Origin: Martelella lutilitoris
GTDB lineage: Bacteria; Pseudomonadota; Alphaproteobacteria; Rhizobiales; Rhizobiaceae
NCBI RefSeq assembly: GCF_016598595.1
Contig: NZ_CP066786.1
Coordinates: 3,619,501 to 3,683,500 of the forward strand
Length of the DNA stretch: 64,000 bases
Reading direction: 5' to 3'
Made by a program: the position numbers and the translations under genes. Positions 1-64,000 of this stretch are shown here, piece by piece. The first letter of the stretch is position 1; every line of letters starts with the position of its first letter. The notes below the pieces were generated by a model. That model was not told where the DNA came from. It ran no database searches and saw nothing but the letters and a program-made list of their open reading frames with translations.

Positions 1-808
1 CGTTCACCTCCGCGCCCAGAAGCAGGATCACGCCGATCGAATAGAGGAAGACCAGCAGGATCATCGGCGTTGCGAGACCGGCATAGGTCGCGCTGTACTG
101 GGCGAAGGTGCCGAGATAATAGGCAAAGCCGGACGCGAAGATCGACCAGACGACCAGCGTCAGGATGACGCCGGGCAGGACGTCGACAAGCCGCCTTCTG
201 CCGGCCGCCAGGAAAAGATGGGCAATCACCAGCCCAAACATCAGGAGCAGGAATGTGCCGAGCAGGCGGGCGTTGGAAAGAAGGTTGAGCGCGTCCTCGA
301 GCCAGGGGAACCAGCGCTCGGCGAAATGCAGCGCGATCGGCACCACCACGAACATGATGCTCAAGAAGGCGAAGATGATCGACGCCAGAAACACGAAGCC
401 GAGGCTCCTGATGCGCAGCCACCACCAGCTGCGCGTTTCCTCGACGCGATAGGCGCGGTTGAGCGAAAGACGGACCGCCTCGACGCCGTTCGAAGCAAAA
501 TAGGCCGCCGCCAGAACCGAGACCGTCAGAAGCCCGCCGCGCGGCACGGTCAGCACCTCGCGAATCTGGTTTGACACCGGCTCGGCGATTGCCTCCGGCC
601 AGGCGCCGACAATGAAATTGATCGCCACATTGGCAAATTCGTCGGCGCCGAGAAAGCCGGCAAGCGTCGTGCCGAAGATCAGAAAGGGGAACAGCGCCAG
701 CAGCGTTGACAGCGCCACATGGCTTGCCATCGCCCACCCGTCATCCTCGCTGAAGTGGTAGAGCGCGTCATAGGCAACCTTCCACGTCATCCGGATCGCT
801 GTCTTCAT
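1..808 (-). CDS. YihY/BrkB-family inner-membrane protein (partial, C-terminus cut by window edge)
   Basis: The reading frame opens at an ATG at 806-808 and stays open to base 1, so the C-terminus is missing. The translated part starts MKTAIRMTWKVAYDALYHFS and contains several long hydrophobic segments, including ALSTLLALFPFLIFGTTLAG and SLGFVFLASIIFAFLSIMFV. The order of hydrophobic segments, the PRGGLLTVSVLAAAYFASNG stretch and the Trp-rich WWWLRIRSLG stretch are typical of the YihY/YfkH (formerly BrkB or 'ribonuclease BN') family of polytopic inner-membrane proteins. Their biochemical role is unknown; the RNase BN assignment was an error. It is divergent from the SDR gene at 901. Confidence 0.85.
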   Translation of the reverse strand, partial: MKTAIRMTWKVAYDALYHFSEDDGWAMASHVALSTLLALFPFLIFGTTLAGFLGADEFANVAINFIVGAWPEAIAEPVSNQIREVLTVPRGGLLTVSVLAAAYFASNGVEAVRLSLNRAYRVEETRSWWWLRIRSLGFVFLASIIFAFLSIMFVVVPIALHFAERWFPWLEDALNLLSNARLLGTFLLLMFGLVIAHLFLAAGRRRLVDVLPGVILTLVVWSIFASGFAYYLGTFAQYSATYAGLATPMILLVFLYSIGVILLLGAEVN

Positions 809-866
809 TCTGGCTCCCAATGGCGGTTCGTCTGCATTTGTGGCGCTCCTGGCTTCCTTATATAGG

Positions 867-883
867 ATGATGAACGGCATCAT
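867..883. promoter_or_regulatory. Inverted repeat in the brkB/SDR divergent gap
   Basis: ATGATG-AACGG-CATCAT is a perfect 6-bp-arm inverted repeat. It lies a few bases before the Shine-Dalgarno (GGAGAG, 889-894) of the SDR gene and next to a TATATAGG stretch that could act as a -10. It could be an operator or a small mRNA hairpin, but no protein can be assigned to it. Confidence 0.3.
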
Positions 884-900
884 GTACCGGAGAGTGTCAA

Positions 901-1734
901 TTGACTGAAGAATCCACGATAATCGTCACCGGTTGTTCCAGCGGCATCGGCGCCTATTGCGCCCGCGCACTGGCGAAAGACGGCTGGCGCGTTTTCGCCA
1001 CCGCAAGGCGCGCAGAGGATCTGGCGGCGCTTGAGGCCGATGGTCTGGAGGCGCTCTATCTCGACTACACCGACGAGGCCTCGATTGCCGCCCTTGTCGA
1101 GGCCGTGCTGGAACGCACCGGCGGCAGGCTCGACGCGCTGTTCAACAACGGCGCCTACGGCCAGACCGGCGCTGTGGAAGATGTTTCAACCGATGTGCTG
1201 CGCGCCCAGTTCGAGGCAAATGTCTTCGGCTGGCACGACCTCACCCGCCGGATCGTTCCGGTGATGCGCAGGCAGGGGCATGGCCGCATCGTGCAATGCT
1301 CCTCCATCCTCGGCCTCCTCCCCTATCGTTTTCGCGGACCCTATTCCGCCTCCAAATACGCGCTCGAAGCCCTCTCGCTTACCCTGCGCATGGAGCTTGA
1401 GGGCAGCGGCATCTTCGTCAGTCTGATCGAGCCGGGGCCGATCGCCTCGAAATTCACCGCCAACGCGTTGAAGCATATCAGGGCCAGCATCGACATCGAG
1501 GGCTCGGTCCATGCCGAGGACTATCGCAAGCAGCTGGCCCGGCTCGACGGTTCCGGACCGCCCAACCGCCACAAGCTGGAACCGGACGCCGTGCATGCCG
1601 TTTTGCTGAAGGCGCTGAGGGCGAAACGGCCGAAACCGCATTACCTCGTGACAACGCCCGCCAAGCAGGGCGCTTTCCTGAAACGGGTCATGCCGGCCGA
1701 CTGGTTCTACCGCCTGATGGGGCGCATGAGCTAA
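901..1734 (+). CDS. SDR family NAD(P)-dependent oxidoreductase
   Basis: This is a 277-residue classical short-chain dehydrogenase/reductase, probably cytoplasmic. The Rossmann nucleotide motif TGCSSGIG is at residues 10-17, the structural FNNGAYG (NNAG-like) near residue 82, the catalytic Ser in CSSILG near residue 134, and YSASK with catalytic Tyr and Lys near residue 149. PG after the sixth strand is also kept. TTG is the start, chosen because GGAGAG sits six bases upstream and the Rossmann motif begins at the usual distance. The [12 protein letters not shown] region resembles retinol/17-beta-hydroxysteroid dehydrogenase-like SDRs, but the substrate cannot be told. The macro-domain gene follows after 14 bases and is likely cotranscribed. 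Confidence 0.85.
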
Positions 1735-1748
1735 AGGAGGCCGACGCA

Positions 1749-2258
1749 ATGCATGGAATCTCCGTGATCCGGGCCGACATCACGGCGCTTGAGGTCGACG
1801 CCATCGTCAACGCCGCCAACAGCACGCTTCTGGGCGGCGGCGGGGTTGATGGCGCCATTCACCGTGCCGCCGGCCCCGGACTTCTTGCCGAATGCCGCAG
1901 CCTTGGCGGCTGCCCCACAGGCGAGGCGCGCATTACCGGCGGTCACGGTCTGCCCGCCCGCCACGTCATCCACACGGTCGGCCCGGTCTGGCGCGGCGGC
2001 GCGCGCGGGGAAGCGGCGCTTCTTGAAAGCTGCTACCGCACCGCGCTGAGGCTTGCCGCCGAGCACGACTGCCGCACGATCGCCTTTCCCGCGATCTCGA
2101 CCGGAATATACGGCTTTCCCGCCGACAGGGCGGCTGTCATCGCCGCAAGCACGATCGCAGCGACGTGCGCCGAACAATCCGTCATCGAGGCGGTTTATCT
2201 GGTCGCCTTCGATCAGGGCGCCGAAGCTCATCTGAAAAAGGCCGTTGCCGCCCTTTGA
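1749..2258 (+). CDS. Macro-domain protein, O-acetyl-ADP-ribose deacetylase type (YmdB-like)
   Basis: This 169-residue protein is a single macro domain, the usual length for bacterial YmdB-type enzymes. These hydrolyse O-acetyl-ADP-ribose and can remove ADP-ribose from acidic residues. The ligand-binding [20 protein letters not shown] motif is complete at residues 18-37, including the Asn pair and the Gly-rich loop. The phosphate loop [10 protein letters not shown] is at about residues 117-126. An excellent AGGAGG at 1735-1740, right after the SDR stop, fixes the start and suggests a two-gene operon. Family function is established knowledge; a role with the upstream SDR (NAD metabolism) is a guess. 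Confidence 0.9.
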
Positions 2259-2359
2259 ACCGTTTGAACGCAGTTTGCCAATTGCCAGGCCCTTGCAAGC
2301 GCGCCGAATTTGTCGTCTCATGCGTCCTCCCGCTTCGCCGGGTACATCGGAGGAGAACC

Positions 2360-2557
2360 ATGTCCAGCTTTTTCATATTCGTGACTATCATTGCGATGAT
2401 GCTGGTCGTGTTCTTTCTCGTGCGCGGCCTCATCAACATGATGAAGGGTGGCAGCGGCGAATTCTCCAACAAGATGATGCAAGGCCGCATCGCCTTCCAG
2501 GCGATCGCCATCGTCCTCATCATGTTCACCCTCTGGCTCATCCAGTCCGGACACTGA
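2360..2557 (+). CDS. Small twin-transmembrane protein, HIG1-like
   Basis: This 65-residue protein has two hydrophobic helices (about residues 4-25 and 45-62) joined by a Gly/Lys/Met-rich hairpin loop that includes GGSGEFSNKMMQGRIAFQ. That layout, with a conserved RxxxQ before the second helix, is the bacterial HIG1 ('hypoxia induced protein') pattern. Relatives in alphaproteobacteria are small inner-membrane proteins associated with cytochrome oxidase in some species. GGAGGAG at 2349-2355 gives a strong start. It is followed after 13 bases by the cobalamin adenosyltransferase gene, the same order seen in many Rhizobiales genomes. Confidence 0.75.
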   Translation: MSSFFIFVTIIAMMLVVFFLVRGLINMMKGGSGEFSNKMMQGRIAFQAIAIVLIMFTLWLIQSGH

Positions 2558-2570
2558 TTTCAAGAACAGC

Positions 2571-3143
2571 ATGGTCAAACTCAACAGGATCTATACCCGC
2601 ACCGGAGACGGCGGCACGACCGGACTTGCGAGCGGCCCGCGCCGCAGGAAGTCGGATGCGCGGCTTGTCGCCATCGGCGATGTGGACGAAACCAACGCGG
2701 CGCTCGGCCTTGTGCGGCTCGAGGCGGAAGACGAGGGCCCGCTGGCCGAGGCGCTGAAGCGGATCCAGAACGACCTCTTCGATCTGGGCGCAGATCTGGC
2801 GACGCCGGAGACCGGCGAAGCCCTCTCCTACGAACCGCTGAGGATCGTCGATGCCCAGGTCGACTGGCTCGAAGCCGAGATCGACCGGCTGAACGCGAGG
2901 CTTGCGCCGCTCACCTCCTTCGTGCTGCCCGGGGGCGGCCCGCTTGCGAGCGGCCTGCATATGGCCCGCACCGTCTGCCGCCGCGCAGAACGCGCGATGG
3001 TGGCGCTTTCGGGCGAGGAAGCAGTCGGGGCCCCTGCCCTTTCCTATATCAACCGGCTTTCCGACTACCTCTTCGTTGCCGCCCGCCATGCCAATGACGA
3101 CGGCAGGTCCGACATTCTTTGGGAACCGGGAAAAAACCGCTGA
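2571..3143 (+). CDS. Cob(I)yrinic acid a,c-diamide / cob(I)alamin adenosyltransferase, PduO type
   Basis: This 190-residue enzyme transfers the adenosyl group of ATP to Co(I) corrinoid, making adenosylcobalamin in the cytoplasm. The N-terminal ATP motif YTRTGDGGTTGL (residues 8-19) is intact. Other PduO hallmarks are GDVDETNAALG, NDLFDLGADLATP, FVLPGG and the late ARTVCRRAER helix, where the Arg residues close the active site. The length matches stand-alone PduO-type enzymes; it is not the CobA/CobO (BtuR) family. Adenosylcobalamin feeds enzymes such as methylmalonyl-CoA mutase, consistent with etfBA (acyl-CoA oxidation) downstream. Confidence 0.92.
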   Translation: MVKLNRIYTRTGDGGTTGLASGPRRRKSDARLVAIGDVDETNAALGLVRLEAEDEGPLAEALKRIQNDLFDLGADLATPETGEALSYEPLRIVDAQVDWLEAEIDRLNARLAPLTSFVLPGGGPLASGLHMARTVCRRAERAMVALSGEEAVGAPALSYINRLSDYLFVAARHANDDGRSDILWEPGKNR

Positions 3144-3155
3144 TTTTGCAGAAAT

Positions 3156-3173
3156 TTGCCCGGTTTCGGGCAA
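3156..3173 (+). terminator. Hairpin after the adenosyltransferase gene, possible terminator
   Basis: TTGCCCG-GTTT-CGGGCAA is a perfect 7-bp hairpin starting 12 bases after the stop codon. It is followed by TGATTCTTTG, a weak T tract. It separates the cobalamin gene from etfB, which has a 185-bp upstream gap and so may have its own promoter. Confidence 0.45.
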
Positions 3174-3328
3174 TGATTCTTTGTCAAAGCAGGCAAATGA
3201 AATTATTCATGTCGCCCATTGGCAAGCGAGCGCGGCCGAAAGACCGCAATCTCACCCACGCCGGAATGCACGTTCCGGCCCCCAATGTCTCGATTGAGGC
3301 CATCCGGCCCTGATCCAGGAGGAAGAAG

Positions 3329-4078
3329 ATGAAGGTTCTGGTCCCGGTAAAGCGGGTTGTCGACTACAACGTCAAGATACGCGTGAAGCCTGACGGCACC
3401 GGCGTCGAGCTTGCCAATGTGAAGATGTCGATGAACCCGTTCGACGAGATCGCGGTGGAAGAGGCGCTCCGCCTGAAGGAAGCCGGCATTGCCACGGAAG
3501 TGGTTGCCGTCTCCATCGGCCCGGCCAAGGCCGAGGAAACCATCCGCACCGCCCTTGCCATGGGCGCCGATCGCGGCATCCTGATTGGCACCGACGAGAC
3601 CGTCGAGCCGCTTGCCGTCGCCAAGCTCCTGAAACAGGTGGCCGAGGCGGAAGAGCCCGGCCTCGTCATTCTCGGCAAGCAGGCGATTGACGATGACAGC
3701 AACCAGACCGGCCAGATGCTGTCCGCCCTTCTCGGCTGGGGCCAAGCCACCTATGCCTCAAAACTGGACGTCGGAGACGGCGAAGCGACTGTCACCCGCG
3801 AGATCGACGGCGGGCTGCAGACCATCACGGTCAGACTGCCGGCGATCATCACCACGGATCTTCGCCTGAACGAACCGCGCTACGCCTCGCTGCCGAACAT
3901 CATGAAGGCGAAGAAAAAGCCGGTCGACAAGAAGACCCCGGCTGATTTCGGCGTCGACATTGCCCGCCGTCTGGACGTGCTGAAGACCGAGGAGCCGGAA
4001 ACCCGCAAGGCCGGCGTCAAGGTGGCGAATGCCGCCGAACTGGTCGACAAGCTGAAAAACGAAGCCGGCGTGCTGTAA
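3329..4078 (+). CDS. etfB: Electron transfer flavoprotein subunit beta
   Basis: This 249-residue protein is the small ETF subunit, which binds AMP and with EtfA carries electrons from acyl-CoA and other flavin dehydrogenases to ETF:ubiquinone oxidoreductase. It starts [20 protein letters not shown], followed by [19 protein letters not shown], both family signatures. The AMP-binding/recognition-loop region [23 protein letters not shown] is complete, as is the [32 protein letters not shown] signature region. Length is normal. A GGAGGAAG ribosome-binding site precedes the ATG, and etfA begins 12 bases after the stop. Confidence 0.97.
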
Positions 4079-4090
4079 GGAGAAACCGCC

Positions 4091-5020
4091 ATGACCATTC
4101 TTCTCATTGCAGAACATGACGGCGCGACTGTCTCCGAACAAACCGCCAAGGCCGCTACCGCCGCTGCAGCGATCGGCGGCGACATCCATGTGCTGGTCGC
4201 CGGCAAGGCTTGCGCGGCGGCGGCCGAAGCGGCCGGCAAGATCGACGGCGTTTCCAAGGTGCTGCTGGCGGAAAGCGACGCGCTGGCAGAGAGCCTGGCC
4301 GAACCGCTTTCGGCCACCATCCTGTCGCTTGCCGATGGCTATGACGTGATCATGGCAGCCGCCACCACCACGGGCAAGAACGTGCTGCCGCGCGTCGCCG
4401 CCCTTTTGGACGTGATGCAGGTTTCCGAGATCATCGAGGTGGTTGCGCCGGACACGTTCAAGCGTCCGACCTATGCCGGAAACGCGATCGAGACGGTGAA
4501 GTCGCTCGACGCCAAGAAGGTGATCTCCGTGCGCACCGCCGGCTTTGCCGCTGCCGGGCTCAACGGCTCGGCGCCGGTGGAGACCGTCGGCGGGGCGGAA
4601 GACCCCGGCCTCTCCTCGTTCGTGAAGAACGAGATCGCCAAATCCGAGCGTCCGGAGCTTACCTCGGCGAAGATCATCATTTCCGGCGGCCGTGCGCTCG
4701 GCTCGTCGGAGAAATTCCAGGAGGTGATCCTGCCCGTCGCCGACAAGCTGGGCGCCGCCGTTGGCGCCTCGCGCGCAGCGGTTGACGCCGGCTACGCGCC
4801 GAACGACTGGCAGGTGGGCCAGACCGGCAAGGTCGTTGCGCCCGAGCTTTACATCGCCTGCGGCATTTCCGGCGCCATTCAGCATCTGGCGGGCATGAAG
4901 GATTCCAAGGTGATCGTCGCCATCAACAAGGATGAGGAAGCGCCGATCTTCCAGGTGGCCGATTACGGCCTCGTCGGCGACCTGTTCGAGATCCTGCCCG
5001 AGCTCGAAAAGGCGCTCTGA
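4091..5020 (+). CDS. etfA: Electron transfer flavoprotein subunit alpha
   Basis: This 309-residue protein is the FAD-binding ETF subunit and pairs with the EtfB product. The N-terminal domain (about 1-185) is the degenerate nucleotide fold. The C-terminal FAD domain carries SGGRALGS, GASRAAVDAGYAPNDWQVGQTG, VAPELYIACGISGAIQHLAGM and VAINKDEEAPIFQVADYGLVGD, all in the family order. Length is typical. AAGGAG at 4077-4082 sets the start. In many rhizobia etfA is followed by a 3-hydroxybutyryl-CoA dehydrogenase gene; here a YjbQ-family gene comes next instead. Confidence 0.97.
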   Translation: MTILLIAEHDGATVSEQTAKAATAAAAIGGDIHVLVAGKACAAAAEAAGKIDGVSKVLLAESDALAESLAEPLSATILSLADGYDVIMAAATTTGKNVLPRVAALLDVMQVSEIIEVVAPDTFKRPTYAGNAIETVKSLDAKKVISVRTAGFAAAGLNGSAPVETVGGAEDPGLSSFVKNEIAKSERPELTSAKIIISGGRALGSSEKFQEVILPVADKLGAAVGASRAAVDAGYAPNDWQVGQTGKVVAPELYIACGISGAIQHLAGMKDSKVIVAINKDEEAPIFQVADYGLVGDLFEILPELEKAL

Positions 5021-5026
5021 TCTGTT

Positions 5027-5056
5027 TCGCGCCGGTCTTTCGCAAGGCCGGCGCGA
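5027..5056. terminator. GC-rich inverted repeat between etfA and yjbQ
   Basis: TCGCGCCGG at 5027-5035 pairs with CCGGCGCGA at 5048-5056 around a 12-base loop. It starts just after the etfA stop. There is no T tract after it, so it may end or stabilise the etfBA transcript rather than act as a strong terminator. Confidence 0.35.
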
Positions 5057-5069
5057 CAAAGGAAAAGAC

Positions 5070-5495
5070 ATGCCCCAGACCCGACTGACCGTTCAGACCC
5101 GCGGACAGGGCCTTTATGAATTCACCGACGAGGCCTGCCGTTTCGTGCGCGCCAACACCGAAGAGGACGGGCTTCTGACCGTTTTCGTTCGCCATACATC
5201 CTGCTCGCTTCTGGTCCAGGAAAATGCCGATCCCGACGTCAAACGCGACCTCTCGGCCTATTTTTCGAGGCTCGTGCCGCGCGCGGACGACCCGGCCATG
5301 GACTATCTCGTCCACCGGCTGGAAGGCCCGGACGACATGCCGGCCCATATCAAGACGGCGCTGACCCAGGTCTCGCTCGCAATTCCCGTATCCGCCGGCA
5401 GGCCGGCGCTAGGAACCTGGCAGGGACTTTACCTGTTCGAACACCGCGACCGCCCGCACCGGCGCGAGATCGTGCTGCATCTGTCGATCGCATAG
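5070..5495 (+). CDS. YjbQ family protein (UPF0047; secondary thiamine-phosphate synthase-like)
   Basis: The ATG at 5070 gives a 141-residue protein, the normal size for the YjbQ/UPF0047 family. Conserved blocks are HTSCSLLVQENADPDV (residues 46-61), the HRLEGPDDMPAHIKTAL block near residue 93 and the C-terminal GTWQGLYLFEHR. The conserved histidines are those implicated in catalysis. E. coli YjbQ shows weak thiamine-phosphate synthase activity in vitro; its physiological role is not settled. A longer upstream open frame exists but lacks homology, and GGAAAAG precedes the chosen ATG. Confidence 0.88.
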   Translation: MPQTRLTVQTRGQGLYEFTDEACRFVRANTEEDGLLTVFVRHTSCSLLVQENADPDVKRDLSAYFSRLVPRADDPAMDYLVHRLEGPDDMPAHIKTALTQVSLAIPVSAGRPALGTWQGLYLFEHRDRPHRREIVLHLSIA

Positions 5496-5805
5496 CCGAC
5501 CGGCTTTCGGTCCCGCGGCATCCGCTAGCAAACCCGTCATTGTCGGTGCGGCGCCCGGCCCCTTCGGCACGTCGCTGGCGCCGGATCAGTGGTTGAGCGT
5601 CCTGCGCATGCTCAGGGCCAGGCCATACCGGGTTGGCCGCATCATGCACACCCCGGAGCATCAGGCCGTAGACGAGAACGGCCGACCGGCGGACGAGCGC
5701 ATCACGAAGAACCTGCCGGAGATGCCTTCAGGCTTTTCGGAAAGCCTTGACTGCGAAACCGGTTCGGGTGAACGACACGACCTTCCCGAGCCTTTGCGCG
5801 ACCGC
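5496..5805. other. Non-coding gap between yjbQ and the LysR gene
   Basis: About 310 bases between convergent genes. Just after the yjbQ stop, GACCG-GCTTT-CGGTC (5498-5512) is a small hairpin that could end transcription. No reading frame with a plausible start, codon bias or recognisable product was found on either strand. Confidence 0.5.
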
Positions 5806-6705
5806 TCAAAGCAGCCTGACGCGGGTCACATAGGCCTCGAAGAAGTCGGAGAACCGGGCAATGCGCATCGGCAGGCGTTCATAGGGCGGGTAGTAGAGCG
5901 TCAGCCAGAGTTCACTCGGCGTCCAGTCGTCGAGCACCTGAACAAGCCGCCCTTCGGCAAGTGCGCTCTCGACGATGAAATAGGGCAGAAGCGCCACCCC
6001 TTCCCCGTTTTCGGCAAGCCGCGCCAGGAGTTCGCCATTGTTTCCGGCAAGCGCGGATCCGGCTCGTACGCGCCGCCGCCGGCCTCCATTGGTAAGCTCC
6101 CAGTTTTCCGACATGGCCTCCGCATCGAAGGCAAGACAGCTTGCGGGCTGAAGGTCATCCGGATCCCGTGGCGCTCCATTGGCCGCGAGGTAACCGGGAG
6201 AGGCAACCAGCACCCGCCGGATCGGACAGAGCTTGCGCCAGATTGTCGACTTGTCGTCCGGCGGCCCCGAAATGCGGATGGCAAGATCATAAGGGGCTGA
6301 GACGATGTCGACGAAACTGTCGGTCAAGGTGACGGACATGCTGACTGCAGGGTTTTCCGCCCTGAACCCCGAAAGGACATCCGGCAGAACCTGCTGGCCA
6401 AGCGAGAGCGGCGCGTTCAGCCGTATATGGCCACTGACGGCCGCCTCCTGCTCGCGGACTTCCTCTGCCGCATCGTCGAAGGCCTGCAACAGAGGCCGCA
6501 TCCGGGCGGCATAGACGGCGCCGGCCGATGTCAAAGAGACTTGTCGTGTCGTGCGTACGAAAAGTTGTACGCCGAGCCGTTCCTCCAAGGCACTGACGGC
6601 CCGCGTGACGCTGGGCGCGGTCATCGACAGGACGCGGGCGGCCGCGGCAAAGCTGCCCAGCTCCGCAACGTTCAGGAAGACACGGATATCATTCAGATCC
6701 TTCAT
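5806..6705 (-). CDS. LysR-family transcriptional regulator
   Basis: This 299-residue protein has the standard LysR layout. The N-terminal winged helix-turn-helix (residues 1-60) reads FAAAARVLSMTAPSVTRAVSALEERLG and is followed by the usual linker helix. The C-terminal periplasmic-binding-like effector domain has GHIRLNAPLSLGQQVLPDVL and DLAIRISGPPDDKSTIWRKL, typical of the subgroup around E. coli YafC/DsdC-like and quinone/aldehyde-responsive LysRs. It is divergent from a ring-cleaving dioxygenase and a hydrolase gene, and the gap contains a textbook LysR box, so it most likely controls them. Confidence 0.93.
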   Translation of the reverse strand: MKDLNDIRVFLNVAELGSFAAAARVLSMTAPSVTRAVSALEERLGVQLFVRTTRQVSLTSAGAVYAARMRPLLQAFDDAAEEVREQEAAVSGHIRLNAPLSLGQQVLPDVLSGFRAENPAVSMSVTLTDSFVDIVSAPYDLAIRISGPPDDKSTIWRKLCPIRRVLVASPGYLAANGAPRDPDDLQPASCLAFDAEAMSENWELTNGGRRRRVRAGSALAGNNGELLARLAENGEGVALLPYFIVESALAEGRLVQVLDDWTPSELWLTLYYPPYERLPMRIARFSDFFEAYVTRVRLL

Positions 6706-6711
6706 CCGCGC

Positions 6712-6734
6712 ATTATTACACTTATTGCAATAAT
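6712..6734. promoter_or_regulatory. LysR-type operator (T-N11-A box)
   Basis: ATTATT-N11-AATAAT forms a perfect inverted repeat (6712-6717 and 6729-6734) just upstream of the LysR start. Nested within it is the palindrome TTATTGCAATAA (6722-6733). The spacing is the classical T-N11-A LysR recognition geometry, and it sits in the shared divergent promoter region, suggesting autoregulation plus control of the dioxygenase operon. Confidence 0.7.
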
Positions 6735-6830
6735 ATCGGCAATTTTATTCCTGTTCAAATTTGCGGCCGTCGCCATCATCTTAACGGTCAGAAATGAGGT
6801 CCGTAGGCCTCGCAGGTATAAAGGAACAAT

Positions 6831-7766
6831 ATGATGTTACAGCAAATCAAAGGCCTGCATCACATCACCTCGATGGCGGGCGACGCCCAGAAGAACAGCG
6901 ACTTCTTCACCAAGACGCTCGGCCTTCGCCGGGTCAAGAAGACGGTCAATTTCGACTCTCCCGATGTCTATCACCTCTATTACGGAGATGAAGTCGGCAC
7001 CCCCGGTTCGGTAATGACCTATTTCCCGTTCCCACACATTGCAAGGGGCAAGCCCGGCACGGGCGAAGTCGGCGAGACGCTTTTCGCGGTTCCGAAAGGC
7101 TCGCTCCCGTTCTGGAGAGAACGGCTTTCGACCCTGAAAGTCGGTGAAATCTCCGAAAGCGAAGTCTTCGGTGAAAAACGGCTGCGCTTTGCCGGCCCCG
7201 ATCACGACGCCTTCGCGCTGGTGGAAGTCGACAATGACGACCGTACCGGCTGGCTGAAGGGCGATGTCGCCGAAGCCCAAGCCATCCGCGGTTTCCGTGG
7301 CGCAAGCCTGCGCCTTAAGGACAGCGGCGCGACATCCGAACTGCTCGGTTTCATGGGCTATGAAAAGGTCGACAGCAAGGATGACTGGACCCGCTATGCC
7401 ATCGCGAACGGCAACGGCGCCGATGTCATCGACATCGAGACGCTGCCTTCCGCCAATGCGGCCCGTCAGGGCGCCGGATCGGTGCATCACATTGCATTTG
7501 CGGTGGACGACCGCGCCGCACAGCTCGAAGTCCGTAAGGCGCTGATGGATACCGGATACAACGTCACGCCGGTCATCGACCGCAACTACTTCTGGGCGAT
7601 CTACTTCCGCACGCCGGGCGGCGTGCTGTTCGAAATCGCCACCAACGAGCCAGGCTTCGATGCCGATGAGGACACCGCCCATCTCGGCGAGGCGCTCAAG
7701 CTACCCCCGCAGTATGAGAGCCACCGCGCCAAGATCGAGGAAATCCTCACGTCGATAGAAGACTGA
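6831..7766 (+). CDS. VOC-family ring-cleaving dioxygenase (MhqO-like)
   Basis: This 311-residue protein has two glyoxalase/VOC modules. The first begins GLHHITSMAGDAQKNSDFFTKTLGLR (metal His in GLHHIT), the second VHHIAFAVDD near residue 220, and the third metal-ligand region VLFEIATNEPGF is near residue 267. This pattern matches the MhqA/MhqO group of extradiol-type dioxygenases linked to hydroquinone and methylhydroquinone resistance. ATG at 6831 and 6834 are both possible; AGGA at 6822-6825 fits either. The hydrolase gene follows after 52 bases, with a small hairpin (GGCGGAC-N5-GTCCGCC, 7782-7800) in the gap. Confidence 0.88.
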   Translation: MMLQQIKGLHHITSMAGDAQKNSDFFTKTLGLRRVKKTVNFDSPDVYHLYYGDEVGTPGSVMTYFPFPHIARGKPGTGEVGETLFAVPKGSLPFWRERLSTLKVGEISESEVFGEKRLRFAGPDHDAFALVEVDNDDRTGWLKGDVAEAQAIRGFRGASLRLKDSGATSELLGFMGYEKVDSKDDWTRYAIANGNGADVIDIETLPSANAARQGAGSVHHIAFAVDDRAAQLEVRKALMDTGYNVTPVIDRNYFWAIYFRTPGGVLFEIATNEPGFDADEDTAHLGEALKLPPQYESHRAKIEEILTSIED

Positions 7767-7818
7767 CGCCATTTTCAAGGCGGCGGACCGGACGTCCGCC
7801 TGCCGGAGGTTTGAAACC

Positions 7819-8424
7819 ATGACCAAAAATCTCTATCAGGCCTATACGAGGGAAGGCGAAAGCGGAAAGCCGCTGGTCTTCACCTTTCACGGCACGGGCG
7901 GCAACGAGAACCAATTTGTGCCGCTGGTGGACGGACTTATCCCCGGCGCTCAAATCGTCTCGCCGCGCGGCGATGTCTCCGAATATGGCGCGCTGCGCTT
8001 TTTCCGGCGCACCGGCGAAGGCGTCTATGACATGGATGACCTTGCCCGCCGCACCGAGAAGATGACGCGCTTCATCGCCGGTCACAAGGCGGCCAGCCCG
8101 GGGCGGGATGTCTACGCGCTCGGTTATTCCAACGGCGCCAACATCTTGGCCTCGGTGCTTTTCAGCGAGCCGGAACTTTTCGACCACGTCGTCCTGCTGC
8201 ATCCGTTGATCCCCTGGCGGCCGGATGACAATACCGGACTTTCCGGCCGCAAGATACTGGTGACCGGCGGCGAACGCGATCCGATCTGCCCGCCGGCCCT
8301 TTCGGCCGCGCTCATCGACTACTTCAAAGCGCAAAATGCGGACGTCCAGTCGGCGATGCATGGTGGCGGCCATGAAATCCGCCCTGATGAGATTTCTGCC
8401 ATCACCCGGTTTCTCAATGGCTGA
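7819..8424 (+). CDS. Alpha/beta hydrolase, MhqD-like carboxylesterase
   Basis: This 201-residue protein has the small carboxylesterase/phospholipase fold. The oxyanion loop is FTFHGTGGNENQF near residue 25. The nucleophile elbow GYSNGANILA is near residue 105. The Asp follows in GGERDPICP, and the His lies in GGGHEIRPDE near the C-terminus, so the triad is complete. Bacillus MhqD is a putative hydrolase/carboxylesterase of the hydroquinone-resistance regulon. Co-orientation with the VOC dioxygenase and the divergent LysR gene supports a quinone or aromatic-electrophile detoxification operon. The exact substrate cannot be told. Confidence 0.88.
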   Translation: MTKNLYQAYTREGESGKPLVFTFHGTGGNENQFVPLVDGLIPGAQIVSPRGDVSEYGALRFFRRTGEGVYDMDDLARRTEKMTRFIAGHKAASPGRDVYALGYSNGANILASVLFSEPELFDHVVLLHPLIPWRPDDNTGLSGRKILVTGGERDPICPPALSAALIDYFKAQNADVQSAMHGGGHEIRPDEISAITRFLNG

Positions 8425-8463
8425 AGGCAGAGCCCAGCCCTTCCAATAAGCCGTCTCCCGCCC

Positions 8464-8625
8464 TCACCAGAGCGCCGGAGACGGCGCGAGATTGAACTCA
8501 TGATCCTGGTCCACGACACCGCGCATCGCGGCCACACGCGGCAAGGCTGGCCCGACAACCAGGTTCAGGCGCCCGAACCTGTGAAGATCGAATAAGGGCC
8601 CCTTACCGTCGCTCGCATCGGCTGT
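8464..8625 (-). pseudogene. Possible gene remnant, product unknown
   Basis: On the minus strand an open stretch of about 50 codons, closed upstream by an in-frame TAG, has no start codon of its own. It reads with protein-like composition to a stop at 8464-8466, passing through FDLHRFGRLNLVVGPALPRV and ending FNLAPSPALW. It resembles the tail of a longer protein, perhaps an FAD enzyme, but the family is not recognised. It may be chance. The rest of the gap up to the tRNA gene shows nothing. Confidence 0.25.
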
Positions 8626-8803
8626 CTATGGCACAGGGGCACGTTGGTTTACCCGTTCTCGTTCAGTGTTCGACAAACGGGATCACAAACCAGTCGAAAA
8701 CGAGATCAGGAAGCTCGAAGCGGGGACAGGTCATCCCCGACCGAACGTCCAACCGACACGTTCTGTTCTGGCATCCAAACCGATAATGCGTTTTGAAATC
8801 AAA

Positions 8804-8877
8804 TGGCTGGGGAACCTGGATTCGAACCAGGACTAACGGAGTCAGAGTCCGTGGGTCTACCGTTAACCTATTCCCCA
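8804..8877 (-). tRNA. tRNA-Gln (anticodon CTG)
   Basis: The reverse strand folds as a complete 74-base tRNA with encoded CCA. The acceptor stem TGGGGAA pairs with TTCCCCA, the discriminator is G, and the T arm contains GGTTCGAATCC. The anticodon stem ACGGA/TCCGT encloses the loop CTCTGAC, giving anticodon CTG, which reads the glutamine codon CAG. Confidence 0.95.
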
Positions 8878-8913
8878 ACGTCCGGCGGCAGAGGCGCCGG
8901 TGATGTGGAGGGC

Positions 8914-8942
8914 TTATAAACAGAATTGGCCCGGCTTGCCAA
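8914..8942 (-). promoter_or_regulatory. Promoter of the tRNA-Gln gene
   Basis: On the minus strand TTGGCA (8937-8942) and TTATAA (8914-8919) are spaced by 17 bases, a good sigma-70-type match. This would start transcription about 30 bases before the mature tRNA 5' end. Confidence 0.6.
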
Positions 8943-9051
8943 GGGGGTTTTCGAAAATTTCCTTTCGATTGAAAAGCATCCGTCCCCTGGCAGGGGAAAA
9001 TCGCGGGCTGGCGCACTGCCATGCTCCGTCCTTCAGCAGACAGAAAAGGCA

Positions 9052-9080
9052 TTGGCCTTCCTTGTCCCCGCTGCTATGAT
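9052..9080 (+). promoter_or_regulatory. Promoter of the ppx-like/rlmE operon
   Basis: TTGGCC (9052-9057) and TATGAT (9075-9080) are separated by exactly 17 bases, about 80 bases before the first plausible start codon of the Ppx/GppA-like gene. The remaining 200 bases toward the tRNA show no gene. Confidence 0.55.
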
Positions 9081-9164
9081 GGCGGCAACTGAAAAACAAT
9101 TGAGCGCCATGTTGCGAGCGGCCCCTGGCGGTGACGGCTTGCGCGGCGCGATGGAACTGAAAAA

Positions 9165-10787
9165 GTGGAAGACCCCCAAAACAGCGACAGGCTGTCTGAT
9201 GGCGGGGCGCGCTTGACAAAAGGCAGCGAGGGCAAGCGTGCCCGCCGTCGCCGATCCCGGAAGGGCAGCAGCAATGCCGCCGCCGGAGTGCCCGCACTGA
9301 AGAGCGGCGTGAATGCGCCGGCAGAACAGGCTCTGCCCCCGGGTGAAGCCGGTCCCCGCAAACGCAAGCGCCGCCGTGGCAAACGACGCGGCGGGAGCGA
9401 TAGCGTCATTTCGGCTGGCGGCGACAGCCAGGGTTCAGACCCTCAGGCGACCGGCGCGGATAAAAAGGGCGAAGCTTCCAAGGGCGGAGCCGCCGGAGGA
9501 AACCACAAGAAGCGCAGACGCCGCCGCAAGGCCCATACGCGCGGTCCGCTCGGCGTGGATGGATGCAAACATCAGCACGCGGGCGCGCAGTCCGCAGCCC
9601 CCCCGCAAGGCGGCGCAAAGCGGACCGACGCCCCGGCCTCGGGCCCTGCCGGCAATCCGGCTGCCCTCAGCGGTTCAGCGTTTCCCCCCTCCTCTCAGGA
9701 CAATGCCCGTCCGGCACCGCGCGGCCCAAGACCCGGCGGAGGACACCATCACGGCGGCAACACGCTTTATGCCGCGCTCGACCTCGGCACCAATAATTGC
9801 AGGCTTCTGATTGCCCAGCCCACGCGTCATCACCAGTTTCGGGTTGTCGATGGCTTCTCGCGCATCGTCAGGCTCGGCGAGGGACTGGCGGCCACCGGCA
9901 GCCTCTCGCCGGAAGCGATGGACCGCGCGGTCGAGGCGCTTTCGCTCTGTGCCGCCAAGCTCAGGGGGCGGTCGGTGCGCCGCATGCGGCTGATCGCGAC
10001 GGAGGCCTGTCGCGCGGCCGACAATGGCGACGCCTTCCTGAAGCGGGTGCGAAGCGAGACGGGCCTCGAACTCGAGATCATCAATCGCGAAACCGAGGCG
10101 CGCCTGGCCGTTTCCAGCTGCGCCTCACTGATCGGCAGGGAGACGCGCGCCGCAGTGCTTTTCGATATCGGCGGCGGCTCCTCCGAGATCGCCGTCATCA
10201 GGCTTGGCGAGAACCGTTCCCCGCGCATCGCCAATCATATCTCGCACTGGACATCGCTGCCGGTCGGCGTCGTGACGCTGTCTGAACGCTACGGCGGACA
10301 TCATGTCACGCCGGCGATCTTCGAGGACATGGTGGCGGAAGTCACCGCGCTGCTCGGCGATTTCCACTGTCCGGAGGTCGAGGGCGGGGCTGATGACGAC
10401 GGGTTCCACCTGATCGGCACGTCTGGAACGGTCACGACGCTTGCCGGCGTCCACCTCGACCTGCCGCGCTATGACCGGCGCAAGGTAGACGGCATCTGGC
10501 TCTCCGACGATGAGGTCACGGCGATGCAGGAAAAGCTGCTCTCCTGGGATTTCGCGGGACGGGCGGCCAATCCCTGCATCGGTCCGGACCGGGCCGATCT
10601 GGTGCTCGCGGGCTGCGCCATTCTGGAAGCGATCCGCCGCCGCTGGCCGGCGCAGCGCATGCGGGTTGCCGACCGGGGCCTGCGCGAGGGCATTCTGACC
10701 GACATGATGATGCACGACGGCGTGTGGCGCTCGAAAAGACGCCGGGGCGGCTTCAATCGACCTCCCCGCAACGACAACAAGGACTGA
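9165..10787 (+). CDS. Ppx/GppA-family phosphatase with long basic N-terminal extension
   Basis: This 540-residue protein has an ASKHA-fold Ppx/GppA domain from about residue 200. The first phosphate loop is [17 protein letters not shown] (about 203-219), then [34 protein letters not shown] and [11 protein letters not shown], ending GLREGIL. Members hydrolyse inorganic polyphosphate or pppGpp. The first 200 residues are low-complexity and strongly basic, with clusters such as [27 protein letters not shown] and [14 protein letters not shown], unlike the compact E. coli enzymes; such a tail would bind nucleic acid. It is followed after two bases by rlmE. The start is uncertain; a GTG or ATG further in is possible. 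Confidence 0.88.
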
Positions 10788-10789
10788 CC

Positions 10790-11494
10790 ATGGCCAGACA
10801 ACCTGCAAAACCGGTCCGCACGGGCCGCAAGATCGGCCAGAAGGTCAAGAAGACCAAGCTGAAGGCCTCTTCGCGGCGCTGGATCGAACGGCATATCAAC
10901 GATCCCTATGTTCAGCGGGCGAAGACCGAGGGTTTCAGGGCGCGCGCTGCCTACAAGCTGCTCGAGATCGACGAGAAGCACCATATCCTGAAGGGCGCGC
11001 GCCGGATCATCGATCTTGGCGCGGCGCCTGGAAGCTGGTCGCAGATCGCCGCCAAGGTGACCGATTCGACGGATACCGACGTCCGCGTTGCCGCGATCGA
11101 CTTTCTTGAGATGGCGCCCGTTCCCGGCGTCAAGTTCTTCGAGATGGACTTTCTCGACGACGCGGCCCCAACGCTCCTGCGCGCGGCGCTCGACGGCCCG
11201 CCCGATCTCGTGATCTCCGACATGGCCGCGCCGACCACGGGCCACAAGCGAACGGATCACCTGCGCACGATGCATCTTTGCGAAGTCGCGGCGCATTTCG
11301 CCGTCGAAACGCTGGCCGAGGGCGGGCATTTTCTGGCAAAAACCTTCCAGGGCGGCGCCGAACACGACCTCCTGACCATGCTGAAGCAGAACTTCCGGCA
11401 GGTGGTCCACGTCAAGCCCGCAGCCTCCCGTTCGGAATCGGTCGAGATGTTCCTGCTCGCCAAACACTTCAAGGGCCGTGCGCGGCCGGGCTGA
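10790..11494 (+). CDS. rlmE: 23S rRNA (uridine(2552)-2'-O)-methyltransferase RlmE
   Basis: The ATG at 10790, two bases after the previous stop, gives a 234-residue protein. RlmE (FtsJ/RrmJ) methylates the ribose of U2552 in the A-loop of 23S rRNA on the 50S subunit, using S-adenosylmethionine. The SAM motif [16 protein letters not shown], the acidic block [20 protein letters not shown] and the late FLAKTFQGG contain the conserved K-D-K-E catalytic residues. [17 protein letters not shown] is the conserved C-terminus. The N-terminal 35 residues are basic (RNA-binding), normal in alphaproteobacteria. Confidence 0.96.
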
Positions 11495-11578
11495 GCCCGC
11501 CCCGTGGCAAGCGTCAAGCCGGTCCGGACCCGAGCAGGCAGTCCCGAATGCCGCAAGGCATCCGGCGAAAACGGCTCC

Positions 11579-12340
11579 TCAGAATTGCCGGCGCAGCGCC
11601 TTGAGCCCCGTCATGAAGACGCCGACATCGGTGCCCACGGCGAGGAATTCGATCCCCATCTTCTGGTATTTCTTCGTGAGTTCCGCATCGCCGATCAGAA
11701 TGCCGGCGGCCTTGTCCGACGCCTTGATGCGTTCCAGCGCATCGATGACCGTCTCCTGCACTTCCGCCGCGTCGACCTGTCCGGGAAAGCCCATGTCGGC
11801 GGCCAGATCGGAGGGGCCGACGAAGACACCGTCGACGCCCTCGGTGGCCAGGATGTCGTCAAGGGCTGCGATCCCCGCGCGGCTTTCGACCTGCACCAGC
11901 ACGCAGATTTCGTCGCTCGCCGTGGAGAGGTAGTCGGAGACGGTATCGTAGAGCGAGGCGCGGGCAAGAGCTGCCCCTATGCCGCGCGCGCCCTTGGGCG
12001 GATAGCGTACAGAGCGCACGACCTCCGAAGCCTGCGCGCCGCTTTCGATCATCGGCACCAGGAAATTGCGCACGCCGATATCCAGATACTGTTTCATGAG
12101 CGCCCGGTCATCCGAGGGCGGACGCACCACCACCGCCGGATCGAAGGCTGCCAGTACGCGCAACTGATCGAGGATCGATCGGAGATCGTTCGGCCCGTGC
12201 TCGCCATCGACCAGCAGCCAATCGAAACCCGCTTGGGCGCAAAGCTCCGCGGTCGTCGCCTCGCCGAGACCGAGCCACAGGCCGATCTTCTGTTCACCGC
12301 GCCTCAGCGCGGCCTTGAATTCATTCGTATCTACAGGCAC
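11579..12340 (-). CDS. HpaI/HpcH-type 2-keto-3-deoxy-acid aldolase
   Basis: This 253-residue protein belongs to the class II, metal-dependent HpcH/HpaI aldolases, which split 4-hydroxy-2-oxo-acids into pyruvate and an aldehyde in the cytoplasm. Seen are IGLWLGLGEATTAELCAQAG, the catalytic-His block LVDGEHGPNDLRSILDQLR near residue 43, VPMIESGAQASEVVRSVRYPP, and the metal-ligand segment VQVESRAGIAALDDILATEGV with the later GPSDLAADMGFPG. Length matches the family. It may act on 2-keto-3-deoxy sugar acids or on homoprotocatechuate-pathway intermediates. It is convergent with rlmE and 177 bases from the E2 gene, so may be transcribed separately from the catabolic operon. Confidence 0.9.
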   Translation of the reverse strand: MPVDTNEFKAALRRGEQKIGLWLGLGEATTAELCAQAGFDWLLVDGEHGPNDLRSILDQLRVLAAFDPAVVVRPPSDDRALMKQYLDIGVRNFLVPMIESGAQASEVVRSVRYPPKGARGIGAALARASLYDTVSDYLSTASDEICVLVQVESRAGIAALDDILATEGVDGVFVGPSDLAADMGFPGQVDAAEVQETVIDALERIKASDKAAGILIGDAELTKKYQKMGIEFLAVGTDVGVFMTGLKALRRQF

Positions 12341-12517
12341 GCTCGCCTCCTCAGGAACATTTGACGCGTCCGGCAGGAGAGAATCACCGGCCCCGCCTCG
12401 ATCCGCCGAGCGTATTGAGCCACACGACCGGCCCGCCAGACAATCCCCTTGGCAGGGTCATTCGGTACGCTTGCGCCATACCCCTTCATCGCCGGACAGG
12501 CTCACGCCTCCTCCGCC

Positions 12518-13426
12518 TCAGGCAAGGAGCATCCGGCGCGGATCGGCAAGAAGCCGGGCATAATGGCTGAGGAACCGCGCGGCATCCGCGCCGTTGATCA
12601 CCCGGTGATCATAGGAAAGGTCAAGCGGCGCCATCAGCACAGGCTGCCAGGCCTCGTTCTCCCAGACCGGAACGGTCTCGGCCCGCGCGATGCCGAGAAT
12701 GGCCACTTCCGGCGGGTTGACCAGCGGCGTGAAGGCCGTGCCGCCGATCCCGCCGAGATTGGAGACCGACATTGAGGCTCCGCCCATTTCATCGGGACGA
12801 AGCTTGCGCTCGCCGGCCCGCCTCGCCAGATCGGCGATTTCGGCGGAGATCTGCCAGAGGCCCTTGCGGTCGGCATCGCGGATTACCGGCACCATCAGCC
12901 CATGCGGGGTGTCGACGGCTATGCCTATGTGGACATAATTCTTTCGGATCAGCGCCTTGCCATCCGCCGAAAGCGATGCGTTGAACGGCGGAAAGGCCGC
13001 CAGCGTCAGCGTCAAAGCCTTGACGTGAAAGGCTAGCGCAGTCAGCTTGAGGCCTTTTGCCTCCGCCTCCGCCCTGAGACTTTTGCGAAAGGTCTCGACA
13101 GCGCGCATGTCGGCGCGGTCGTGATGGGTGACCTGCGGGATCATCCGGTTGGCGGCCGAGAGATTGTCGGCGGCCAGGCTTGCGATCCGCGTCACCGGTT
13201 CTTCGCTGACAGAGCCGTAAGCCGCATGGTCGATATCCCAGTACCGTCGGTCATCCGCGCTGGCGGCTCCCCCGACAACGGGTGCGGAACCGTCCATATG
13301 CTGGTCGACATCCTCGCGCGCCAGATTGGTGCGACCCGATTTTCGGGCCACATCGGAAAGGTCGACGCCCTTGCGTCCGGCATAGGCCACGACGGCCGGG
13401 CTTGCGATGAAATCCTTGTCGCTCAT
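12518..13426 (-). CDS. Lipoyl-less 2-oxo-acid dehydrogenase E2 (acyltransferase with subunit-binding domain)
   Basis: The ATG at 13426 gives 302 residues, about 100 fewer than ordinary E2 proteins because no lipoyl domain is present. Residues 5-40 look like a peripheral subunit-binding domain (ASPAVVAYAGRKGVDLSDV ... REDVDQHM). From about residue 75 to the end is the catalytic CoA acyltransferase domain, with IPQVTHHDRADM, VHIGIAVDTPHGLMVPVIRD, SMSVSNLGGIGGTAFTPLV and LDLSYDHRVINGADAARFL. The catalytic HxxxDG is HRVING, an Asp-to-Asn change also seen in some active family members. It must borrow lipoyl groups from the di-lipoyl protein at 14875-16224. It starts one base after the aldehyde dehydrogenase stop. 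Confidence 0.9.
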   Translation of the reverse strand: MSDKDFIASPAVVAYAGRKGVDLSDVARKSGRTNLAREDVDQHMDGSAPVVGGAASADDRRYWDIDHAAYGSVSEEPVTRIASLAADNLSAANRMIPQVTHHDRADMRAVETFRKSLRAEAEAKGLKLTALAFHVKALTLTLAAFPPFNASLSADGKALIRKNYVHIGIAVDTPHGLMVPVIRDADRKGLWQISAEIADLARRAGERKLRPDEMGGASMSVSNLGGIGGTAFTPLVNPPEVAILGIARAETVPVWENEAWQPVLMAPLDLSYDHRVINGADAARFLSHYARLLADPRRMLLA

Positions 13427-13427
13427 G

Positions 13428-14858
<1,431 letters not shown>

Positions 14859-14874
14859 CACATGGCTCCGATGT

Positions 14875-16224
14875 TCAAAGAAGATGGCGCAGCGGCTCGT
14901 CGATACGACCGGCAAAACCGGTCACGAAAGCAAGGGCCGCCGCCTCGCTCAATTGGCCGTCGTGATAGTCGAGCCCGATAATGAAATCGTCACGGTCGCG
15001 GCCGATGGTCAAAACCGGCGCTGTTTCGGCCCGGGCCGTGGCGCGGGTCACCGCGGAGCCCGTCAGGTCGCGCAGGATGATGTCCGCATCACCCTCTTCG
15101 GCTTCCTCGAGTGTCGCGCCAAGGCGCATGCGGTCCGCATTGGCAAAGCGCATTATTGACCCGCCCGGCATCTCGATGCCGGCAACGATCCTGTCCCTCG
15201 CGTCGGCGCTGCGCAGGGCGGCGGAGGCGAAGCCGAGCCAGATCCGGGACGACGACGGCGCATCGACTGTCTCCTTCCGAAGCCAGTCCATAAGGGCCGA
15301 AAAGCCTGAGGCCGGAACCCGCGCCTCGATATGCAGCGGCACGGCCGCCGGGACAGCAGCAGGCGAAGTGCCTACCCGTGCCCCCAATCCGCGCAGGATT
15401 TCAAGGTCGGACGCATGATAGGGCTGGGCCACGCCCTCCTCGGCAAGCCGCGCCAGATCAAGGCCCTGCTCCCGCGCAAGCCGCCGCGCTTTCGGCGAGG
15501 CAAGGATGCGGCCCTCGACCGGGGCGACGGGTTTCGCTGGCGCCTTGGGCTTCGACGGTGCCTTGCTATTGTCTGATGCCGCGTCTTCCGCTTTTGCGGC
15601 AGGAGCCGACTGTGGCTGAGGCGCGGCTTTGGCGCTGCGCCGCACCGGCCTTTCCGGTTCTTCAGCCGAAATCAACGCGATCACCGAGCCGACGGGAACG
15701 GCCTCGTTCGCCTCGGCCAGAATGGCGGCGACATAGCCGTCATGGCCGGCCTCGACCTCCATGACCGACTTGTCGGTCTCGACCTCCAGCAGGATATCGC
15801 TTGCGGAGACCTTGTCGCCCGGTTCCCTGCACCAGTTGACGATCAGCCCGGTATCCTGCGCCATGCCAAGCGCGGGCATGATGATCTCCGCGCCCTCCGG
15901 CAGGGTTTCCTCTCCGGCCTTTCCGGCGTCCTCCTTTGCGTTCGCTTCAGGCGCTTCGCCGGACATGGCCTCCTGAACGTCGTCGGCACTCTCGACGATC
16001 ACGGCCACGACGGAACCCACCGGCACGTCGTCACCGTCACCCGCCGAAACGGCGCTCAGAAAGCCATCGGCAGCCGCCTCGACCTCCATCACCGCCTTGT
16101 CGGTCTCCACCTCCATGATCGCCTCGCCGGAAGAAACGGGCTCGCCGCTCTTCTTCAGCCAGCGGACGATCTTGCCGGTGTCCTGCGCCATGCCGAGCGC
16201 GGGCATTATCACATCATGCGGCAT
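14875..16224 (-). CDS. Di-lipoyl E2-like carrier protein with degenerate acyltransferase domain
   Basis: The start at 16224 overlaps the E1beta stop by 11 bases. The 449-residue protein has two lipoyl domains: residues 1-80 (VETDKAVMEVEA, lipoylated Lys) and about 113-190 (VETDKSVMEVEA). A Pro/Ala/Lys-rich linker follows. Next is a subunit-binding domain (ASPKARRLAREQGLDLARL) at about 262-300, then a shortened E2 catalytic-like domain. Where active E2s carry DHRxxDG this one has LDYHDGQLSEAAALAF, so the catalytic His motif is lost. It looks like a lipoyl carrier for the separate E2 at 12518-13426. No E3 gene is present; a housekeeping lipoamide dehydrogenase would be needed. Confidence 0.88.
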   Translation of the reverse strand: MPHDVIMPALGMAQDTGKIVRWLKKSGEPVSSGEAIMEVETDKAVMEVEAAADGFLSAVSAGDGDDVPVGSVVAVIVESADDVQEAMSGEAPEANAKEDAGKAGEETLPEGAEIIMPALGMAQDTGLIVNWCREPGDKVSASDILLEVETDKSVMEVEAGHDGYVAAILAEANEAVPVGSVIALISAEEPERPVRRSAKAAPQPQSAPAAKAEDAASDNSKAPSKPKAPAKPVAPVEGRILASPKARRLAREQGLDLARLAEEGVAQPYHASDLEILRGLGARVGTSPAAVPAAVPLHIEARVPASGFSALMDWLRKETVDAPSSSRIWLGFASAALRSADARDRIVAGIEMPGGSIMRFANADRMRLGATLEEAEEGDADIILRDLTGSAVTRATARAETAPVLTIGRDRDDFIIGLDYHDGQLSEAAALAFVTGFAGRIDEPLRHLL

Positions 16225-17209
16225 GGAAAAGCTCCCCGCGGACAGAAAGCCGCGCCTTCTCCGCCACCCGTTCCGGCGTCGGCACGGTGATATCCTCCAG
16301 CGCCGGCGAGAACGGCACCGGCACATCCATCGCCCCCATGCGCAAGACCGGCGCATCGAGGTGATAGAAGGCCTTCTCGGAAATGCGGCTGGCGATCTCG
16401 CCGGTGATGCCGAAGCTTTGGTGCCCCTCGTCGATCACCATCGCCCGGGACGTCTTCTTCACCGAGTTGAGGATGGTTTCCTCGTCCAACGGCACGATGG
16501 TGCGCGGATCGATGACTTCCGCCGAAATGCCTTCCTTTGCCAGAAGGTCGGCCGCGGCAAGCGCCGCCTGCACCATGGAAGAGGTGGCAACCAGCGTGAT
16601 ATCCCGGCCCTCGCGCAGGACCGCGGCCTCGCCGAAGGGGATCAGATATTCCTCCTCCGGCACCTCTGCCTTGTCGTTATACATCAGCTTGTCTTCGAAG
16701 ATGACGACCGGATTGTTGTCGCGGATCGCCGTCTTCATCAGCCCCTTGGCCTCATAGGCCGACGAGGGAAGAGCCACCTTCAGGCCCGGAATATGGGCAA
16801 CAAGCGCATGCAGCGACTGGGAGTGCTGCGCGGCAGAACGCCGCGTCGCCCCCAGATTGGTGCGCACCACCAGCGGCACGTTGAGCTTGCCGCCGGACAT
16901 GTAGTGGATCTTGGCCGCCTGGTTGCAAAGCTGGTCCATGATCAGGAACAGGAAGTCGCCGAACATCAAATCGACGATCGGCCGCGCCCCGGTCATCGCC
17001 GCACCGACGGCAAGCCCCATGAAGCCCGGTTCGGCAATCGGCGTATCGATAACCCGCTCGGTTCCGAACTCCTCCACAAGACCCGACAACACCTTGAACG
17101 GCGTGCCCGCCTCGGCGATATCCTCGCCGATGATGAAGGTCGTGGGGTCGCGGCGCAGTTCCTCCGCCAACGCCTCGTTCACGGCCTGGGAAAGCGTGAT
17201 CTTTCGCAT
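16214..17209 (-). CDS. Thiamine-diphosphate dehydrogenase E1 subunit beta (acetoin dehydrogenase-like)
   Basis: This 331-residue protein is the beta subunit of a heterotetrameric alpha2beta2 2-oxo-acid/acetoin dehydrogenase E1. It starts MRKITLSQAVNEALAEELRR, followed by FIIGEDIAEAGTPFKVLSGLVEEFG, RVIDTPIAEPGFMGLAVGAAMTGARPI, NQAAKIHYMSGG, the QHSQSLHALVAHIPGLKVALPSSAYEAKGL block and the C-terminal domain with EVIDPRTIVPLD. Length is normal. The E1alpha gene lies 12 bases upstream and the lipoyl gene overlaps the end, a tight translational unit. Confidence 0.94.
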   Translation of the reverse strand: MRKITLSQAVNEALAEELRRDPTTFIIGEDIAEAGTPFKVLSGLVEEFGTERVIDTPIAEPGFMGLAVGAAMTGARPIVDLMFGDFLFLIMDQLCNQAAKIHYMSGGKLNVPLVVRTNLGATRRSAAQHSQSLHALVAHIPGLKVALPSSAYEAKGLMKTAIRDNNPVVIFEDKLMYNDKAEVPEEEYLIPFGEAAVLREGRDITLVATSSMVQAALAAADLLAKEGISAEVIDPRTIVPLDEETILNSVKKTSRAMVIDEGHQSFGITGEIASRISEKAFYHLDAPVLRMGAMDVPVPFSPALEDITVPTPERVAEKARLSVRGELFHAA

Positions 17210-17221
17210 GGATTTTCCTCC

Positions 17222-18205
17222 TCAGTCCGCAAAGACGTGCATGTCGACTTCGTGCGCGTCCGGGTATTTCGCCTTCAGCGCATAGTCGACGGCGGCCGCC
17301 GCATCGTCGCGGATCTCGGCCTTCAGGGCCTCAAGCTCCTCGCTCGAAGCAATCCCCTCACCGGTCAGCCACTTCGAGAATTTCTCGATCGGATCGCGGT
17401 TTTCCTTCCATTCCTTCTCCTCGGCCTTGGAACGGTAGTATTCGCGGTTGATGTCGCCGACATGGTGACCGTGATAGCGATAGGTCTGCAGCTCGATGAA
17501 GAACGGCCCCTCGCCGCGACGGCAGCGCGCGGCAAGTTCGCGGGCCAGCTCGTTGACGGCGAGAACATCCTGCCCGTCGACCTCGAAGGCCTCGATACCG
17601 AAGGCCCGCGCCCGATCGGTGATCGAGCCGGCCGCGATCTCGGCCGTTGCCGTATACTCCGAATAGCCGTTGTTCTCGCAGGCATAGATCACCGGCAGGT
17701 TCCAGAGCGCCGCCATGTTCATGACCTCGTACAGAAGACCCTGCGCCGTTGCCCCGTCACCGAAGAAGCAGACCGTCACGTCGTCGGATTTCTGCAGCTT
17801 GGCGCGGAGCGCCGAGCCGGTGGCAATACCCATGGAACCGCCGACGATGGCATTGGCGCCGAGATTGCCGTGGCTCTGGTCGGCGATGTGCATCGACCCG
17901 CCCTTGCCCCGGCAATAGCCTTCCTCCTTGCCGAGGAGTTCGCAGAACATCGCCTGGAACTCTGCCCCCTTGGCAACGCAATGGCCGTGGCCGCGATGGG
18001 TGGAGGTGATCCGGTCGCTGTCGGTCAACGCCTCGCAGATGCCGACGGCAACCGCCTCCTCGCCGGAATACATATGCGTCAGCCCCGGCATCTTGGCGGA
18101 GAGATAAAGCTGGTTGGCATTATCCTCGAAGGTGCGGATGCGGACCATCTGCCGGTACATGCGCAGATAGTCCTCGCGATTATGCTTGTTGTCTGAAGCG
18201 CTCAT
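17222..18205 (-). CDS. Thiamine-diphosphate dehydrogenase E1 subunit alpha (acetoin dehydrogenase AcoA-like)
   Basis: This 327-residue protein binds thiamine diphosphate and performs the decarboxylating or C-C cleaving step. The TPP motif GDGATAQGLLYEVMNMAALWNLPVIYACENN (GDG-x-NN) is intact at about residues 147-177. THMYSGEEAVAVGICEALTDSDRITSTHRGHGHCVAKG and GKGGSMHIADQSHGNLGANAIVGG resemble the acetoin dehydrogenase (AcoA) branch rather than pyruvate or branched-chain E1s. The active-site region YRYHGHHVGD is conserved. It likely acts on an alpha-hydroxyketone; the substrate is not determinable from sequence. M24 gene 13 bases upstream, E1beta 12 bases downstream. Confidence 0.93.
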   Translation of the reverse strand: MSASDNKHNREDYLRMYRQMVRIRTFEDNANQLYLSAKMPGLTHMYSGEEAVAVGICEALTDSDRITSTHRGHGHCVAKGAEFQAMFCELLGKEEGYCRGKGGSMHIADQSHGNLGANAIVGGSMGIATGSALRAKLQKSDDVTVCFFGDGATAQGLLYEVMNMAALWNLPVIYACENNGYSEYTATAEIAAGSITDRARAFGIEAFEVDGQDVLAVNELARELAARCRRGEGPFFIELQTYRYHGHHVGDINREYYRSKAEEKEWKENRDPIEKFSKWLTGEGIASSEELEALKAEIRDDAAAAVDYALKAKYPDAHEVDMHVFAD

Positions 18206-18218
18206 GACGTTTCCCGCC

Positions 18219-19517
18219 TCAATACCGGTTGGCGATCGGCAGTTCTTCTGCCGGAAACAGCGAGATCACCTCGCACCCCTTGTCGGTGACGACGACCTCC
18301 TCCTCGATGCGGGCGGCGGAGAAGCCGTCGGCGGCCGGGCAATAGGTTTCCAGCGCGAACACCATGCCGGTCTGGATTTCCATGGGGTTGTCGAGCGACA
18401 CCGCCCGCGAGATGATCGGGCGCTCGTGCAATGCCAGCCCCAGACCATGGCCGAACTGAAGGCCGAAAGCGGACAGTTCGTCCGGAAAGCCGAATTCTTC
18501 CGCCTTGGGCCATGCCTTGGCCACCACATCCGTGGTCACGCCCGGCTTGATCAGCGCGATCGACGCATCGATCCATTCGCGCGCCTTCACATAGGCATCG
18601 ACCTGGGCAGGCGTCGAGCGGCCGATATTGAAGGTCCGGTAATAGCAGGTGCGGTAGCCTTGATAGCTCTGCAGGATATCGAAGAAGGCCTGATCGCCGG
18701 GCCGGAACAGCCGGTCGGTGAAATTGTGCGGATGCGGATTGCAGCGCTCGCCGGAAATGGCGTTGATCGCCTCCACATCATCGGAGCCCATTTCATAGAG
18801 CATCTTGTTGGACAGCGCGACGATCTCGTTCTCGCGCACGCCCGGTTTCAGCTCCTCGTAGATCATGTGATAGACGCCATCGACCATGCTGGCGGCCTGG
18901 GTGAGAAGCTGGATCTCGTCCCAGTTCTTGATCTCGCGCGCCGACAGCATGATCTGCTGGCCGTCAACGACGTTGATGCCTGCAGCCTTCAGCGCCTCGA
19001 ACATGGCGGTTTCGGCATAGTCGACGCCGACCGGCATATCGGCCATGCCCGCATCGCGGATGAGACCGGCGATCTCCTCGGCATATTTCCGCATCAGCCC
19101 GAAGGAGGGCGGGATGGTGCCACGCATGCCGACGACGCCCGCCCGGCAATGATCCGGCACCAGCCAGTCGGAAAACTTGCGGTGATGCACGGCGGCGGAG
19201 CCGAAATCCCAGACATAAGGCGCGTCATCGCCCGTCAGCAGGCAGAAGCGGCACATCTTGTCGCGTTCCCACTCGCCGATCTTGGTGGCGGAGACATAGC
19301 GGATATTGTTGACGTCGAAGAGCAGCAGCGAGCCCGCATCGCTGTTCTTCAGCGCCTGGCGGGTGCGCGACAGGCGGTAGCGCCTCAGCCGGTCATGATC
19401 GACGCGGCGTTCGAAATCGACGGACGTATGGCCCCATGCGGGAAGCCGCCCCTCCCAGTTCCAGTTGGGCTGAAGGTCCTGCGGGGTGAGCACATTGGGT
19501 GTCAGTGCGCGGTTCAT
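18219..19517 (-). CDS. M24-family (creatinase/Xaa-Pro dipeptidase fold) protein with an altered metal site
   Basis: This 432-residue protein has the N-terminal creatinase-like domain (LLLFDVNNIRYVSATKIGEW) and the C-terminal pita-bread domain from about residue 190. The metal-ligand signature normally reads DxG...D with Asp 11 residues apart; here it is FFDILQSYQGYRTCYYRTFN, so the second Asp is Cys. The His in FGHGLGLALHE and both Glu residues (ALETYCP, RIEEEVVVT) remain. Such proteins include metal-free creatinase-type C-N hydrolases and DddP-like lyases as well as peptidases, so a peptidase label is unsafe. It sits between an SDR and the E1 genes of the catabolic operon. Confidence 0.85.
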   Translation of the reverse strand: MNRALTPNVLTPQDLQPNWNWEGRLPAWGHTSVDFERRVDHDRLRRYRLSRTRQALKNSDAGSLLLFDVNNIRYVSATKIGEWERDKMCRFCLLTGDDAPYVWDFGSAAVHHRKFSDWLVPDHCRAGVVGMRGTIPPSFGLMRKYAEEIAGLIRDAGMADMPVGVDYAETAMFEALKAAGINVVDGQQIMLSAREIKNWDEIQLLTQAASMVDGVYHMIYEELKPGVRENEIVALSNKMLYEMGSDDVEAINAISGERCNPHPHNFTDRLFRPGDQAFFDILQSYQGYRTCYYRTFNIGRSTPAQVDAYVKAREWIDASIALIKPGVTTDVVAKAWPKAEEFGFPDELSAFGLQFGHGLGLALHERPIISRAVSLDNPMEIQTGMVFALETYCPAADGFSAARIEEEVVVTDKGCEVISLFPAEELPIANRY

Positions 19518-19594
19518 AATATCCTCCGTCGGGCGAGGCCTTCACCTGCCCGCATGTTTGAAATGGATGGTCAGAAAATCGGGGCGTCGCGGCG

Positions 19595-20401
19595 CTACTG
19601 GATCACCCAGCCGCCATCGATATGGATCATCTGGCCGGTCATGTAGTCGCTGTCGTGGCTGGCGAGGAATGCGGCCGTACCCTTCACGTCGTCGGGATAG
19701 GAGACCTTTTTCAGCGCCAGAGCATTCTCCGCGAGGTCTTCGAAAGCCTGGCCTTCCTTCTGCTTGAAACCCATCTCGACCAGATCCTTGTCGAGCTGCG
19801 CCCAGAGCGGCGTCTTGACCACGCCCGGCGCATAGCCGTTGACGGTGATATTGTGCTCGGCGAGCGTGACCGCGCCGCAATGGGTGAGCGCCAGGCAGCC
19901 ATATTTCGAGGTGCAGTAAACGGTGACATCGTAAAGCGGTTTGCGCGACGCGACCGAACCGACATTGATCAGCTTGTAGACATGCTCCTGCTTGCCCTGC
20001 TTGATCATCTGCCGGGCCACCGCCTGCATGCCGAGCCACATGCCCTTGGTGTTGACGTTCATGATGAAGTCCCAATTGTCCTCATCGATGTCCATGAAGA
20101 ATTTCGGCTTGTTGACCCCGGCATTGAACAGGCCGACATTGATCATGCCGAAGGCCTCGACGGTGGCGGCAACCGCCGCCTCATTGTCATCACGGCTCGT
20201 CACATCCATCTTCACCGCAATCGCCTGGCCGTTGCCGGCGGCGTTGATCTTGTCAGCGAGTGCCTTGCCCAGTTCGAGGTCAAGATCGCCGATGCAGACA
20301 TTGGCGCCCTGCTCGGCGAAATGCTCGGCATTGGTCGCGCCCATGCCCTGGGCGCCGCCTGTGATCAGGATGTTTTTGCCTTTGAGGCGATTGGGGTCCA
20401 T
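19595..20401 (-). CDS. SDR family NAD(P)-dependent oxidoreductase (catabolic operon)
   Basis: This 268-residue classical SDR has the cofactor motif ITGGAQGMGATNAEHFAEQG (residues 13-32), Asp-rich CIGDLDLELG suggesting NAD preference, FNAGVNKPKFFMDIDEDNW, the catalytic Ser in NVGSVASRKPL and Y-x-x-x-K as YCTSKYG. The C-terminus FLASHDSDYMTGQMIHIDGGW matches polyol/3-oxoacyl dehydrogenase-type SDRs. It shares the DSDYMTGQ tail and the AGVNKP/AGVNRP element with the second SDR at 23538, so the two look like paralogues placed on both sides of the divergon. Likely oxidises a hydroxyl group of the imported compound. AGGAGAG lies before the ATG. Confidence 0.92.
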   Translation of the reverse strand: MDPNRLKGKNILITGGAQGMGATNAEHFAEQGANVCIGDLDLELGKALADKINAAGNGQAIAVKMDVTSRDDNEAAVAATVEAFGMINVGLFNAGVNKPKFFMDIDEDNWDFIMNVNTKGMWLGMQAVARQMIKQGKQEHVYKLINVGSVASRKPLYDVTVYCTSKYGCLALTHCGAVTLAEHNITVNGYAPGVVKTPLWAQLDKDLVEMGFKQKEGQAFEDLAENALALKKVSYPDDVKGTAAFLASHDSDYMTGQMIHIDGGWVIQ

Positions 20402-20446
20402 GGTCTCTCCTCCCGTGTTGACCGGCCCTTTGACTTTGCAAAGAGC

Positions 20447-22273
20447 CTATGTGACGCGTTTTCGCATGGCCTCTTCCGCGCGCGTCTGAGCGCGCGAAAG
20501 GGCCTGTTTCGGACTGACGATGCCGCGCAGCATGTCGTGCAGCTCATGGCCGCAAATCTGGATGATGTCGGAAATTTCCGGGATCGGCGGGCGCGGCCAG
20601 AACTGCAGCTCGTCGCGCCAGGACATCTGGTCGACGCTCTCGAAGATCGGCGACAGGCGGCGCACTTCCGGGTCGGAACCGACGGAATAGCGCGGCGCGG
20701 TGCGGCTGCCGTTCTGGATGAAAAGTTTCTGCGCTTCCGGCGAGGTGAAGGCGACCAGCGCCTCGACAGCCTCGTCCACCCGCTCCTCCGGCAGGTTGGC
20801 GGGAACGCCGAAGACGTAGCCGCCGACCGGCGCGATCGGCGTGCCGCCCGGCCCGTGCGGATGCGGCAGATAGCCTGTATTGCCGAAGGCGGGCGATTGC
20901 GGATCGAGCTCGAAATAGGGCGCCAGAAGCGTATAGCCATAGGCCATCGCCACCTTGCCCTCGGCATAGGGCCGCACGCGCTCGTACCAGGACATGGACA
21001 GGATGTCGGGCGGCGAGAATTCCATCAGCGCCAGCAGATATTCCGCGGCTTCGAGCGCCTTCGGCGTGTCGATCGTCGGATGAAGATCATCGCGCTCCAG
21101 ATGGTCGGCGTCGAAACCGCCGGCGATTTCCTTCAGGTTGATGATCGGCTGGCCGAAATCGGCGCAGGTCATCATGAAGGTGTGGCCGAGCGCCGTTCCG
21201 CGCGCGGCGTTCCAGGCAATGCCGTAGACGCCCATGCGCGGCTCGTGCAGCCGGGCGGCAGCCTCGAGTACGGCCTCCGTGGTTTCCGGCGGCTCAAGGG
21301 CGGCTTCCGCGAACAGGTCGCGGCGATAGAAGAACAGCTCGGGCGTCGTCTGGCTCGGCACGCCATAGGCCACGCCGTCCCAATGAGCGGCGCGCCAGCC
21401 GGCCGTGTGAAAATCACCGGGGTCGAGCCTGTCGAGATCCATGATGGACGGCAGCGGCCGCAGAACGCCCTTCTTGACGAATTCGCCAAGCCAGGGCAGG
21501 TCGACGGCGATCAGATCGTAGCGGCTGACGGCGCGTTCGGCATTGCGCAGCGCCTCGCCGCGCAGACGGTCGATCGAAAAGGCGCGCTGATGGATATTGC
21601 AGCCGACCAGATGCTCGAACTGGCGCTTCAGATTGCTCATCACCATGAAGGTCGGGTCGCCATGGACGAGGATGCGCAGGCCGCCCGAAAGCTTCATCGG
21701 CGTCGGCAGCGCCTGCGGCGGGCCGATCAGCATCTTTCCAGGCTGGTACGAGCCGCCGAAATAATAGTCCGCGTTCTCCTGGGTGAAGCCGTCGGCGCCG
21801 AAACGCACGGCCGCCAGACGATGGATGCGACGGGCAAGCTGGCACCAGTTGTCCAGCATTTCCGGGCTTGGGTGCAGGGAAACGCTCTTGCCGGATTTCG
21901 AACGCGGGCGCTGTTCGACCGCGCCCGATTCCAGCAGTTCGGTGAGCTTGCGCGTCGCCGTCGCGTAAGGAACGCCGGAGGCCGCGATGATCGACGAGGG
22001 GATCACCATCCGCCCTTCCAGATGCCGGCGCAGAAGATGCAGGCACATGTTGAGATAGGGGTTGGGGGCGTTCGGCGTGGTGGCGTCATCGACCTCGACC
22101 AGCACATCTTCCATGAACCGCACGACGGCCTCCAGCTCGGCGGAAACGGAAGGTTTTGCCTCCGCTCCGCCGGCCACGGCAGCGCCATATCCATTTTGAA
22201 TATTTTGTGCGATATCCTGATTCATCTGTCCCGGCAAACCGTGCTCCGGTCTGCGCCTCGTTGGCGATGCCAT
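20447..22273 (-). CDS. Winged-helix regulator fused to a family-1 solute-binding-protein domain
   Basis: This 608-residue protein has no signal peptide. Residues about 50-150 form a winged helix-turn-helix (PSSIIAASGVPYATATRKLT, then AVEQRPRSKSGKSVSLHPSP as wing). From about residue 198 to the end it reads as an extracellular solute-binding protein family 1: RILVHGDPTFMVMSNLKRQF, YDLIAVDLPWLGEFVKKGVL, WDGVAYGVPSQTTPELFFYR, EGKVAMAYGYTLLAPYF and AVEALVAFTSPEAQKLFIQN. A cytoplasmic sensor-regulator is inferred. E. coli SgrR is the known precedent for HTH plus solute-binding domain, but with a family-5 domain. AGAGGA upstream supports the 22273 start; an ATG at 22225 is an alternative. It is divergent from a CUT2 importer and precedes the SDR by 45 bases. 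Confidence 0.87.
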   Translation of the reverse strand: MASPTRRRPEHGLPGQMNQDIAQNIQNGYGAAVAGGAEAKPSVSAELEAVVRFMEDVLVEVDDATTPNAPNPYLNMCLHLLRRHLEGRMVIPSSIIAASGVPYATATRKLTELLESGAVEQRPRSKSGKSVSLHPSPEMLDNWCQLARRIHRLAAVRFGADGFTQENADYYFGGSYQPGKMLIGPPQALPTPMKLSGGLRILVHGDPTFMVMSNLKRQFEHLVGCNIHQRAFSIDRLRGEALRNAERAVSRYDLIAVDLPWLGEFVKKGVLRPLPSIMDLDRLDPGDFHTAGWRAAHWDGVAYGVPSQTTPELFFYRRDLFAEAALEPPETTEAVLEAAARLHEPRMGVYGIAWNAARGTALGHTFMMTCADFGQPIINLKEIAGGFDADHLERDDLHPTIDTPKALEAAEYLLALMEFSPPDILSMSWYERVRPYAEGKVAMAYGYTLLAPYFELDPQSPAFGNTGYLPHPHGPGGTPIAPVGGYVFGVPANLPEERVDEAVEALVAFTSPEAQKLFIQNGSRTAPRYSVGSDPEVRRLSPIFESVDQMSWRDELQFWPRPPIPEISDIIQICGHELHDMLRGIVSPKQALSRAQTRAEEAMRKRVT

Positions 22274-22318
22274 TTGTTGTCCTCTCTATTTGTCCAAAAC
22301 CGCGATCCTGAAATATCG

Positions 22319-22366
22319 CTAAAAAATCCAATACGGATAATTAAAAATTCATTCTGGATATTTTAG
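22319..22366. promoter_or_regulatory. Candidate operator of the divergent catabolic locus
   Basis: CTAAAAAATCC (22319-22329) and GGATATTTTAG (22356-22366) are an inverted repeat matching at 10 of 11 positions, in an AT-rich gap between the regulator gene and the importer operon. A third GGATA lies at 22335-22339, exactly 21 bases (two helical turns) before the one at 22356. The placement suits binding by the divergent winged-helix regulator. Confidence 0.55.
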
Positions 22367-22483
22367 GCAGGTCCATTGCCGCCGAATTAGTGGTGTATGA
22401 AAGCCCATTGCCCGGGAGAGGCCCGACCGGTTGCCGGAGGGCCGAGGCAATGCATTCATTTTATCGTTTGGGAGGAACGGAAT

Positions 22484-23446
22484 ATGAGATTTTCAGCCAG
22501 GCTGACCTTGGCCGCAACGACCGCGATTGCGGGGCTCGCCCTTGCAGGCGCCGCATCCGCCGAGAGCTACAAGATCGGCATCACGCAGAACAATGTCGGC
22601 GTTGACAGCTATCAGACGACCTATGAGCAGGCCTTCATCAACGCGGCCGACGCCAACCCCGACGTCGAAACCGTTGTCCTCGACGCAGGCGGCGACGTCG
22701 CCCGTCAGATCGCCCAGGTGGAAGACTTGATCCAGCAGAAGGTCGACGCCATCATCATCTGGCCGACCAATGGCGAGGCCGTCATTCCGGCCGTGCGCAA
22801 GGCCCACAAGGCCGGTATTCCGGTGATCGTCACCAATTCCAACATCGCGGAGCCGGGCTTCGATTTCGTCGCTTCCTTCTCCGGCCCGGACAACATCACG
22901 CAGGGCGCGCGCTCGGCCGAGATCATGTGCGACAAGTTCAAGGACATGGGCATCGCCGATGAAGCCAAGATCGTGCAGATCTCCGGCCAGCCGGGCTATA
23001 CGACGGCGATCGAGCGCGCCAAGGGCTTTGAGGATCGCCTTCCGGAAGTCTGCCCGAACGTGACGCTGATGGAAACGCAGCCCGGCGACTGGAACCGGGA
23101 AAAGTCGCAGAAGGTGATGGAAGCCTTCCTCGTCAAATATGACGACATCGACGGCGTCTATGCCGGCGACGACAATATGGGCGTCGGCGCGCTCAACGCC
23201 GCCAAGGCCGCCGGCCGCGACGGCATCATCTTCGTCGGCGCGACAAACTTCTCCGTCGGCTACGAGGCCATGGAAAACGGCGATTACTGGGGCTCGATCT
23301 ACCAGTCGCCGGTCGATGACGCCGAGGCCGCGCTGCAGACGGCAATCGACGTGCTCGACGGCAAGGACGTGCCCTTCCTCAACTATTTCGACACGCCCAA
23401 GATCACCCAGGACAATATGGACCAGTTCACCAAGCCGGTGTTCTAA
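22484..23446 (+). CDS. CUT2 sugar ABC transporter substrate-binding protein
   Basis: The ATG at 22484, eight bases after GGGAGGAA, gives a 320-residue periplasmic protein. The Sec signal is RFSARLTLAATTAIAGLALA with cleavage near ASAES. The mature part is a type-I periplasmic binding fold of the ribose/galactose group: YKIGITQNNVGVDSYQTTYE, VEDLIQQKVDAIIIWPTNGE, GIPVIVTNSNI, TTAIERAKGF and GVYAGDDNMGVGALNAAKAAG. The ligand is probably a sugar, polyol or related small molecule. It heads the rightward operon; SDR, two permeases and an ATPase follow. Confidence 0.93.
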   Translation: MRFSARLTLAATTAIAGLALAGAASAESYKIGITQNNVGVDSYQTTYEQAFINAADANPDVETVVLDAGGDVARQIAQVEDLIQQKVDAIIIWPTNGEAVIPAVRKAHKAGIPVIVTNSNIAEPGFDFVASFSGPDNITQGARSAEIMCDKFKDMGIADEAKIVQISGQPGYTTAIERAKGFEDRLPEVCPNVTLMETQPGDWNREKSQKVMEAFLVKYDDIDGVYAGDDNMGVGALNAAKAAGRDGIIFVGATNFSVGYEAMENGDYWGSIYQSPVDDAEAALQTAIDVLDGKDVPFLNYFDTPKITQDNMDQFTKPVF

Positions 23447-23463
23447 GCCTTATCCCTGATTGC

Positions 23464-23500
23464 GGCGGGGCCGGGCGCAAGGCCCGCGCCCCCGCCTTTT
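23464..23500 (+). terminator. Strong hairpin with T tract after the binding-protein gene (attenuator)
   Basis: GGCGGGG (23464-23470) pairs with CCCCGCC (23490-23496), with inner arms CGGGC and GCCCG, and four T residues follow. Located between the binding-protein gene and the rest of the operon, it likely causes partial termination or protects the upstream mRNA, giving excess binding protein, a common arrangement in ABC operons. Confidence 0.65.
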
Positions 23501-23537
23501 CCAAATCAACCAAACATCAAATAACGGGAGAGGCTCA

Positions 23538-24335
23538 GTGGGTCGTGTCTCTGGACGTTCCTGCATCGTGACGGGAGCGGCGCGCGGTATCGGCCGCGCG
23601 ATTGGCGAAGCGCTGCTCGACGAGGGCGCGGATGTCTGCTTTGCCGACATCAACGGCGAAAGCCTCAAGGCGGTCGAGGAGCAGAACCGGGACCGCGCCG
23701 CGCGAAACGGCGGGCGGGTTACCCATGCCATCGTCGACGTGACGAAGCGCGAACAGGTGCGCGCGATGATCGCCCATGCGGTTTCGGTCTTCGGCAAGCT
23801 CGACGTCAAGTTCAACAATGCCGGCGTCAACCGGCCGATGAATTTTCTCGACGTGACCGAGGAGAACTGGAATTTCATCATGTCCGTCAACGGTCTCGGC
23901 TGCCTGATCGGCATGCAGGAGGCGGCGCGGCAGATGATCAGCCAGAGGACCGGCGGCAAGATCATCAACACGACCTCGATCGCCGGCAGGCAGGGCTTCG
24001 ACAATGTCGCGCCCTACTGCGCATCGAAGGCGGGCGTGATATCGCTGATCCAGTCCGGCGCGCGCGATCTGGCCAAACACAACATCACCGTAACCGGATT
24101 TGCGCCCGGCGTGGTGGCAACGGAAATGTGGGAACAGGTCGACCGCGATCTGATGGAGATTGGCGCGGCGGAAAAGCCCGGCCAGGCCATGGCCGAATTT
24201 TCCGCCGACATTCTGCGCGGCAAGGTGGCCCGGCCGGACGACATTACCGGCACGACCACCTTTCTCGCCTCGCCCGACAGCGATTACATGACCGGGCAGG
24301 TAGTCATGATCGACGGCGGCATGACGCTCGTTTGA
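23538..24335 (+). CDS. SDR family NAD(P)-dependent oxidoreductase (importer operon)
   Basis: A GTG start at 23538, five bases after GGGAGAGG, gives 265 residues. Classical SDR motifs are VTGAARGIGRAIGEALLDEG, FNNAGVNRPMNFLDVTEENW, the catalytic Ser in NTTSIAGRQGF and YCASKAG. The tail FLASPDSDYMTGQVVMIDGG is shared with the SDR at 19595-20401. The family includes sorbitol/L-iditol-type dehydrogenases; the substrate is presumably the compound imported by the surrounding transporter or its oxidation product. Its insertion between binding-protein and permease genes shows it belongs to the same pathway. Confidence 0.92.
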   Translation: MGRVSGRSCIVTGAARGIGRAIGEALLDEGADVCFADINGESLKAVEEQNRDRAARNGGRVTHAIVDVTKREQVRAMIAHAVSVFGKLDVKFNNAGVNRPMNFLDVTEENWNFIMSVNGLGCLIGMQEAARQMISQRTGGKIINTTSIAGRQGFDNVAPYCASKAGVISLIQSGARDLAKHNITVTGFAPGVVATEMWEQVDRDLMEIGAAEKPGQAMAEFSADILRGKVARPDDITGTTTFLASPDSDYMTGQVVMIDGGMTLV

Positions 24336-24405
24336 AGCGCGCATGCGAAGACAAGGGCGAATAACGCCCGAAATGGCCTGGTAACCGAAGCTTTGGGAGG
24401 AGCTT

Positions 24406-25380
24406 GTGGCGAATTTTACGCGAAAAGACGTGGGCGCATTGCTGGCCCGGCAAGGGATCCTGATCGCCTTCGTGGTGTTCATGATCGGCTTTGCCCTGAT
24501 CAACCAGCGCTTTGTCGCGCCGGACAATATTCTGGGCGTGATCCGCTCCTCGGCCATTCTGGGCGTCATCGCGCTCGGCGTCACCTTCGTCGTCATCGGC
24601 GGCAATCTCGACCTGTCCGTCGGTTCGATGATGTCCTTTTCCACCATTGTCGTGCTCGACCTGCATGACAGGCTCGGCCCGGTTCTCGGCATTCCGGCGA
24701 TGTATGCGATGACGCTGGCGCTCGGCGCCTTCAACGGCTTCCTGATCGGTTACCTCCGGCTCAACTCGCTGATCGTCACGCTCGGCATGCTGTCGGCGAT
24801 CTACGGCCTGACGCTGACCTATTCCGGCGGCAAGAATATGGATATCGCCGACAAGGAACACACCTGGTTTTCCGTCTTCGGCCAGGGCGACATTCTCGGC
24901 ATCCCCTCCCCGATCGTCATCTTCGCGGGTCTGGCCATCATTCTTGCCCTGCTGCTTGCCAAGACGCCCTTCGGCCGCAAGGTCTATGCCGTCGGCGGCA
25001 ACGGAGTTGCGGCGACCTTTTCCGGCATTCCGCGCGCCCGTATCGTGTTCTTCACCTATCTGATCTCCTCCTTCTGCGTGGCGACCGCCGGCCTCATCCA
25101 GGCCAGCCGCTCGCTCGGCAGCCAGAACACGGTCGGCCAGGGGATGGAACTGGAGGTTCTGGCGGCCGTCATCCTCGGCGGCGCGTCGCTGCTCGGCGGA
25201 TCCGGCACCGTGTTCAAGACCGTCATCGGCGTGCTGATCCTCGGCTTTATCCAGAATGGACTTCTGCTCGCCGGCCTGCAGTTCTACGTCCAGTATGTCG
25301 TCACCTGGGTGATCATCATTCTTGCGGTCTGGCTCGATATCGCCGCCAAGCGCGGCCGTCTCTGGTCGCCGATTGCGTGA
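24406..25380 (+). CDS. CUT2 ABC transporter permease (RbsC-like), first subunit
   Basis: A GTG start after GGGAGGAGC gives 324 residues with about nine hydrophobic segments, the size of ribose-type permeases. The signature region ALGVTFVVIGGNLDLSVGSM (about 49-68) and the later VLAAVILGGASLLGGSGTV are diagnostic of RbsC/XylH/AraH proteins. It forms the membrane channel together with the second permease, so the importer probably has a heteromeric membrane part. Confidence 0.93.
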   Translation: MANFTRKDVGALLARQGILIAFVVFMIGFALINQRFVAPDNILGVIRSSAILGVIALGVTFVVIGGNLDLSVGSMMSFSTIVVLDLHDRLGPVLGIPAMYAMTLALGAFNGFLIGYLRLNSLIVTLGMLSAIYGLTLTYSGGKNMDIADKEHTWFSVFGQGDILGIPSPIVIFAGLAIILALLLAKTPFGRKVYAVGGNGVAATFSGIPRARIVFFTYLISSFCVATAGLIQASRSLGSQNTVGQGMELEVLAAVILGGASLLGGSGTVFKTVIGVLILGFIQNGLLLAGLQFYVQYVVTWVIIILAVWLDIAAKRGRLWSPIA

Positions 25381-25390
25381 GGAGATGACC

Positions 25391-26392
25391 ATGACCAGCC
25401 AGAGCTACAGCAAATACATCAAGCAGGGCGCGATCTGGGGTTTCATCCTCGTCGAGCTGATCTTCTTCTCCGTCGCCGGGCACTTCCTGTCGCTGTCGGA
25501 CACCGCCTTCATGGATTTCGACAACATGCTGCTGCTTCTGAAGCAGTCGGTCCCGATCGGCATCATCGCCATCGGCATGACGGTGATCATGATCAACGGC
25601 AATATCGACCTTTCCGTCGGCGCGACCTTCGCGCTCGCCGGCATCGTCATGCTGGATTCGATGACATGGCCGATCTTTGCAAGCCTCGGCGATTGGGTGA
25701 TCCCGGTCTCCTGGGCGCTGGCGCTTCTGACGGGCGCCGTCCTCGGTGGGCTCAACGGCCTCATCGTCTGGAAAACCGGCGTTGACGCCTTCATCGTCAC
25801 GCTCGGCGCCATGCTCGGCTATCGCGGCCTCGTGTTCATGTATAACGGCGAGAACCCGACCTCGCATCTTAACTGGACACTGGTTGATTTCGCCGAAGCG
25901 CAGTTTCTCGGCATCCACACCGCAAGCTGGTTCTTCCTCGCCGTCACCGCCATCATCTGGCTGGTGATGACGAAGACCGTGCATGGCCGCAATGCCTATG
26001 CGATCGGCGACAATCGCGAGGCGGCGATCAATGCCGGCATCCGCGTCGGCCCGCATTTCCTGCGCAATTTCATCCTGATCGGCTTTCTCGCGGCATTGAG
26101 CGCCGTGGTGTTCTACTCCGAAAGCGGCTCGGTGAACCCCAATGACGGTGAGCTTTATGAATTGTGGGCGATCACTGCGGTGGTCCTCGGCGGCACCAAG
26201 CTTGCCGGCGGTTCGGGCTCGATCCTCTCCACCTTCGGCGGCGTCATCGCCATCCAGCTTCTGCGCAAGGGCCTCGGCTATATCGGCGCGGATACCGAAA
26301 CCGTCAACCTGGTCATCGGGCTCATTCTCATCGCCGTCCTGTTTCTGGACCGCCAGTTGAACCGCAAGGGCAGAGGGGAGCTCAGGATATGA
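25391..26392 (+). CDS. CUT2 ABC transporter permease (RbsC-like), second subunit
   Basis: The ATG at 25391 is placed seven bases after GAGGAG, better than the ATG at 25385, which abuts it. The 333-residue product has IAIGMTVIMINGNIDLSVGA and LWAITAVVLGGTKLAGGSGS, the same two signatures as the first permease, with about nine membrane spans. The stop codon overlaps the ATPase start in an ATGA arrangement, implying translational coupling. Confidence 0.93.
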   Translation: MTSQSYSKYIKQGAIWGFILVELIFFSVAGHFLSLSDTAFMDFDNMLLLLKQSVPIGIIAIGMTVIMINGNIDLSVGATFALAGIVMLDSMTWPIFASLGDWVIPVSWALALLTGAVLGGLNGLIVWKTGVDAFIVTLGAMLGYRGLVFMYNGENPTSHLNWTLVDFAEAQFLGIHTASWFFLAVTAIIWLVMTKTVHGRNAYAIGDNREAAINAGIRVGPHFLRNFILIGFLAALSAVVFYSESGSVNPNDGELYELWAITAVVLGGTKLAGGSGSILSTFGGVIAIQLLRKGLGYIGADTETVNLVIGLILIAVLFLDRQLNRKGRGELRI

Positions 26393-27900
26393 GTGACATC
26401 AAACCGACGCTGAGACTCGACAATATCGTCAAGACCTTTCCGGGCGTGCGTGCGCTCGACGGCGTCTCGCTCGACATCCGCCCCGGCGAGGTCCATGCGC
26501 TTGTCGGCGAAAACGGCGCGGGCAAATCGACGCTGATGAAGGTGCTCGGCGGCATTCACCAGCCGGACGGCGGCCGCATCCTGATCGACGAGCAGCCGGT
26601 GGTGATGACCTCGCCGCTGCAAGCGAAATCCAAGGGCGTCGTCTTCATCCACCAGGAACTCAGCCTCGCAACCGAGCTCACGGTGGCGGAAAACATCTTC
26701 CTCGGCGAATTGCCGCTGAAGCGGTTCGGCCTTGTTGACTGGAAGCGATTGCATGACGACACGCAGGCGATCCTCGACAAGCTGAGGACGGGGTTTACGC
26801 CGGAAACCCGCGTCGGCGAACTCTCCATCGCCAACCAGCAGATGGTGGAAATCGCCCGCGCGCTGACCGTCGACGCCAAGGCTGTGATCTTCGATGAGCC
26901 GACGGCATCGCTGACGGATGCGGAAAAGGTCGTGCTCTTCGATGTGATCGCCGACCTGAAAGCCCAGGGCGTCGGCATCATCTATATCTCCCACCGCATG
27001 GAGGAGATCTTCAACATCACCGACCGCATCACCGTCCTGCGCGACGGCGAGTGCCGGGGCACGCTGGTGACGGCGGAAACGAACGAGGACGAGATCACCC
27101 GGCTGATGATCGGCCGCTCGCTCGACCTCACCCGAAACCACGAACATGTACAGCTGGGCGAGGTCGCGCTCGCTGTCGAGAACCTCTCCTGCAACGGGCT
27201 TTTTCGCGATATCAGCTTCGATGTCCGAAGGGGCGAGGTCGTCGGCTTTTACGGCCTCGTCGGCGCCGGCCGCACGGAAATCGCCGAAACGCTCTTTGGC
27301 CTTCGCGAGCCGAGCGGCGGGCGCATTCTGCTGCAGGGCAAGCCGGTGAAGCTGCATTCGCCGATCGACGCGATCAGGAACGGCATCTCGCTGGTGCCGG
27401 AAGACCGCAAGGGCCAGGGCCTGGTGCTCGGCATGAACTGCCGCGACAACATGACCTTGCCGCAGGTCGGCGATCTAACCGCCGGGCCTTTCGTCTCGGA
27501 CGGCGCGGAGATCGCCATCTTCGACCAGTATCGCGACAAGCTCGATATCCGCACGCCCGGCTGGCGGCAACTCGCGGGCAATCTTTCCGGCGGCAACCAG
27601 CAGAAGATCGTCATCGGCAAATGGCTCTCCATGCATCCCGATATCCTGATCGTGGACGAGCCGACGCGCGGCATCGATGTCGGCTCGAAATCGGAGATCC
27701 ACAACCTCATCCGGGCGCTCGCCCGTCAGGGCTACGCAGTCATCGTCATCAGTTCGGAAATGCCGGAGGTGCTGCATGTCTCCGACCGGATCGTCGCCAT
27801 GTATAGCGGCCGGATCACCGAGATCTTCACAGCCGAAGAGGTATCCGAAGACAGGCTGATCCAGGCCATTTCCGGCCTCGAGGTCGAGAAGGCGGGCTGA
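26389..27900 (+). CDS. CUT2 ABC transporter ATP-binding protein (RbsA-like, two ATPase domains)
   Basis: The ATG at 26389 overlaps the permease stop by four bases. The 503-residue protein has two ABC domains. The N-terminal one has Walker A GENGAGKST, a degenerate signature (LSIANQQMVEIARAL), and Walker B VIFDEPTAS. The C-terminal one has FYGLVGAGRTE instead of a full Walker A, as usual in RbsA/MglA, then signature LSGGNQQKIVIGKWL and Walker B ILIVDEPTRGIDVG. It drives uptake together with the two permeases. The next gene starts within its TGA. Confidence 0.95.
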   Translation: MSDIKPTLRLDNIVKTFPGVRALDGVSLDIRPGEVHALVGENGAGKSTLMKVLGGIHQPDGGRILIDEQPVVMTSPLQAKSKGVVFIHQELSLATELTVAENIFLGELPLKRFGLVDWKRLHDDTQAILDKLRTGFTPETRVGELSIANQQMVEIARALTVDAKAVIFDEPTASLTDAEKVVLFDVIADLKAQGVGIIYISHRMEEIFNITDRITVLRDGECRGTLVTAETNEDEITRLMIGRSLDLTRNHEHVQLGEVALAVENLSCNGLFRDISFDVRRGEVVGFYGLVGAGRTEIAETLFGLREPSGGRILLQGKPVKLHSPIDAIRNGISLVPEDRKGQGLVLGMNCRDNMTLPQVGDLTAGPFVSDGAEIAIFDQYRDKLDIRTPGWRQLAGNLSGGNQQKIVIGKWLSMHPDILIVDEPTRGIDVGSKSEIHNLIRALARQGYAVIVISSEMPEVLHVSDRIVAMYSGRITEIFTAEEVSEDRLIQAISGLEVEKAG

Positions 27901-28769
27901 TGCGGATCGGATTTGCAGGGCTTGGCCGCATGGGCGCGGCGATGGCGCGCAATCTGGTGCGCGCCGGACATGACGTGACCGTCTGGAACCGTTCCGCCGG
28001 CAAGGCGACGGGCTTTGCGACGGAGACCGGCGCGCGCGCGGCTGAAACGCCGCGGGAACTGGCGGACGATGCTGACGTCGTCATCACCATGCTGGCGGAC
28101 GATGCCGCTTCCGAGACGGTGCATTTTGGCGAGGACGGGCTGTTTGCCGGCAAGCGCGCGCGATGGTTTGTCGAGATGGGTACGATGAGCCCCGATCATA
28201 TCGCCCGCCTGGCTTTGACGGCCCCCGAGAGCGCAACAGTGATCGACGCGCCCGTTTCCGGCGCGACAAAGGCGGCCGAAGATGCGGCTCTGCTGATCAT
28301 GGCCGGATGCGACGCCGAAACTGGCGCGACGCTCCTTCCGGTGTTCGATGCGCTCGGCAAAAGGACCATTTTACTCGGAGAAAGCGGCCGCGGCGCGGTG
28401 ATGAAGCTCTCCGTCAATTCCCTGATCCACGGCATCAACCAGACGCTTGCCGAAGCCATGACGCTTGCGGAGGCAGCGGGCATTGCCCCGGAAGCGGCCT
28501 TTGACGTGATCGAGGCCTCGGCGGCGGCGGCTCCGATGCTGAAATACCGCCGCCCGCTCTATCTCAATGAAACCGCCCATGACGTGACGTTTACGGTTGC
28601 CCTTGCCCGCAAGGACATGGAAGTCACGGCGGCGCTTGCGGACCAATTCGGCACCGCCATGCCGCAGGGGCTTGTGACGCTCGAGAAACTGAATGAGGCC
28701 GAGCGCGCCGGCTATGGCGCCCGCGACATGGCCTCGATCCTCAATTTCATGCGAAAGGAAAAGACATGA
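27900..28769 (+). CDS. NAD(P)-dependent beta-hydroxyacid dehydrogenase (3-hydroxyisobutyrate dehydrogenase family)
   Basis: The ATG uses the last base of the ATPase stop. The 289-residue product has the Rossmann motif GFAGLGRMGAAMARNLVRAG at the N-terminus. The substrate loop is DAPVSGATKAAEDAAL near residue 117, and the catalytic Lys block GRGAVMKLSVNSLIHGINQ is near residue 163. Family members oxidise 3-hydroxyisobutyrate, tartronate semialdehyde relatives or similar beta-hydroxyacids. It is translationally coupled to importer and ThuA genes, so is part of the same pathway. It differs from the paralogue at 30289-31152. Confidence 0.92.
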   Translation: MRIGFAGLGRMGAAMARNLVRAGHDVTVWNRSAGKATGFATETGARAAETPRELADDADVVITMLADDAASETVHFGEDGLFAGKRARWFVEMGTMSPDHIARLALTAPESATVIDAPVSGATKAAEDAALLIMAGCDAETGATLLPVFDALGKRTILLGESGRGAVMKLSVNSLIHGINQTLAEAMTLAEAAGIAPEAAFDVIEASAAAAPMLKYRRPLYLNETAHDVTFTVALARKDMEVTAALADQFGTAMPQGLVTLEKLNEAERAGYGARDMASILNFMRKEKT

Positions 28770-29473
28770 AGGCCGTCCTTTTTGTCGGTGGCTGGGAAGG
28801 CCACGCGCCGAGCGAATTCTCGGACTGGTATGCCGATCTGCTCAAGGAAAACGGCTTCAGCGTCGATGTCTACGACACGATGGAGCCGCTCGAACGGCCG
28901 GGCGACCTCGCCGGCGTCGACCTCATCACCCCGATCTGGTCATCGGCGCGCTCCGGCCACCGCGAGGAATTCGGCACGATGACCAAGCCGCAGGAAGACG
29001 GCCTGCTGAAGCTGATCGGCGATGGTTGCGGCATTGCCGGCTGGCACGGTCATATGGGCGATGCCTTTCGCGATCGGCCGACCTATCATTTCCTCATCGG
29101 CGGCCAGTTCGTCGCCCACCCGCCCGGCTGGCCCGACAACCTGCAGCCGCGCGAGGACTATATCGACTACGATGTCACCATCTGCCGACCCGCCGACCCG
29201 ATCGTCGCGGGCATCAGGAGCTTCCGGCTGCGCTCCGAGCAGTATTACATGCTGACGGACCCGTCGAACGAGGTTCTCGCGACCACGACCTTTTCCGGCG
29301 ACCATCTCTGGTGGATCGAGGGCACGGTCATCCCCGTCGTGTGGAAGCGCCGCTGGGACAAGGGCCGCGTCTTCTACTGCTCCATCGGCCATGAGCTTGC
29401 CGACCTGCAGGTGCCGCAGGTGACCGAGATCATCCGCCGGGGAGCGCTTTGGGCGGCGCGCGGCGGGGCCTGA
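28766..29473 (+). CDS. ThuA-like domain protein
   Basis: This 235-residue protein overlaps the preceding gene by four bases. It has the ThuA (glutamine-amidotransferase-like) fold: VLFVGGWEGHAPSEFSDWYAD at the N-terminus, VDLITPIWSS near residue 52, GIAGWHGHMGDAFRDRPTYH near residue 88 and GRVFYCSIGHELADL near the end, with the family's conserved His residues. ThuA of Sinorhizobium meliloti acts with ThuB in trehalose 3-keto metabolism, so relatives are often linked with sugar oxidation and keto-sugar handling. Here it closes the importer operon; the nearest downstream gene is convergent. Confidence 0.85.
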   Translation: MKAVLFVGGWEGHAPSEFSDWYADLLKENGFSVDVYDTMEPLERPGDLAGVDLITPIWSSARSGHREEFGTMTKPQEDGLLKLIGDGCGIAGWHGHMGDAFRDRPTYHFLIGGQFVAHPPGWPDNLQPREDYIDYDVTICRPADPIVAGIRSFRLRSEQYYMLTDPSNEVLATTTFSGDHLWWIEGTVIPVVWKRRWDKGRVFYCSIGHELADLQVPQVTEIIRRGALWAARGGA

Positions 29474-29482
29474 GCTTTCCGC

Positions 29483-30250
29483 CTACACCGTTACGAGATG
29501 GCTGACGATTGACTTTCCCGGCTCGACGATGTGAAGCGCGTATTGCGCCGGATCACCGGAAAAGCGGTAGGGCTGGTTTTCGCGCAGGTCGAGCGCCAGT
29601 TGGTGCGACGCGGATGGCGCAATGAACACCGGCACGCCTGCAAGGCTGCCGGTGATCGCCCGGTGCATGTGACCGCAGAGAATCGCCTTGATGCCGCCAT
29701 GCCCGGCAACGAGTTCCGCGAAACGCGCACATCCTTCGCCAAGCGCGATCGCATCCATATTGCGCTGGCCCGTGTCGATCGGCGGGTGATGCATGAAGAT
29801 CAGAACCTCCTCACCGCTGTTCCGGCTCAGCGCGCCTTCCAACCATGCGAGCCGCGCGGTGCAAAGCGCGCCCTGCGGCGCGCCGTCCACCAGCGTATCA
29901 AGGCCCAGTATGGTGACGGGATGAGCGGCATCCTCGATGCAGAGATGCCCGGAGCCTGTCTCCCCCACCATGCCTTCAAGCCCCTTCAGCATCGGCGCGC
30001 GGGCATCGTGATTGCCCGGAACCGCCAGCGCCGGAATGCCGAGCGACCGGAGCGCCCGGCCGATATGAAGGCATTCCGCCTCTCCCGCGTCTTCGCACAG
30101 ATCACCTGAAAACAGGATCAGGTCCGGCTTCACCGGCTGATCGGCAAGGCTTTGCATCAGGCGGTCGAATGCGGCCTCGGTATCGAACCGCCCGGCAAGC
30201 TTTCGCCCGCCGAGAACAAGATGCGTATCGGTGATCTGCGCAATCAGCAT
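29483..30250 (-). CDS. Metallophosphoesterase, CpdA-like cyclic-nucleotide phosphodiesterase family
   Basis: The ATG at 30250 gives 255 residues. The calcineurin-type metal motifs occur in order: ITDTHL (D-x-H) at the N-terminus, FSGDLCED, VPGNHD, MHHPP and GHMH near residue 185. This spacing matches class III cyclic-nucleotide phosphodiesterases (CpdA/Rv0805 type). Hydrolysis of cAMP or another phosphodiester is likely, but members also cleave other substrates such as glycerophosphodiesters. It follows the beta-hydroxyacid dehydrogenase by 38 bases on the same strand. An upstream in-frame extension lacks homology. Confidence 0.85.
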   Translation of the reverse strand: MLIAQITDTHLVLGGRKLAGRFDTEAAFDRLMQSLADQPVKPDLILFSGDLCEDAGEAECLHIGRALRSLGIPALAVPGNHDARAPMLKGLEGMVGETGSGHLCIEDAAHPVTILGLDTLVDGAPQGALCTARLAWLEGALSRNSGEEVLIFMHHPPIDTGQRNMDAIALGEGCARFAELVAGHGGIKAILCGHMHRAITGSLAGVPVFIAPSASHQLALDLRENQPYRFSGDPAQYALHIVEPGKSIVSHLVTV

Positions 30251-30288
30251 CGTGGTTTCCCCGTCCGGTCGCAGGCTGCCTCGTGCCC

Positions 30289-31152
30289 TTATTTCAGCCG
30301 TTTGATAAGGCTCGACGTATCCCAGCGGCCGCCGCCATCCTTCTGGATATCGGCATAGAACTGGTCGACAAGGGCCGTGACCGGCAGCGACGCGCCGTTG
30401 CGGCGGGCCTCGGTCAGGCAAATATCGAGGTCCTTTCGCATCAGGTCGACGGCGAAGCCGAAATCGAACTTGCCCTCGTTCATCGTTGCGCCGCGATTTT
30501 CCATCTGCCAGGAACCGGCAGCACCCTTGGTGATGATGTCAAGCACGATGTCGACATCGATCCCGGCCTTCTGGGCAAAGTGAATGCCTTCGGACAGCGC
30601 CTGCACCAGACCGCCGATGCAGATCTGGTTGACCATCTTGGCAAGCTGCCCGCTGCCGGCCTCGCCGACGCGCCTGACCGAACGGCCATAGCTTTCCATC
30701 ACCGGTCGCGCGCGCTCGAAATCGGCCTCGTCGCCACCGCACATGACGGTCAGGACGCCGTTCACCGCGCCGGATTCGCCGCCGGAAACCGGAGCGTCGA
30801 CAAAGGCAATGCCCTTTTCCTTCGCGGCCGCATAAAGCTCGCGCGCGACTTCGGCCGAGGCAGTGGTGTGATCGACGAAAACCGAACCTTCCTTCATGGC
30901 CGAAAGCGCGCCGTTCTCGCCAAGCACGACCTCGCGCAGATCGTCGTCATTGCCGACGCAGCAGAAAACGATGTCCTTGCCGTTCGCGGCGGCGGCCGGC
31001 GTTTCAGCCGTGCATCCCTCGTAATCGCCGGTCCATTTTTCCGCCTTTGCCGCCGTGCGGTTATAGACCGTCACCTGATGGCCTTTCCGGACCAGATGAC
31101 CGGCCATCGGATAGCCCATCACGCCCAGACCGAGAAATGCAATATTCGCCAT
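30289..31152 (-). CDS. NAD(P)-dependent beta-hydroxyacid dehydrogenase (tartronate semialdehyde reductase-like)
   Basis: The ATG at 31152 gives 287 residues with the Rossmann motif AFLGLGVMGYPMAGHLVRKG, the substrate loop DAPVSGGESGAVNGVLTVMC near residue 118 and the catalytic-Lys block GSGQLAKMVNQICIGGLVQ near residue 166. The GGESGA loop and KMVNQI are closest to 2-hydroxy-3-oxopropionate (tartronate semialdehyde) reductase and related enzymes. It lies in a leftward row downstream of the lacI-type gene (134-base gap), possibly in the same operon as the phosphodiesterase. Confidence 0.9.
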   Translation of the reverse strand: MANIAFLGLGVMGYPMAGHLVRKGHQVTVYNRTAAKAEKWTGDYEGCTAETPAAAANGKDIVFCCVGNDDDLREVVLGENGALSAMKEGSVFVDHTTASAEVARELYAAAKEKGIAFVDAPVSGGESGAVNGVLTVMCGGDEADFERARPVMESYGRSVRRVGEAGSGQLAKMVNQICIGGLVQALSEGIHFAQKAGIDVDIVLDIITKGAAGSWQMENRGATMNEGKFDFGFAVDLMRKDLDICLTEARRNGASLPVTALVDQFYADIQKDGGGRWDTSSLIKRLK

Positions 31153-31286
31153 TGGAAGCCTGCCTTTCGTCTTTTCAAAATGCTGAAGACACCATGGCAA
31201 TTGACGCGGGTTTGACAAGACCCGCTCTCCCAAAGAGGTTGATCTTTTGCGGCCAAGCCCCCGTGTCGTGACCGGCCAAAGCGCCA

Positions 31287-32345
31287 TCAACCGGTCGGCC
31301 GAGACCGCTCTTCGCGCCTGAGCGGCGGATCGCTTTCCCCTTCGACCAGTTCCAGCGGCCAGATCTTGCCTCTCGGCACGTCCTTGTAGTTCTCGGCAAA
31401 GGCCGGCAGATTGGCGAGCAGCATTTCTCCAAGCATGCGCCCCAGAGCATCGAGATCAAGCCGGAAACAGGTGAGTCGCGGCAGCAGGAAACGCCCCACG
31501 GGGCTTTCGCGCTCGGCAATCACGGCAAGGTCGCGGCCGGGCGTCAGTCCCGCCTCCCCCAACCGGCGATAGAGGCCGACCGACATCAGTTCGGCGATCA
31601 GCAGGATCGCGGTTGGCCGGTCCTCGGTTGCCAGCACCTTGCCGGCGACATCATAGCCGCCCTCCTCGCTGGTCTCGGCATGAAAGACGATGTTCTCGTC
31701 GAACGGCAGGCCGCAATCGGCAAGTCCCTGCCGGTAGCCCTCCAGGAACAGCGGGCCGAGATTGGCATCCACATTCGGCACGGCCACCGCAATGCGCCGG
31801 TGGCCCCGTCGGCACAGACGCGCAACAGAACTGCGGGCAATCCCCTCAAAATCAAGGTCGATCCAGGAGGCGTCGCCAAGGCTTTCACTGCGTCCGAGCG
31901 TCACGAACGGCATGTTGGCACGCCTCAATATATCGAAGCGTTCATCGTGCGTGCGGGTCGCCGTCAGGATCACCGCATCAACGATGCGCTGGGCCACCAT
32001 GCGCTGGAGAAAACTGTCGGGATCCTCGTCGCGCGCGCACAGAAGAAGCACCAGATCGAGCTTGTGTTTCTTCAATGCGGCCTGCAGGCCGTGGATCACC
32101 CCGAAAAAGAAGTTGTCGTTGTTCTCGCCCAGGCTGTTGCCTTGCGTCAGGATCAGGCCGACCGTGCTTGTCGTCCCCTTCCTGAGGCTTCGGCCAGACT
32201 GGTTGGGCACATAACCGAGCTCCACCGCCGCCTTCAAAACCCGCTCGCGCGTCTGCGCATTCACGTCCGCCTTGCCGTTCAGCGCACGCGAGACCGTACC
32301 AATCGAAAGTTGCAGGTGGTTCGCGAGCTGACGAATGCCCGTCAT
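31287..32345 (-). CDS. LacI-family transcriptional regulator
   Basis: This 352-residue protein has the LacI helix-turn-helix at residues 3-30 (GIRQLANHLQLSIGTVSRALN), the hinge helix TRERVLKAAVELGYVPNQSGR and an effector domain of the ribose-binding-protein fold (VGLILTQGNSLGENNDNFFF; WIDLDFEGIARSSVARL; TAILLIAELMSVGLYRRLGE). It is divergent from the CUT1 importer and alpha-xylosidase operon. A perfect LacI-type palindrome lies in the gap over the rightward promoter, so it most likely represses that operon until an oligosaccharide or its product binds. Confidence 0.95.
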   Translation of the reverse strand: MTGIRQLANHLQLSIGTVSRALNGKADVNAQTRERVLKAAVELGYVPNQSGRSLRKGTTSTVGLILTQGNSLGENNDNFFFGVIHGLQAALKKHKLDLVLLLCARDEDPDSFLQRMVAQRIVDAVILTATRTHDERFDILRRANMPFVTLGRSESLGDASWIDLDFEGIARSSVARLCRRGHRRIAVAVPNVDANLGPLFLEGYRQGLADCGLPFDENIVFHAETSEEGGYDVAGKVLATEDRPTAILLIAELMSVGLYRRLGEAGLTPGRDLAVIAERESPVGRFLLPRLTCFRLDLDALGRMLGEMLLANLPAFAENYKDVPRGKIWPLELVEGESDPPLRREERSRPTG

Positions 32346-32376
32346 GGTCTCTCCAATTTTGAGGTTCGTACCTCTA

Positions 32377-32406
32377 TTGACAGCAGAACAGGTCCGTGTC
32401 TATTGT
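32377..32406 (+). promoter_or_regulatory. Promoter of the CUT1 importer / alpha-xylosidase operon
   Basis: TTGACA (32377-32382), a consensus -35, is followed after 18 bases by TATTGT (32401-32406) as -10. The LacI operator begins at the next base, where the polymerase would start transcription. Confidence 0.6.
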
Positions 32407-32420
32407 CGTAAACGTTTACG
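32407..32420. promoter_or_regulatory. LacI-family operator
   Basis: CGTAAACGTTTACG is a perfect 14-bp palindrome with the central CG step and AAACGTTT core typical of LacI/GalR-family sites. It overlaps the expected start of transcription of the importer operon and lies 61 bases from the lacI-type start codon. Confidence 0.85.
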
Positions 32421-32576
32421 GAGCGTGTTTTAGCGATTTCGGGACTGAAAAGTCAATGACCGCGAAAGGGAGCCGCGTCTGCGGGAACTGAAGAGAAGCG
32501 GTACCGGGTCGCCAGAAAACGAAATCCGCCGAAGCCGGCCGAGGACGGCCGGAAAAACCTATACGGGAGGCAATTT

Positions 32577-33806
32577 ATGAATCGCGCCAAACTAATGCTG
32601 TGTGTATCCGCTGCTGCCCTGAGCCTTGGAACGGCTGTTCCGACGCTTGCGCAGGAACCGGTCACGCTGAATATCTGGACCGTCGACAAGACCGGCCAGC
32701 CGACGCCGGATCTCGCTCGCGAATTTGACGAAAGCGAACCCAATATCGACGTGGTCTACCGCGAGGTCAACTTCGCCGACCTGATGAGCGAGGCGATGCG
32801 CGCCTATTCGGTCGGCCGTGCACCGGACATCTTCGCCGTCGACAATCCCGACACGGCGATGCTGGCCGCCAACGGCGCCCTCCTGGACCTGACGGACATG
32901 ATCGAACAGTCGGACATCATCAATGTCGACGAGTATTTCGAAGGCCCGATGGCGTCTGCCACCTGGGACGGCCGCATCTACGGCGTCCCGAAGGCGACCA
33001 ACACGATCGCGCTCTACTACAACAAGGACATGCTCGAGGAAGCCGGCATTGACGAGCCGCCGAAGACCTGGGACGAACTGATCGAGGATGCCCGGATCCT
33101 CAACGATCCGGAAAACGATGTTTACGGCGTCGCCTTCTCGGCCAAGGCCTCGGAAGAAGGGACTTTCCAGTTCCTGCCCTTCGTGCAGATGGCCGGCGGC
33201 AGCTATGACAACATCAACGGCGAGGGCGGCGTCGAGGCGCTTACCTTCTTCAAGACGCTTCTCGATGAAGGCCTGGCATCGCCGGATACCGTATCGCGCA
33301 CGCAGTGGGCGTCGACGGCAACCTTCAACGCAGGCAATGCGGCGATGGCGATTTCCGGCCCCTGGGAAATCAACCGCACGGCCGACGAGGCGGAATTCGA
33401 CTGGGGCGTTTCCCTCCTGCCGATCCCGTCGGAAGATGCGCAGCGTTCGTCTGCCATGGGCGACTATAACTGGGTGATCTTCTCCTCCACCAAGCACCCG
33501 GAAGAAGCCTTCAAGGCGCTTGAGTTCTTCGCGGAGCAGGACAAGGATCTGTTCGAGCGCTTCGGCCAGATCCCGGCCCGCAATGATATCGAGATCCCGC
33601 CGACTGGCAACGAGGCCAAGGACGAAGCGCTGCAGGTCTTCCTGGAGCAGATGCAGTACGCCCAGCCGCGTGGCCCGCACCCGGAATGGCCGAAGATCTC
33701 CAAGGCCATCCAGACGGCCCTGCAGTCGGCACTCGCCGGTTCGCAGACGCCGCAGCAGGCGCTTGACCAGGCCCAGGCCCAGATCGACAAGATCACCGGA
33801 AAGTAA
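32577..33806 (+). CDS. CUT1 ABC transporter substrate-binding protein (oligosaccharide type)
   Basis: CGGGAGG at 32564-32570 precedes the ATG. The 409-residue protein has the Sec signal [20 protein letters not shown] ending at TLAQ. It continues as a family-1 solute-binding protein: [71 protein letters not shown]. Such proteins bind mono- and oligosaccharides in the periplasm. With a YicI-type alpha-xylosidase in the operon, an alpha-xyloside such as isoprimeverose is a reasonable ligand, by inference. Confidence 0.94.
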
Positions 33807-33818
33807 TCTGCCTTTCCT

Positions 33819-33890
33819 GAAACCCGGGATAGCCCGCCACGCCCCAAAAAGGGCGTGGACGGGGCCGGCTTGCCTGATATCCCGGGTTTC
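33819..33890 (+). terminator. Nested stem structure between binding-protein and permease genes
   Basis: GAAACCCGGGATA (33819-33831) and TATCCCGGGTTTC (33878-33890) are perfect 13-base inverted arms. Between them CCACGCCC-CAAAAA-GGGCGTGG (33837-33858) forms a second perfect hairpin. The compound structure fills most of the 115-base gap. It likely stabilises the binding-protein mRNA or attenuates transcription into the permease genes. Confidence 0.6.
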
Positions 33891-33921
33891 ATCCGTTTAA
33901 TCGCCCAAGGGAGCTTCAACA

Positions 33922-34824
33922 ATGCGCAAGGCGCTCTCAACGCTCTGGGATGGCCGTGGTTTCGATCTGTTATTGGTGGGCATTCCGCTCATCTTTCTGA
34001 TCGCGATTTCCGGTTCGGCTCTGGTCTACAACGTGATCATGAGCTTTCAGGAAGTGGACATCTTCAGTCTCGGCACCTTCTTTCGTCCCTTTGTCGGCCT
34101 CGACAACTATATCGCGGTGCTGACCGATCCGCAGGCCTGGCCGATCTTCGGCAACACGCTGATCTTCGTGCTCTGCTCGCTCGGCGGTCAATTCCTCTTC
34201 GGGTTCTTCCTAGCGCTGTTCTTCAACATGCAGTTTCCGGGCTCGACCTATCTGCGCGGCCTGTTTCTCGTGTCCTGGGTCATGCCGGGTCTTGTGACCG
34301 GCGCGATCTGGAACTGGCTTCTGGCCGGCGACTTCGGCGTGATCAACTTCTTCCTGCAGTCGATCGGCGTCATTGACGACCCGATCTTCTGGCGATCGTC
34401 TCCGGATTTCGCGCTGTGGAGCGTGATCATCACCAATATCTGGTTCGGCACCGCCTTCAACATGATCCTGCTTTCGGTCGGCCTCGCCGCCATTCCGAAG
34501 GATCTCTATGAAGCCGCAAGCCTTGACGGCGCCAATGCATTCCGCCGCTTCTACACGATCACGCTGCCGATGATGCGCCCGACGATCGGTGCGCTTCTGT
34601 CGCTCGGCCTGATCTTCACCCTCCAGCAGTTCGACCTGTTTGCCGCGATCACCGATGGCGGCCCGAACAATTCCTCGAACGTCGCCCAGTACTGGGCCTG
34701 GCAGCTTTCCTTCCGTGAATACGATTTCGCACGCGGCGCGACCGTTTCGGTGCTGATGATTACACTCGTCATCATCGCGGCCGTCTTCTATGTGCGCTCG
34801 ACCCGCCATGAGGTGCGCGGATGA
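33922..34824 (+). CDS. CUT1 ABC transporter permease (MalF type)
   Basis: This 300-residue protein has six hydrophobic segments and the cytoplasmic EAA loop EAASLDGANAFRRFYTITLPMM near residue 195, the ATPase contact. The N-terminus carries the first span (LLLVGIPLIFLIAISGSALV). Together with the next gene it forms the membrane channel. The gene overlaps the second permease by four bases. Confidence 0.93.
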   Translation: MRKALSTLWDGRGFDLLLVGIPLIFLIAISGSALVYNVIMSFQEVDIFSLGTFFRPFVGLDNYIAVLTDPQAWPIFGNTLIFVLCSLGGQFLFGFFLALFFNMQFPGSTYLRGLFLVSWVMPGLVTGAIWNWLLAGDFGVINFFLQSIGVIDDPIFWRSSPDFALWSVIITNIWFGTAFNMILLSVGLAAIPKDLYEAASLDGANAFRRFYTITLPMMRPTIGALLSLGLIFTLQQFDLFAAITDGGPNNSSNVAQYWAWQLSFREYDFARGATVSVLMITLVIIAAVFYVRSTRHEVRG

Positions 34825-35648
34825 CCCCGAAAACCCGAAACACCCTGCTGATCGCCTGCGGTCTGGTATTGGCAGCCATCTATCTCTTCCCGCTCTACTG
34901 GATGTATGTGACCGCGCTGAAAACCAGCACGGCGATGTTTGCCGCACCGCCGAGCTTCGTGCCGCCGAACCCGCAATGGGACGTCTTTGCCGGCGTCTGG
35001 GTCGAGCGCCACATGGCGACCTATCTGAAGAACTCGCTGATCATCGCCAGCTGCGCCGTCCTGTTCATCGCCACGCTCGGCTCGGGCTGCGCCTATGTCC
35101 TGGCCCGCTACCGCAGTGTGTGGGTCGATGTCGGCCTGTTCCTCGTGCTGATGCTTCAGGTTCTGCCGGCCTCCCTGATGGTCACCCCGATCTTTGTCGG
35201 TTTCTCGCAGATCGGCCTGCTGGATTACCCGCGCATCGCCGTCATCGTGGCGATCACCGCCAAGGCCATGCCGTTCTTCGTCGTGCTGGTGCGCGCCACC
35301 TTCATGAACGTGCCGGCGGAGCTTGAAGAGGCCGCCCTCGTGGACGGTAATTCCCGCTTCGGCGCCTTCATCCACATCGTGCTGCCGCTTGCCCGCAACG
35401 GCATCCTTGTCAGCGCGCTGTTGATCTTCATGCAGGCCTTTGGCGAATTCGTTTACTCCAAGTCGCTGATCCAGGACGTCGAGCTGCAACCGGCAAGCGT
35501 CGGTCTCTCCACCTTCATGGGTCCGAACTCGGTCGATTGGAACCGGATCATGGCCTACGCCTCGATCTACGTAACCCCCATCCTCGCTGCCTTCGTGCTG
35601 CTGCAGCGCAAGATCGTCTCCGGCCTGACCTCGGGAGCTTTGAAATGA
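34821..35648 (+). CDS. CUT1 ABC transporter permease (MalG type)
   Basis: This 275-residue protein has six hydrophobic segments, an N-terminal span followed by the LFPLYWMYVTALKT periplasmic start typical of MalG relatives, and the EAA loop EEAALVDGNSRFGAFIHIVL near residue 170. It overlaps both the upstream permease and the downstream ATPase gene by four bases, so the three are translationally coupled. Confidence 0.93.
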   Translation: MTPKTRNTLLIACGLVLAAIYLFPLYWMYVTALKTSTAMFAAPPSFVPPNPQWDVFAGVWVERHMATYLKNSLIIASCAVLFIATLGSGCAYVLARYRSVWVDVGLFLVLMLQVLPASLMVTPIFVGFSQIGLLDYPRIAVIVAITAKAMPFFVVLVRATFMNVPAELEEAALVDGNSRFGAFIHIVLPLARNGILVSALLIFMQAFGEFVYSKSLIQDVELQPASVGLSTFMGPNSVDWNRIMAYASIYVTPILAAFVLLQRKIVSGLTSGALK

Positions 35649-36712
35649 CAACCCAGATCGAATTCAACGCGGTCGAGAAGTATTACGGCCGTTACCACGC
35701 CCTCAAGAACGTCAACCTCACGATCGAAAAGGGCGAGTTCGTCGCGCTTGTCGGCCCGTCCGGTTGCGGCAAGTCCACGCTGTTGCGCACGCTGGCCGGT
35801 CTGGAAAAGATCTCCGGCGGCGAGGTGAAGATCGCCGGCGATCTGATGAACGACATGCCGCCGCGCCGGCGCGACATCGCCATGGTGTTCCAGTCCTATG
35901 CCCTCTATCCGCATATGACGGTCGAGGAAAACCTGACCTACAGCCTGCGCACCCACGGCATGAAGAAGAAGGATGCCCAGGTGAAAGCCCGCGAAGTGGC
36001 CGATACCACGGGGCTTTCCAACCTGCTGGAACGCTATCCGCGCGAACTCTCCGGCGGCCAGCGCCAGCGCGTGGCCATGAGCCGCGCCATCATCCGCGAT
36101 CCGAAGGCCTTCCTCTTCGACGAACCGCTGTCCAACCTCGATGCGGCGCTGCGTGTTCACATGCGCAAGGAAATCCGCACGCTGCATGATCGCCTCGGCG
36201 CAACCTCGGTCTATGTCACCCATGACCAGATCGAGGCCATGACCATGGCCGACCGCGTCGTCCTGATGAAGGAAGGCCGGATCGAGCAGCAAGGCGCGCC
36301 GCTCGAACTCTATGACAGCCCGGCAAACCAGTTCGTCGCCGGCTTCATCGGCTCTCCTGCGATGAATTTCCTGCCGGCAATTGTGGGCGAGGACGGCCAC
36401 AGCCTGAAGCTCGAACTCGGTGACGGCGACGTTCTGCCCTATGCGGGCAAGCTTGAGGCCGGTCGCAAGGTGACCGTGGGCCTGAGACCCGAACATCTCG
36501 AGCTGGTTTCGGCGCAGGACGCCCAGTTCAGCCTGCCGCTCAGGATCGCCGAAGCCACGGGCGCGACGACCTTCCTGTTCACCGACAGCGACCCGGAGAT
36601 CGCCGTTGTCATCAACGACCGCGCCGCCGTGACGCCCGGCGAGCCGCTGAACATGCGGATCGCCCCGGAACTCATCCACATCTTCGATCGCGAGACCGGC
36701 ATCCGGCTCTGA
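35645..36712 (+). CDS. CUT1 ABC transporter ATP-binding protein (MalK/UgpC type)
   Basis: The ATG at 35645 gives 355 residues. The N-terminal ABC domain has Walker A GPSGCGKST (about 37-45), the Q-loop VFQSYALYPHMTV, signature LSGGQRQRVAMSRAI and Walker B AFLFDEPLSNLDA with the following His switch VTHDQIEA. From about residue 235 there is the regulatory OB-fold (TOBE) domain typical of MalK/UgpC. It energises the CUT1 importer; such ATPases can serve several importers. Confidence 0.95.
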   Translation: MTTQIEFNAVEKYYGRYHALKNVNLTIEKGEFVALVGPSGCGKSTLLRTLAGLEKISGGEVKIAGDLMNDMPPRRRDIAMVFQSYALYPHMTVEENLTYSLRTHGMKKKDAQVKAREVADTTGLSNLLERYPRELSGGQRQRVAMSRAIIRDPKAFLFDEPLSNLDAALRVHMRKEIRTLHDRLGATSVYVTHDQIEAMTMADRVVLMKEGRIEQQGAPLELYDSPANQFVAGFIGSPAMNFLPAIVGEDGHSLKLELGDGDVLPYAGKLEAGRKVTVGLRPEHLELVSAQDAQFSLPLRIAEATGATTFLFTDSDPEIAVVINDRAAVTPGEPLNMRIAPELIHIFDRETGIRL

Positions 36713-36782
36713 CCGGCTGATCTTGCGGTGAGCGATGGCGCCTCTCCCCGCCACCGCTCCCAGAATTCAAAGGAATACACAC

Positions 36783-39101
36783 ATGAAAATCATGGACGGC
36801 AACTGGCATGTGCGCCAGAATTTCGACCTCAACCAGCCGCTCGAGGTCTTCGATGCCCGCGTGAAGGACGGCAATCTCGTCATCCGCGCCACCACCTGGC
36901 CGATGAACGACCGCGCCAACCAGATCAATGCCCGGCTGATCATCCTCACCCTCTCCGCGCCGATGGAAGGCATGATCGGGGTGAAGAGCGAGCACTTCCG
37001 CGGCGGTCTCGACAAGGGCCCGCATTTCGACCTCTATCCGGACGAAGGCTTTGCGCCGGAAATCGAGATCACGGACGAGTTTGCCACGCTGAAAAGCGGC
37101 AACCTCACCGCCCGCATCGCCATGAACGGCCGCTGGAACCTCGAATTCCTGCGTGACGGCAAACTGATCACCGGTTCCGACTACAAGGCCGGCGGCCATG
37201 CCATCGACCACGACGACAATGACCGCACCCATATGTTCGAACGTCTGAGCCTCGGCGTCGGCACCAAGATCTATGGTCTTGGCGAGCGTTTCACCGAGTT
37301 CGTCAAGAACGGCCAGATGGTCGATATCTGGAACCGCGACGGCGGCGCCAACACCGACCAGGCCTACAAGAACATCCCCTTCTTCCTTACCAATCGCGGC
37401 TGGGGCGTTTTCGTCAACAATCCGGGCCGCGTCGAGTTCGAAGTCGGCTCGGAAAAGGTTCACAAGGCGCTGTTCTCCGTTCCGGGCGAAAGCCTCGAAT
37501 ATTACGTCATCGACGGGCCGGACCCCAAGGGCGTTATCGACCGCTATACAAAGCTCACCGGCCGCCCGGCGCTGCCGGCCCGCTGGTCCTTCGGCCTGTG
37601 GCTGACGACATCGTTCACCACCGAATATGACGAGGCAACGGTCACCAGCTTCCTCGACGGCATGGCAGAGCGCGACATTCCGTTGCATGTTTTCCATTTC
37701 GACTGCTTCTGGATGCGCGGCCTGCACTGGTGCGATTTCGAATGGGACCCGGAGACCTTCCCGGAGCCGGAAGCCATGCTGAAGCGCTACAAGGAGCGCG
37801 GCCTCAACATCTGCGTCTGGATCAATCCCTATATCGCCCAGGAATCCAAGCTCTTCGACGAGGGCAAGGAAAACGGCTACCTGATCAAGCGCCCGGACGG
37901 TTCCGTCTGGCAGTGGGACCGCTGGCAGCCCGGCCAGGCCGTGGTCGACTTCACCAACCGGCAAGCCTGCGACTGGTATGCCGGTTATCTGAAGGATCTG
38001 GTGGCCCAGGGCGTCGACTGCTTCAAGACCGATTTCGGCGAGCGCATTCCGGTCGACGTTGCCTATCATGACGGCTCCGACGCCGAGACCATGCACAACT
38101 ACTACACCTTCCTCTACAACAAGGTCGTCTACGAGGCCCTGCAGGAGACGAAGGGCGAGGACGAAGCGGTGCTGTTTGCCCGCTCCGCCACCACCGGCGG
38201 CCAGCAATTCCCGGTTCACTGGGGCGGCGACTGCTATTCGGATTATGAATCCATGGCGGAGTCTCTGCGCGGCGGCCTGTCGCTCGGCCTTTCCGGCTTC
38301 GGCTTCTGGAGCCATGACATAGGCGGCTTCGAGGCAACGGCTGAAGCCGATGTCTACAAGCGCTGGTGCGCCTTCGGCCTGCTCTCCAGCCATTCGCGCC
38401 TGCACGGCTCCAAGTCCTACCGCGTGCCGTGGCTCTATGACGAAGAAGCCGTCGATGTTCTGCGCTTCTTCACCAAGCTGAAGATGCGCCTGATGCCGAC
38501 GATTTACGAGGCTGCCTGCGAAGCGCCCAAGACCGGCCTGCCGGTGATGCGCGCCATGATGCTGGAGTTTCCGGAAGACCGCACCTGCGACGTGCTCGAC
38601 CGCCAGTACATGCTCGGCGAAAAGCTTCTGGTGGCGCCGGTTCTCGACAAATCGGGTGACGTCGAAATCTACCTGCCGAAAGGCCGCTGGACGCATCTTC
38701 TCACCGGAGAAGAGGTCGAGGGCGGCAGTTGGCGCATCGAAAACCACGACTTCATGAGCCTGCCGCTTTACGTCCGCCCCTCAAGCCTCATCGTCTGGGG
38801 CGCGGTCGACGACAAGCCGGACTACGACTATGCGGAAGGCGCGCTCTTTGCTCTCTACGCGCTCGAAGACGGCAAGACGGCGAAAGCCACGATCTTCGCC
38901 GAAAAGGGCGCGAAAGCGCAGGAACTGGCCGTGTCCCGCACGGGCGACACGCTGACCATCACGGCGGAAGATGGAAGCCGCCCGTGGCGCCTGCGCTTGC
39001 AGAACATCGCCTCTGTAGCCAGCGCCGGGGATGCCGGCATTGCGGAAACCGCCGAAGGCGTGATCCTCGAAGGCAAGGGCAATGTCACTGTGAAGCTCTG
39101 A
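36783..39101 (+). CDS. yicI: Alpha-xylosidase, glycoside hydrolase family 31 (YicI type)
   Basis: The ATG at 36783 gives 772 residues, the same length as E. coli YicI, and long blocks match it: MKIMDGNW at the start, YGLGERFTEFVKNGQMVDIW, WNRDGGANTDQAYKNIPFF, PLHVFHFDCFWMRGLHWCDF and GFGFWSHDIGGFE. The nucleophile Asp is in FKTDFGERIP and the acid/base Asp in PVHWGGDCYS. YicI releases alpha-linked xylose from isoprimeverose and xyloglucan-type oligosaccharides in the cytoplasm; no signal peptide is seen here. As last gene of the LacI-controlled CUT1 operon it defines the likely substrate class. A longer upstream in-frame ATG (36735) lacks homology. Confidence 0.95.
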   Translation: MKIMDGNWHVRQNFDLNQPLEVFDARVKDGNLVIRATTWPMNDRANQINARLIILTLSAPMEGMIGVKSEHFRGGLDKGPHFDLYPDEGFAPEIEITDEFATLKSGNLTARIAMNGRWNLEFLRDGKLITGSDYKAGGHAIDHDDNDRTHMFERLSLGVGTKIYGLGERFTEFVKNGQMVDIWNRDGGANTDQAYKNIPFFLTNRGWGVFVNNPGRVEFEVGSEKVHKALFSVPGESLEYYVIDGPDPKGVIDRYTKLTGRPALPARWSFGLWLTTSFTTEYDEATVTSFLDGMAERDIPLHVFHFDCFWMRGLHWCDFEWDPETFPEPEAMLKRYKERGLNICVWINPYIAQESKLFDEGKENGYLIKRPDGSVWQWDRWQPGQAVVDFTNRQACDWYAGYLKDLVAQGVDCFKTDFGERIPVDVAYHDGSDAETMHNYYTFLYNKVVYEALQETKGEDEAVLFARSATTGGQQFPVHWGGDCYSDYESMAESLRGGLSLGLSGFGFWSHDIGGFEATAEADVYKRWCAFGLLSSHSRLHGSKSYRVPWLYDEEAVDVLRFFTKLKMRLMPTIYEAACEAPKTGLPVMRAMMLEFPEDRTCDVLDRQYMLGEKLLVAPVLDKSGDVEIYLPKGRWTHLLTGEEVEGGSWRIENHDFMSLPLYVRPSSLIVWGAVDDKPDYDYAEGALFALYALEDGKTAKATIFAEKGAKAQELAVSRTGDTLTITAEDGSRPWRLRLQNIASVASAGDAGIAETAEGVILEGKGNVTVKL

Positions 39102-39183
39102 GCCAGGGAACGCTCACGGGAAATCGCGATTGCCGCGGTTTCGGGCCGACAGGCATCACAGGATCGATACCGCACCATCTCAG

Positions 39184-39211
39184 ACGCTCCGGAGTGATCC
39201 GGGGCGTTTTT
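39184..39211 (+). terminator. Rho-independent terminator of the alpha-xylosidase operon
   Basis: ACGCTCCGGA-GTGA-TCCGGGGCGT (39184-39207) forms a 10-bp stem with one wobble pair and a 4-base loop, followed directly by TTTT. It lies about 80 bases after the yicI stop. Confidence 0.85.
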
Positions 39212-39239
39212 GTTTGCAGCCGAACAATTCCCAGATGCA

Positions 39240-39402
39240 TTTCGGCATTCATAATTTATATAAAATCTAAATTTCTAATTTATTATTTTATAAATTACGT
39301 ATAATATAATTTTTAAAATATTAAATTTCTACTATTTCAAGTAATAACTCGATTATATTTATAAATATAATAGTTTGTTAACCATTTTATACGATTTTAA
39401 CC
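39240..39402 (+). promoter_or_regulatory. AT-rich promoter and leader region of the first autotransporter
   Basis: About 160 bases of very AT-rich DNA stand out from the GC-rich surroundings. A consensus-like TATAAT is at 39366-39371. Two boxes, AACTCGATT (39346-39354) and CCATTTTATAC (39382-39392), recur with exactly the same 36-base spacing at 56942-56988. No gene is seen here. A long AT tract before a surface-protein gene often marks H-NS/Ros-like silencing or curvature-dependent control; that is inference. Confidence 0.6.
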
Positions 39403-42400
39403 ATGAAAGGCGACGGAAAATCGACTTCTAAACCCGTCAGATCTGCCTTGAAATGGAGAGGATCGGAAGAAATGTCCCATGCAATCGAATCGACAGAAAC
39501 GAAAACCGCTCGACCGACGCCCAAAAAGAACGCGCGCGCTTTTGCTCGTTTCCTGTCGGGCACGGCGTTCACGACGCTGCTTCTGGCGAGCGGGGCGGCG
39601 CTTTACTGCGGCATGCCCCAGCAGGCCTCTGCCCTGGATCTCTACTGGAATGCGCCCGGGACCTCGGGGGCAGTGATTGGCGACGGCTCGCCCATCGTCG
39701 CCCTCGACGGCACATGGTCGGTCGGCGGAAACCTGAACTGGACGAACGCCGGCAACACCCAGCCAGGCGTGACATGGTCCAACGCCCCGGGCACCAATGC
39801 CCATTTCATCGGCCCGGCCGGGGCTCACCCCGTGATCGATATCGTCGGCAACATCAATTTCGACACGATCTATCTCGGCGCGCCGAACGGCGCCGGCGGC
39901 AATACGAATTATTACCTCATCCGGGGCACAGGCGCCTTCTACATGGCTCCGGCCGCGGGCAGCAACCACTCAACCATCGTCGGCCTGGTCCCGAACACTC
40001 AGAGCTTTGCCGTGCCGATCCACGACAGTCAGGACGGCAGTGTGACCGATCTCTACATCGAAAGCTCGGACGGCACGCTGGGCGGCGGCCTGATCACCTT
40101 CGTCACGGACATGCAATATACCGGCGCCACCCACATCAAGAGCGGCGCCCTCTCGATCGGCGGCTTGGATGCCTCTGGTCTCCCGGGACCCTATTACGAC
40201 GCCTCGGTCAATGGCGACATCATCATGTCGAACAATGCCGGCCTTGCCCTTTATTCGGCGACAAAGGACCAGACCGTCAGCAATCGCATTTACACCGAAA
40301 CCGCCAGCGATACCAACGCGCGGATTGATATCCGCAACGGCGGTTCCACCCACAAGCTGATCCTGACCAGCAGCAATCCCGACTATGTCGGTAAGGTGAA
40401 TATTTCCGGCATTCTCTCCGGCACGGGCGGGTTCGGCGGTGCGGTGGATCTCATCTACAGCGGCTCACTCTACAACCGGCAGGGCAGCACGCTCACGCTC
40501 GGCACATCGGTTACGTTCACGAGAGATACGACGGGGATAACGGCCGATCTGGAAGAGGCCACCGCCGGCCAGCCCCTGTTCGTCACCAGCGGCGCGCTCG
40601 ATGTTTCCCTGGCGTCGCTCACAGCCACCGTCCAGGGCAATGCGCCCGTCTACAATATCTTCCAGTATGGCGGCGCGCTCAACCCGGCGCCCGGAACGAT
40701 CTTCAAAACAACGACATTCAGCGGCATAACACCCGGAACAAATTACCGGCTCGACGTTGTAGAACCCGGCCATGGCGCCTTTCAAACCCCGGGAATGATT
40801 AGGCTTCTCGTCTACGATAACAACGACGAAATTGCGCAATACTGGAATGGCGGCGCGCCGGCGCCCTATGATGGCGGCCTTGTCGGCGGGACAGGCACCT
40901 GGGTCGAGGGTCTGGGCAACTGGACTGATCAGAGCGGAACGAAAGCTGCGGCCTGGGCCCGTTCGGTCGGCATTTTTGACGGTACGGGCGGCACGGTTAC
41001 CGCGAGCGGAACGCTGGCCTTCGACCGGCTCGAATTCGCCGTGGACAAATACAGTATCGAAGGTGGCGCCGGCAACGCGCTCTCGCTCTCGCCCTATTCC
41101 GCCGGAAGCGGCCAGATCTCCGTCACCAATGGCGGCCAGACCGCGACGATCGCCGTCGATATCGGCAACGGCAACAATTACAGCGCTTCGGGGCCCGGTG
41201 CCGTGGTCAGCACGCTGGAAAAGACCGGCGCCGGCACGCTCGTCTTCACCGGCACCAAATCCTATACCGGACTGACGACGGTGTCGGAAGGAACGCTCCG
41301 CCTCGGCAATGGCGGCCAGGCCGGCGGCCTGACCGGCGGCGCCACGGTCGCGTCATCCGCCCACTTCGGCGGCGCCGGCAGCGTCGGCGGCAATGTCGCG
41401 ATCAATACGGGCGCGACGCTTTTCGGCGACCAGAACGGCGTTCTCGCCATTGCAGGCGATCTCGCCTTCCAGACGGGAACCACGCTCCAGGTCGGCCTGA
41501 ACGGGCCCTCGACCACGCCGATCTTCACCTCGAATACACTGACGCTCGGCGGAGTAGGCGCGACCACTATCAAGGTCGATTCCGTTGGCGCGCCTGGCGG
41601 GCTTTATGCCCTGATCAATTCAGCGACGGCGCCTTCGGCCCCGAACCCGGCCAACCAGTTTGTGCTGGGCAGCAATATCCCGACCGGCAGTTATGTTACC
41701 TATACGCCGGTCGGTCATGTCTATCTGAATCTGGCGGGCAGCGGCCCCTCCGGCCCGGATTTCGTCTACTGGGACGGCCTGACCACAAGCGGCACGAACC
41801 CCATTTCCGGCGGGAACGGCAACTGGAACACATTTGACGCGAACAACACAAACTGGGGCGATGCCGACCCGCCGACGGCACACAGCGACTGGAAACAGGG
41901 CGACATCGCGATCTTCACCGGCAATGCCGGCGTGGTCACCATCCAGACCCAAAACGGCGCAAACCCGGTTGAAGCCGGCGGTCTTCAATTTGCCAAACCC
42001 GACTACGTGATTTCCGGCGACACGCTGACGCTCGTTTCCGCCAGTGCCGACAATCTGGCGGAAATCGCGGTCGGCCCCAACGCCGCGACGACGGCGACGA
42101 TCAATTCTGTTCTCGACGGCACCGCCGGCATCAACAAGACCGGCGCGGGCGAACTCGTTCTTGCTGGCGACAACCTCTATTCGGGTGGAACCCGCCTGAC
42201 GGGCGGCGTGCTGACGGTTTCGAAGGACGCCAATCTCGGCGCGTCCTCGGCAGGCATTGCCTTTGCAGGCGGTACGCTGAAGGCGACGACCGGATTTTCC
42301 ACTGGCCGGTCGATGACCGTCGACAAGCATGGCGGCACGATCGACGTCGCAAACGGCGGCGACACGCTGACCGCCACGGGCGTCATTTCCGATGAACCCG

Positions 42401-44631
42401 GCAATGGCGGCGGCGTTCTGGAAAAAACGGGCGCGGGAACCCTCGCGCTTGCCGGCGACAACACCTATTCCGGCGGCACGGCCATCCGTGAGGGCACGGT
42501 CTCCATCGGCAAGGACCAGAACCTCGGCGCGGCGACCGGCGGCGTGCTGCTCGACGGCGGCCGGCTCTCGACCGCATCGAGCTTCTCCACGGCACGCACA
42601 TTCCAGCTCACCGGCAATGGCGGCACGATCGATATTGCCGCCGGCGCCGACACACTGACCGCAACCGGACGTTTCGTCGACGCGACCGGCCAGACCGGCA
42701 GCCTGACGAAAACCGGCAGCGGCACACTGGTGATGACCGATGACAACACCTATACCGGCAAGACGACCGTTGAAGACGGCACGCTGCAACTGGGCAATGG
42801 CGGAGCAACCGGCTCGCTTGTCGGCGACATCGCCATCAACACGAATGCCATTGTCGATGTCATGCGCTCCGCCAATTGGGTGTTCAACGGAGAACTCTCC
42901 GGCGCCGGCCAATTCAACCAGGCGGGCACGGGTACAACAACGCTGACCGCCGACAGCTCGGCTTTCTCCGGCACGACCGCGGTCACCAACGGCGGCCTGT
43001 CGGTCTCCGGCAAGCTCGGCGGGGAGACGACCGTCAGCGGCACCGGGTTGCTGAGCGGCAACGGCCTGCTTGATCGCGTCGCGGCCATTAAGGGCGGCCG
43101 CATCACGGCCGGCACGACTGACAGCATCGACACGCTGTCGATGAATACGCTGAGCTTCGCGCCGGGGTCCGGTCTTTACGCCAATGTCGTCTCGAAAAAT
43201 ACCGCCGACGGCTTGGAAACCAAGGCTGACCTGCTCGACGCCAGCGGTTCTGTCACCGTTTCGGGCGGCCAGGTCACCGTTGACGCGGAGGGCAACTCGG
43301 TGGTCGACGGCACCACGGTGACGATCATCACCTCCTCCGACAGCGTGACGCGAACCGATGGCGACGGCGATGGAACAGCCGGCTTCAATGCCGATGTCGC
43401 TTCAACCTCCGCCTTTGTCGGCGCGGATATCGGCTATACCGCCAACACTGTCTTCCTGACGCTGAAGGATCTGACCAATAACGGGACCACGCTGTGCATT
43501 CCCGGGCTGACCGCCAACCAGTGCAATACGGCAGGCGGCATCAATTCTCTCGGTCCCAATGATCCTCTGGTGAAGATCATCAAGGGTCTGCCCAAGGATC
43601 AGCTCGGTCCGTCGCTCGACCAGCTTTCCGGCGAGGGCTATTCCTCGATTGACTCGGCAATGGTCGATGACAGCCGCTATGTGCGCGACGCCACCAATAC
43701 CCGGCTTCGCCAGACCTACCGCGATCCGCAGAAACCCGCCCCGTCCATGGCGAGCAACTATGCCGCTGTCGACGGCACGGGTCAGACACTGGCTGAGGAC
43801 GCGCCCGGCACCGGCGCCTGGATGACTGCCTACGGCTCCTGGAACGATTACAAGGCCACCGGCGATACGGCCGAAATGAAGAACAATGTCGGCGGCGTCT
43901 TCATCGGCGCGGACATCCCGGTCTTCGACACGTTGCGCTTCGGCGCGGTCGCCGGTTACGGCAGCAGCAGCTATGATATCAGCAGCCGCGGCACCTCGGC
44001 GACCAGCAATGACTGGACCTTCGGCCTTTACGGCGGCGGGGCAGTCGACAACTGGGGCATCAATTTCGGCACAGCCTATACCTGGCACGAAATCTCGGCC
44101 GATCGACGGGTCACCATTCCGGGGCTCAGCGAGCAAGAGAGCGCGGATTACGGCGCCGGAACCTACCAGGTCTACGGCGATGTCGACTACATGTTCGAAC
44201 TCGCCTCGAACTTCGATGCCGGCCCCTTCGCCGATGCCGCCTATGTCTACCAGCAGACCGACGGCTTCACCGAAACCGGCGGCATGGCGGCGCTCACCCG
44301 CAACGGCTCCAACACGAGCACCGGCTTTACAACGCTCGGCGTGCGCACCAGCTATGAACTGGAGAGCGAGAGCTTCACCGGGCAGGTCGTGGCATCGGCC
44401 GGGTGGCGAAGCGGCTACGGCGATCTCGCCGGCGTCGGCGCGCTGGCCTTTGCCGGCGGCACCTCGTTCGATATCACGGGTGCGCCGATTGCCAAAAACC
44501 AGGCAGTCCTGAATGTCGGGTTGCAGACCACGCTCAATGAAAGCCTGGACGTCGAGGTCAACTATATCGGCCTGTTCGCGTCCGACTATCAGAGCCAGAA
44601 CGTGGTCGGACGCCTCAACCTGCGCTTCTGA
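39403..44631 (+). CDS. Autotransporter (type Va secretion) with PATR-repeat passenger, about 1,720-1,740 residues
   Basis: Translation may start at 39403 (1,742 residues) or, more likely, at ATG 39472 (1,719 residues), which has GGAGAGG and GGAAGAA upstream and yields a better signal: basic KKNARAFARFLSGTAF, then TTLLLASGAALYCGMPQQAS and cleavage near ASALD. The passenger is a beta-helix with passenger-associated repeats (KTGAGTLVFTGTKSYTGLTT and variants such as LALAGDNTYSGGTAIREGT) and two or three W-N-G cassettes. A Cys pair (LCIPGLTANQC) precedes the C-terminal beta-barrel (about the last 280 residues, from GAWMTAYGSWNDY to the terminal LNLRF). Passenger function is unknown; adhesion or aggregation is usual for the family. 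Confidence 0.9.
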   Translation: MKGDGKSTSKPVRSALKWRGSEEMSHAIESTETKTARPTPKKNARAFARFLSGTAFTTLLLASGAALYCGMPQQASALDLYWNAPGTSGAVIGDGSPIVALDGTWSVGGNLNWTNAGNTQPGVTWSNAPGTNAHFIGPAGAHPVIDIVGNINFDTIYLGAPNGAGGNTNYYLIRGTGAFYMAPAAGSNHSTIVGLVPNTQSFAVPIHDSQDGSVTDLYIESSDGTLGGGLITFVTDMQYTGATHIKSGALSIGGLDASGLPGPYYDASVNGDIIMSNNAGLALYSATKDQTVSNRIYTETASDTNARIDIRNGGSTHKLILTSSNPDYVGKVNISGILSGTGGFGGAVDLIYSGSLYNRQGSTLTLGTSVTFTRDTTGITADLEEATAGQPLFVTSGALDVSLASLTATVQGNAPVYNIFQYGGALNPAPGTIFKTTTFSGITPGTNYRLDVVEPGHGAFQTPGMIRLLVYDNNDEIAQYWNGGAPAPYDGGLVGGTGTWVEGLGNWTDQSGTKAAAWARSVGIFDGTGGTVTASGTLAFDRLEFAVDKYSIEGGAGNALSLSPYSAGSGQISVTNGGQTATIAVDIGNGNNYSASGPGAVVSTLEKTGAGTLVFTGTKSYTGLTTVSEGTLRLGNGGQAGGLTGGATVASSAHFGGAGSVGGNVAINTGATLFGDQNGVLAIAGDLAFQTGTTLQVGLNGPSTTPIFTSNTLTLGGVGATTIKVDSVGAPGGLYALINSATAPSAPNPANQFVLGSNIPTGSYVTYTPVGHVYLNLAGSGPSGPDFVYWDGLTTSGTNPISGGNGNWNTFDANNTNWGDADPPTAHSDWKQGDIAIFTGNAGVVTIQTQNGANPVEAGGLQFAKPDYVISGDTLTLVSASADNLAEIAVGPNAATTATINSVLDGTAGINKTGAGELVLAGDNLYSGGTRLTGGVLTVSKDANLGASSAGIAFAGGTLKATTGFSTGRSMTVDKHGGTIDVANGGDTLTATGVISDEPGNGGGVLEKTGAGTLALAGDNTYSGGTAIREGTVSIGKDQNLGAATGGVLLDGGRLSTASSFSTARTFQLTGNGGTIDIAAGADTLTATGRFVDATGQTGSLTKTGSGTLVMTDDNTYTGKTTVEDGTLQLGNGGATGSLVGDIAINTNAIVDVMRSANWVFNGELSGAGQFNQAGTGTTTLTADSSAFSGTTAVTNGGLSVSGKLGGETTVSGTGLLSGNGLLDRVAAIKGGRITAGTTDSIDTLSMNTLSFAPGSGLYANVVSKNTADGLETKADLLDASGSVTVSGGQVTVDAEGNSVVDGTTVTIITSSDSVTRTDGDGDGTAGFNADVASTSAFVGADIGYTANTVFLTLKDLTNNGTTLCIPGLTANQCNTAGGINSLGPNDPLVKIIKGLPKDQLGPSLDQLSGEGYSSIDSAMVDDSRYVRDATNTRLRQTYRDPQKPAPSMASNYAAVDGTGQTLAEDAPGTGAWMTAYGSWNDYKATGDTAEMKNNVGGVFIGADIPVFDTLRFGAVAGYGSSSYDISSRGTSATSNDWTFGLYGGGAVDNWGINFGTAYTWHEISADRRVTIPGLSEQESADYGAGTYQVYGDVDYMFELASNFDAGPFADAAYVYQQTDGFTETGGMAALTRNGSNTSTGFTTLGVRTSYELESESFTGQVVASAGWRSGYGDLAGVGALAFAGGTSFDITGAPIAKNQAVLNVGLQTTLNESLDVEVNYIGLFASDYQSQNVVGRLNLRF

Positions 44632-44662
44632 CAACGCTCAGTCACAAGGATAACCAGACAAT

Positions 44663-44691
44663 AAAATGCCGGGCTTTGCGCCCGGCATTTT
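44663..44691. terminator. Bidirectional terminator between convergent autotransporter genes
   Basis: AAAATGCCGGGC-TTTGC-GCCCGGCATTTT is a perfect 12-bp stem with A and T tracts on both sides, so it can end transcription from both strands. It sits midway between the stops at 44631 (plus) and 44719 (minus). Confidence 0.9.
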
Positions 44692-44718
44692 GGCTTCGTA
44701 TCTCACGGGCGACCTGCC

Positions 44719-47700
44719 TCAGAACCTGATATTGAGCTTTGCGGTGACGTTCTGGCTTCGGTTGCCGCCGGCGAACTGGCCGGTATAGTTGACGCCGACG
44801 CTCACCGTGTCGGAGAACTCGGTGTCCCAGCCGATGCTCAGAACCGCCTGGTCCTCGGCAAGCGGCGTGCCCGTCACGCCGAAGGGATCAGATCCCGCGA
44901 AGGTGAAGGCCGCCTGCGGATCGAGATCGCCGAAGCCGTGGCGCCAGCCGGCAGATGCCGACAGCCGGTTCTGGTAACCGCCGATGTCAAATTCCCACGC
45001 GCCCCGCAGGCCCACCGTCGTAAACCCGGTGTTCATCGTCTGGCTCTGATAGGACAGCGCCGCGATCCCGCCCGTTTCCGTAAACGCGTCCGAATGCTGG
45101 TTGATATAGGCCGCATCCGCATAGGGCTCCAGCGTGAAGCTGTCGGTCACGTCGAAGCCGTAGCCGACCCCGCCATAGACCTGAAACGTGCCCGCGTCAT
45201 AGCTGCCCGACAGATGGTCGGTGAAGGTCGAGGCATAGACGCTGCGGTTGGTCGAGACGCTGTGCCAGGTATAGGCCGTGCCGAAATCGACGCCGAAGCC
45301 GCCCCATTCGCCGCCGCCGTAAAGGCCGAACGTATAGTCGTCGCTCGTGCCCTTGGCATTGTGCGCATCGACCTTGTAGGTCGACTGGCCGAAGCCGGCG
45401 ACCGCGCCGAAGCGCATCGAACCGAAGGCTGCCGCATCCGCGCCGAGGAAGAAGCCCCCGACCGAATCCGTCATCTTCGCGGCAACGCCGCTGCCGTCCA
45501 TGCTCGACCACGCGCCGTAGCCCGCGGCCCAGACCCCGATGCCGCCATTGTCCTCCTCGAAGGCGCCGAAGGGCGTGGCGACCGGGCTCGGTTCGGCCGC
45601 GTAATTGCTCACCGCCGAAATCCCCGCTCCCGTCGAAACCCCGCCGAGCGACCCGCGCACCTGCTCGCCGGTCGCATTGCGAAGATACCGGCTGCCCGCA
45701 ACCATCGCCGCATCGCTCGACGCATAGACATCACCCGAAAGCTGCGGCAGAACCTCCTCCGCCTCGTCAATACGGATGTTCCTCAACGCCCCGAAACCAC
45801 GATCACTCGAAAGCGACTTGATCGTGCCGACGATATCGCATGCATCGCTTGAGAGCTGGACACACAGATCTTTCGTGGTGTTCGGCTTCACCGTGAAGAG
45901 AAGGTTGTTCTGATTTTGCGGATCTGTCTCGAAGCCGTAGAGAGCTGTAACCGTGCCGGCAGGCGCCGAAATCTGAGTGCTATAAGAAGATCCGGGGCCG
46001 CCGGCGATGACCGTATATTCTGCTGGTGGCAAGGGTTCTCCGATCAGTTTGACATCCCCTTGCACCGTGCCGGTAATGGTCACGGCTCCAGAGACATTGA
46101 GCAGGCTGGCGCTGCCGGGAACGTTGCTGTCGACCGCGATCTCGAAGCTGCCGCCGTCGACAATGTCCAGGCTCTCGGCGCTGACCGTCGTAACGGCCAT
46201 CGCGCCCGTATTGTCATACGCACCGAACCGTATCTTTCCCTTGTCCCCGACCCGGACCGCACCGAAAGACCCCATGCCTTCCAGGATCGCCTTGTTGCCC
46301 ACGTTGATCGTGCCGAGAAGCTGGGCCGAAGACTCCGAACCCGGCGAACCCGTGACATTCAGCGTCATGTTCGCAGCCAGGTTCGTCGTTCCCGTGAAGG
46401 TGTTTGCAGCGGTCAGTTGCAGGCTCCCTGGAACATTGACGTTAAACGTGCCGGCACCTTCGATGTTTCCATGGAATGCAGAGGGGCCACTGGCGTCCCA
46501 GTTCCAGATGGCCGCCTGCTCGACTATTATGTCGCCCGGCACCGCACCGGCCTGTTGGGTCGTCAGCGTACCCTCCAGAACATGCGTGCCGCCATTATAT
46601 GTGTTGATCGCATCAAGAACGAGCTCTCCCGGTCCGTCTTTCACCAGGCCGGCAGCGCCGGTCATCGGCAATTCGACGGTTGCCGAGATAGCGGAATCGG
46701 CGGGCGTCTCACCAACCGTGACAGAGATGTTCGACTGCGCGGTCGTGAAGGTCAGTTCATCACTGCCGGCAAGACCCTTTATGACATAGCCATCAACGAG
46801 GAAGGTCATCCCGCCGATCTCGACCGCCGCGCCGCCTGACGTGTCGACCGCGACATCCGCGGCATCGCCCTTGAAGATCGCCGTGGCGCCGGCTGTCCAG
46901 GGGCCCAGGTTGCCGCCGTTTTCATCCGACCAGTTGGAGCCGGAATTGGCCGTCCAGTTTCCCGGCCCGCCGAAGTCGGCAGGACTCGATTGCACCGGAT
47001 GCCAATAGGCGGTTACGCCTTCCTCGGCCGTCAGATAGACACCGTGGTTGACGTCGACGATCTTGAAGTTCCCGGACGAGGGAACGAGCTTTGTCGGATC
47101 GCTGCCATTGGGCTTTGACGTATAGGAAATCAGGAAGTACTCGCCCTTCTGAATGTCCTGGGCAACCCCGGTGGTGGAATGAACGTCGACGATGCCGCTC
47201 ACCACATCCAGCGATCCGGTAATAAACAGCGGTACCGTGGTGTTGGGCGCGTTGGGGTCGAGGGTAACGTCGAGGGTCGAGCCGGCCTGAAGGACGAGAC
47301 TGTCGCCGGTCGTAAGAGGCCCGGTCTGAACCGTACCTTTCAGCGTGCCGCCTTGCTGCACCGTCACAGTGCCGCCCAAAGCGCCCGTCCCGGTCAAGGT
47401 GCCGCCGTTCATGGCCGTGGTATTGCCCGAGAACCTGGTGCTGGAGCTGTTCACCTCGGCTGTGCCTGCAACGATGTTGAACGCCGCCGGCGTTGCCGAA
47501 CTGCCTCCACCATCGGAAATGACGTTTGACGTCGTGAAAGTGACCGTGCCTGTGGCATTGACGGCGAGAACGGCGCCGTTCGCGATGCTGATCTGGCCGG
47601 CGACGGCAGCATTGTCGCCGAAGACAAGCGAACCCTCCTGAACCGCCGTTCCGCCGTCATAGCTGTTCCGGGCGGTGAACTTCAGTTCGCCCGGGCCTTG

Positions 47701-50700
47701 CTTGATCAGGCCTGATGTCCCGTGCAGCGGCACTGCGAGCGTTGCCGAACCGGCAGCCTGATCCACGTTCACGGTCACGGCAGCGCCAACAAGCATCAAT
47801 GTGTCAGCCGTGTTCGCCGCGGTCAGGACATAGGGCCCGGCCTGGAAATTAAACCCGGCCACCTGGATCTGGCCATCCGTAACGCTGTCGACGGTGACAT
47901 TGCCGCCCGTCCCCTTGAAAATCGCGGTTACGCCGCTGTTGTCCCAGCCGCCGAAATTCACGACGGCGGCATTGTCGGGGACATTGGTCCAGTCGGTTCC
48001 GCCGCTTGCCGTCCAGGTGCCGTCACCGCCATAGCTGGCGCCCGACCCGTTCATGGTCGGGTTCCAGTAGTCGCCAAGACTGGCCGTGCCGGAGGTCACG
48101 TGCAGATATATGCCCGGCAGACCACTGTCGTTGGCATAAGTGATGACGTAGGTCGGTTTGCTCCCCGGCGCGAGCGTCAGGATGTTTTGCGGGCCGGAAT
48201 AGGGCGTGATTGGATCAATCAGGAAATAGTAGCCCTGCCCGAGCGTCTTGCCGCCGACAGTGTTCACGTCCACCTCAACCATACCGCTCGATGGCAATGA
48301 AAGAGAGGCGGAGGCAAAAAGCGGTGTGTTTGCGTTTACCGCCGCGGGGTCGAGATAGACGCGAAGTATCGAATCCGCATCCATGGCAAGAGGGCTCGCA
48401 ACTCTGAGCGAGTATGGATTCTGACTACTCAGATTCTGCTCGTTTTCAAGCACGCCTTGGCCCATGACGGTCACCTGACCGACAATGTTCCCTGCACCGG
48501 CGAGCGTGCCGCCGGATTGCACCGTGACAGGGCCGCCCAAAATCGTCGGCTCACCAAAGACGCCGCCCCCATACTCAAGGACAAGCACGCCGCCCGAAAT
48601 CGTAACGGTCTCGGTAAACTGTGACGCGGTGACATCCTGGAACACCGTTGTGCCCGAGATGTGATTGATGGCGCCCTGGGTGCCAATCAGTCTGAAGTTG
48701 TCCAATATGAGTGGCGTAACCCGCTCGGATACATGGTTGAAGACCATGGCCGACTGGGTGGAATTGAAGGAAACGCTGCCTTGTCCGGTGCCAACGAGGA
48801 TCTCGCCCGTCATAGCGGCGACATCCGTTGCGGCTGCGCCGAAATTGAGGACCGCGACTTCGCTGGGGCTGAGGGGCTGGAGCGCGGCGAGCGATATGCT
48901 CTCATCTATCTTCAACCGGCCGCCCATCGTCAGCGTGACCGAGCCGTCAGGCTGGCCGCTGCCGCCCTTGCCCTCGCCGATCAAAAGCGTCTCGCCGGCA
49001 AGTTCGCCGGTAACGACAAGCGTGCCGCCGCCAAAGACGTAGAGGTCGCCGCCGAACGCGCCGCCTTCACCGGAGAAGGTGAGACTGCCGGGACCGGAGA
49101 TATTGAAATCGCCCAGGCCGACAAGCCCGTTGTTCATCTCCGGCGTTCCCGTGGCCTGGACGGCAAGGGTCGTGGAATTGGCCGTCTTCACGTTGATCAG
49201 GCCCTGAACCGAGCCGTCCAGCCCCTTGGAACTGTCACCGAGCTGGAGTGTGCCCGCGCTGATGGTCGTATCGCCGGAATAGGTATTGTCGGCCGTCAGG
49301 ATCAGCGTCCCCTCGCCGTCCTTCTCCATGCCGTCCGTGCCCTTCAGAACGACGCCGATCGAGGCCCATCCCCCATTCGTTGCGAGGCTGTCGTCGACCG
49401 CGATGACCGGGACCTCCGGGACGCCCGGGTTTAGGGGGGGATTCTGGTTGGGCGTGAGCAGCGTCAACGCGTCGGTCGTGGCCGAGGTCGTGTAGGTCAA
49501 CTCATAGCCCGATTTGTTGAACTGCATACCGGTTACGACAATCGGCTCGGACTGGCCGTTCGGGACCGTGTTGATTTTGACCTTGCCGCTCGCGCCGTCG
49601 AAGATCGCCCTGTTGGGCGATTTCCAGTCGAAGGATTTCTTAAACGTCGGATTCAGCCAATTGGTGTGGGCATAGCTGACAAACCAGTCTCCGTCGCCGC
49701 CCACAACCTGTGGCGGCACTGATGGCTGGAGTGTAATTCCGTTCCAGTAAAGGTCCGAATAGGTCGGCACGTCATAGACTTCGAGCACAACATTCTTTTT
49801 GCCCGGATAGGTGATCTGGAACCTGCCGGTTGGCGTGTTGTTGAGCAGAACGGTGATATTCTGCGGATCGAACTCGCTGTTGTTGAGATTGTCAGCGGTG
49901 AAGAGGGTGTAATAGCCGTAGCCGCCGGTGACGGTGATATCCAGCGCGCCGCCGGCTGTCAGCCCCCTGTCCACGGTGACAAGGTCGTTCTCGGGACCGC
50001 CAAGGGCCGGATTGTTTGAACTGCCTGCCTTGCCGAGATCGAAAAGGCTGACCGCCGTGGTGTCCAGATAAAGATCGCCGACAATGTTCAGCGTACCGTA
50101 ATTTGCTGCGGGAGGGGCGTTGACCGAAAGGTCTCCCGGCGAGAGCGTGGCGGATTTCGGCGTGCCGGACGGCTCGCCGATCGTGACCATGTTGTTCAGG
50201 CTGCCCAGATGACCGATCCCTGACAGAACGCCACCGGTGACATTGAAATTGCCGGCAAGCGTGCTCTTGACATTGAAGGTGCCGCCGCTGATGTCGACGT
50301 CGCCCGTATAGGCCGAGCCATCGCCCGAAAACGAGGTGAAGCCATCAAGCACGCTGATCGTCTGTCCGTCACCGCTTGAATCGACAGCCAGTTTCACATC
50401 GAAATCATAGTCGTCTGCCTGTGCGCCGGAGTGGTTGAACACGAGAGTGGCGGTGCCGCCGCCGAAGACGAGCTGCTGGGCGGACAGATTGCCGGGGGCC
50501 GCCAGCGGCGCCGGCGTTCCGGCCGGGCTGCCAATGTTCAGCGTACCCATGCCCGGCTGGCCCGAGGAGAGCCCGCCAATGCGGATGTCTTCCGCCGCGC
50601 TCAACGTCGCGCCGCCCTGCACGGAAACGCTGACAGAGGTGGCCATGGAATTCTTGCCATTGCCGATCACGATCGATCCGCCCTTGGCTTCCACGAGGCC

Positions 50701-53700
50701 CGACTGTCCGCTTGCGGTCATTGTCACATTCGTGTTGTCGGCATAGCCGACCCGGATATCGCCACCCGCGGCGCTCAGGGTACCCCTGATATCGGCATCA
50801 ACGATCGAGCCTTCGACGTTGCCGATATCGACATCGTCATCGCCTGACGCCGTCAAGAGAGCTATACCGGAGATCGACAAAGAGGAGCCCTGTGAACCGA
50901 GCAGCGTGTCATTACGGTCGCCGATATCGATCTCTCCGGAGATCGTCATGGACGAATACACATTGAGTCCCGCAGGAGACGGGTCGCCCGGCGCCAGCGG
51001 GTCGGTTCCTCCGACGACAAGGCTTGCACCGTTCAGCGCTGGGCCTGGGGCATTTTGCACCTGCAGAGTTCCCCTGAGCACCTGGATCTCGCCCGCGAAA
51101 GCACTGCCGTCGCCGTTAAATGTGAAGGGGCTAGTGACTAAGTTTGACAGACTGAACTGGAGTATGCCCAAACCGGTGACGGTTTTGTTGTAGCCACTTG
51201 AACGATAAAACCGGATCGTTCCTTCATCGAGGATATCCGCATCCTGTTGCAGAGAGCCGGGAAACTTGTCGTCGCCGATTTGCAGGGTTCCCTTTTCAAT
51301 CACCCAGTTCCCGGCGAATTTGTAGGGAGCGACCGCAAGCAGGCCTGGGCCGTCCTTGTGGATCTGGCCCGTGCCCTGGTAGGCGACGTTGTTGGTGACC
51401 GTCACGCCGTCTTCCACATACATGATGATCTCGCTGTCGATGGCAAACACATCGTCCGGGCCGCCGACAATATCATAATTCACCGTGTTGAACTGCATGC
51501 CGCCAAGCTTGATCGGCTCGTACTGTCCGGGACTGGTCTCGGTATTGACCGTCACCGTGCCCGGGAGCGTCCCCTCGAAAATCGCCGTATAGTCGTCAGT
51601 CCACGGGTGTCTTTTGATGCCGTCCTGGCCGGTCCAGCTCTGGTCATTCGGGAAAGCCTCCGGCAGCCAGGTGCCCGAACCGCCGACAATCGTGCCGTCG
51701 CCGGGATTGGTGTTGCCGCCGTCCCAGTAGAGCCCGGGCCCGCTAGGCGCGTTCAGAATTGTCAGGAAGATCGTATCCGTCGTGGTCGTGCGGCAACTCG
51801 GGTTGATCGGGCAGATACGATACTGGCTCGGCTGCAGAACCTCGGTCGTATCGAATTTCACACTCACATTGGCGCCGAAATTCCCGGTATAGCTCTGACT
51901 GTACTGGAACAGCGTGTAGTCGCCATATTCGTCGTCGTTGATCGTGACGTCAAACCCGCTGCCGCCGAGGTTGATGGTACCGTTGACCACCACTAGGTCG
52001 TTGCTGGCGGGCGCGTTCGCCTGGCCGGCGAGGCTGAACCCGAACACGCTGGTGGCATTGGCCGCCAGCGTCAGATCGCCGTTGATCGTCAGGATACCGT
52101 AGCTGTTGCCGGAAAACGAGGCATCGCCGGGCGAAAGCCGCCCGGCCATGCTGCCGTTGCCGATTGCTACCGGACCGCCGATCGTGGCATTGTCGCCGGC
52201 AAGCGTACCACCGAAGACATTGACCGTCCCGCCGATATCCTGTCTGAGGTTGAAGGTACCGTTCGTTACGGTCGTCGTGCCGCCATAGCCGCTGTCATTG
52301 AGATCAAAGTCAACGCGGCCGGGCCCGGTAATGTTGAACGGACCGGTCAGGCTGTCGATGTTGTTGTTGAACGATACGCCCGTTCCCGACTGCGCATAGA
52401 CGGCCAGCGTGCCGCCGCCGGAGATGGAACCGACCACCGTGCCATTGCCCAGAGCACCGCCAAGCTGCAACGTGCCCTGGCTGATCGTGGTGTTGCCCTG
52501 ATAGGTGTTGGCTGACGAAAGGACCAGCATGCCGGAGCCGGTCTTGGTCAGGCCCGCGGGCGTGCCCTGAAGCGGCACGGCGATGGTTGCGGTTCCACCA
52601 TTCACATTGATGGAAACAGGCGCGCCGCGGACGCTGGTAAGGGTGAGGGCGCCGAAGCCGTTTGAGCGCAGGACATAGCCGTCGCGCTGGAAATCCATGC
52701 CTGCGACCCTGAGATCGCCGTTGACCGTTACCGTGCCGGATTGTGACCCGGAGAAGATGGCAACGGCAGTGCTGTTGTTCACCCATGCGGTCTCCGAGGC
52801 AATGCTGCCCTGGGAATTCGCCCAGTTCCTGTTGGAGTTGTTCCAGATGCCGTTGCCGCCAACCAGGGAATTCACGGTCGTACCCGCCCCGTCCCAGTAC
52901 TGGCTGATCATGCCGTTCGATCCCGGAACGATGAGCCTGACCTGATTGGACGTCAGATAGTCGATGCTGGAGCCGCTCGGCAGAGTGCTGCCGGAGGAGA
53001 ACTGGCCGTTGACACCGTTGCTGTAGTTATAGAGCACATAAACGCCGGACCCGGAAAGCGCGCCGGCATTCAGGATGCTGCCGCCCAGGCTAAGGAACCC
53101 GGCGACATTCACGACCCCGCTGGTGTTCTGGAACACGTTGCGGGATCCGCCGGCGAGAGTAAGGCTTCCGCGGACATTGAACGGATTGGAGACGATGAGC
53201 GACGCGTTCGACTGCACCGAGACGAGGCTGCCGCCTTGCCCCACATTGCCGTTATTACCCACAATCAGAGTGCCGTTGACGATATTGAGGCCGCCGCCAT
53301 AGGTGCTGGAGGCGGAAATCGTGAATGTGCCAGTGGAATAGAAACTGGTTGTCGTCGCCAGGTTTGCATTGGTGTTGCCGGACATCGTCACACTGCCGGT
53401 GCGGATGTTGAAGGCGCCCTGAAGCCCGGTAATGTTGTTGGTGAAATTGATTGAGGAACCGGCGTAGAGTTCAAGCGTCCCGCCGCCGGTGATCGCCCCG
53501 GCGACAGAGCCCGGCTGCGAATTGCCGGAGGTCCCGAGTTGCAGCGTGCCCTGTTCGATCGAGGTCGTGCCGGTGATCGCGGTATTGGATTTGGTCAGAA
53601 CGAGCGTGCCGCCGCCCGTCTTGCGCAGGCTTGATGCATTAAGCACCAGATCGAGCGTCGCCGTCGAACCGCCGACAACGTCGATCCTCGGCACGGTCTC

Positions 53701-56700
53701 GCCGCGCGTGCCGTCCGGCGTGAGCTGGATCGAATTGCCCGTCAGCGTATAGCCGCCGGTATCGAAGAAGATCCCGGCCACCGAAATATTGGTGGCGGCG
53801 ACAGTGACCAAGCCGCCGCGCGTTGCAAAATGCGCGGTCCTTCCATTCTCCCAGATACTGGGAGTCGTGCCTTGCTGGCTGACCCAGTTCCTGTTCGAGT
53901 TATTGATGTCCCATGTGCCATCGCCGCCGGAACCGTTGATAACGCCCGTCGGGTTCTGGTTTCCGGCCGAACCGCCGTTCCAGTAATAGTCCTGGTCATC
54001 CAGCTTTTCCTGTACGATCAGCACGCCTGTATTGGTGCCGTTATAGTGCAGGCTCCACTCGTACTGACCGTCTTCCAGGAACGCCTGCTTGTTGGTGTCG
54101 TAAACGCTGATACCGCCGGGAAAATTCTCGTTCGGGGAATAGGATTGATAGGTGATGAGCGTGTATGCGGTGCCGTCGGTACCGTTGTAATAGACCAGAA
54201 GCTTGCCGCCTGCGGTAAACAGGCCCTGAACGTTGACTGTATCATGATTGCCGACATGGACATCGAAGATCATTGTGGCATTGCCGGCAATCAACAATTC
54301 AGGGCCGAAGGTCAGACTGCCGACCCTGCCCGCCCCACTCTGATGAAGCTGCAACTGGTTATCTGACGGCGAGCCGAAGTCGCCCGGCGAAAGGGTGCCG
54401 TTCGTCTGGATCTCGACAGAGCCAAGCGTACCCGTACCTGACAGAATGGCCGAAGGATTGACCACGAGATCGCCGCCGAGCGTTCCGTTGGCCATATTCA
54501 GCACGGCCCCCTGATGCACGGCGGCCGCCCCGCTGAAATTGCTGCTTACGCCGGACAGATTGATGATGCCAGTCCCGCCGCTTGGCGCGTTGAAATCGAT
54601 CTCGCCCAAAAACAGATTGACCGGATTGCTGAAATCCACTTCGGACGCGGTGAAGACATTGAGTTTCGCCGACTGCACGCCGCCGATCGTGCCCGCTATT
54701 TTGCCATTGCCCCAGGTCTGGTCGCCAAGCGTCAGCGTGCTGTTCGCCTGAACCTGCGTGCCGCCGGTATAGCCATTGCTTTCATTGGTCAAAACCAGTT
54801 CGCCGCCGCCGTCGACGACCAGCCGCGTGTTGCCGGGATTGCCCAGAAGCGGGACATCGATCACATTCCTGCCGCTCACATCAATCACGACATCGCCCGC
54901 CCCTTGCGAGGCAAGCGTGATGGCGCTGCCGCTCGACGTCAGCACGTAATTGCCGGTTCTGAATTCGATCCCGTCGACGCTGACATTGCTGGCAACCGTC
55001 ACGGTGCCGCTATTGCCGCCGAAAACCGCCGTCTCGTTCGCAGTCCAGGTTCCTGTCGAAGGGTTCGGCCCGTCATTGACCCAGTTCGTGTTCCCGGCGT
55101 TCCAGGTGCCGTTGCCGCCGGCGCCGCCGGAAACGGCCAGGTTGGAGCCGGTCCCCCCGTTCCAGAAAGTGAACGGCCCGGCCGGTGCGCCATAGACGAT
55201 GATCGTCAGGTCATTGCCGTCGCCGCCATTATAGGAAATCAGATAGTCGCTGGGAGAAAGCGCCTGACCGCCCTTGGTGACGAAGTCATTTACAGTATCT
55301 GCAAACTTACCAGTAATACTTCCGCTCTGCAGTGCTATCAATGTGTATTCACGATTATATTGACCTCGGAAGTCAACAACAAGATAGTTTGGTTGTGAAG
55401 TTGTTATTTGAACTCCGTTAACCTGGAAGTTCAGCCGGTCGCTTTCCGTAACGCCAAGCTCCATTTTCAGGGTGACACCGTTAAAAACACTGCCTGAAGT
55501 AGAAGAAGAATATGTCAAGGTACCATAGTGGGGATCATCAACTCCCCCCTTGGACAGGTCACCCGGGCTCAAAGTGCCGCCATTAGTGATCCCGAAAAAA
55601 CTGGTGATATGGCCTGTGCCGCCAAGTATCCCCGACGGCCCCGCTAGAGCCATACGAGAAACGCTACCGAGAAGATTAAATGTTCCGCCACGCGCAATGA
55701 ATTCACCAAAGCCCGAGCCGTAGTTACCTGTATAGGTTGTGAACCCGCCACTATTATATATTGTTACGGATGCATCGTCAGATACATCAGTAGAAATTGT
55801 ATAATTGTCTCGCTGTGTTCCAGTGTGATTGATATCCATACGAATGTAACTAAAACCTGCCGAGGATTTGGCCAAACGTTGGACATTGAACGCTCCTGGC
55901 GCATGCTGCGGCTGCAACAGGCTGACATCATTCCTGTCCAAATTATTCTCGTCGCCCACCACAATATAAAGCTGGTTGTTGCCGGGTGTATTTGGACTCA
56001 GCGTAGAAGCGTAGAGGCTACCGCCGTCTCTGACGACCAGCCTGCCAGTCGTTTGCATGTCAGAAGTTTGTCCGTTGATGTTGAGCCTAGCCCCTTGCTC
56101 TACGACGATCCGGCCAGGTGTCTGACTTGAATTATTGGCAAAGCCGAAATTGCTCATTGTTATTGAGGTGTTACCGCCATTAAAAACCGCAGTATTCGGT
56201 CCATAAATGGATAGATTTCCCATATTCACAGTCGCACCAGCGTCGAACCGGATATTGCCGTTTGCGTTACCTTGATTTCCGGAAGAGAGAAACACATCGT
56301 TGAAATTTGCGTGCCCGCCGCCCGTCACATGAAGATAGCCGCTTCCGCCGTTCGAAGACCCGAATCCCACATAGGTCGGGGCACCATTGCCAACGGTGAA
56401 CTGCGCCGGTCCTTGGATGGTCAGTGTCATGTCCCCGCCGCCGGACGAACCCGGGGAACCGATATTGAGGTTGCCATTGGTCGTCGTGATCTGTGAATTG
56501 CCGCTGACGGTAACCGTGTAGCTCTGGCCGCCATAGGTAAACGTGCTGTCCAGGTTCAGCGTGCAATTGCCGACATTGTTATATGTCAGGCTGCCGCCGC
56601 TGCCGGAGGATGCGCAATCCGCGGCCCAGACCTGGCTTGCATCGGAGAGGTAGACGCCCGATGCCGCGAAGATCACCGCGCCCGAGAAGGCCGTGCCGGC

Positions 56701-56796
56701 CAGATAGCGCCGGAGGCGACGCCGCGCCGAGCCGCTCTTTGCGGCGGCAATGTCCTGCTGCGAAACACTGTGATTGATGCGGTGTGTACCAAACAT
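44719..56796 (-). CDS. Giant autotransporter (about 4,025 residues) with seven passenger cassettes
   Basis: The ATG at 56796 (AGGGGG upstream) is preferred over one 30 bases further up. The N-terminus MFGTHRINHSVSQQDIAAAK then RRRLRRYLAGTAFSGAVIFA is a long export signal ending near VWAAD. The passenger is a low-Cys, Gly/Thr/Asn-rich beta-helix. A cassette recurs seven times: a [FYH]W[NDH]G/P opening, GGxGTW, a Trp-containing loop, an AIFxGxSGTVTV strand block, then GLxKxGxGxLVLxxxNTYxGxT PATR repeats. Openings lie near 55170, 53980, 52890, 51720, 49745, 48065 and 47010. LCVQLSSDACDIV precedes the beta-barrel (about 44722-45600), which ends LNIRF. Exported across the outer membrane; probable adhesin, by inference. 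Confidence 0.9.
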   Translation of the reverse strand: MFGTHRINHSVSQQDIAAAKSGSARRRLRRYLAGTAFSGAVIFAASGVYLSDASQVWAADCASSGSGGSLTYNNVGNCTLNLDSTFTYGGQSYTVTVSGNSQITTTNGNLNIGSPGSSGGGDMTLTIQGPAQFTVGNGAPTYVGFGSSNGGSGYLHVTGGGHANFNDVFLSSGNQGNANGNIRFDAGATVNMGNLSIYGPNTAVFNGGNTSITMSNFGFANNSSQTPGRIVVEQGARLNINGQTSDMQTTGRLVVRDGGSLYASTLSPNTPGNNQLYIVVGDENNLDRNDVSLLQPQHAPGAFNVQRLAKSSAGFSYIRMDINHTGTQRDNYTISTDVSDDASVTIYNSGGFTTYTGNYGSGFGEFIARGGTFNLLGSVSRMALAGPSGILGGTGHITSFFGITNGGTLSPGDLSKGGVDDPHYGTLTYSSSTSGSVFNGVTLKMELGVTESDRLNFQVNGVQITTSQPNYLVVDFRGQYNREYTLIALQSGSITGKFADTVNDFVTKGGQALSPSDYLISYNGGDGNDLTIIVYGAPAGPFTFWNGGTGSNLAVSGGAGGNGTWNAGNTNWVNDGPNPSTGTWTANETAVFGGNSGTVTVASNVSVDGIEFRTGNYVLTSSGSAITLASQGAGDVVIDVSGRNVIDVPLLGNPGNTRLVVDGGGELVLTNESNGYTGGTQVQANSTLTLGDQTWGNGKIAGTIGGVQSAKLNVFTASEVDFSNPVNLFLGEIDFNAPSGGTGIINLSGVSSNFSGAAAVHQGAVLNMANGTLGGDLVVNPSAILSGTGTLGSVEIQTNGTLSPGDFGSPSDNQLQLHQSGAGRVGSLTFGPELLIAGNATMIFDVHVGNHDTVNVQGLFTAGGKLLVYYNGTDGTAYTLITYQSYSPNENFPGGISVYDTNKQAFLEDGQYEWSLHYNGTNTGVLIVQEKLDDQDYYWNGGSAGNQNPTGVINGSGGDGTWDINNSNRNWVSQQGTTPSIWENGRTAHFATRGGLVTVAATNISVAGIFFDTGGYTLTGNSIQLTPDGTRGETVPRIDVVGGSTATLDLVLNASSLRKTGGGTLVLTKSNTAITGTTSIEQGTLQLGTSGNSQPGSVAGAITGGGTLELYAGSSINFTNNITGLQGAFNIRTGSVTMSGNTNANLATTTSFYSTGTFTISASSTYGGGLNIVNGTLIVGNNGNVGQGGSLVSVQSNASLIVSNPFNVRGSLTLAGGSRNVFQNTSGVVNVAGFLSLGGSILNAGALSGSGVYVLYNYSNGVNGQFSSGSTLPSGSSIDYLTSNQVRLIVPGSNGMISQYWDGAGTTVNSLVGGNGIWNNSNRNWANSQGSIASETAWVNNSTAVAIFSGSQSGTVTVNGDLRVAGMDFQRDGYVLRSNGFGALTLTSVRGAPVSINVNGGTATIAVPLQGTPAGLTKTGSGMLVLSSANTYQGNTTISQGTLQLGGALGNGTVVGSISGGGTLAVYAQSGTGVSFNNNIDSLTGPFNITGPGRVDFDLNDSGYGGTTTVTNGTFNLRQDIGGTVNVFGGTLAGDNATIGGPVAIGNGSMAGRLSPGDASFSGNSYGILTINGDLTLAANATSVFGFSLAGQANAPASNDLVVVNGTINLGGSGFDVTINDDEYGDYTLFQYSQSYTGNFGANVSVKFDTTEVLQPSQYRICPINPSCRTTTTDTIFLTILNAPSGPGLYWDGGNTNPGDGTIVGGSGTWLPEAFPNDQSWTGQDGIKRHPWTDDYTAIFEGTLPGTVTVNTETSPGQYEPIKLGGMQFNTVNYDIVGGPDDVFAIDSEIIMYVEDGVTVTNNVAYQGTGQIHKDGPGLLAVAPYKFAGNWVIEKGTLQIGDDKFPGSLQQDADILDEGTIRFYRSSGYNKTVTGLGILQFSLSNLVTSPFTFNGDGSAFAGEIQVLRGTLQVQNAPGPALNGASLVVGGTDPLAPGDPSPAGLNVYSSMTISGEIDIGDRNDTLLGSQGSSLSISGIALLTASGDDDVDIGNVEGSIVDADIRGTLSAAGGDIRVGYADNTNVTMTASGQSGLVEAKGGSIVIGNGKNSMATSVSVSVQGGATLSAAEDIRIGGLSSGQPGMGTLNIGSPAGTPAPLAAPGNLSAQQLVFGGGTATLVFNHSGAQADDYDFDVKLAVDSSGDGQTISVLDGFTSFSGDGSAYTGDVDISGGTFNVKSTLAGNFNVTGGVLSGIGHLGSLNNMVTIGEPSGTPKSATLSPGDLSVNAPPAANYGTLNIVGDLYLDTTAVSLFDLGKAGSSNNPALGGPENDLVTVDRGLTAGGALDITVTGGYGYYTLFTADNLNNSEFDPQNITVLLNNTPTGRFQITYPGKKNVVLEVYDVPTYSDLYWNGITLQPSVPPQVVGGDGDWFVSYAHTNWLNPTFKKSFDWKSPNRAIFDGASGKVKINTVPNGQSEPIVVTGMQFNKSGYELTYTTSATTDALTLLTPNQNPPLNPGVPEVPVIAVDDSLATNGGWASIGVVLKGTDGMEKDGEGTLILTADNTYSGDTTISAGTLQLGDSSKGLDGSVQGLINVKTANSTTLAVQATGTPEMNNGLVGLGDFNISGPGSLTFSGEGGAFGGDLYVFGGGTLVVTGELAGETLLIGEGKGGSGQPDGSVTLTMGGRLKIDESISLAALQPLSPSEVAVLNFGAAATDVAAMTGEILVGTGQGSVSFNSTQSAMVFNHVSERVTPLILDNFRLIGTQGAINHISGTTVFQDVTASQFTETVTISGGVLVLEYGGGVFGEPTILGGPVTVQSGGTLAGAGNIVGQVTVMGQGVLENEQNLSSQNPYSLRVASPLAMDADSILRVYLDPAAVNANTPLFASASLSLPSSGMVEVDVNTVGGKTLGQGYYFLIDPITPYSGPQNILTLAPGSKPTYVITYANDSGLPGIYLHVTSGTASLGDYWNPTMNGSGASYGGDGTWTASGGTDWTNVPDNAAVVNFGGWDNSGVTAIFKGTGGNVTVDSVTDGQIQVAGFNFQAGPYVLTAANTADTLMLVGAAVTVNVDQAAGSATLAVPLHGTSGLIKQGPGELKFTARNSYDGGTAVQEGSLVFGDNAAVAGQISIANGAVLAVNATGTVTFTTSNVISDGGGSSATPAAFNIVAGTAEVNSSSTRFSGNTTAMNGGTLTGTGALGGTVTVQQGGTLKGTVQTGPLTTGDSLVLQAGSTLDVTLDPNAPNTTVPLFITGSLDVVSGIVDVHSTTGVAQDIQKGEYFLISYTSKPNGSDPTKLVPSSGNFKIVDVNHGVYLTAEEGVTAYWHPVQSSPADFGGPGNWTANSGSNWSDENGGNLGPWTAGATAIFKGDAADVAVDTSGGAAVEIGGMTFLVDGYVIKGLAGSDELTFTTAQSNISVTVGETPADSAISATVELPMTGAAGLVKDGPGELVLDAINTYNGGTHVLEGTLTTQQAGAVPGDIIVEQAAIWNWDASGPSAFHGNIEGAGTFNVNVPGSLQLTAANTFTGTTNLAANMTLNVTGSPGSESSAQLLGTINVGNKAILEGMGSFGAVRVGDKGKIRFGAYDNTGAMAVTTVSAESLDIVDGGSFEIAVDSNVPGSASLLNVSGAVTITGTVQGDVKLIGEPLPPAEYTVIAGGPGSSYSTQISAPAGTVTALYGFETDPQNQNNLLFTVKPNTTKDLCVQLSSDACDIVGTIKSLSSDRGFGALRNIRIDEAEEVLPQLSGDVYASSDAAMVAGSRYLRNATGEQVRGSLGGVSTGAGISAVSNYAAEPSPVATPFGAFEEDNGGIGVWAAGYGAWSSMDGSGVAAKMTDSVGGFFLGADAAAFGSMRFGAVAGFGQSTYKVDAHNAKGTSDDYTFGLYGGGEWGGFGVDFGTAYTWHSVSTNRSVYASTFTDHLSGSYDAGTFQVYGGVGYGFDVTDSFTLEPYADAAYINQHSDAFTETGGIAALSYQSQTMNTGFTTVGLRGAWEFDIGGYQNRLSASAGWRHGFGDLDPQAAFTFAGSDPFGVTGTPLAEDQAVLSIGWDTEFSDTVSVGVNYTGQFAGGNRSQNVTAKLNIRF
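44722..45790 (-). repeat. Direct repeat copy 1: beta-barrel segment of the giant autotransporter
   Basis: This 1,069-base segment aligns without gaps to 59040-60108 (constant offset 14,318). By eye about eleven mismatches are present, nearly all in the first 460 bases (the C-terminal end) plus one at 45776. The 590 bases around 45180-45770 look identical. The barrel and the preceding linker (from ALRNIRIDEAEEVLPQLSGD) are shared; the upstream passengers are not. Confidence 0.92.
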
Positions 56797-56881
56797 GTTA
56801 TCCCCCTGGGCAGCTCCGGCAGACATGACTGCCGCAGAGCAAAATCACGAATCCGACCAACACAGTCGATCCCCGCCCTTG

Positions 56882-56910
56882 AGAATAAAACCTGTTTTTT
56901 CTGCAATCAA
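56882..56910 (-). promoter_or_regulatory. Promoter of the giant autotransporter gene
   Basis: On the minus strand TTGATT (56905-56910) and TATTCT (56882-56887) are 17 bases apart, leaving a leader of about 80 bases to the ATG at 56796. It lies at the edge of an AT-rich stretch. Confidence 0.5.
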
Positions 56911-56929
56911 TCCAAATGTAAATAAAATA

Positions 56930-57000
56930 TTAACATTATTTAACTCGATTTATTACATGTTAATTTCCACTAAATGCCCATTTTATACATGTATAATAAA
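56930..57000 (+). promoter_or_regulatory. AT-rich element sharing two spaced boxes with the first autotransporter's promoter
   Basis: AACTCGATT (56942-56950) and CCATTTTATAC (56978-56988) repeat the pair at 39346/39382 with identical 36-base spacing on the same strand. The 27 bases between them are not similar. A perfect 14-bp palindrome TTATACATGTATAA (56983-56996) overlaps the second box and could serve both strands. In this copy the elements point away from the giant autotransporter gene. Confidence 0.65.
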
Positions 57001-57008
57001 TCATCATT

Positions 57009-57107
57009 ATGTTCAAAGGAAAATCATTCTCAAATAAACCAGTAGATCGTCGGCAGAACCCTTGCCGGAGACAACTCCACAAATACGTAAGCGTATACTT
57101 TTATTAG
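57009..57107 (+). pseudogene. Orphan leader or N-terminal remnant related to the first autotransporter
   Basis: A 32-codon frame starts MFKGKSFSNKPVDRRQ and then loses similarity, ending at TAG 57105-57107. Its start resembles MKGDGKSTSKPVRSALK at 39403, and the DNA shares GGAAAATC and AAACC-GT-AGATC. Together with the upstream boxes it looks like a copied promoter and 5' leader left without its gene, or a leader/small RNA in its own right. If the 39403 ATG is not a true start, the conserved part is untranslated leader. Confidence 0.45.
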
Positions 57108-57183
57108 AGCCGGGTCACACTTATAGACGAGCCGGAATTGTCGCGCGCGCTATCCGCGTCGTCGCTTTCGGGGCAGCACCGAA

Positions 57184-57222
57184 GACCGGGGACGCAGCCG
57201 CAATTGCGATGCGTCCCCGGTC
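57184..57222. terminator. Long inverted repeat downstream of the ialB-type gene
   Basis: GACCGGGGACGCA (57184-57196) and TGCGTCCCCGGTC (57210-57222) are perfect 13-base arms around a 13-base loop that itself contains the palindrome CGCAATTGCG. It lies 100 bases after the IalB stop on the minus strand and after the orphan leader on the plus strand, so it could end either transcript; no T tract is present. Confidence 0.5.
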
Positions 57223-57322
57223 ATCTTACGCCAAAGAATGAAGCCGCGTTGCCGGGAGCGAGACGGCCGCGCCGCGCGCCGGTCATCTTGCCGCGAAGCC
57301 CCTGCCGAAAGGTCTTCCGCCG

Positions 57323-57943
57323 TCAGTTGACGGGGGGAGCGGCCGAAACGGCTGCGGAGAACCCCTTCATCGAAAGCGGCAGCGCGACCTCCTGGCCGTT
57401 CATGATCTTGAAGGAGACCGATGCGGCCTTGGCTACCTTCAGCTCCTTCATCTGGTCGGCCGTAAGCTCCATGTCGGCGGCGCAGACCTGTCCGCAGGTC
57501 ACATAGGTCATCATCATGTCCTTGCCTGCCGCGGCCGAGCCAACCGCGCCGCCCTTGACCGGCTGTCCGGCCGGCTCGCCGCCGACGGTAAAGGTCACGC
57601 CGGCGCGCAGATCGACATTGGCGGGCGTCTGCACCACGAGACGCGGCGCATCCATGCCCGGCAACGAACCGACGGCCACCGTCAGGATGCGCTGAACCTG
57701 GCCGCCCTCCTGCTGCTGCACATTGAGCGTCTGGGTTGCCTCGCAAACGCGCTGCGGCGGCCCGGGCTCCTTCTCGTCGGCCTTCTGGATCTGCACGAGC
57801 ATGCAGTGCTGCGACCAGTCGCCGTAGGAAACGGTCGTGTCGGAGGCCGCAACCGGCTCCGGCTGCTGGGCGCCGGCCGCGGTGGCTAAGAACATGGCGC
57901 CCGCGAAGGCGGCGCCGAAAGCTTTCCTGTTGATGATAGTCAT
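57323..57943 (-). CDS. Invasion-associated locus B (IalB) family protein
   Basis: The ATG at 57943, preceded by AAGGGGAAAG, gives 206 residues with a Sec signal (TIINRKAFGAAFAGAMFLAT, cleavage near AGAQQ). The mature domain has VSYGDWSQHCMLVQIQ, RVCEATQTLNVQ, APRLVVQTPANVDLRAGVTF and the Cys pair YVTCGQVCAADMELT, all typical of the IalB family first described in Bartonella, where it affects invasion of erythrocytes. Periplasmic or envelope location is likely. Many free-living Rhizobiales carry several copies, so no pathogenic role should be read from it. It follows the SapC-like gene by 57 bases on the same strand. Confidence 0.9.
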   Translation of the reverse strand: MTIINRKAFGAAFAGAMFLATAAGAQQPEPVAASDTTVSYGDWSQHCMLVQIQKADEKEPGPPQRVCEATQTLNVQQQEGGQVQRILTVAVGSLPGMDAPRLVVQTPANVDLRAGVTFTVGGEPAGQPVKGGAVGSAAAGKDMMMTYVTCGQVCAADMELTADQMKELKVAKAASVSFKIMNGQEVALPLSMKGFSAAVSAAPPVN

Positions 57944-58000
57944 GTCTTTCCCCTTGATGTCCCGGTTCATTCGAATGGTCCGGCTGGATGACCCAGCCGC

Positions 58001-58759
58001 TCAGGCCGCCTTGGCGGGCGAGGCCTTTTCATTGAGATCGAGCAGTACCTGCCAGTTCTGGGTCGAGGCCAGATGCAGCACGACCGCATCGTTGAAGCCG
58101 TTCTTGTGCCAGTCGATCAGCACATCCTGCGGCAGGTTGCGGAACCGCTCCTCATCGACGACAAGAAGACCGTCGAGCCGGTAGTGGCTCTTGTTGGCGA
58201 ACGACATGTTGACCTGCTTGTCGACCAGAAGGTCCTGCTCCTTGAGGGCTTTGGCGAAGTCATTGCCGCGCAGGCTGGCCTGATGAAAACTGTTGCAGAA
58301 TTCCATCATCGGCGCCGTCGCCTCGCCGGCCTTGCCGTCCTCGGCAAAAAGCGCCGTTCCGTTTTCCGCCTCATCGGCGGGCTTGATGCGGTCACAGCCC
58401 TCGTCAAAGCCAAGCACGGTCTGGCTCTTGTCCTCCGACTGGATCAGGATAAAGGGGTACCGGCGGACATAGGCGGGGATATAGGCCCCCTCCTTCCACT
58501 TGCCGTCCGCGCTGACGAAGAGGTTCTGTCCCCCCTTGAGGCCGGTCACCGCGACTGCGGCGGGCAGAGGGTCGCCCTTGACGAAAACGATCGGGTAATG
58601 GCGCGACGCCGGGACGAATTCAGCGGGCGACAGCGGCACCGCATTGGCCTTGGCGGCAAAGGAAAAGTCCTGCTTGCGTTCGAGCACGAGATCCTTGTGG
58701 TCCTCGAAACGCAGGACTTGCGGCGCACTGTAAAAGAGCGGGAGTCCGTTATTCTTCAT
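58001..58759 (-). CDS. SapC-family protein
   Basis: The ATG at 58759 after AGGAGGAAGG gives 252 residues without an obvious signal peptide. The family blocks are KDFSF-like KQDFSFAAKANAVPLSPAEF, ASRHYPIVFVKGDPLPAAVA, GQNLFVSADGKWKEGAYIPA, YVRRYPFILIQSEDKSQTVL and the C-terminal LVVDEERFRNLPQDVLIDWH. SapC was named from a Campylobacter S-layer secretion locus, but the function of this family is not established. Its position between two autotransporter genes and before an IalB gene suggests a link with surface proteins. Its start region (58800-58870) is AT-rich and probably holds the promoter. Confidence 0.88.
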   Translation of the reverse strand: MKNNGLPLFYSAPQVLRFEDHKDLVLERKQDFSFAAKANAVPLSPAEFVPASRHYPIVFVKGDPLPAAVAVTGLKGGQNLFVSADGKWKEGAYIPAYVRRYPFILIQSEDKSQTVLGFDEGCDRIKPADEAENGTALFAEDGKAGEATAPMMEFCNSFHQASLRGNDFAKALKEQDLLVDKQVNMSFANKSHYRLDGLLVVDEERFRNLPQDVLIDWHKNGFNDAVVLHLASTQNWQVLLDLNEKASPAKAA

Positions 58760-58989
58760 TGTCACCCTTCCTCCTGGGCTGAGCTTTCTGTTCATGCGGC
58801 TGCAGGATGCAACCTATACGATATTATATTCAACTTACACGCAATACAATCCTACATGTAGGAAAGTTTTGCGCGCAGAACCCCGCCGGCTGCAGGACAG
58901 CCCTGTGAAGGCACATGGCCGGATTCTTGATCATGAATGCCCTTTCCGGCGGAATACCGGCCGGCAGGAAGGATAGCTTTTCGCTTAAC

Positions 58990-59014
58990 GGCGCCGGGCT
59001 CTCCGCCCGGCGCC
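58990..59014. terminator. GC-rich hairpin after the third autotransporter
   Basis: GGCGCCGGGC-TCTCC-GCCCGGCGCC is a perfect 10-bp stem, 23 bases beyond the stop at 59037 on the minus strand. There is no clear T tract on that strand, so termination efficiency is uncertain. The rest of the 58880-59036 gap shows nothing. Confidence 0.55.
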
Positions 59015-59036
59015 GCTCCGCGTCACGCTTGAGCCG

Positions 59037-62000
59037 CTAGAACCTGATATTGAGCTTTGCGGTGACGTTCTGGCTTCGGTTGCCGCCTGCGAACTGGCCG
59101 GTATAGTTGACGCCCACGCTCACCGTATCGGAGAACTGCGTGTCCCAGCCGATGCTCAGAACCGCCTGGTCCTCGGCAAGCGGCGTGCCCGTCACGCCGA
59201 AGGGATCAGATCCCGCGAAGGTGAAGGCCGCCTGCGGATCGAGATCGCCGAAGCCGTGGCGCCAGCCGGCAGATGCCGACAGCCGGTTCTGGTAACCGCC
59301 GATGTCAAATTCCCACGCGCCCCGCAGGCCCACCGTCGTAAACCCGGTGTTCATCGTCTGGCTCTGGTAGGACAGCGCGGCAATCCCGCCCGTTTCCGTA
59401 AACGCGTCCGAATGCTGGTTGATATAGGCCGCATCCGCATAGGGCTCCAGCGTGAAGCTGTCGGTCACGTCGAAGCCGTAGCCGAGCCCGCCATAGACCT
59501 GGAACGTGCCCGCGTCATAGCTGCCCGACAGATGGTCGGTGAAGGTCGAGGCATAGACGCTGCGGTTGGTCGAGACGCTGTGCCAGGTATAGGCCGTGCC
59601 GAAATCGACGCCGAAGCCGCCCCATTCGCCGCCGCCGTAAAGGCCGAACGTATAGTCGTCGCTCGTGCCCTTGGCATTGTGCGCATCGACCTTGTAGGTC
59701 GACTGGCCGAAGCCGGCGACCGCGCCGAAGCGCATCGAACCGAAGGCTGCCGCATCCGCGCCGAGGAAGAAGCCCCCGACCGAATCCGTCATCTTCGCGG
59801 CAACGCCGCTGCCGTCCATGCTCGACCACGCGCCGTAGCCCGCGGCCCAGACCCCGATGCCGCCATTGTCCTCCTCGAAGGCGCCGAAGGGCGTGGCGAC
59901 CGGGCTCGGTTCGGCCGCGTAATTGCTCACCGCCGAAATCCCCGCTCCCGTCGAAACCCCGCCGAGCGACCCGCGCACCTGCTCGCCGGTCGCATTGCGA
60001 AGATACCGGCTGCCCGCAACCATCGCCGCATCGCTCGACGCATAGACATCACCCGAAAGCTGCGGCAGAACCTCCTCCGCCTCGTCAATACGGATATTCC
60101 TCAACGCCCAGAACTTCTCCTGCCCGGCAAGCGACCGGATCGAAGAAACAACCCCGCATGCCTCGCTAGGAAGCGCGGCGCACAATTCCATCACACCGGC
60201 AGGTCCGACTTCCAGATAGAGAATGCCGGGATTGCCTGCGCGTTCCACGAGTTTGAGCGAATACTCAAACGTAGATCCGTTCGCCTGAAATGCCGCATTG
60301 TAGGTCGAGCCTTGCGGGGCCTGGATAACCGGATAGTAGATGGGAAGGGCGCTGAGATCAGGGTCCGCTTTCGTGTGGCTGATCTGGCCGTAGATCGTGC
60401 CGGTATCGAGGTGGACCTCGTTCGCTACCGTCAGCATGCCGACAGAGTTGGTTGAGAAATCGGCCCCCACGACAAATGTGCTCCCGTCGTCCATCGCCAG
60501 GCTCTGCGCCGTCAAGGTTGTTGCAGGCGGCAGATTGTTCCCCACGGGAACACCGAAAACATACTTGCCACCTGTATGGATATGGACGTCGCCGAGGGCA
60601 CCATACCCCTGCAGAGTGCCGCCACGCATCACATTGATCGTGCCAAGGAGAGCAGCAGTTCCAGGCGATCCGGCCGGTCCGGTCACGTTCAACGTCACAT
60701 TCTGCGGCACATTGGTAACCCCGGTGAAGGTGTTCGCGGCCGTCAGCTGCAGGCTGCCATTTATTCCTGCATTGACGTTGAACGTCCCGCCGCCGCCGGC
60801 GCCGATCGAAGAGATGACGCCGTCAAAGCTCTGGTTACCGGTGACAGCCCAGTTCCAGGTCGCCGTCTGGCTGATGGAGATGTCGCCCGGCACGGCGCCT
60901 GCATCGGTCACCTCGAGCGTGCCTTCATTGACCAGCGTATCTCCCTGATAGCTGTTGGCCGTGGTCAGCCCGAGAGTGCCGGGCCCGTTCTTGGTCAACC
61001 CGACCGTACCCTGAAGCGCAACCCCGATCGTCGCGGTATAGGGGTTGTTCATGGCATCCTGACCGACGGTGATGGACGCAGCGTTGGTTCCCGGAAACGC
61101 CATCAGGACGAGGCTGTCGGTGCCGGCCTGCGGGCGAAGCGAATAGCCGTCGGCATTGAACTCCATGCCCGCGACCTTGATGAACTCGGTCACTGCCGCG
61201 CGACTGTCGACGTCGACGGCCCCTCCCGTGGTTGCGAAAATGGCATAGCCACCCTGCGCCCAAGGGCCCGTGGCGTCGCCCCGCGGGTTCGTCCAGTTGG
61301 TCATGTCTGCATTCCAGGTCCCGGGGCCGCCGGCGCCGTTGGGCGTGGGCGGCATCGTCGGCTGCTGATGGACACCGTTCCAGTAGGAATAGGCATCCGG
61401 ACCGACAGCCAGAACCAGGGTTCCGGAGCCGCCGGCAGTCGACGCGGCAATTGCCCGATGGTATGTATTGTTGTTTACAGGCACGCTCGAAACATCGATC
61501 ATACTTGGGTCGCCGTTATAGGTGGTAGCATAGTCGATCAGCGGATAGGTGCCATCCGCCAGGTTGCCTCCGCCCTGGACGGTCACCATCAGCCTGTTGG
61601 TCCCGGTACTCAAGATCCCCGTCGCGATCGGCGCCGCTGTTCCGGGGGCAGGCGGCGTGGCATTGAGGGTTACCGCCAGGTTCGCACCAGGCTGAAGGAA
61701 GAGCGAAGTCGTTCCCGCAGTCAGCGTCGGCTGGGTGGGCAGCGGCGCCTCAAGCGTGGCGTTCTGCTGCACGAGAACGGTACCGCCCAGTTCACCGGTC
61801 CCGGTCAGCGTGGCCCCGTTGGAAACGGTGGTAATGCCGGAGAAGCCCGGGCTCTGGCTGTTGAATGCGACGGTGCCGGCCTGAATGTTAAACCGGGCGC
61901 GGCTTCCGCCCGAGGTCAGCACGTTGCTGGTGCCAAACGTCATTGTCTGGGTCGCATTGACGGCGAGCGCGGCGCCCGCCACGTTGGCCACATCAATCGC

Positions 62001-62768
62001 ACCCTGGAGCGGCATGGTTGCGCCGCTCAAGATCAGCGTTCCGGCCGAAATTGACGTCTGGCCCGTATAGGAACTGACCGCTGTCAACTCCAGCGTCCCG
62101 GGCCCGTCCTTTTCCACCTGCGTGCCGGCGGCAAGCTCCGCGAGTTCCACGCCCATCGTGACCGTTGCGCTTGCATCGGTCACATCAATCTTGACCGGAC
62201 CGCCGGCGGCGCTGGTCAGCGTCAGAGCGCCCCCGGTGAAGCTGTATGGGCCGATATCGAACTCCATACCGCTCACGAGGATCGGAGTTCCTGTCCCGAC
62301 CGCGACCGTTCCAGGCCGCTCGATGAAATGCGCAACCCCGCCGGAAACCCAGGCATGGTGGTTCGTGCCGTTCGCGTCATCGGACCAGGCAAGGCCGCCC
62401 GTCGCGGTCCAGCTGCCGTCGCCGCCGAGCAAATTCGGAGCCTCGTTCTGGTCGGGGTTCCAGAATTCGTCCGGTGGGTTGCCGACCACCAGCCAAATTG
62501 TGTTGTTGTTCGGGTCGGCAAGGGAATAGGTCGCGTTCGGCGTCGCGAAGGTCAAGAGATCGAGCGCTGGCCGATTGCCGACATAAGAAAGCAGGGCGTA
62601 TTGCGTGCCGATCGGCAAGGCCGTGCCGCCCACCGTATTGACCGTGATGACGCCGCCGAGCGTGGCCACAAAGTCGCCGGTCGTGCTGAACAGAGGCATC
62701 GACCGGTACCGCATTTCCCCCATCACCGAGGATAACGCCGATCTTCGCGTTATCCTGGGCTGTTCCAC
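59037..62768 (-). CDS. Third autotransporter, C-terminal part with beta-barrel (frame-disrupted)
   Basis: This open frame encodes up to 1,243 residues, but its first 25 or so are not family-like; homology begins near MPLFSTTGDFVATLGGVITV. It has two full W-N cassettes (EFWNPDQNEAPNLLGGDGSW; SYWNGVHQQPTM...GGPGTW) with PATR repeats, the Cys pair LCAALPSEACGVV and a beta-barrel ending LNIRF. The barrel differs from that of the giant autotransporter by two residues by eye. The upstream part of the passenger continues in another frame from about 62710. Without a signal peptide this part alone would not be exported, so it is functional only if the break is a sequencing error or recoded. Confidence 0.8.
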   Translation of the reverse strand: MEQPRITRRSALSSVMGEMRYRSMPLFSTTGDFVATLGGVITVNTVGGTALPIGTQYALLSYVGNRPALDLLTFATPNATYSLADPNNNTIWLVVGNPPDEFWNPDQNEAPNLLGGDGSWTATGGLAWSDDANGTNHHAWVSGGVAHFIERPGTVAVGTGTPILVSGMEFDIGPYSFTGGALTLTSAAGGPVKIDVTDASATVTMGVELAELAAGTQVEKDGPGTLELTAVSSYTGQTSISAGTLILSGATMPLQGAIDVANVAGAALAVNATQTMTFGTSNVLTSGGSRARFNIQAGTVAFNSQSPGFSGITTVSNGATLTGTGELGGTVLVQQNATLEAPLPTQPTLTAGTTSLFLQPGANLAVTLNATPPAPGTAAPIATGILSTGTNRLMVTVQGGGNLADGTYPLIDYATTYNGDPSMIDVSSVPVNNNTYHRAIAASTAGGSGTLVLAVGPDAYSYWNGVHQQPTMPPTPNGAGGPGTWNADMTNWTNPRGDATGPWAQGGYAIFATTGGAVDVDSRAAVTEFIKVAGMEFNADGYSLRPQAGTDSLVLMAFPGTNAASITVGQDAMNNPYTATIGVALQGTVGLTKNGPGTLGLTTANSYQGDTLVNEGTLEVTDAGAVPGDISISQTATWNWAVTGNQSFDGVISSIGAGGGGTFNVNAGINGSLQLTAANTFTGVTNVPQNVTLNVTGPAGSPGTAALLGTINVMRGGTLQGYGALGDVHIHTGGKYVFGVPVGNNLPPATTLTAQSLAMDDGSTFVVGADFSTNSVGMLTVANEVHLDTGTIYGQISHTKADPDLSALPIYYPVIQAPQGSTYNAAFQANGSTFEYSLKLVERAGNPGILYLEVGPAGVMELCAALPSEACGVVSSIRSLAGQEKFWALRNIRIDEAEEVLPQLSGDVYASSDAAMVAGSRYLRNATGEQVRGSLGGVSTGAGISAVSNYAAEPSPVATPFGAFEEDNGGIGVWAAGYGAWSSMDGSGVAAKMTDSVGGFFLGADAAAFGSMRFGAVAGFGQSTYKVDAHNAKGTSDDYTFGLYGGGEWGGFGVDFGTAYTWHSVSTNRSVYASTFTDHLSGSYDAGTFQVYGGLGYGFDVTDSFTLEPYADAAYINQHSDAFTETGGIAALSYQSQTMNTGFTTVGLRGAWEFDIGGYQNRLSASAGWRHGFGDLDPQAAFTFAGSDPFGVTGTPLAEDQAVLSIGWDTQFSDTVSVGVNYTGQFAGGNRSQNVTAKLNIRF
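59040..60108 (-). repeat. Direct repeat copy 2: beta-barrel segment of the third autotransporter
   Basis: It matches 44722-45790 colinearly with about eleven mismatches over 1,069 bases. Copies lie in the same orientation, flanking the giant passenger, ialB-type and sapC-type genes. Confidence 0.92.
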
Positions 62769-64000
62769 TGACCGAGATCGAAACAGCGCCGGGCGTAGCG
62801 TCGAGCGTTAGCGCGGAGGTGGCATTCGCACCAACAAGTTCGTATCCGCTTACTGTGAACTGCATGCCGTTGACGTTAATCGGCGCAGTGCTGTCGACCG
62901 TGACCGTACCGGCATTTCCAGTGAACATCGCCACATCGGATTGAACCCAGACGGTATGAGGCGGTTGACCGGTGGAATCCGTCCAGTTCGTGCTCGTGGC
63001 CGCATCCCAGGTGCCATCGTGGCCGAAATCGGCGGGGGTCGCCCGTGGATGCCAGAAGATCTGCTGACCGCCGGCCGACTGGGCCAGAATGTAAAGGAAG
63101 CCGGGCCCTGCCACCGGATCGCTGAGCAACTGGTAATTGTTCGGGTTGTTCATGAGGGTAAGCTGGCTTGCGGCACCGGTCGCGGAGGAGGTAAAGTGGA
63201 TCAGATTGTAGCGATGCCCGGCAACGAGATTGGCCGGCATGAAAACCACATTGCCGGCGGTCATGTTCAGCGTGGTCACTGTAATCAGCGCTGGCGACGG
63301 GTTCGCGCCTGGATTCGGATCAAGCGTCACGTTCAGCGTCGACCCGTTGCCGAGCGTCAAGGCGCCGACGATCATCAGGGCCGGGGTCGTCGAATAATCG
63401 CCCGCGATCGTCCCGGTCTGACTGACCGTCACGTCACCGTTGATCGTGCCGGTACCTTTCAACGTACCGCCGGTCACCGCCACGTTGCCGTTGATCGTGC
63501 CGCCGCCGTTCAGCGTGCCGCCGGTCAGCGCCACCGTTCCTCCGAGCACGCTGTTGGCGAGCATATTGAAAGTGCCCGCCGTAACATTCGTCTGCCCTAG
63601 AAATGTGTTGCTGTCGCTGGAAAAGTCGAGCTGTCCGGCTCCCATCACATGGAAAATGGGAGGGTTCGTATTATCGGCGGCGGCTGTCAGAACATTGGTA
63701 AAGGACAGAGTAGGCTGGCTTGCCGACTGATTGACGGCAAGGGTAGCACCGGCAGCAATCGTGATGCCGGCCAGAATCGTGCTGTTCGTCGTTCCGTCGC
63801 CGAGCTGCAGCGTACCGGCGCTGATCGTGGTGCCGCCCGAATAGGTCTTGTTGCCGGTAAAGACGAGCGTGCCGGTGCCGCCCTTCGTCAGGCTGTTCAC
63901 CGCCGCCGGCACTGGCGCCCTGTTCATGCCGTCGGTGATGTCCACGGCAATCGTCGCCGTCACCGTGTCCACATCGATTTCGCCGACTGTGTGGAGGCGC
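62377..64000 (-). pseudogene. Third autotransporter, upstream passenger part (runs off the right edge)
   Basis: The frame is open from base 64000 and family-like down to about 62710. It contains KGGTGTLVFTGNKTYSGGTT and other PATR repeats, a series of GGTxNGxGTINGxVxV strands and one cassette (IFWHPRATPADFGHDGTW). After AQDNAKIGVILGDGG the sequence turns into out-of-frame nonsense until a stop at 62377, while the passenger resumes in the frame of the 59037-62768 part. The junction also skips the usual GLTK-GxGxLxL repeat block, so a deletion plus frameshift is more likely than a single indel. Confidence 0.7.

What the first reader, a model, noticed from the sequence alone, without database searches (positions are those of the whole stretch)
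20447..22273. One-component regulator made from a solute-binding protein fold
Seen: a 608-residue protein without signal peptide joins a winged-helix domain (about 50-150) to what reads as a complete family-1 extracellular solute-binding protein (about 198-600). Known: E. coli SgrR combines an HTH with a family-5 solute-binding domain, but a family-1 (sugar type) sensor is, as far as I know, little described. Inference: it is a cytoplasmic ligand sensor for the divergent importer and catabolic operon, recruited from a transporter subunit.
Basis: partly seen in the sequence, partly recalled or inferred. Interest (0 to 1): 0.8.

Follow-up and report, generated by a model that had tools for sequence, protein, structure and literature searches.

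The report
Sugar-binding protein turned gene switch
A protein that databases label as an exported sugar-binding transport part looks instead like an internal gene switch: a DNA-binding head joined to a complete sugar-binding sensor, sitting next to a repeated DNA target and a conserved uptake-and-breakdown gene set.

The parts
20447..22273 (-). Regulator gene, 608 aa: winged helix + family-1 solute-binding protein
21800..22144 (-). Winged-helix domain, residues 44-158
   Evidence: model secondary structure; HTH Pfam matches in relatives
21926..21967 (-). Predicted recognition helix, residues 103-116
   Evidence: position in the model fold; T105 and R108 invariant in 12 diverse relatives
20462..21679 (-). 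Solute-binding protein (sensor) domain, residues 199-604
22327..22358 (.). Predicted operator: two 11-bp palindromes with starts 21 bp apart, in the divergent gap
   Evidence: only hit of the tandem pattern in the window
22484..23446 (+). Exported CUT2 solute-binding protein of the divergent importer
   Evidence: found in 80 of 80 loci
23460..24335 (+). SDR dehydrogenase 2 (start codon uncertain)
   Evidence: 69 of 80 loci
24406..25380 (+). CUT2 permease 1
   Evidence: 80 of 80 loci
25322..26392 (+). CUT2 permease 2 (start codon uncertain)
   Evidence: 80 of 80 loci
26389..27900 (+). CUT2 ATPase (start read by hand from the translation)
   Evidence: a homologue of at least 40% identity in 80 of 80 loci
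27900..28769 (+). 3-hydroxyacid dehydrogenase-like gene
   Evidence: 37 of 80 loci
28766..29473 (+). ThuA-like gene (name from my reading; no NCBIfam match)
   Evidence: a ThuA-domain gene is annotated in the matching place; 42 of 80 loci
19595..20401 (-). SDR dehydrogenase 1, directly downstream of the regulator
   Evidence: 80 of 80 loci
18219..19517 (-). M24-family hydrolase-like gene (DddP-like by score only)
   Evidence: 72 of 80 loci
17222..18205 (-). 2-oxoacid dehydrogenase-like E1 alpha
   Evidence: 68 of 80 loci
16214..17209 (-). 2-oxoacid dehydrogenase-like E1 beta
   Evidence: 68 of 80 loci
14875..16227 (-). Lipoyl/E2-like gene (start codon uncertain)
   Evidence: 65 of 80 loci
13428..14843 (-). 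Succinate-semialdehyde-dehydrogenase-like ALDH (start codon uncertain)
   Evidence: 65 of 80 loci

Best explanation
It is a cytoplasmic one-component transcription regulator. Shown by computation: a winged helix is joined by a flexible linker to an intact family-1 (CUT1-type) sugar-binding protein lacking an export signal; it is encoded with one conserved importer-plus-catabolism module; a conserved tandem palindrome lies in the divergent gap. Inferred: two dimers bind the two palindromes two helical turns apart. When the imported solute or an early breakdown product enters the SBP cleft, domain closure changes DNA binding and switches the importer branch and the regulator-led catabolic run. 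The second palindrome would overlap the expected -35 of the regulator's own promoter, so it probably limits its own synthesis. I think ligand-relieved repression of both branches is somewhat more likely (about 0.55) than ligand-dependent activation.
For: Architecture and fold. No export signal by hydropathy in 298 of 301 relatives. Gene order: CUT2 SBP, both permeases and SDR1 in 80 of 80 loci; a CUT2 ATPase homologue in 80 of 80. The window's LacI-type regulator has no counterpart in the 80 loci as fetched, and among families seen in 15 or more loci I recognised no other regulator (queries were ORFs of at least 150 aa from 7 of the 80 loci, judged by eye). Operator: strict TCCA-N3-TGGA in 51 of 81 gap stretches against a mean of 0.53 and a maximum of 3 in 100 Markov shuffles. 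The relaxed tandem at 21-bp spacing is in 55 of 80 gaps, against 0-3 loci at any other spacing from 15 to 30 bp and 2 hits elsewhere in loci totalling 1,616,868 bp. Outside the set from which the motif was read, at least one copy lies in a non-coding gap in 10 of 13 loci examined, four of them with proteins about 30% identical. T105, R108, R122, H134 and P135 are invariant and G128, K129 and S130 nearly so in 12 diverse relatives.
Against: No binding, expression or ligand data. The window protein alone gives only sub-threshold HTH matches. The motif was found by eye and then counted on the same 80 loci; 25 of 80 lack the exact tandem, and L109, L114 and L119 lack the motif in the regions examined. 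A single relaxed palindrome is not specific: 27 in the 64-kb window; and strict single copies number 64 in the gaps but also 42 elsewhere in the 80 loci. No chance expectation was computed for the 13 outside loci. No sigma-70-like promoter was found in the gap, so the overlap with a -35 is inferred from weakly conserved columns. Genome-wide specificity of the motif could not be tested.
Confidence: 0.86

Rival explanations
1. It is a DNA-binding regulator, but its ligand is a catabolic intermediate or an unrelated metabolite, not the transported solute.
For: In three relatives from 1.4-Mb genomes the importer SBP differs greatly (about 22% identity) while SDR1 (57-59%) and M24 (66-67%) stay similar. 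Two distant relatives sit with catabolic genes and no importer annotated within 8 kb.
Against: In the close clade the importer is present in 80 of 80 loci. The sensor fold's nearest solved relatives are sugar-importer SBPs.
Confidence: 0.4
2. The palindromes belong to another regulator, and this protein acts only as a cytoplasmic solute-binding or accessory protein with a degenerate HTH.
For: HTH matches are weak in the window protein; binding was not measured.
Against: No other regulator was recognised as recurring in the 80 loci. Wing and recognition residues are among the most conserved. The palindrome accompanies the family in 10 of 13 further loci, down to about 30% identity.
Confidence: 0.07
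3. It is an ordinary exported SBP with an extended N-terminus, as databases annotate it.
For: Database names: 'extracellular solute-binding protein', 'multiple sugar transport system substrate-binding protein'.
Against: No hydrophobic N-terminus in 298 of 301 relatives. The neighbouring importer is CUT2 with its own SBP. The N-terminal domain is a conserved winged helix.
Confidence: 0.03

Closest known systems
DsvR (V. cholerae), a homologue of E. coli SgrR: N-terminal HTH + C-terminal SBP_bac5 domain (PMC13060122, passages read; for SgrR as a regulator PMC4021124, passages read; SgrR's own SBP domain is recalled)
   Same: One-component regulator with an N-terminal HTH and a solute-binding-protein sensor.
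   Different: Here the sensor is SBP family 1/8, not family 5; no SBP_bac_5 or SgrR-named model among the 17 families matched by 12 relatives up to E 1. Located with a CUT2 importer and catabolic genes.
LysR-type regulators (companion domain mainly periplasmic-binding-protein-like II; PMC5882156, passages read)
   Same: HTH joined to a type-II binding-protein fold.
   Different: No LysR HTH or LysR substrate model matched; here the sensor is a full-size sugar SBP of about 405 residues.
LacI/GalR regulators (recalled)
   Same: DNA-binding head fused to a sugar-binding-protein fold next to sugar genes.
   Different: LacI sensors relate to type-I (CUT2-like) SBPs (recalled); here the head is a winged helix and the sensor CUT1-like.
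CUT1 sugar-binding proteins 5iai, 1eu8, 4qrz
   Same: Whole fold and conserved core.
   Different: Those are transport subunits; this one lacks an export signal and carries a winged helix.
GntR-headed SBP fusions in Bacillota (recalled, not tested)
   Same: As I recall, HTH + family-1 SBP fusions occur there.
   Different: Not compared here; a different HTH family, and no call confirmed them.

Membership tests
SgrR | SBP_bac_5 sensor domain | tested here: not met
   Not among the 17 families matched by any of 12 relatives at E up to 1; SBP_bac_1 in 12 of 12
SgrR | SgrR-type N-terminal HTH model | tested here: not met
   Not among the 17 families matched by any of 12 relatives; the best HTH matches are MarR_2, HTH_IclR and HVO_A0261_N
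SgrR | Soluble HTH + SBP one-component layout | tested here: met
   Predicted layout and no hydrophobic N-terminus; solubility itself not tested
LysR-type regulators | LysR HTH and LysR substrate-binding models | tested here: not met
   No match at E up to 1
TrmB sugar regulators | TrmB HTH plus TrmB C-terminal sensor | tested here: not met
   TrmB HTH weak (6 of 12, best 0.018); no TrmB sensor model; the C-terminus is an SBP
MarR-like winged helix (domain level) | Winged-helix fold with MarR-type profile | tested here: inconclusive
   Helices plus wing hairpin in the model; MarR_2 in 7 of 12, best 4.7e-4; the domain was not fold-searched alone
Family-1 solute-binding protein (fold) | SBP_bac_1 profile and two-lobed SBP fold | tested here: met
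Family-1 solute-binding protein (transport subunit) | Export signal or lipoprotein anchor | tested here: not met
   Crude hydropathy scan: window protein and 298 of 301 relatives without a hydrophobic N-terminus
Autoregulated one-component regulator | Specific binding to its own divergent gap | not testable with these tools
   Only the conserved tandem palindrome is shown

The most novel reading that the evidence does not exclude
A large, unnamed alphaproteobacterial regulator family in which a complete CUT1-type sugar-binding protein has become the cytoplasmic sensor of a winged-helix switch bound to TCCR-N3-YGGA sites. In the clade seen here it reads the same solute inside the cell that a non-homologous CUT2 binding protein catches outside. 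Hundreds of database 'extracellular solute-binding proteins' would then be transcription factors.
Probability: 0.5. Interest if true: 0.72.

Novelty: new variant of a known kind. Interest (0 to 1): 0.62.

Why it matters
It shows how a transport protein can be turned into a gene switch, and it would reassign a large mis-annotated family from transport to regulation. It also gives a directly testable operator, a defined set of target genes of unknown substrate, and a natural sugar-sensor scaffold whose mechanism (flytrap closure controlling a winged helix) can be studied.

Tried and rejected
The first structure model, from 30 close relatives, was poor and was replaced by one from 88 sequences.

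Substrate of the pathway: not solved. The M24 gene is DddP-like by score (118.4 bits against a cut-off of 600), so I do not call it a DMSP lyase. Both SDR genes score best to the acetoin reductase model TIGR02415 but below its cut-off (216.7 and 246.6 against 304.35). One paper search for the pathway returned no paper. I recall that the nearest CUT2 SBP structures (5hko, 4rs3, 4rsm) and 5iai were solved with polyols; no call shows this, so it is a lead only.

Literature on HTH + SBP regulators: searches returned no paper; one search listed 4 of 4; one search listed 20 of 28, 12 of 57 and 12 of 45; one search covered the names SgrR and DsvR (25 of 214 listed). I saw titles and abstract beginnings, and passages of three papers. 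None of what I saw describes a winged helix joined to a family-1 SBP; unlisted papers and papers outside the library were not seen.

Riboswitch idea: no Rfam family reached its gathering score in window 20000-24000. A short conserved leader stem was seen but has little covariation support; the 20 leaders given were chosen from 53 because they showed the stem.

Error of mine: the ATPase query was translated one base out of frame, so its count (73 of 80) is void; the in-frame ORF comparison gives 80 of 80 at 40% identity or more. One search also misses genes where a locus ends early. The SDR2 count of 80 may include SDR1 cross-matches, so I use 69 of 80.

The shuffles were Markov samples from each sequence's own dinucleotides, not exact dinucleotide-preserving shuffles; the stretches ran between the two protein matches and so may include some coding ends; and the motif was chosen after looking at the sequences. 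For L117 and L118 the copy (TCCG-N3-CGGA) was read by eye in the gaps printed; the single-site pattern used there did not include it.

Full report

No export. The first 45 residues lack a hydrophobic stretch in 298 of 301 family proteins; the window's CUT2 and CUT1 SBPs score as hydrophobic in the same test. Of the three exceptions, P0017 has an N-terminal extension, and P0054 and P0060 seem, by eye, to score on residues in or next to the first winged-helix helix. This is a crude test, not a signal-peptide predictor.

How common. One search scored 7,996 candidates and found 1,724 proteins at E <= 1e-3; I saw the best 120, all with 67-95% identity and at least 91% coverage; those with names are called transport SBPs or hypothetical. 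A scan of species genomes gave 354 relatives among 414 stretches, of which the best 80 were kept. In drawn samples, 6 of 398 genomes of the phylum (E <= 1e-40) and 8 of 385 of the class (E <= 1e-35) carry the family; the window's own genome counts in both. A search with a 611-aa relative gave 356 hits, the best 120 mostly 567 aa. A search with a 561-aa relative from a 1.4-Mb genome gave 84 hits, of which the nearest are mostly 561 aa and others belong to the first two groups. Members of all three groups align over the winged helix and the SBP. The window's closest named relatives are Martelella (98-99% identity). Its genome holds one full-length copy; the other nine matches start at query residue 199 or later.

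Neighbourhood. In 80 of 80 loci the CUT2 SBP and two permeases lie on the divergent side and SDR1 is present; by the listing it directly follows the regulator except in L079, where a second regulator copy intervenes. A CUT2 ATPase homologue is in 80 of 80. M24 is found in 72, E1 alpha and E1 beta in 68, E2 and ALDH in 65, SDR2 in 69, ThuA in 42 and the hydroxyacid dehydrogenase in 37 of 80; some misses are locus ends. The window's LacI gene has no counterpart in the 80 loci as fetched, and among families found in at least 15 loci I recognised no other regulator (queries from 7 of the 80 loci). A complete example is Phaeobacter plasmid pGal_E78, where the gene is annotated 'extracellular solute-binding protein'. 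I looked at six of the more distant plasmid relatives. A Skermanella one (50%) has CUT2-type genes, SDR and ThuA. An Agrobacterium one (42%) lies among Gfo/Idh and isomerase genes with two importers. Rhizobium, Sinorhizobium and Loktanella ones (34-36%) sit with Gfo/Idh, YciI and '2,3-butanediol dehydrogenase' genes, the first two also with an intradiol dioxygenase and maleylacetate reductase. An Aminobacter one (30%) sits beside a CUT1 importer. Three relatives with 30-31% identity in 1.4-Mb genomes again have a CUT2-like importer, SDR1 and M24. I infer that the family tracks sugar- or polyol-like catabolism rather than CUT2 importers as such.

Operator. In the gap between the regulator and the CUT2 SBP, strict TCCA-N3-TGGA occurs in 51 of 81 sequences (80 loci plus the window) against a shuffle mean of 0.53 and maximum of 3; the window itself has degenerate copies (TCCAGAATGAA, TCCGTATTGGA). 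A relaxed tandem pattern at exactly 21 bp is in 55 of 80 gaps and at only 2 other places in loci totalling 1,616,868 bp; other spacings from 15 to 30 bp give 0-3 loci. In the window it has one hit, 22327-22358. Single copies are less specific: 27 relaxed ones in the window, and 42 strict ones outside the gaps against 64 inside. The motif was read from these loci, so those figures describe rather than test it. Outside them, 10 of 13 loci examined have at least one copy in a non-coding gap: L107 (a pair 21 bp apart), L110 (a pair 20 bp apart, in a gap not next to the regulator gene), L111, L112, L113, L115, L116 (downstream gap), L117 and L118 (by eye) and L120; L109, L114 and L119 have none in the regions examined. 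No chance expectation was computed for these. In the column consensus of the 56 sequences with the tandem, a third, weaker copy before the regulator's start and a TA-rich block about 11 bp past the operator appear. No consensus promoter was found.

Mechanism. Shown by computation: domain layout, absence of a hydrophobic export signal, gene company, conserved palindromes. Inferred: dimer binding at each palindrome, ligand-driven SBP closure, control of both branches, autoregulation, and the sign of regulation. The ligand is unknown.

Known relatives. DsvR, a homologue of SgrR, pairs an HTH with an SBP_bac5 domain (PMC13060122, passages read); SgrR is described as a transcription factor of glucose-phosphate stress (PMC4021124, passages read), and its own SBP domain is recalled. 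LysR regulators mainly carry a periplasmic-binding-protein-like II domain (PMC5882156, passages read). The window protein works like these but fails their sequence tests. The searches, with lists partly capped, showed no paper on a winged helix joined to a family-1 SBP; one search looked for the pathway and returned none. I recall GntR-headed family-1 fusions in Bacillota but could not test this, so I rate it a new variant of a known kind.

Noticed in passing
window 22406-22452 (+): The CUT2 SBP mRNA leader has a short closing stem (CATTGC...GCAATG), GATTGC...GCAATC in many relatives; 6 pairs, 2 with changes on both sides, in 20 sequences chosen from 53; covariation term only 0.02.
   Followed up: partly
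window 18219-19517 (-): M24-family gene nearest to DMSP lyase DddP among NCBIfam models (118 bits, cut-off 600) and well conserved in the module; its reaction is unknown.
   Followed up: partly
L114 (Phaeobacter pGal_E78): The regulator-importer-catabolism module lies on a plasmid typed conjugative, close to restriction-modification and toxin-antitoxin genes.
   Followed up: no
L079 8401 and 14339: A Methylocystaceae MAG locus has two regulator copies about 6 kb apart, one next to the CUT2 SBP and one next to SDR1.
   Followed up: no
L111-L113: Three genomes of about 1.4 Mb keep a relative (561 or 585 aa) with a CUT2-like importer, SDR1 and M24, and a single AT-rich palindrome in the gap.
   Followed up: partly
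L117, L118, L120: Distant relatives lie beside intradiol dioxygenase, maleylacetate reductase and YciI genes, suggesting regulation of a ring-cleavage pathway.
   Followed up: no
window 21438 and 25250: Two strict TCCA-N3-TGGA palindromes inside coding sequence (regulator and permease 1); possibly chance.
   Followed up: no
window 31287-33806: A second sugar system with a LacI-type regulator and an ordinary CUT1 SBP lies nearby; the LacI gene has no counterpart in the 80 loci as fetched.
   Followed up: no
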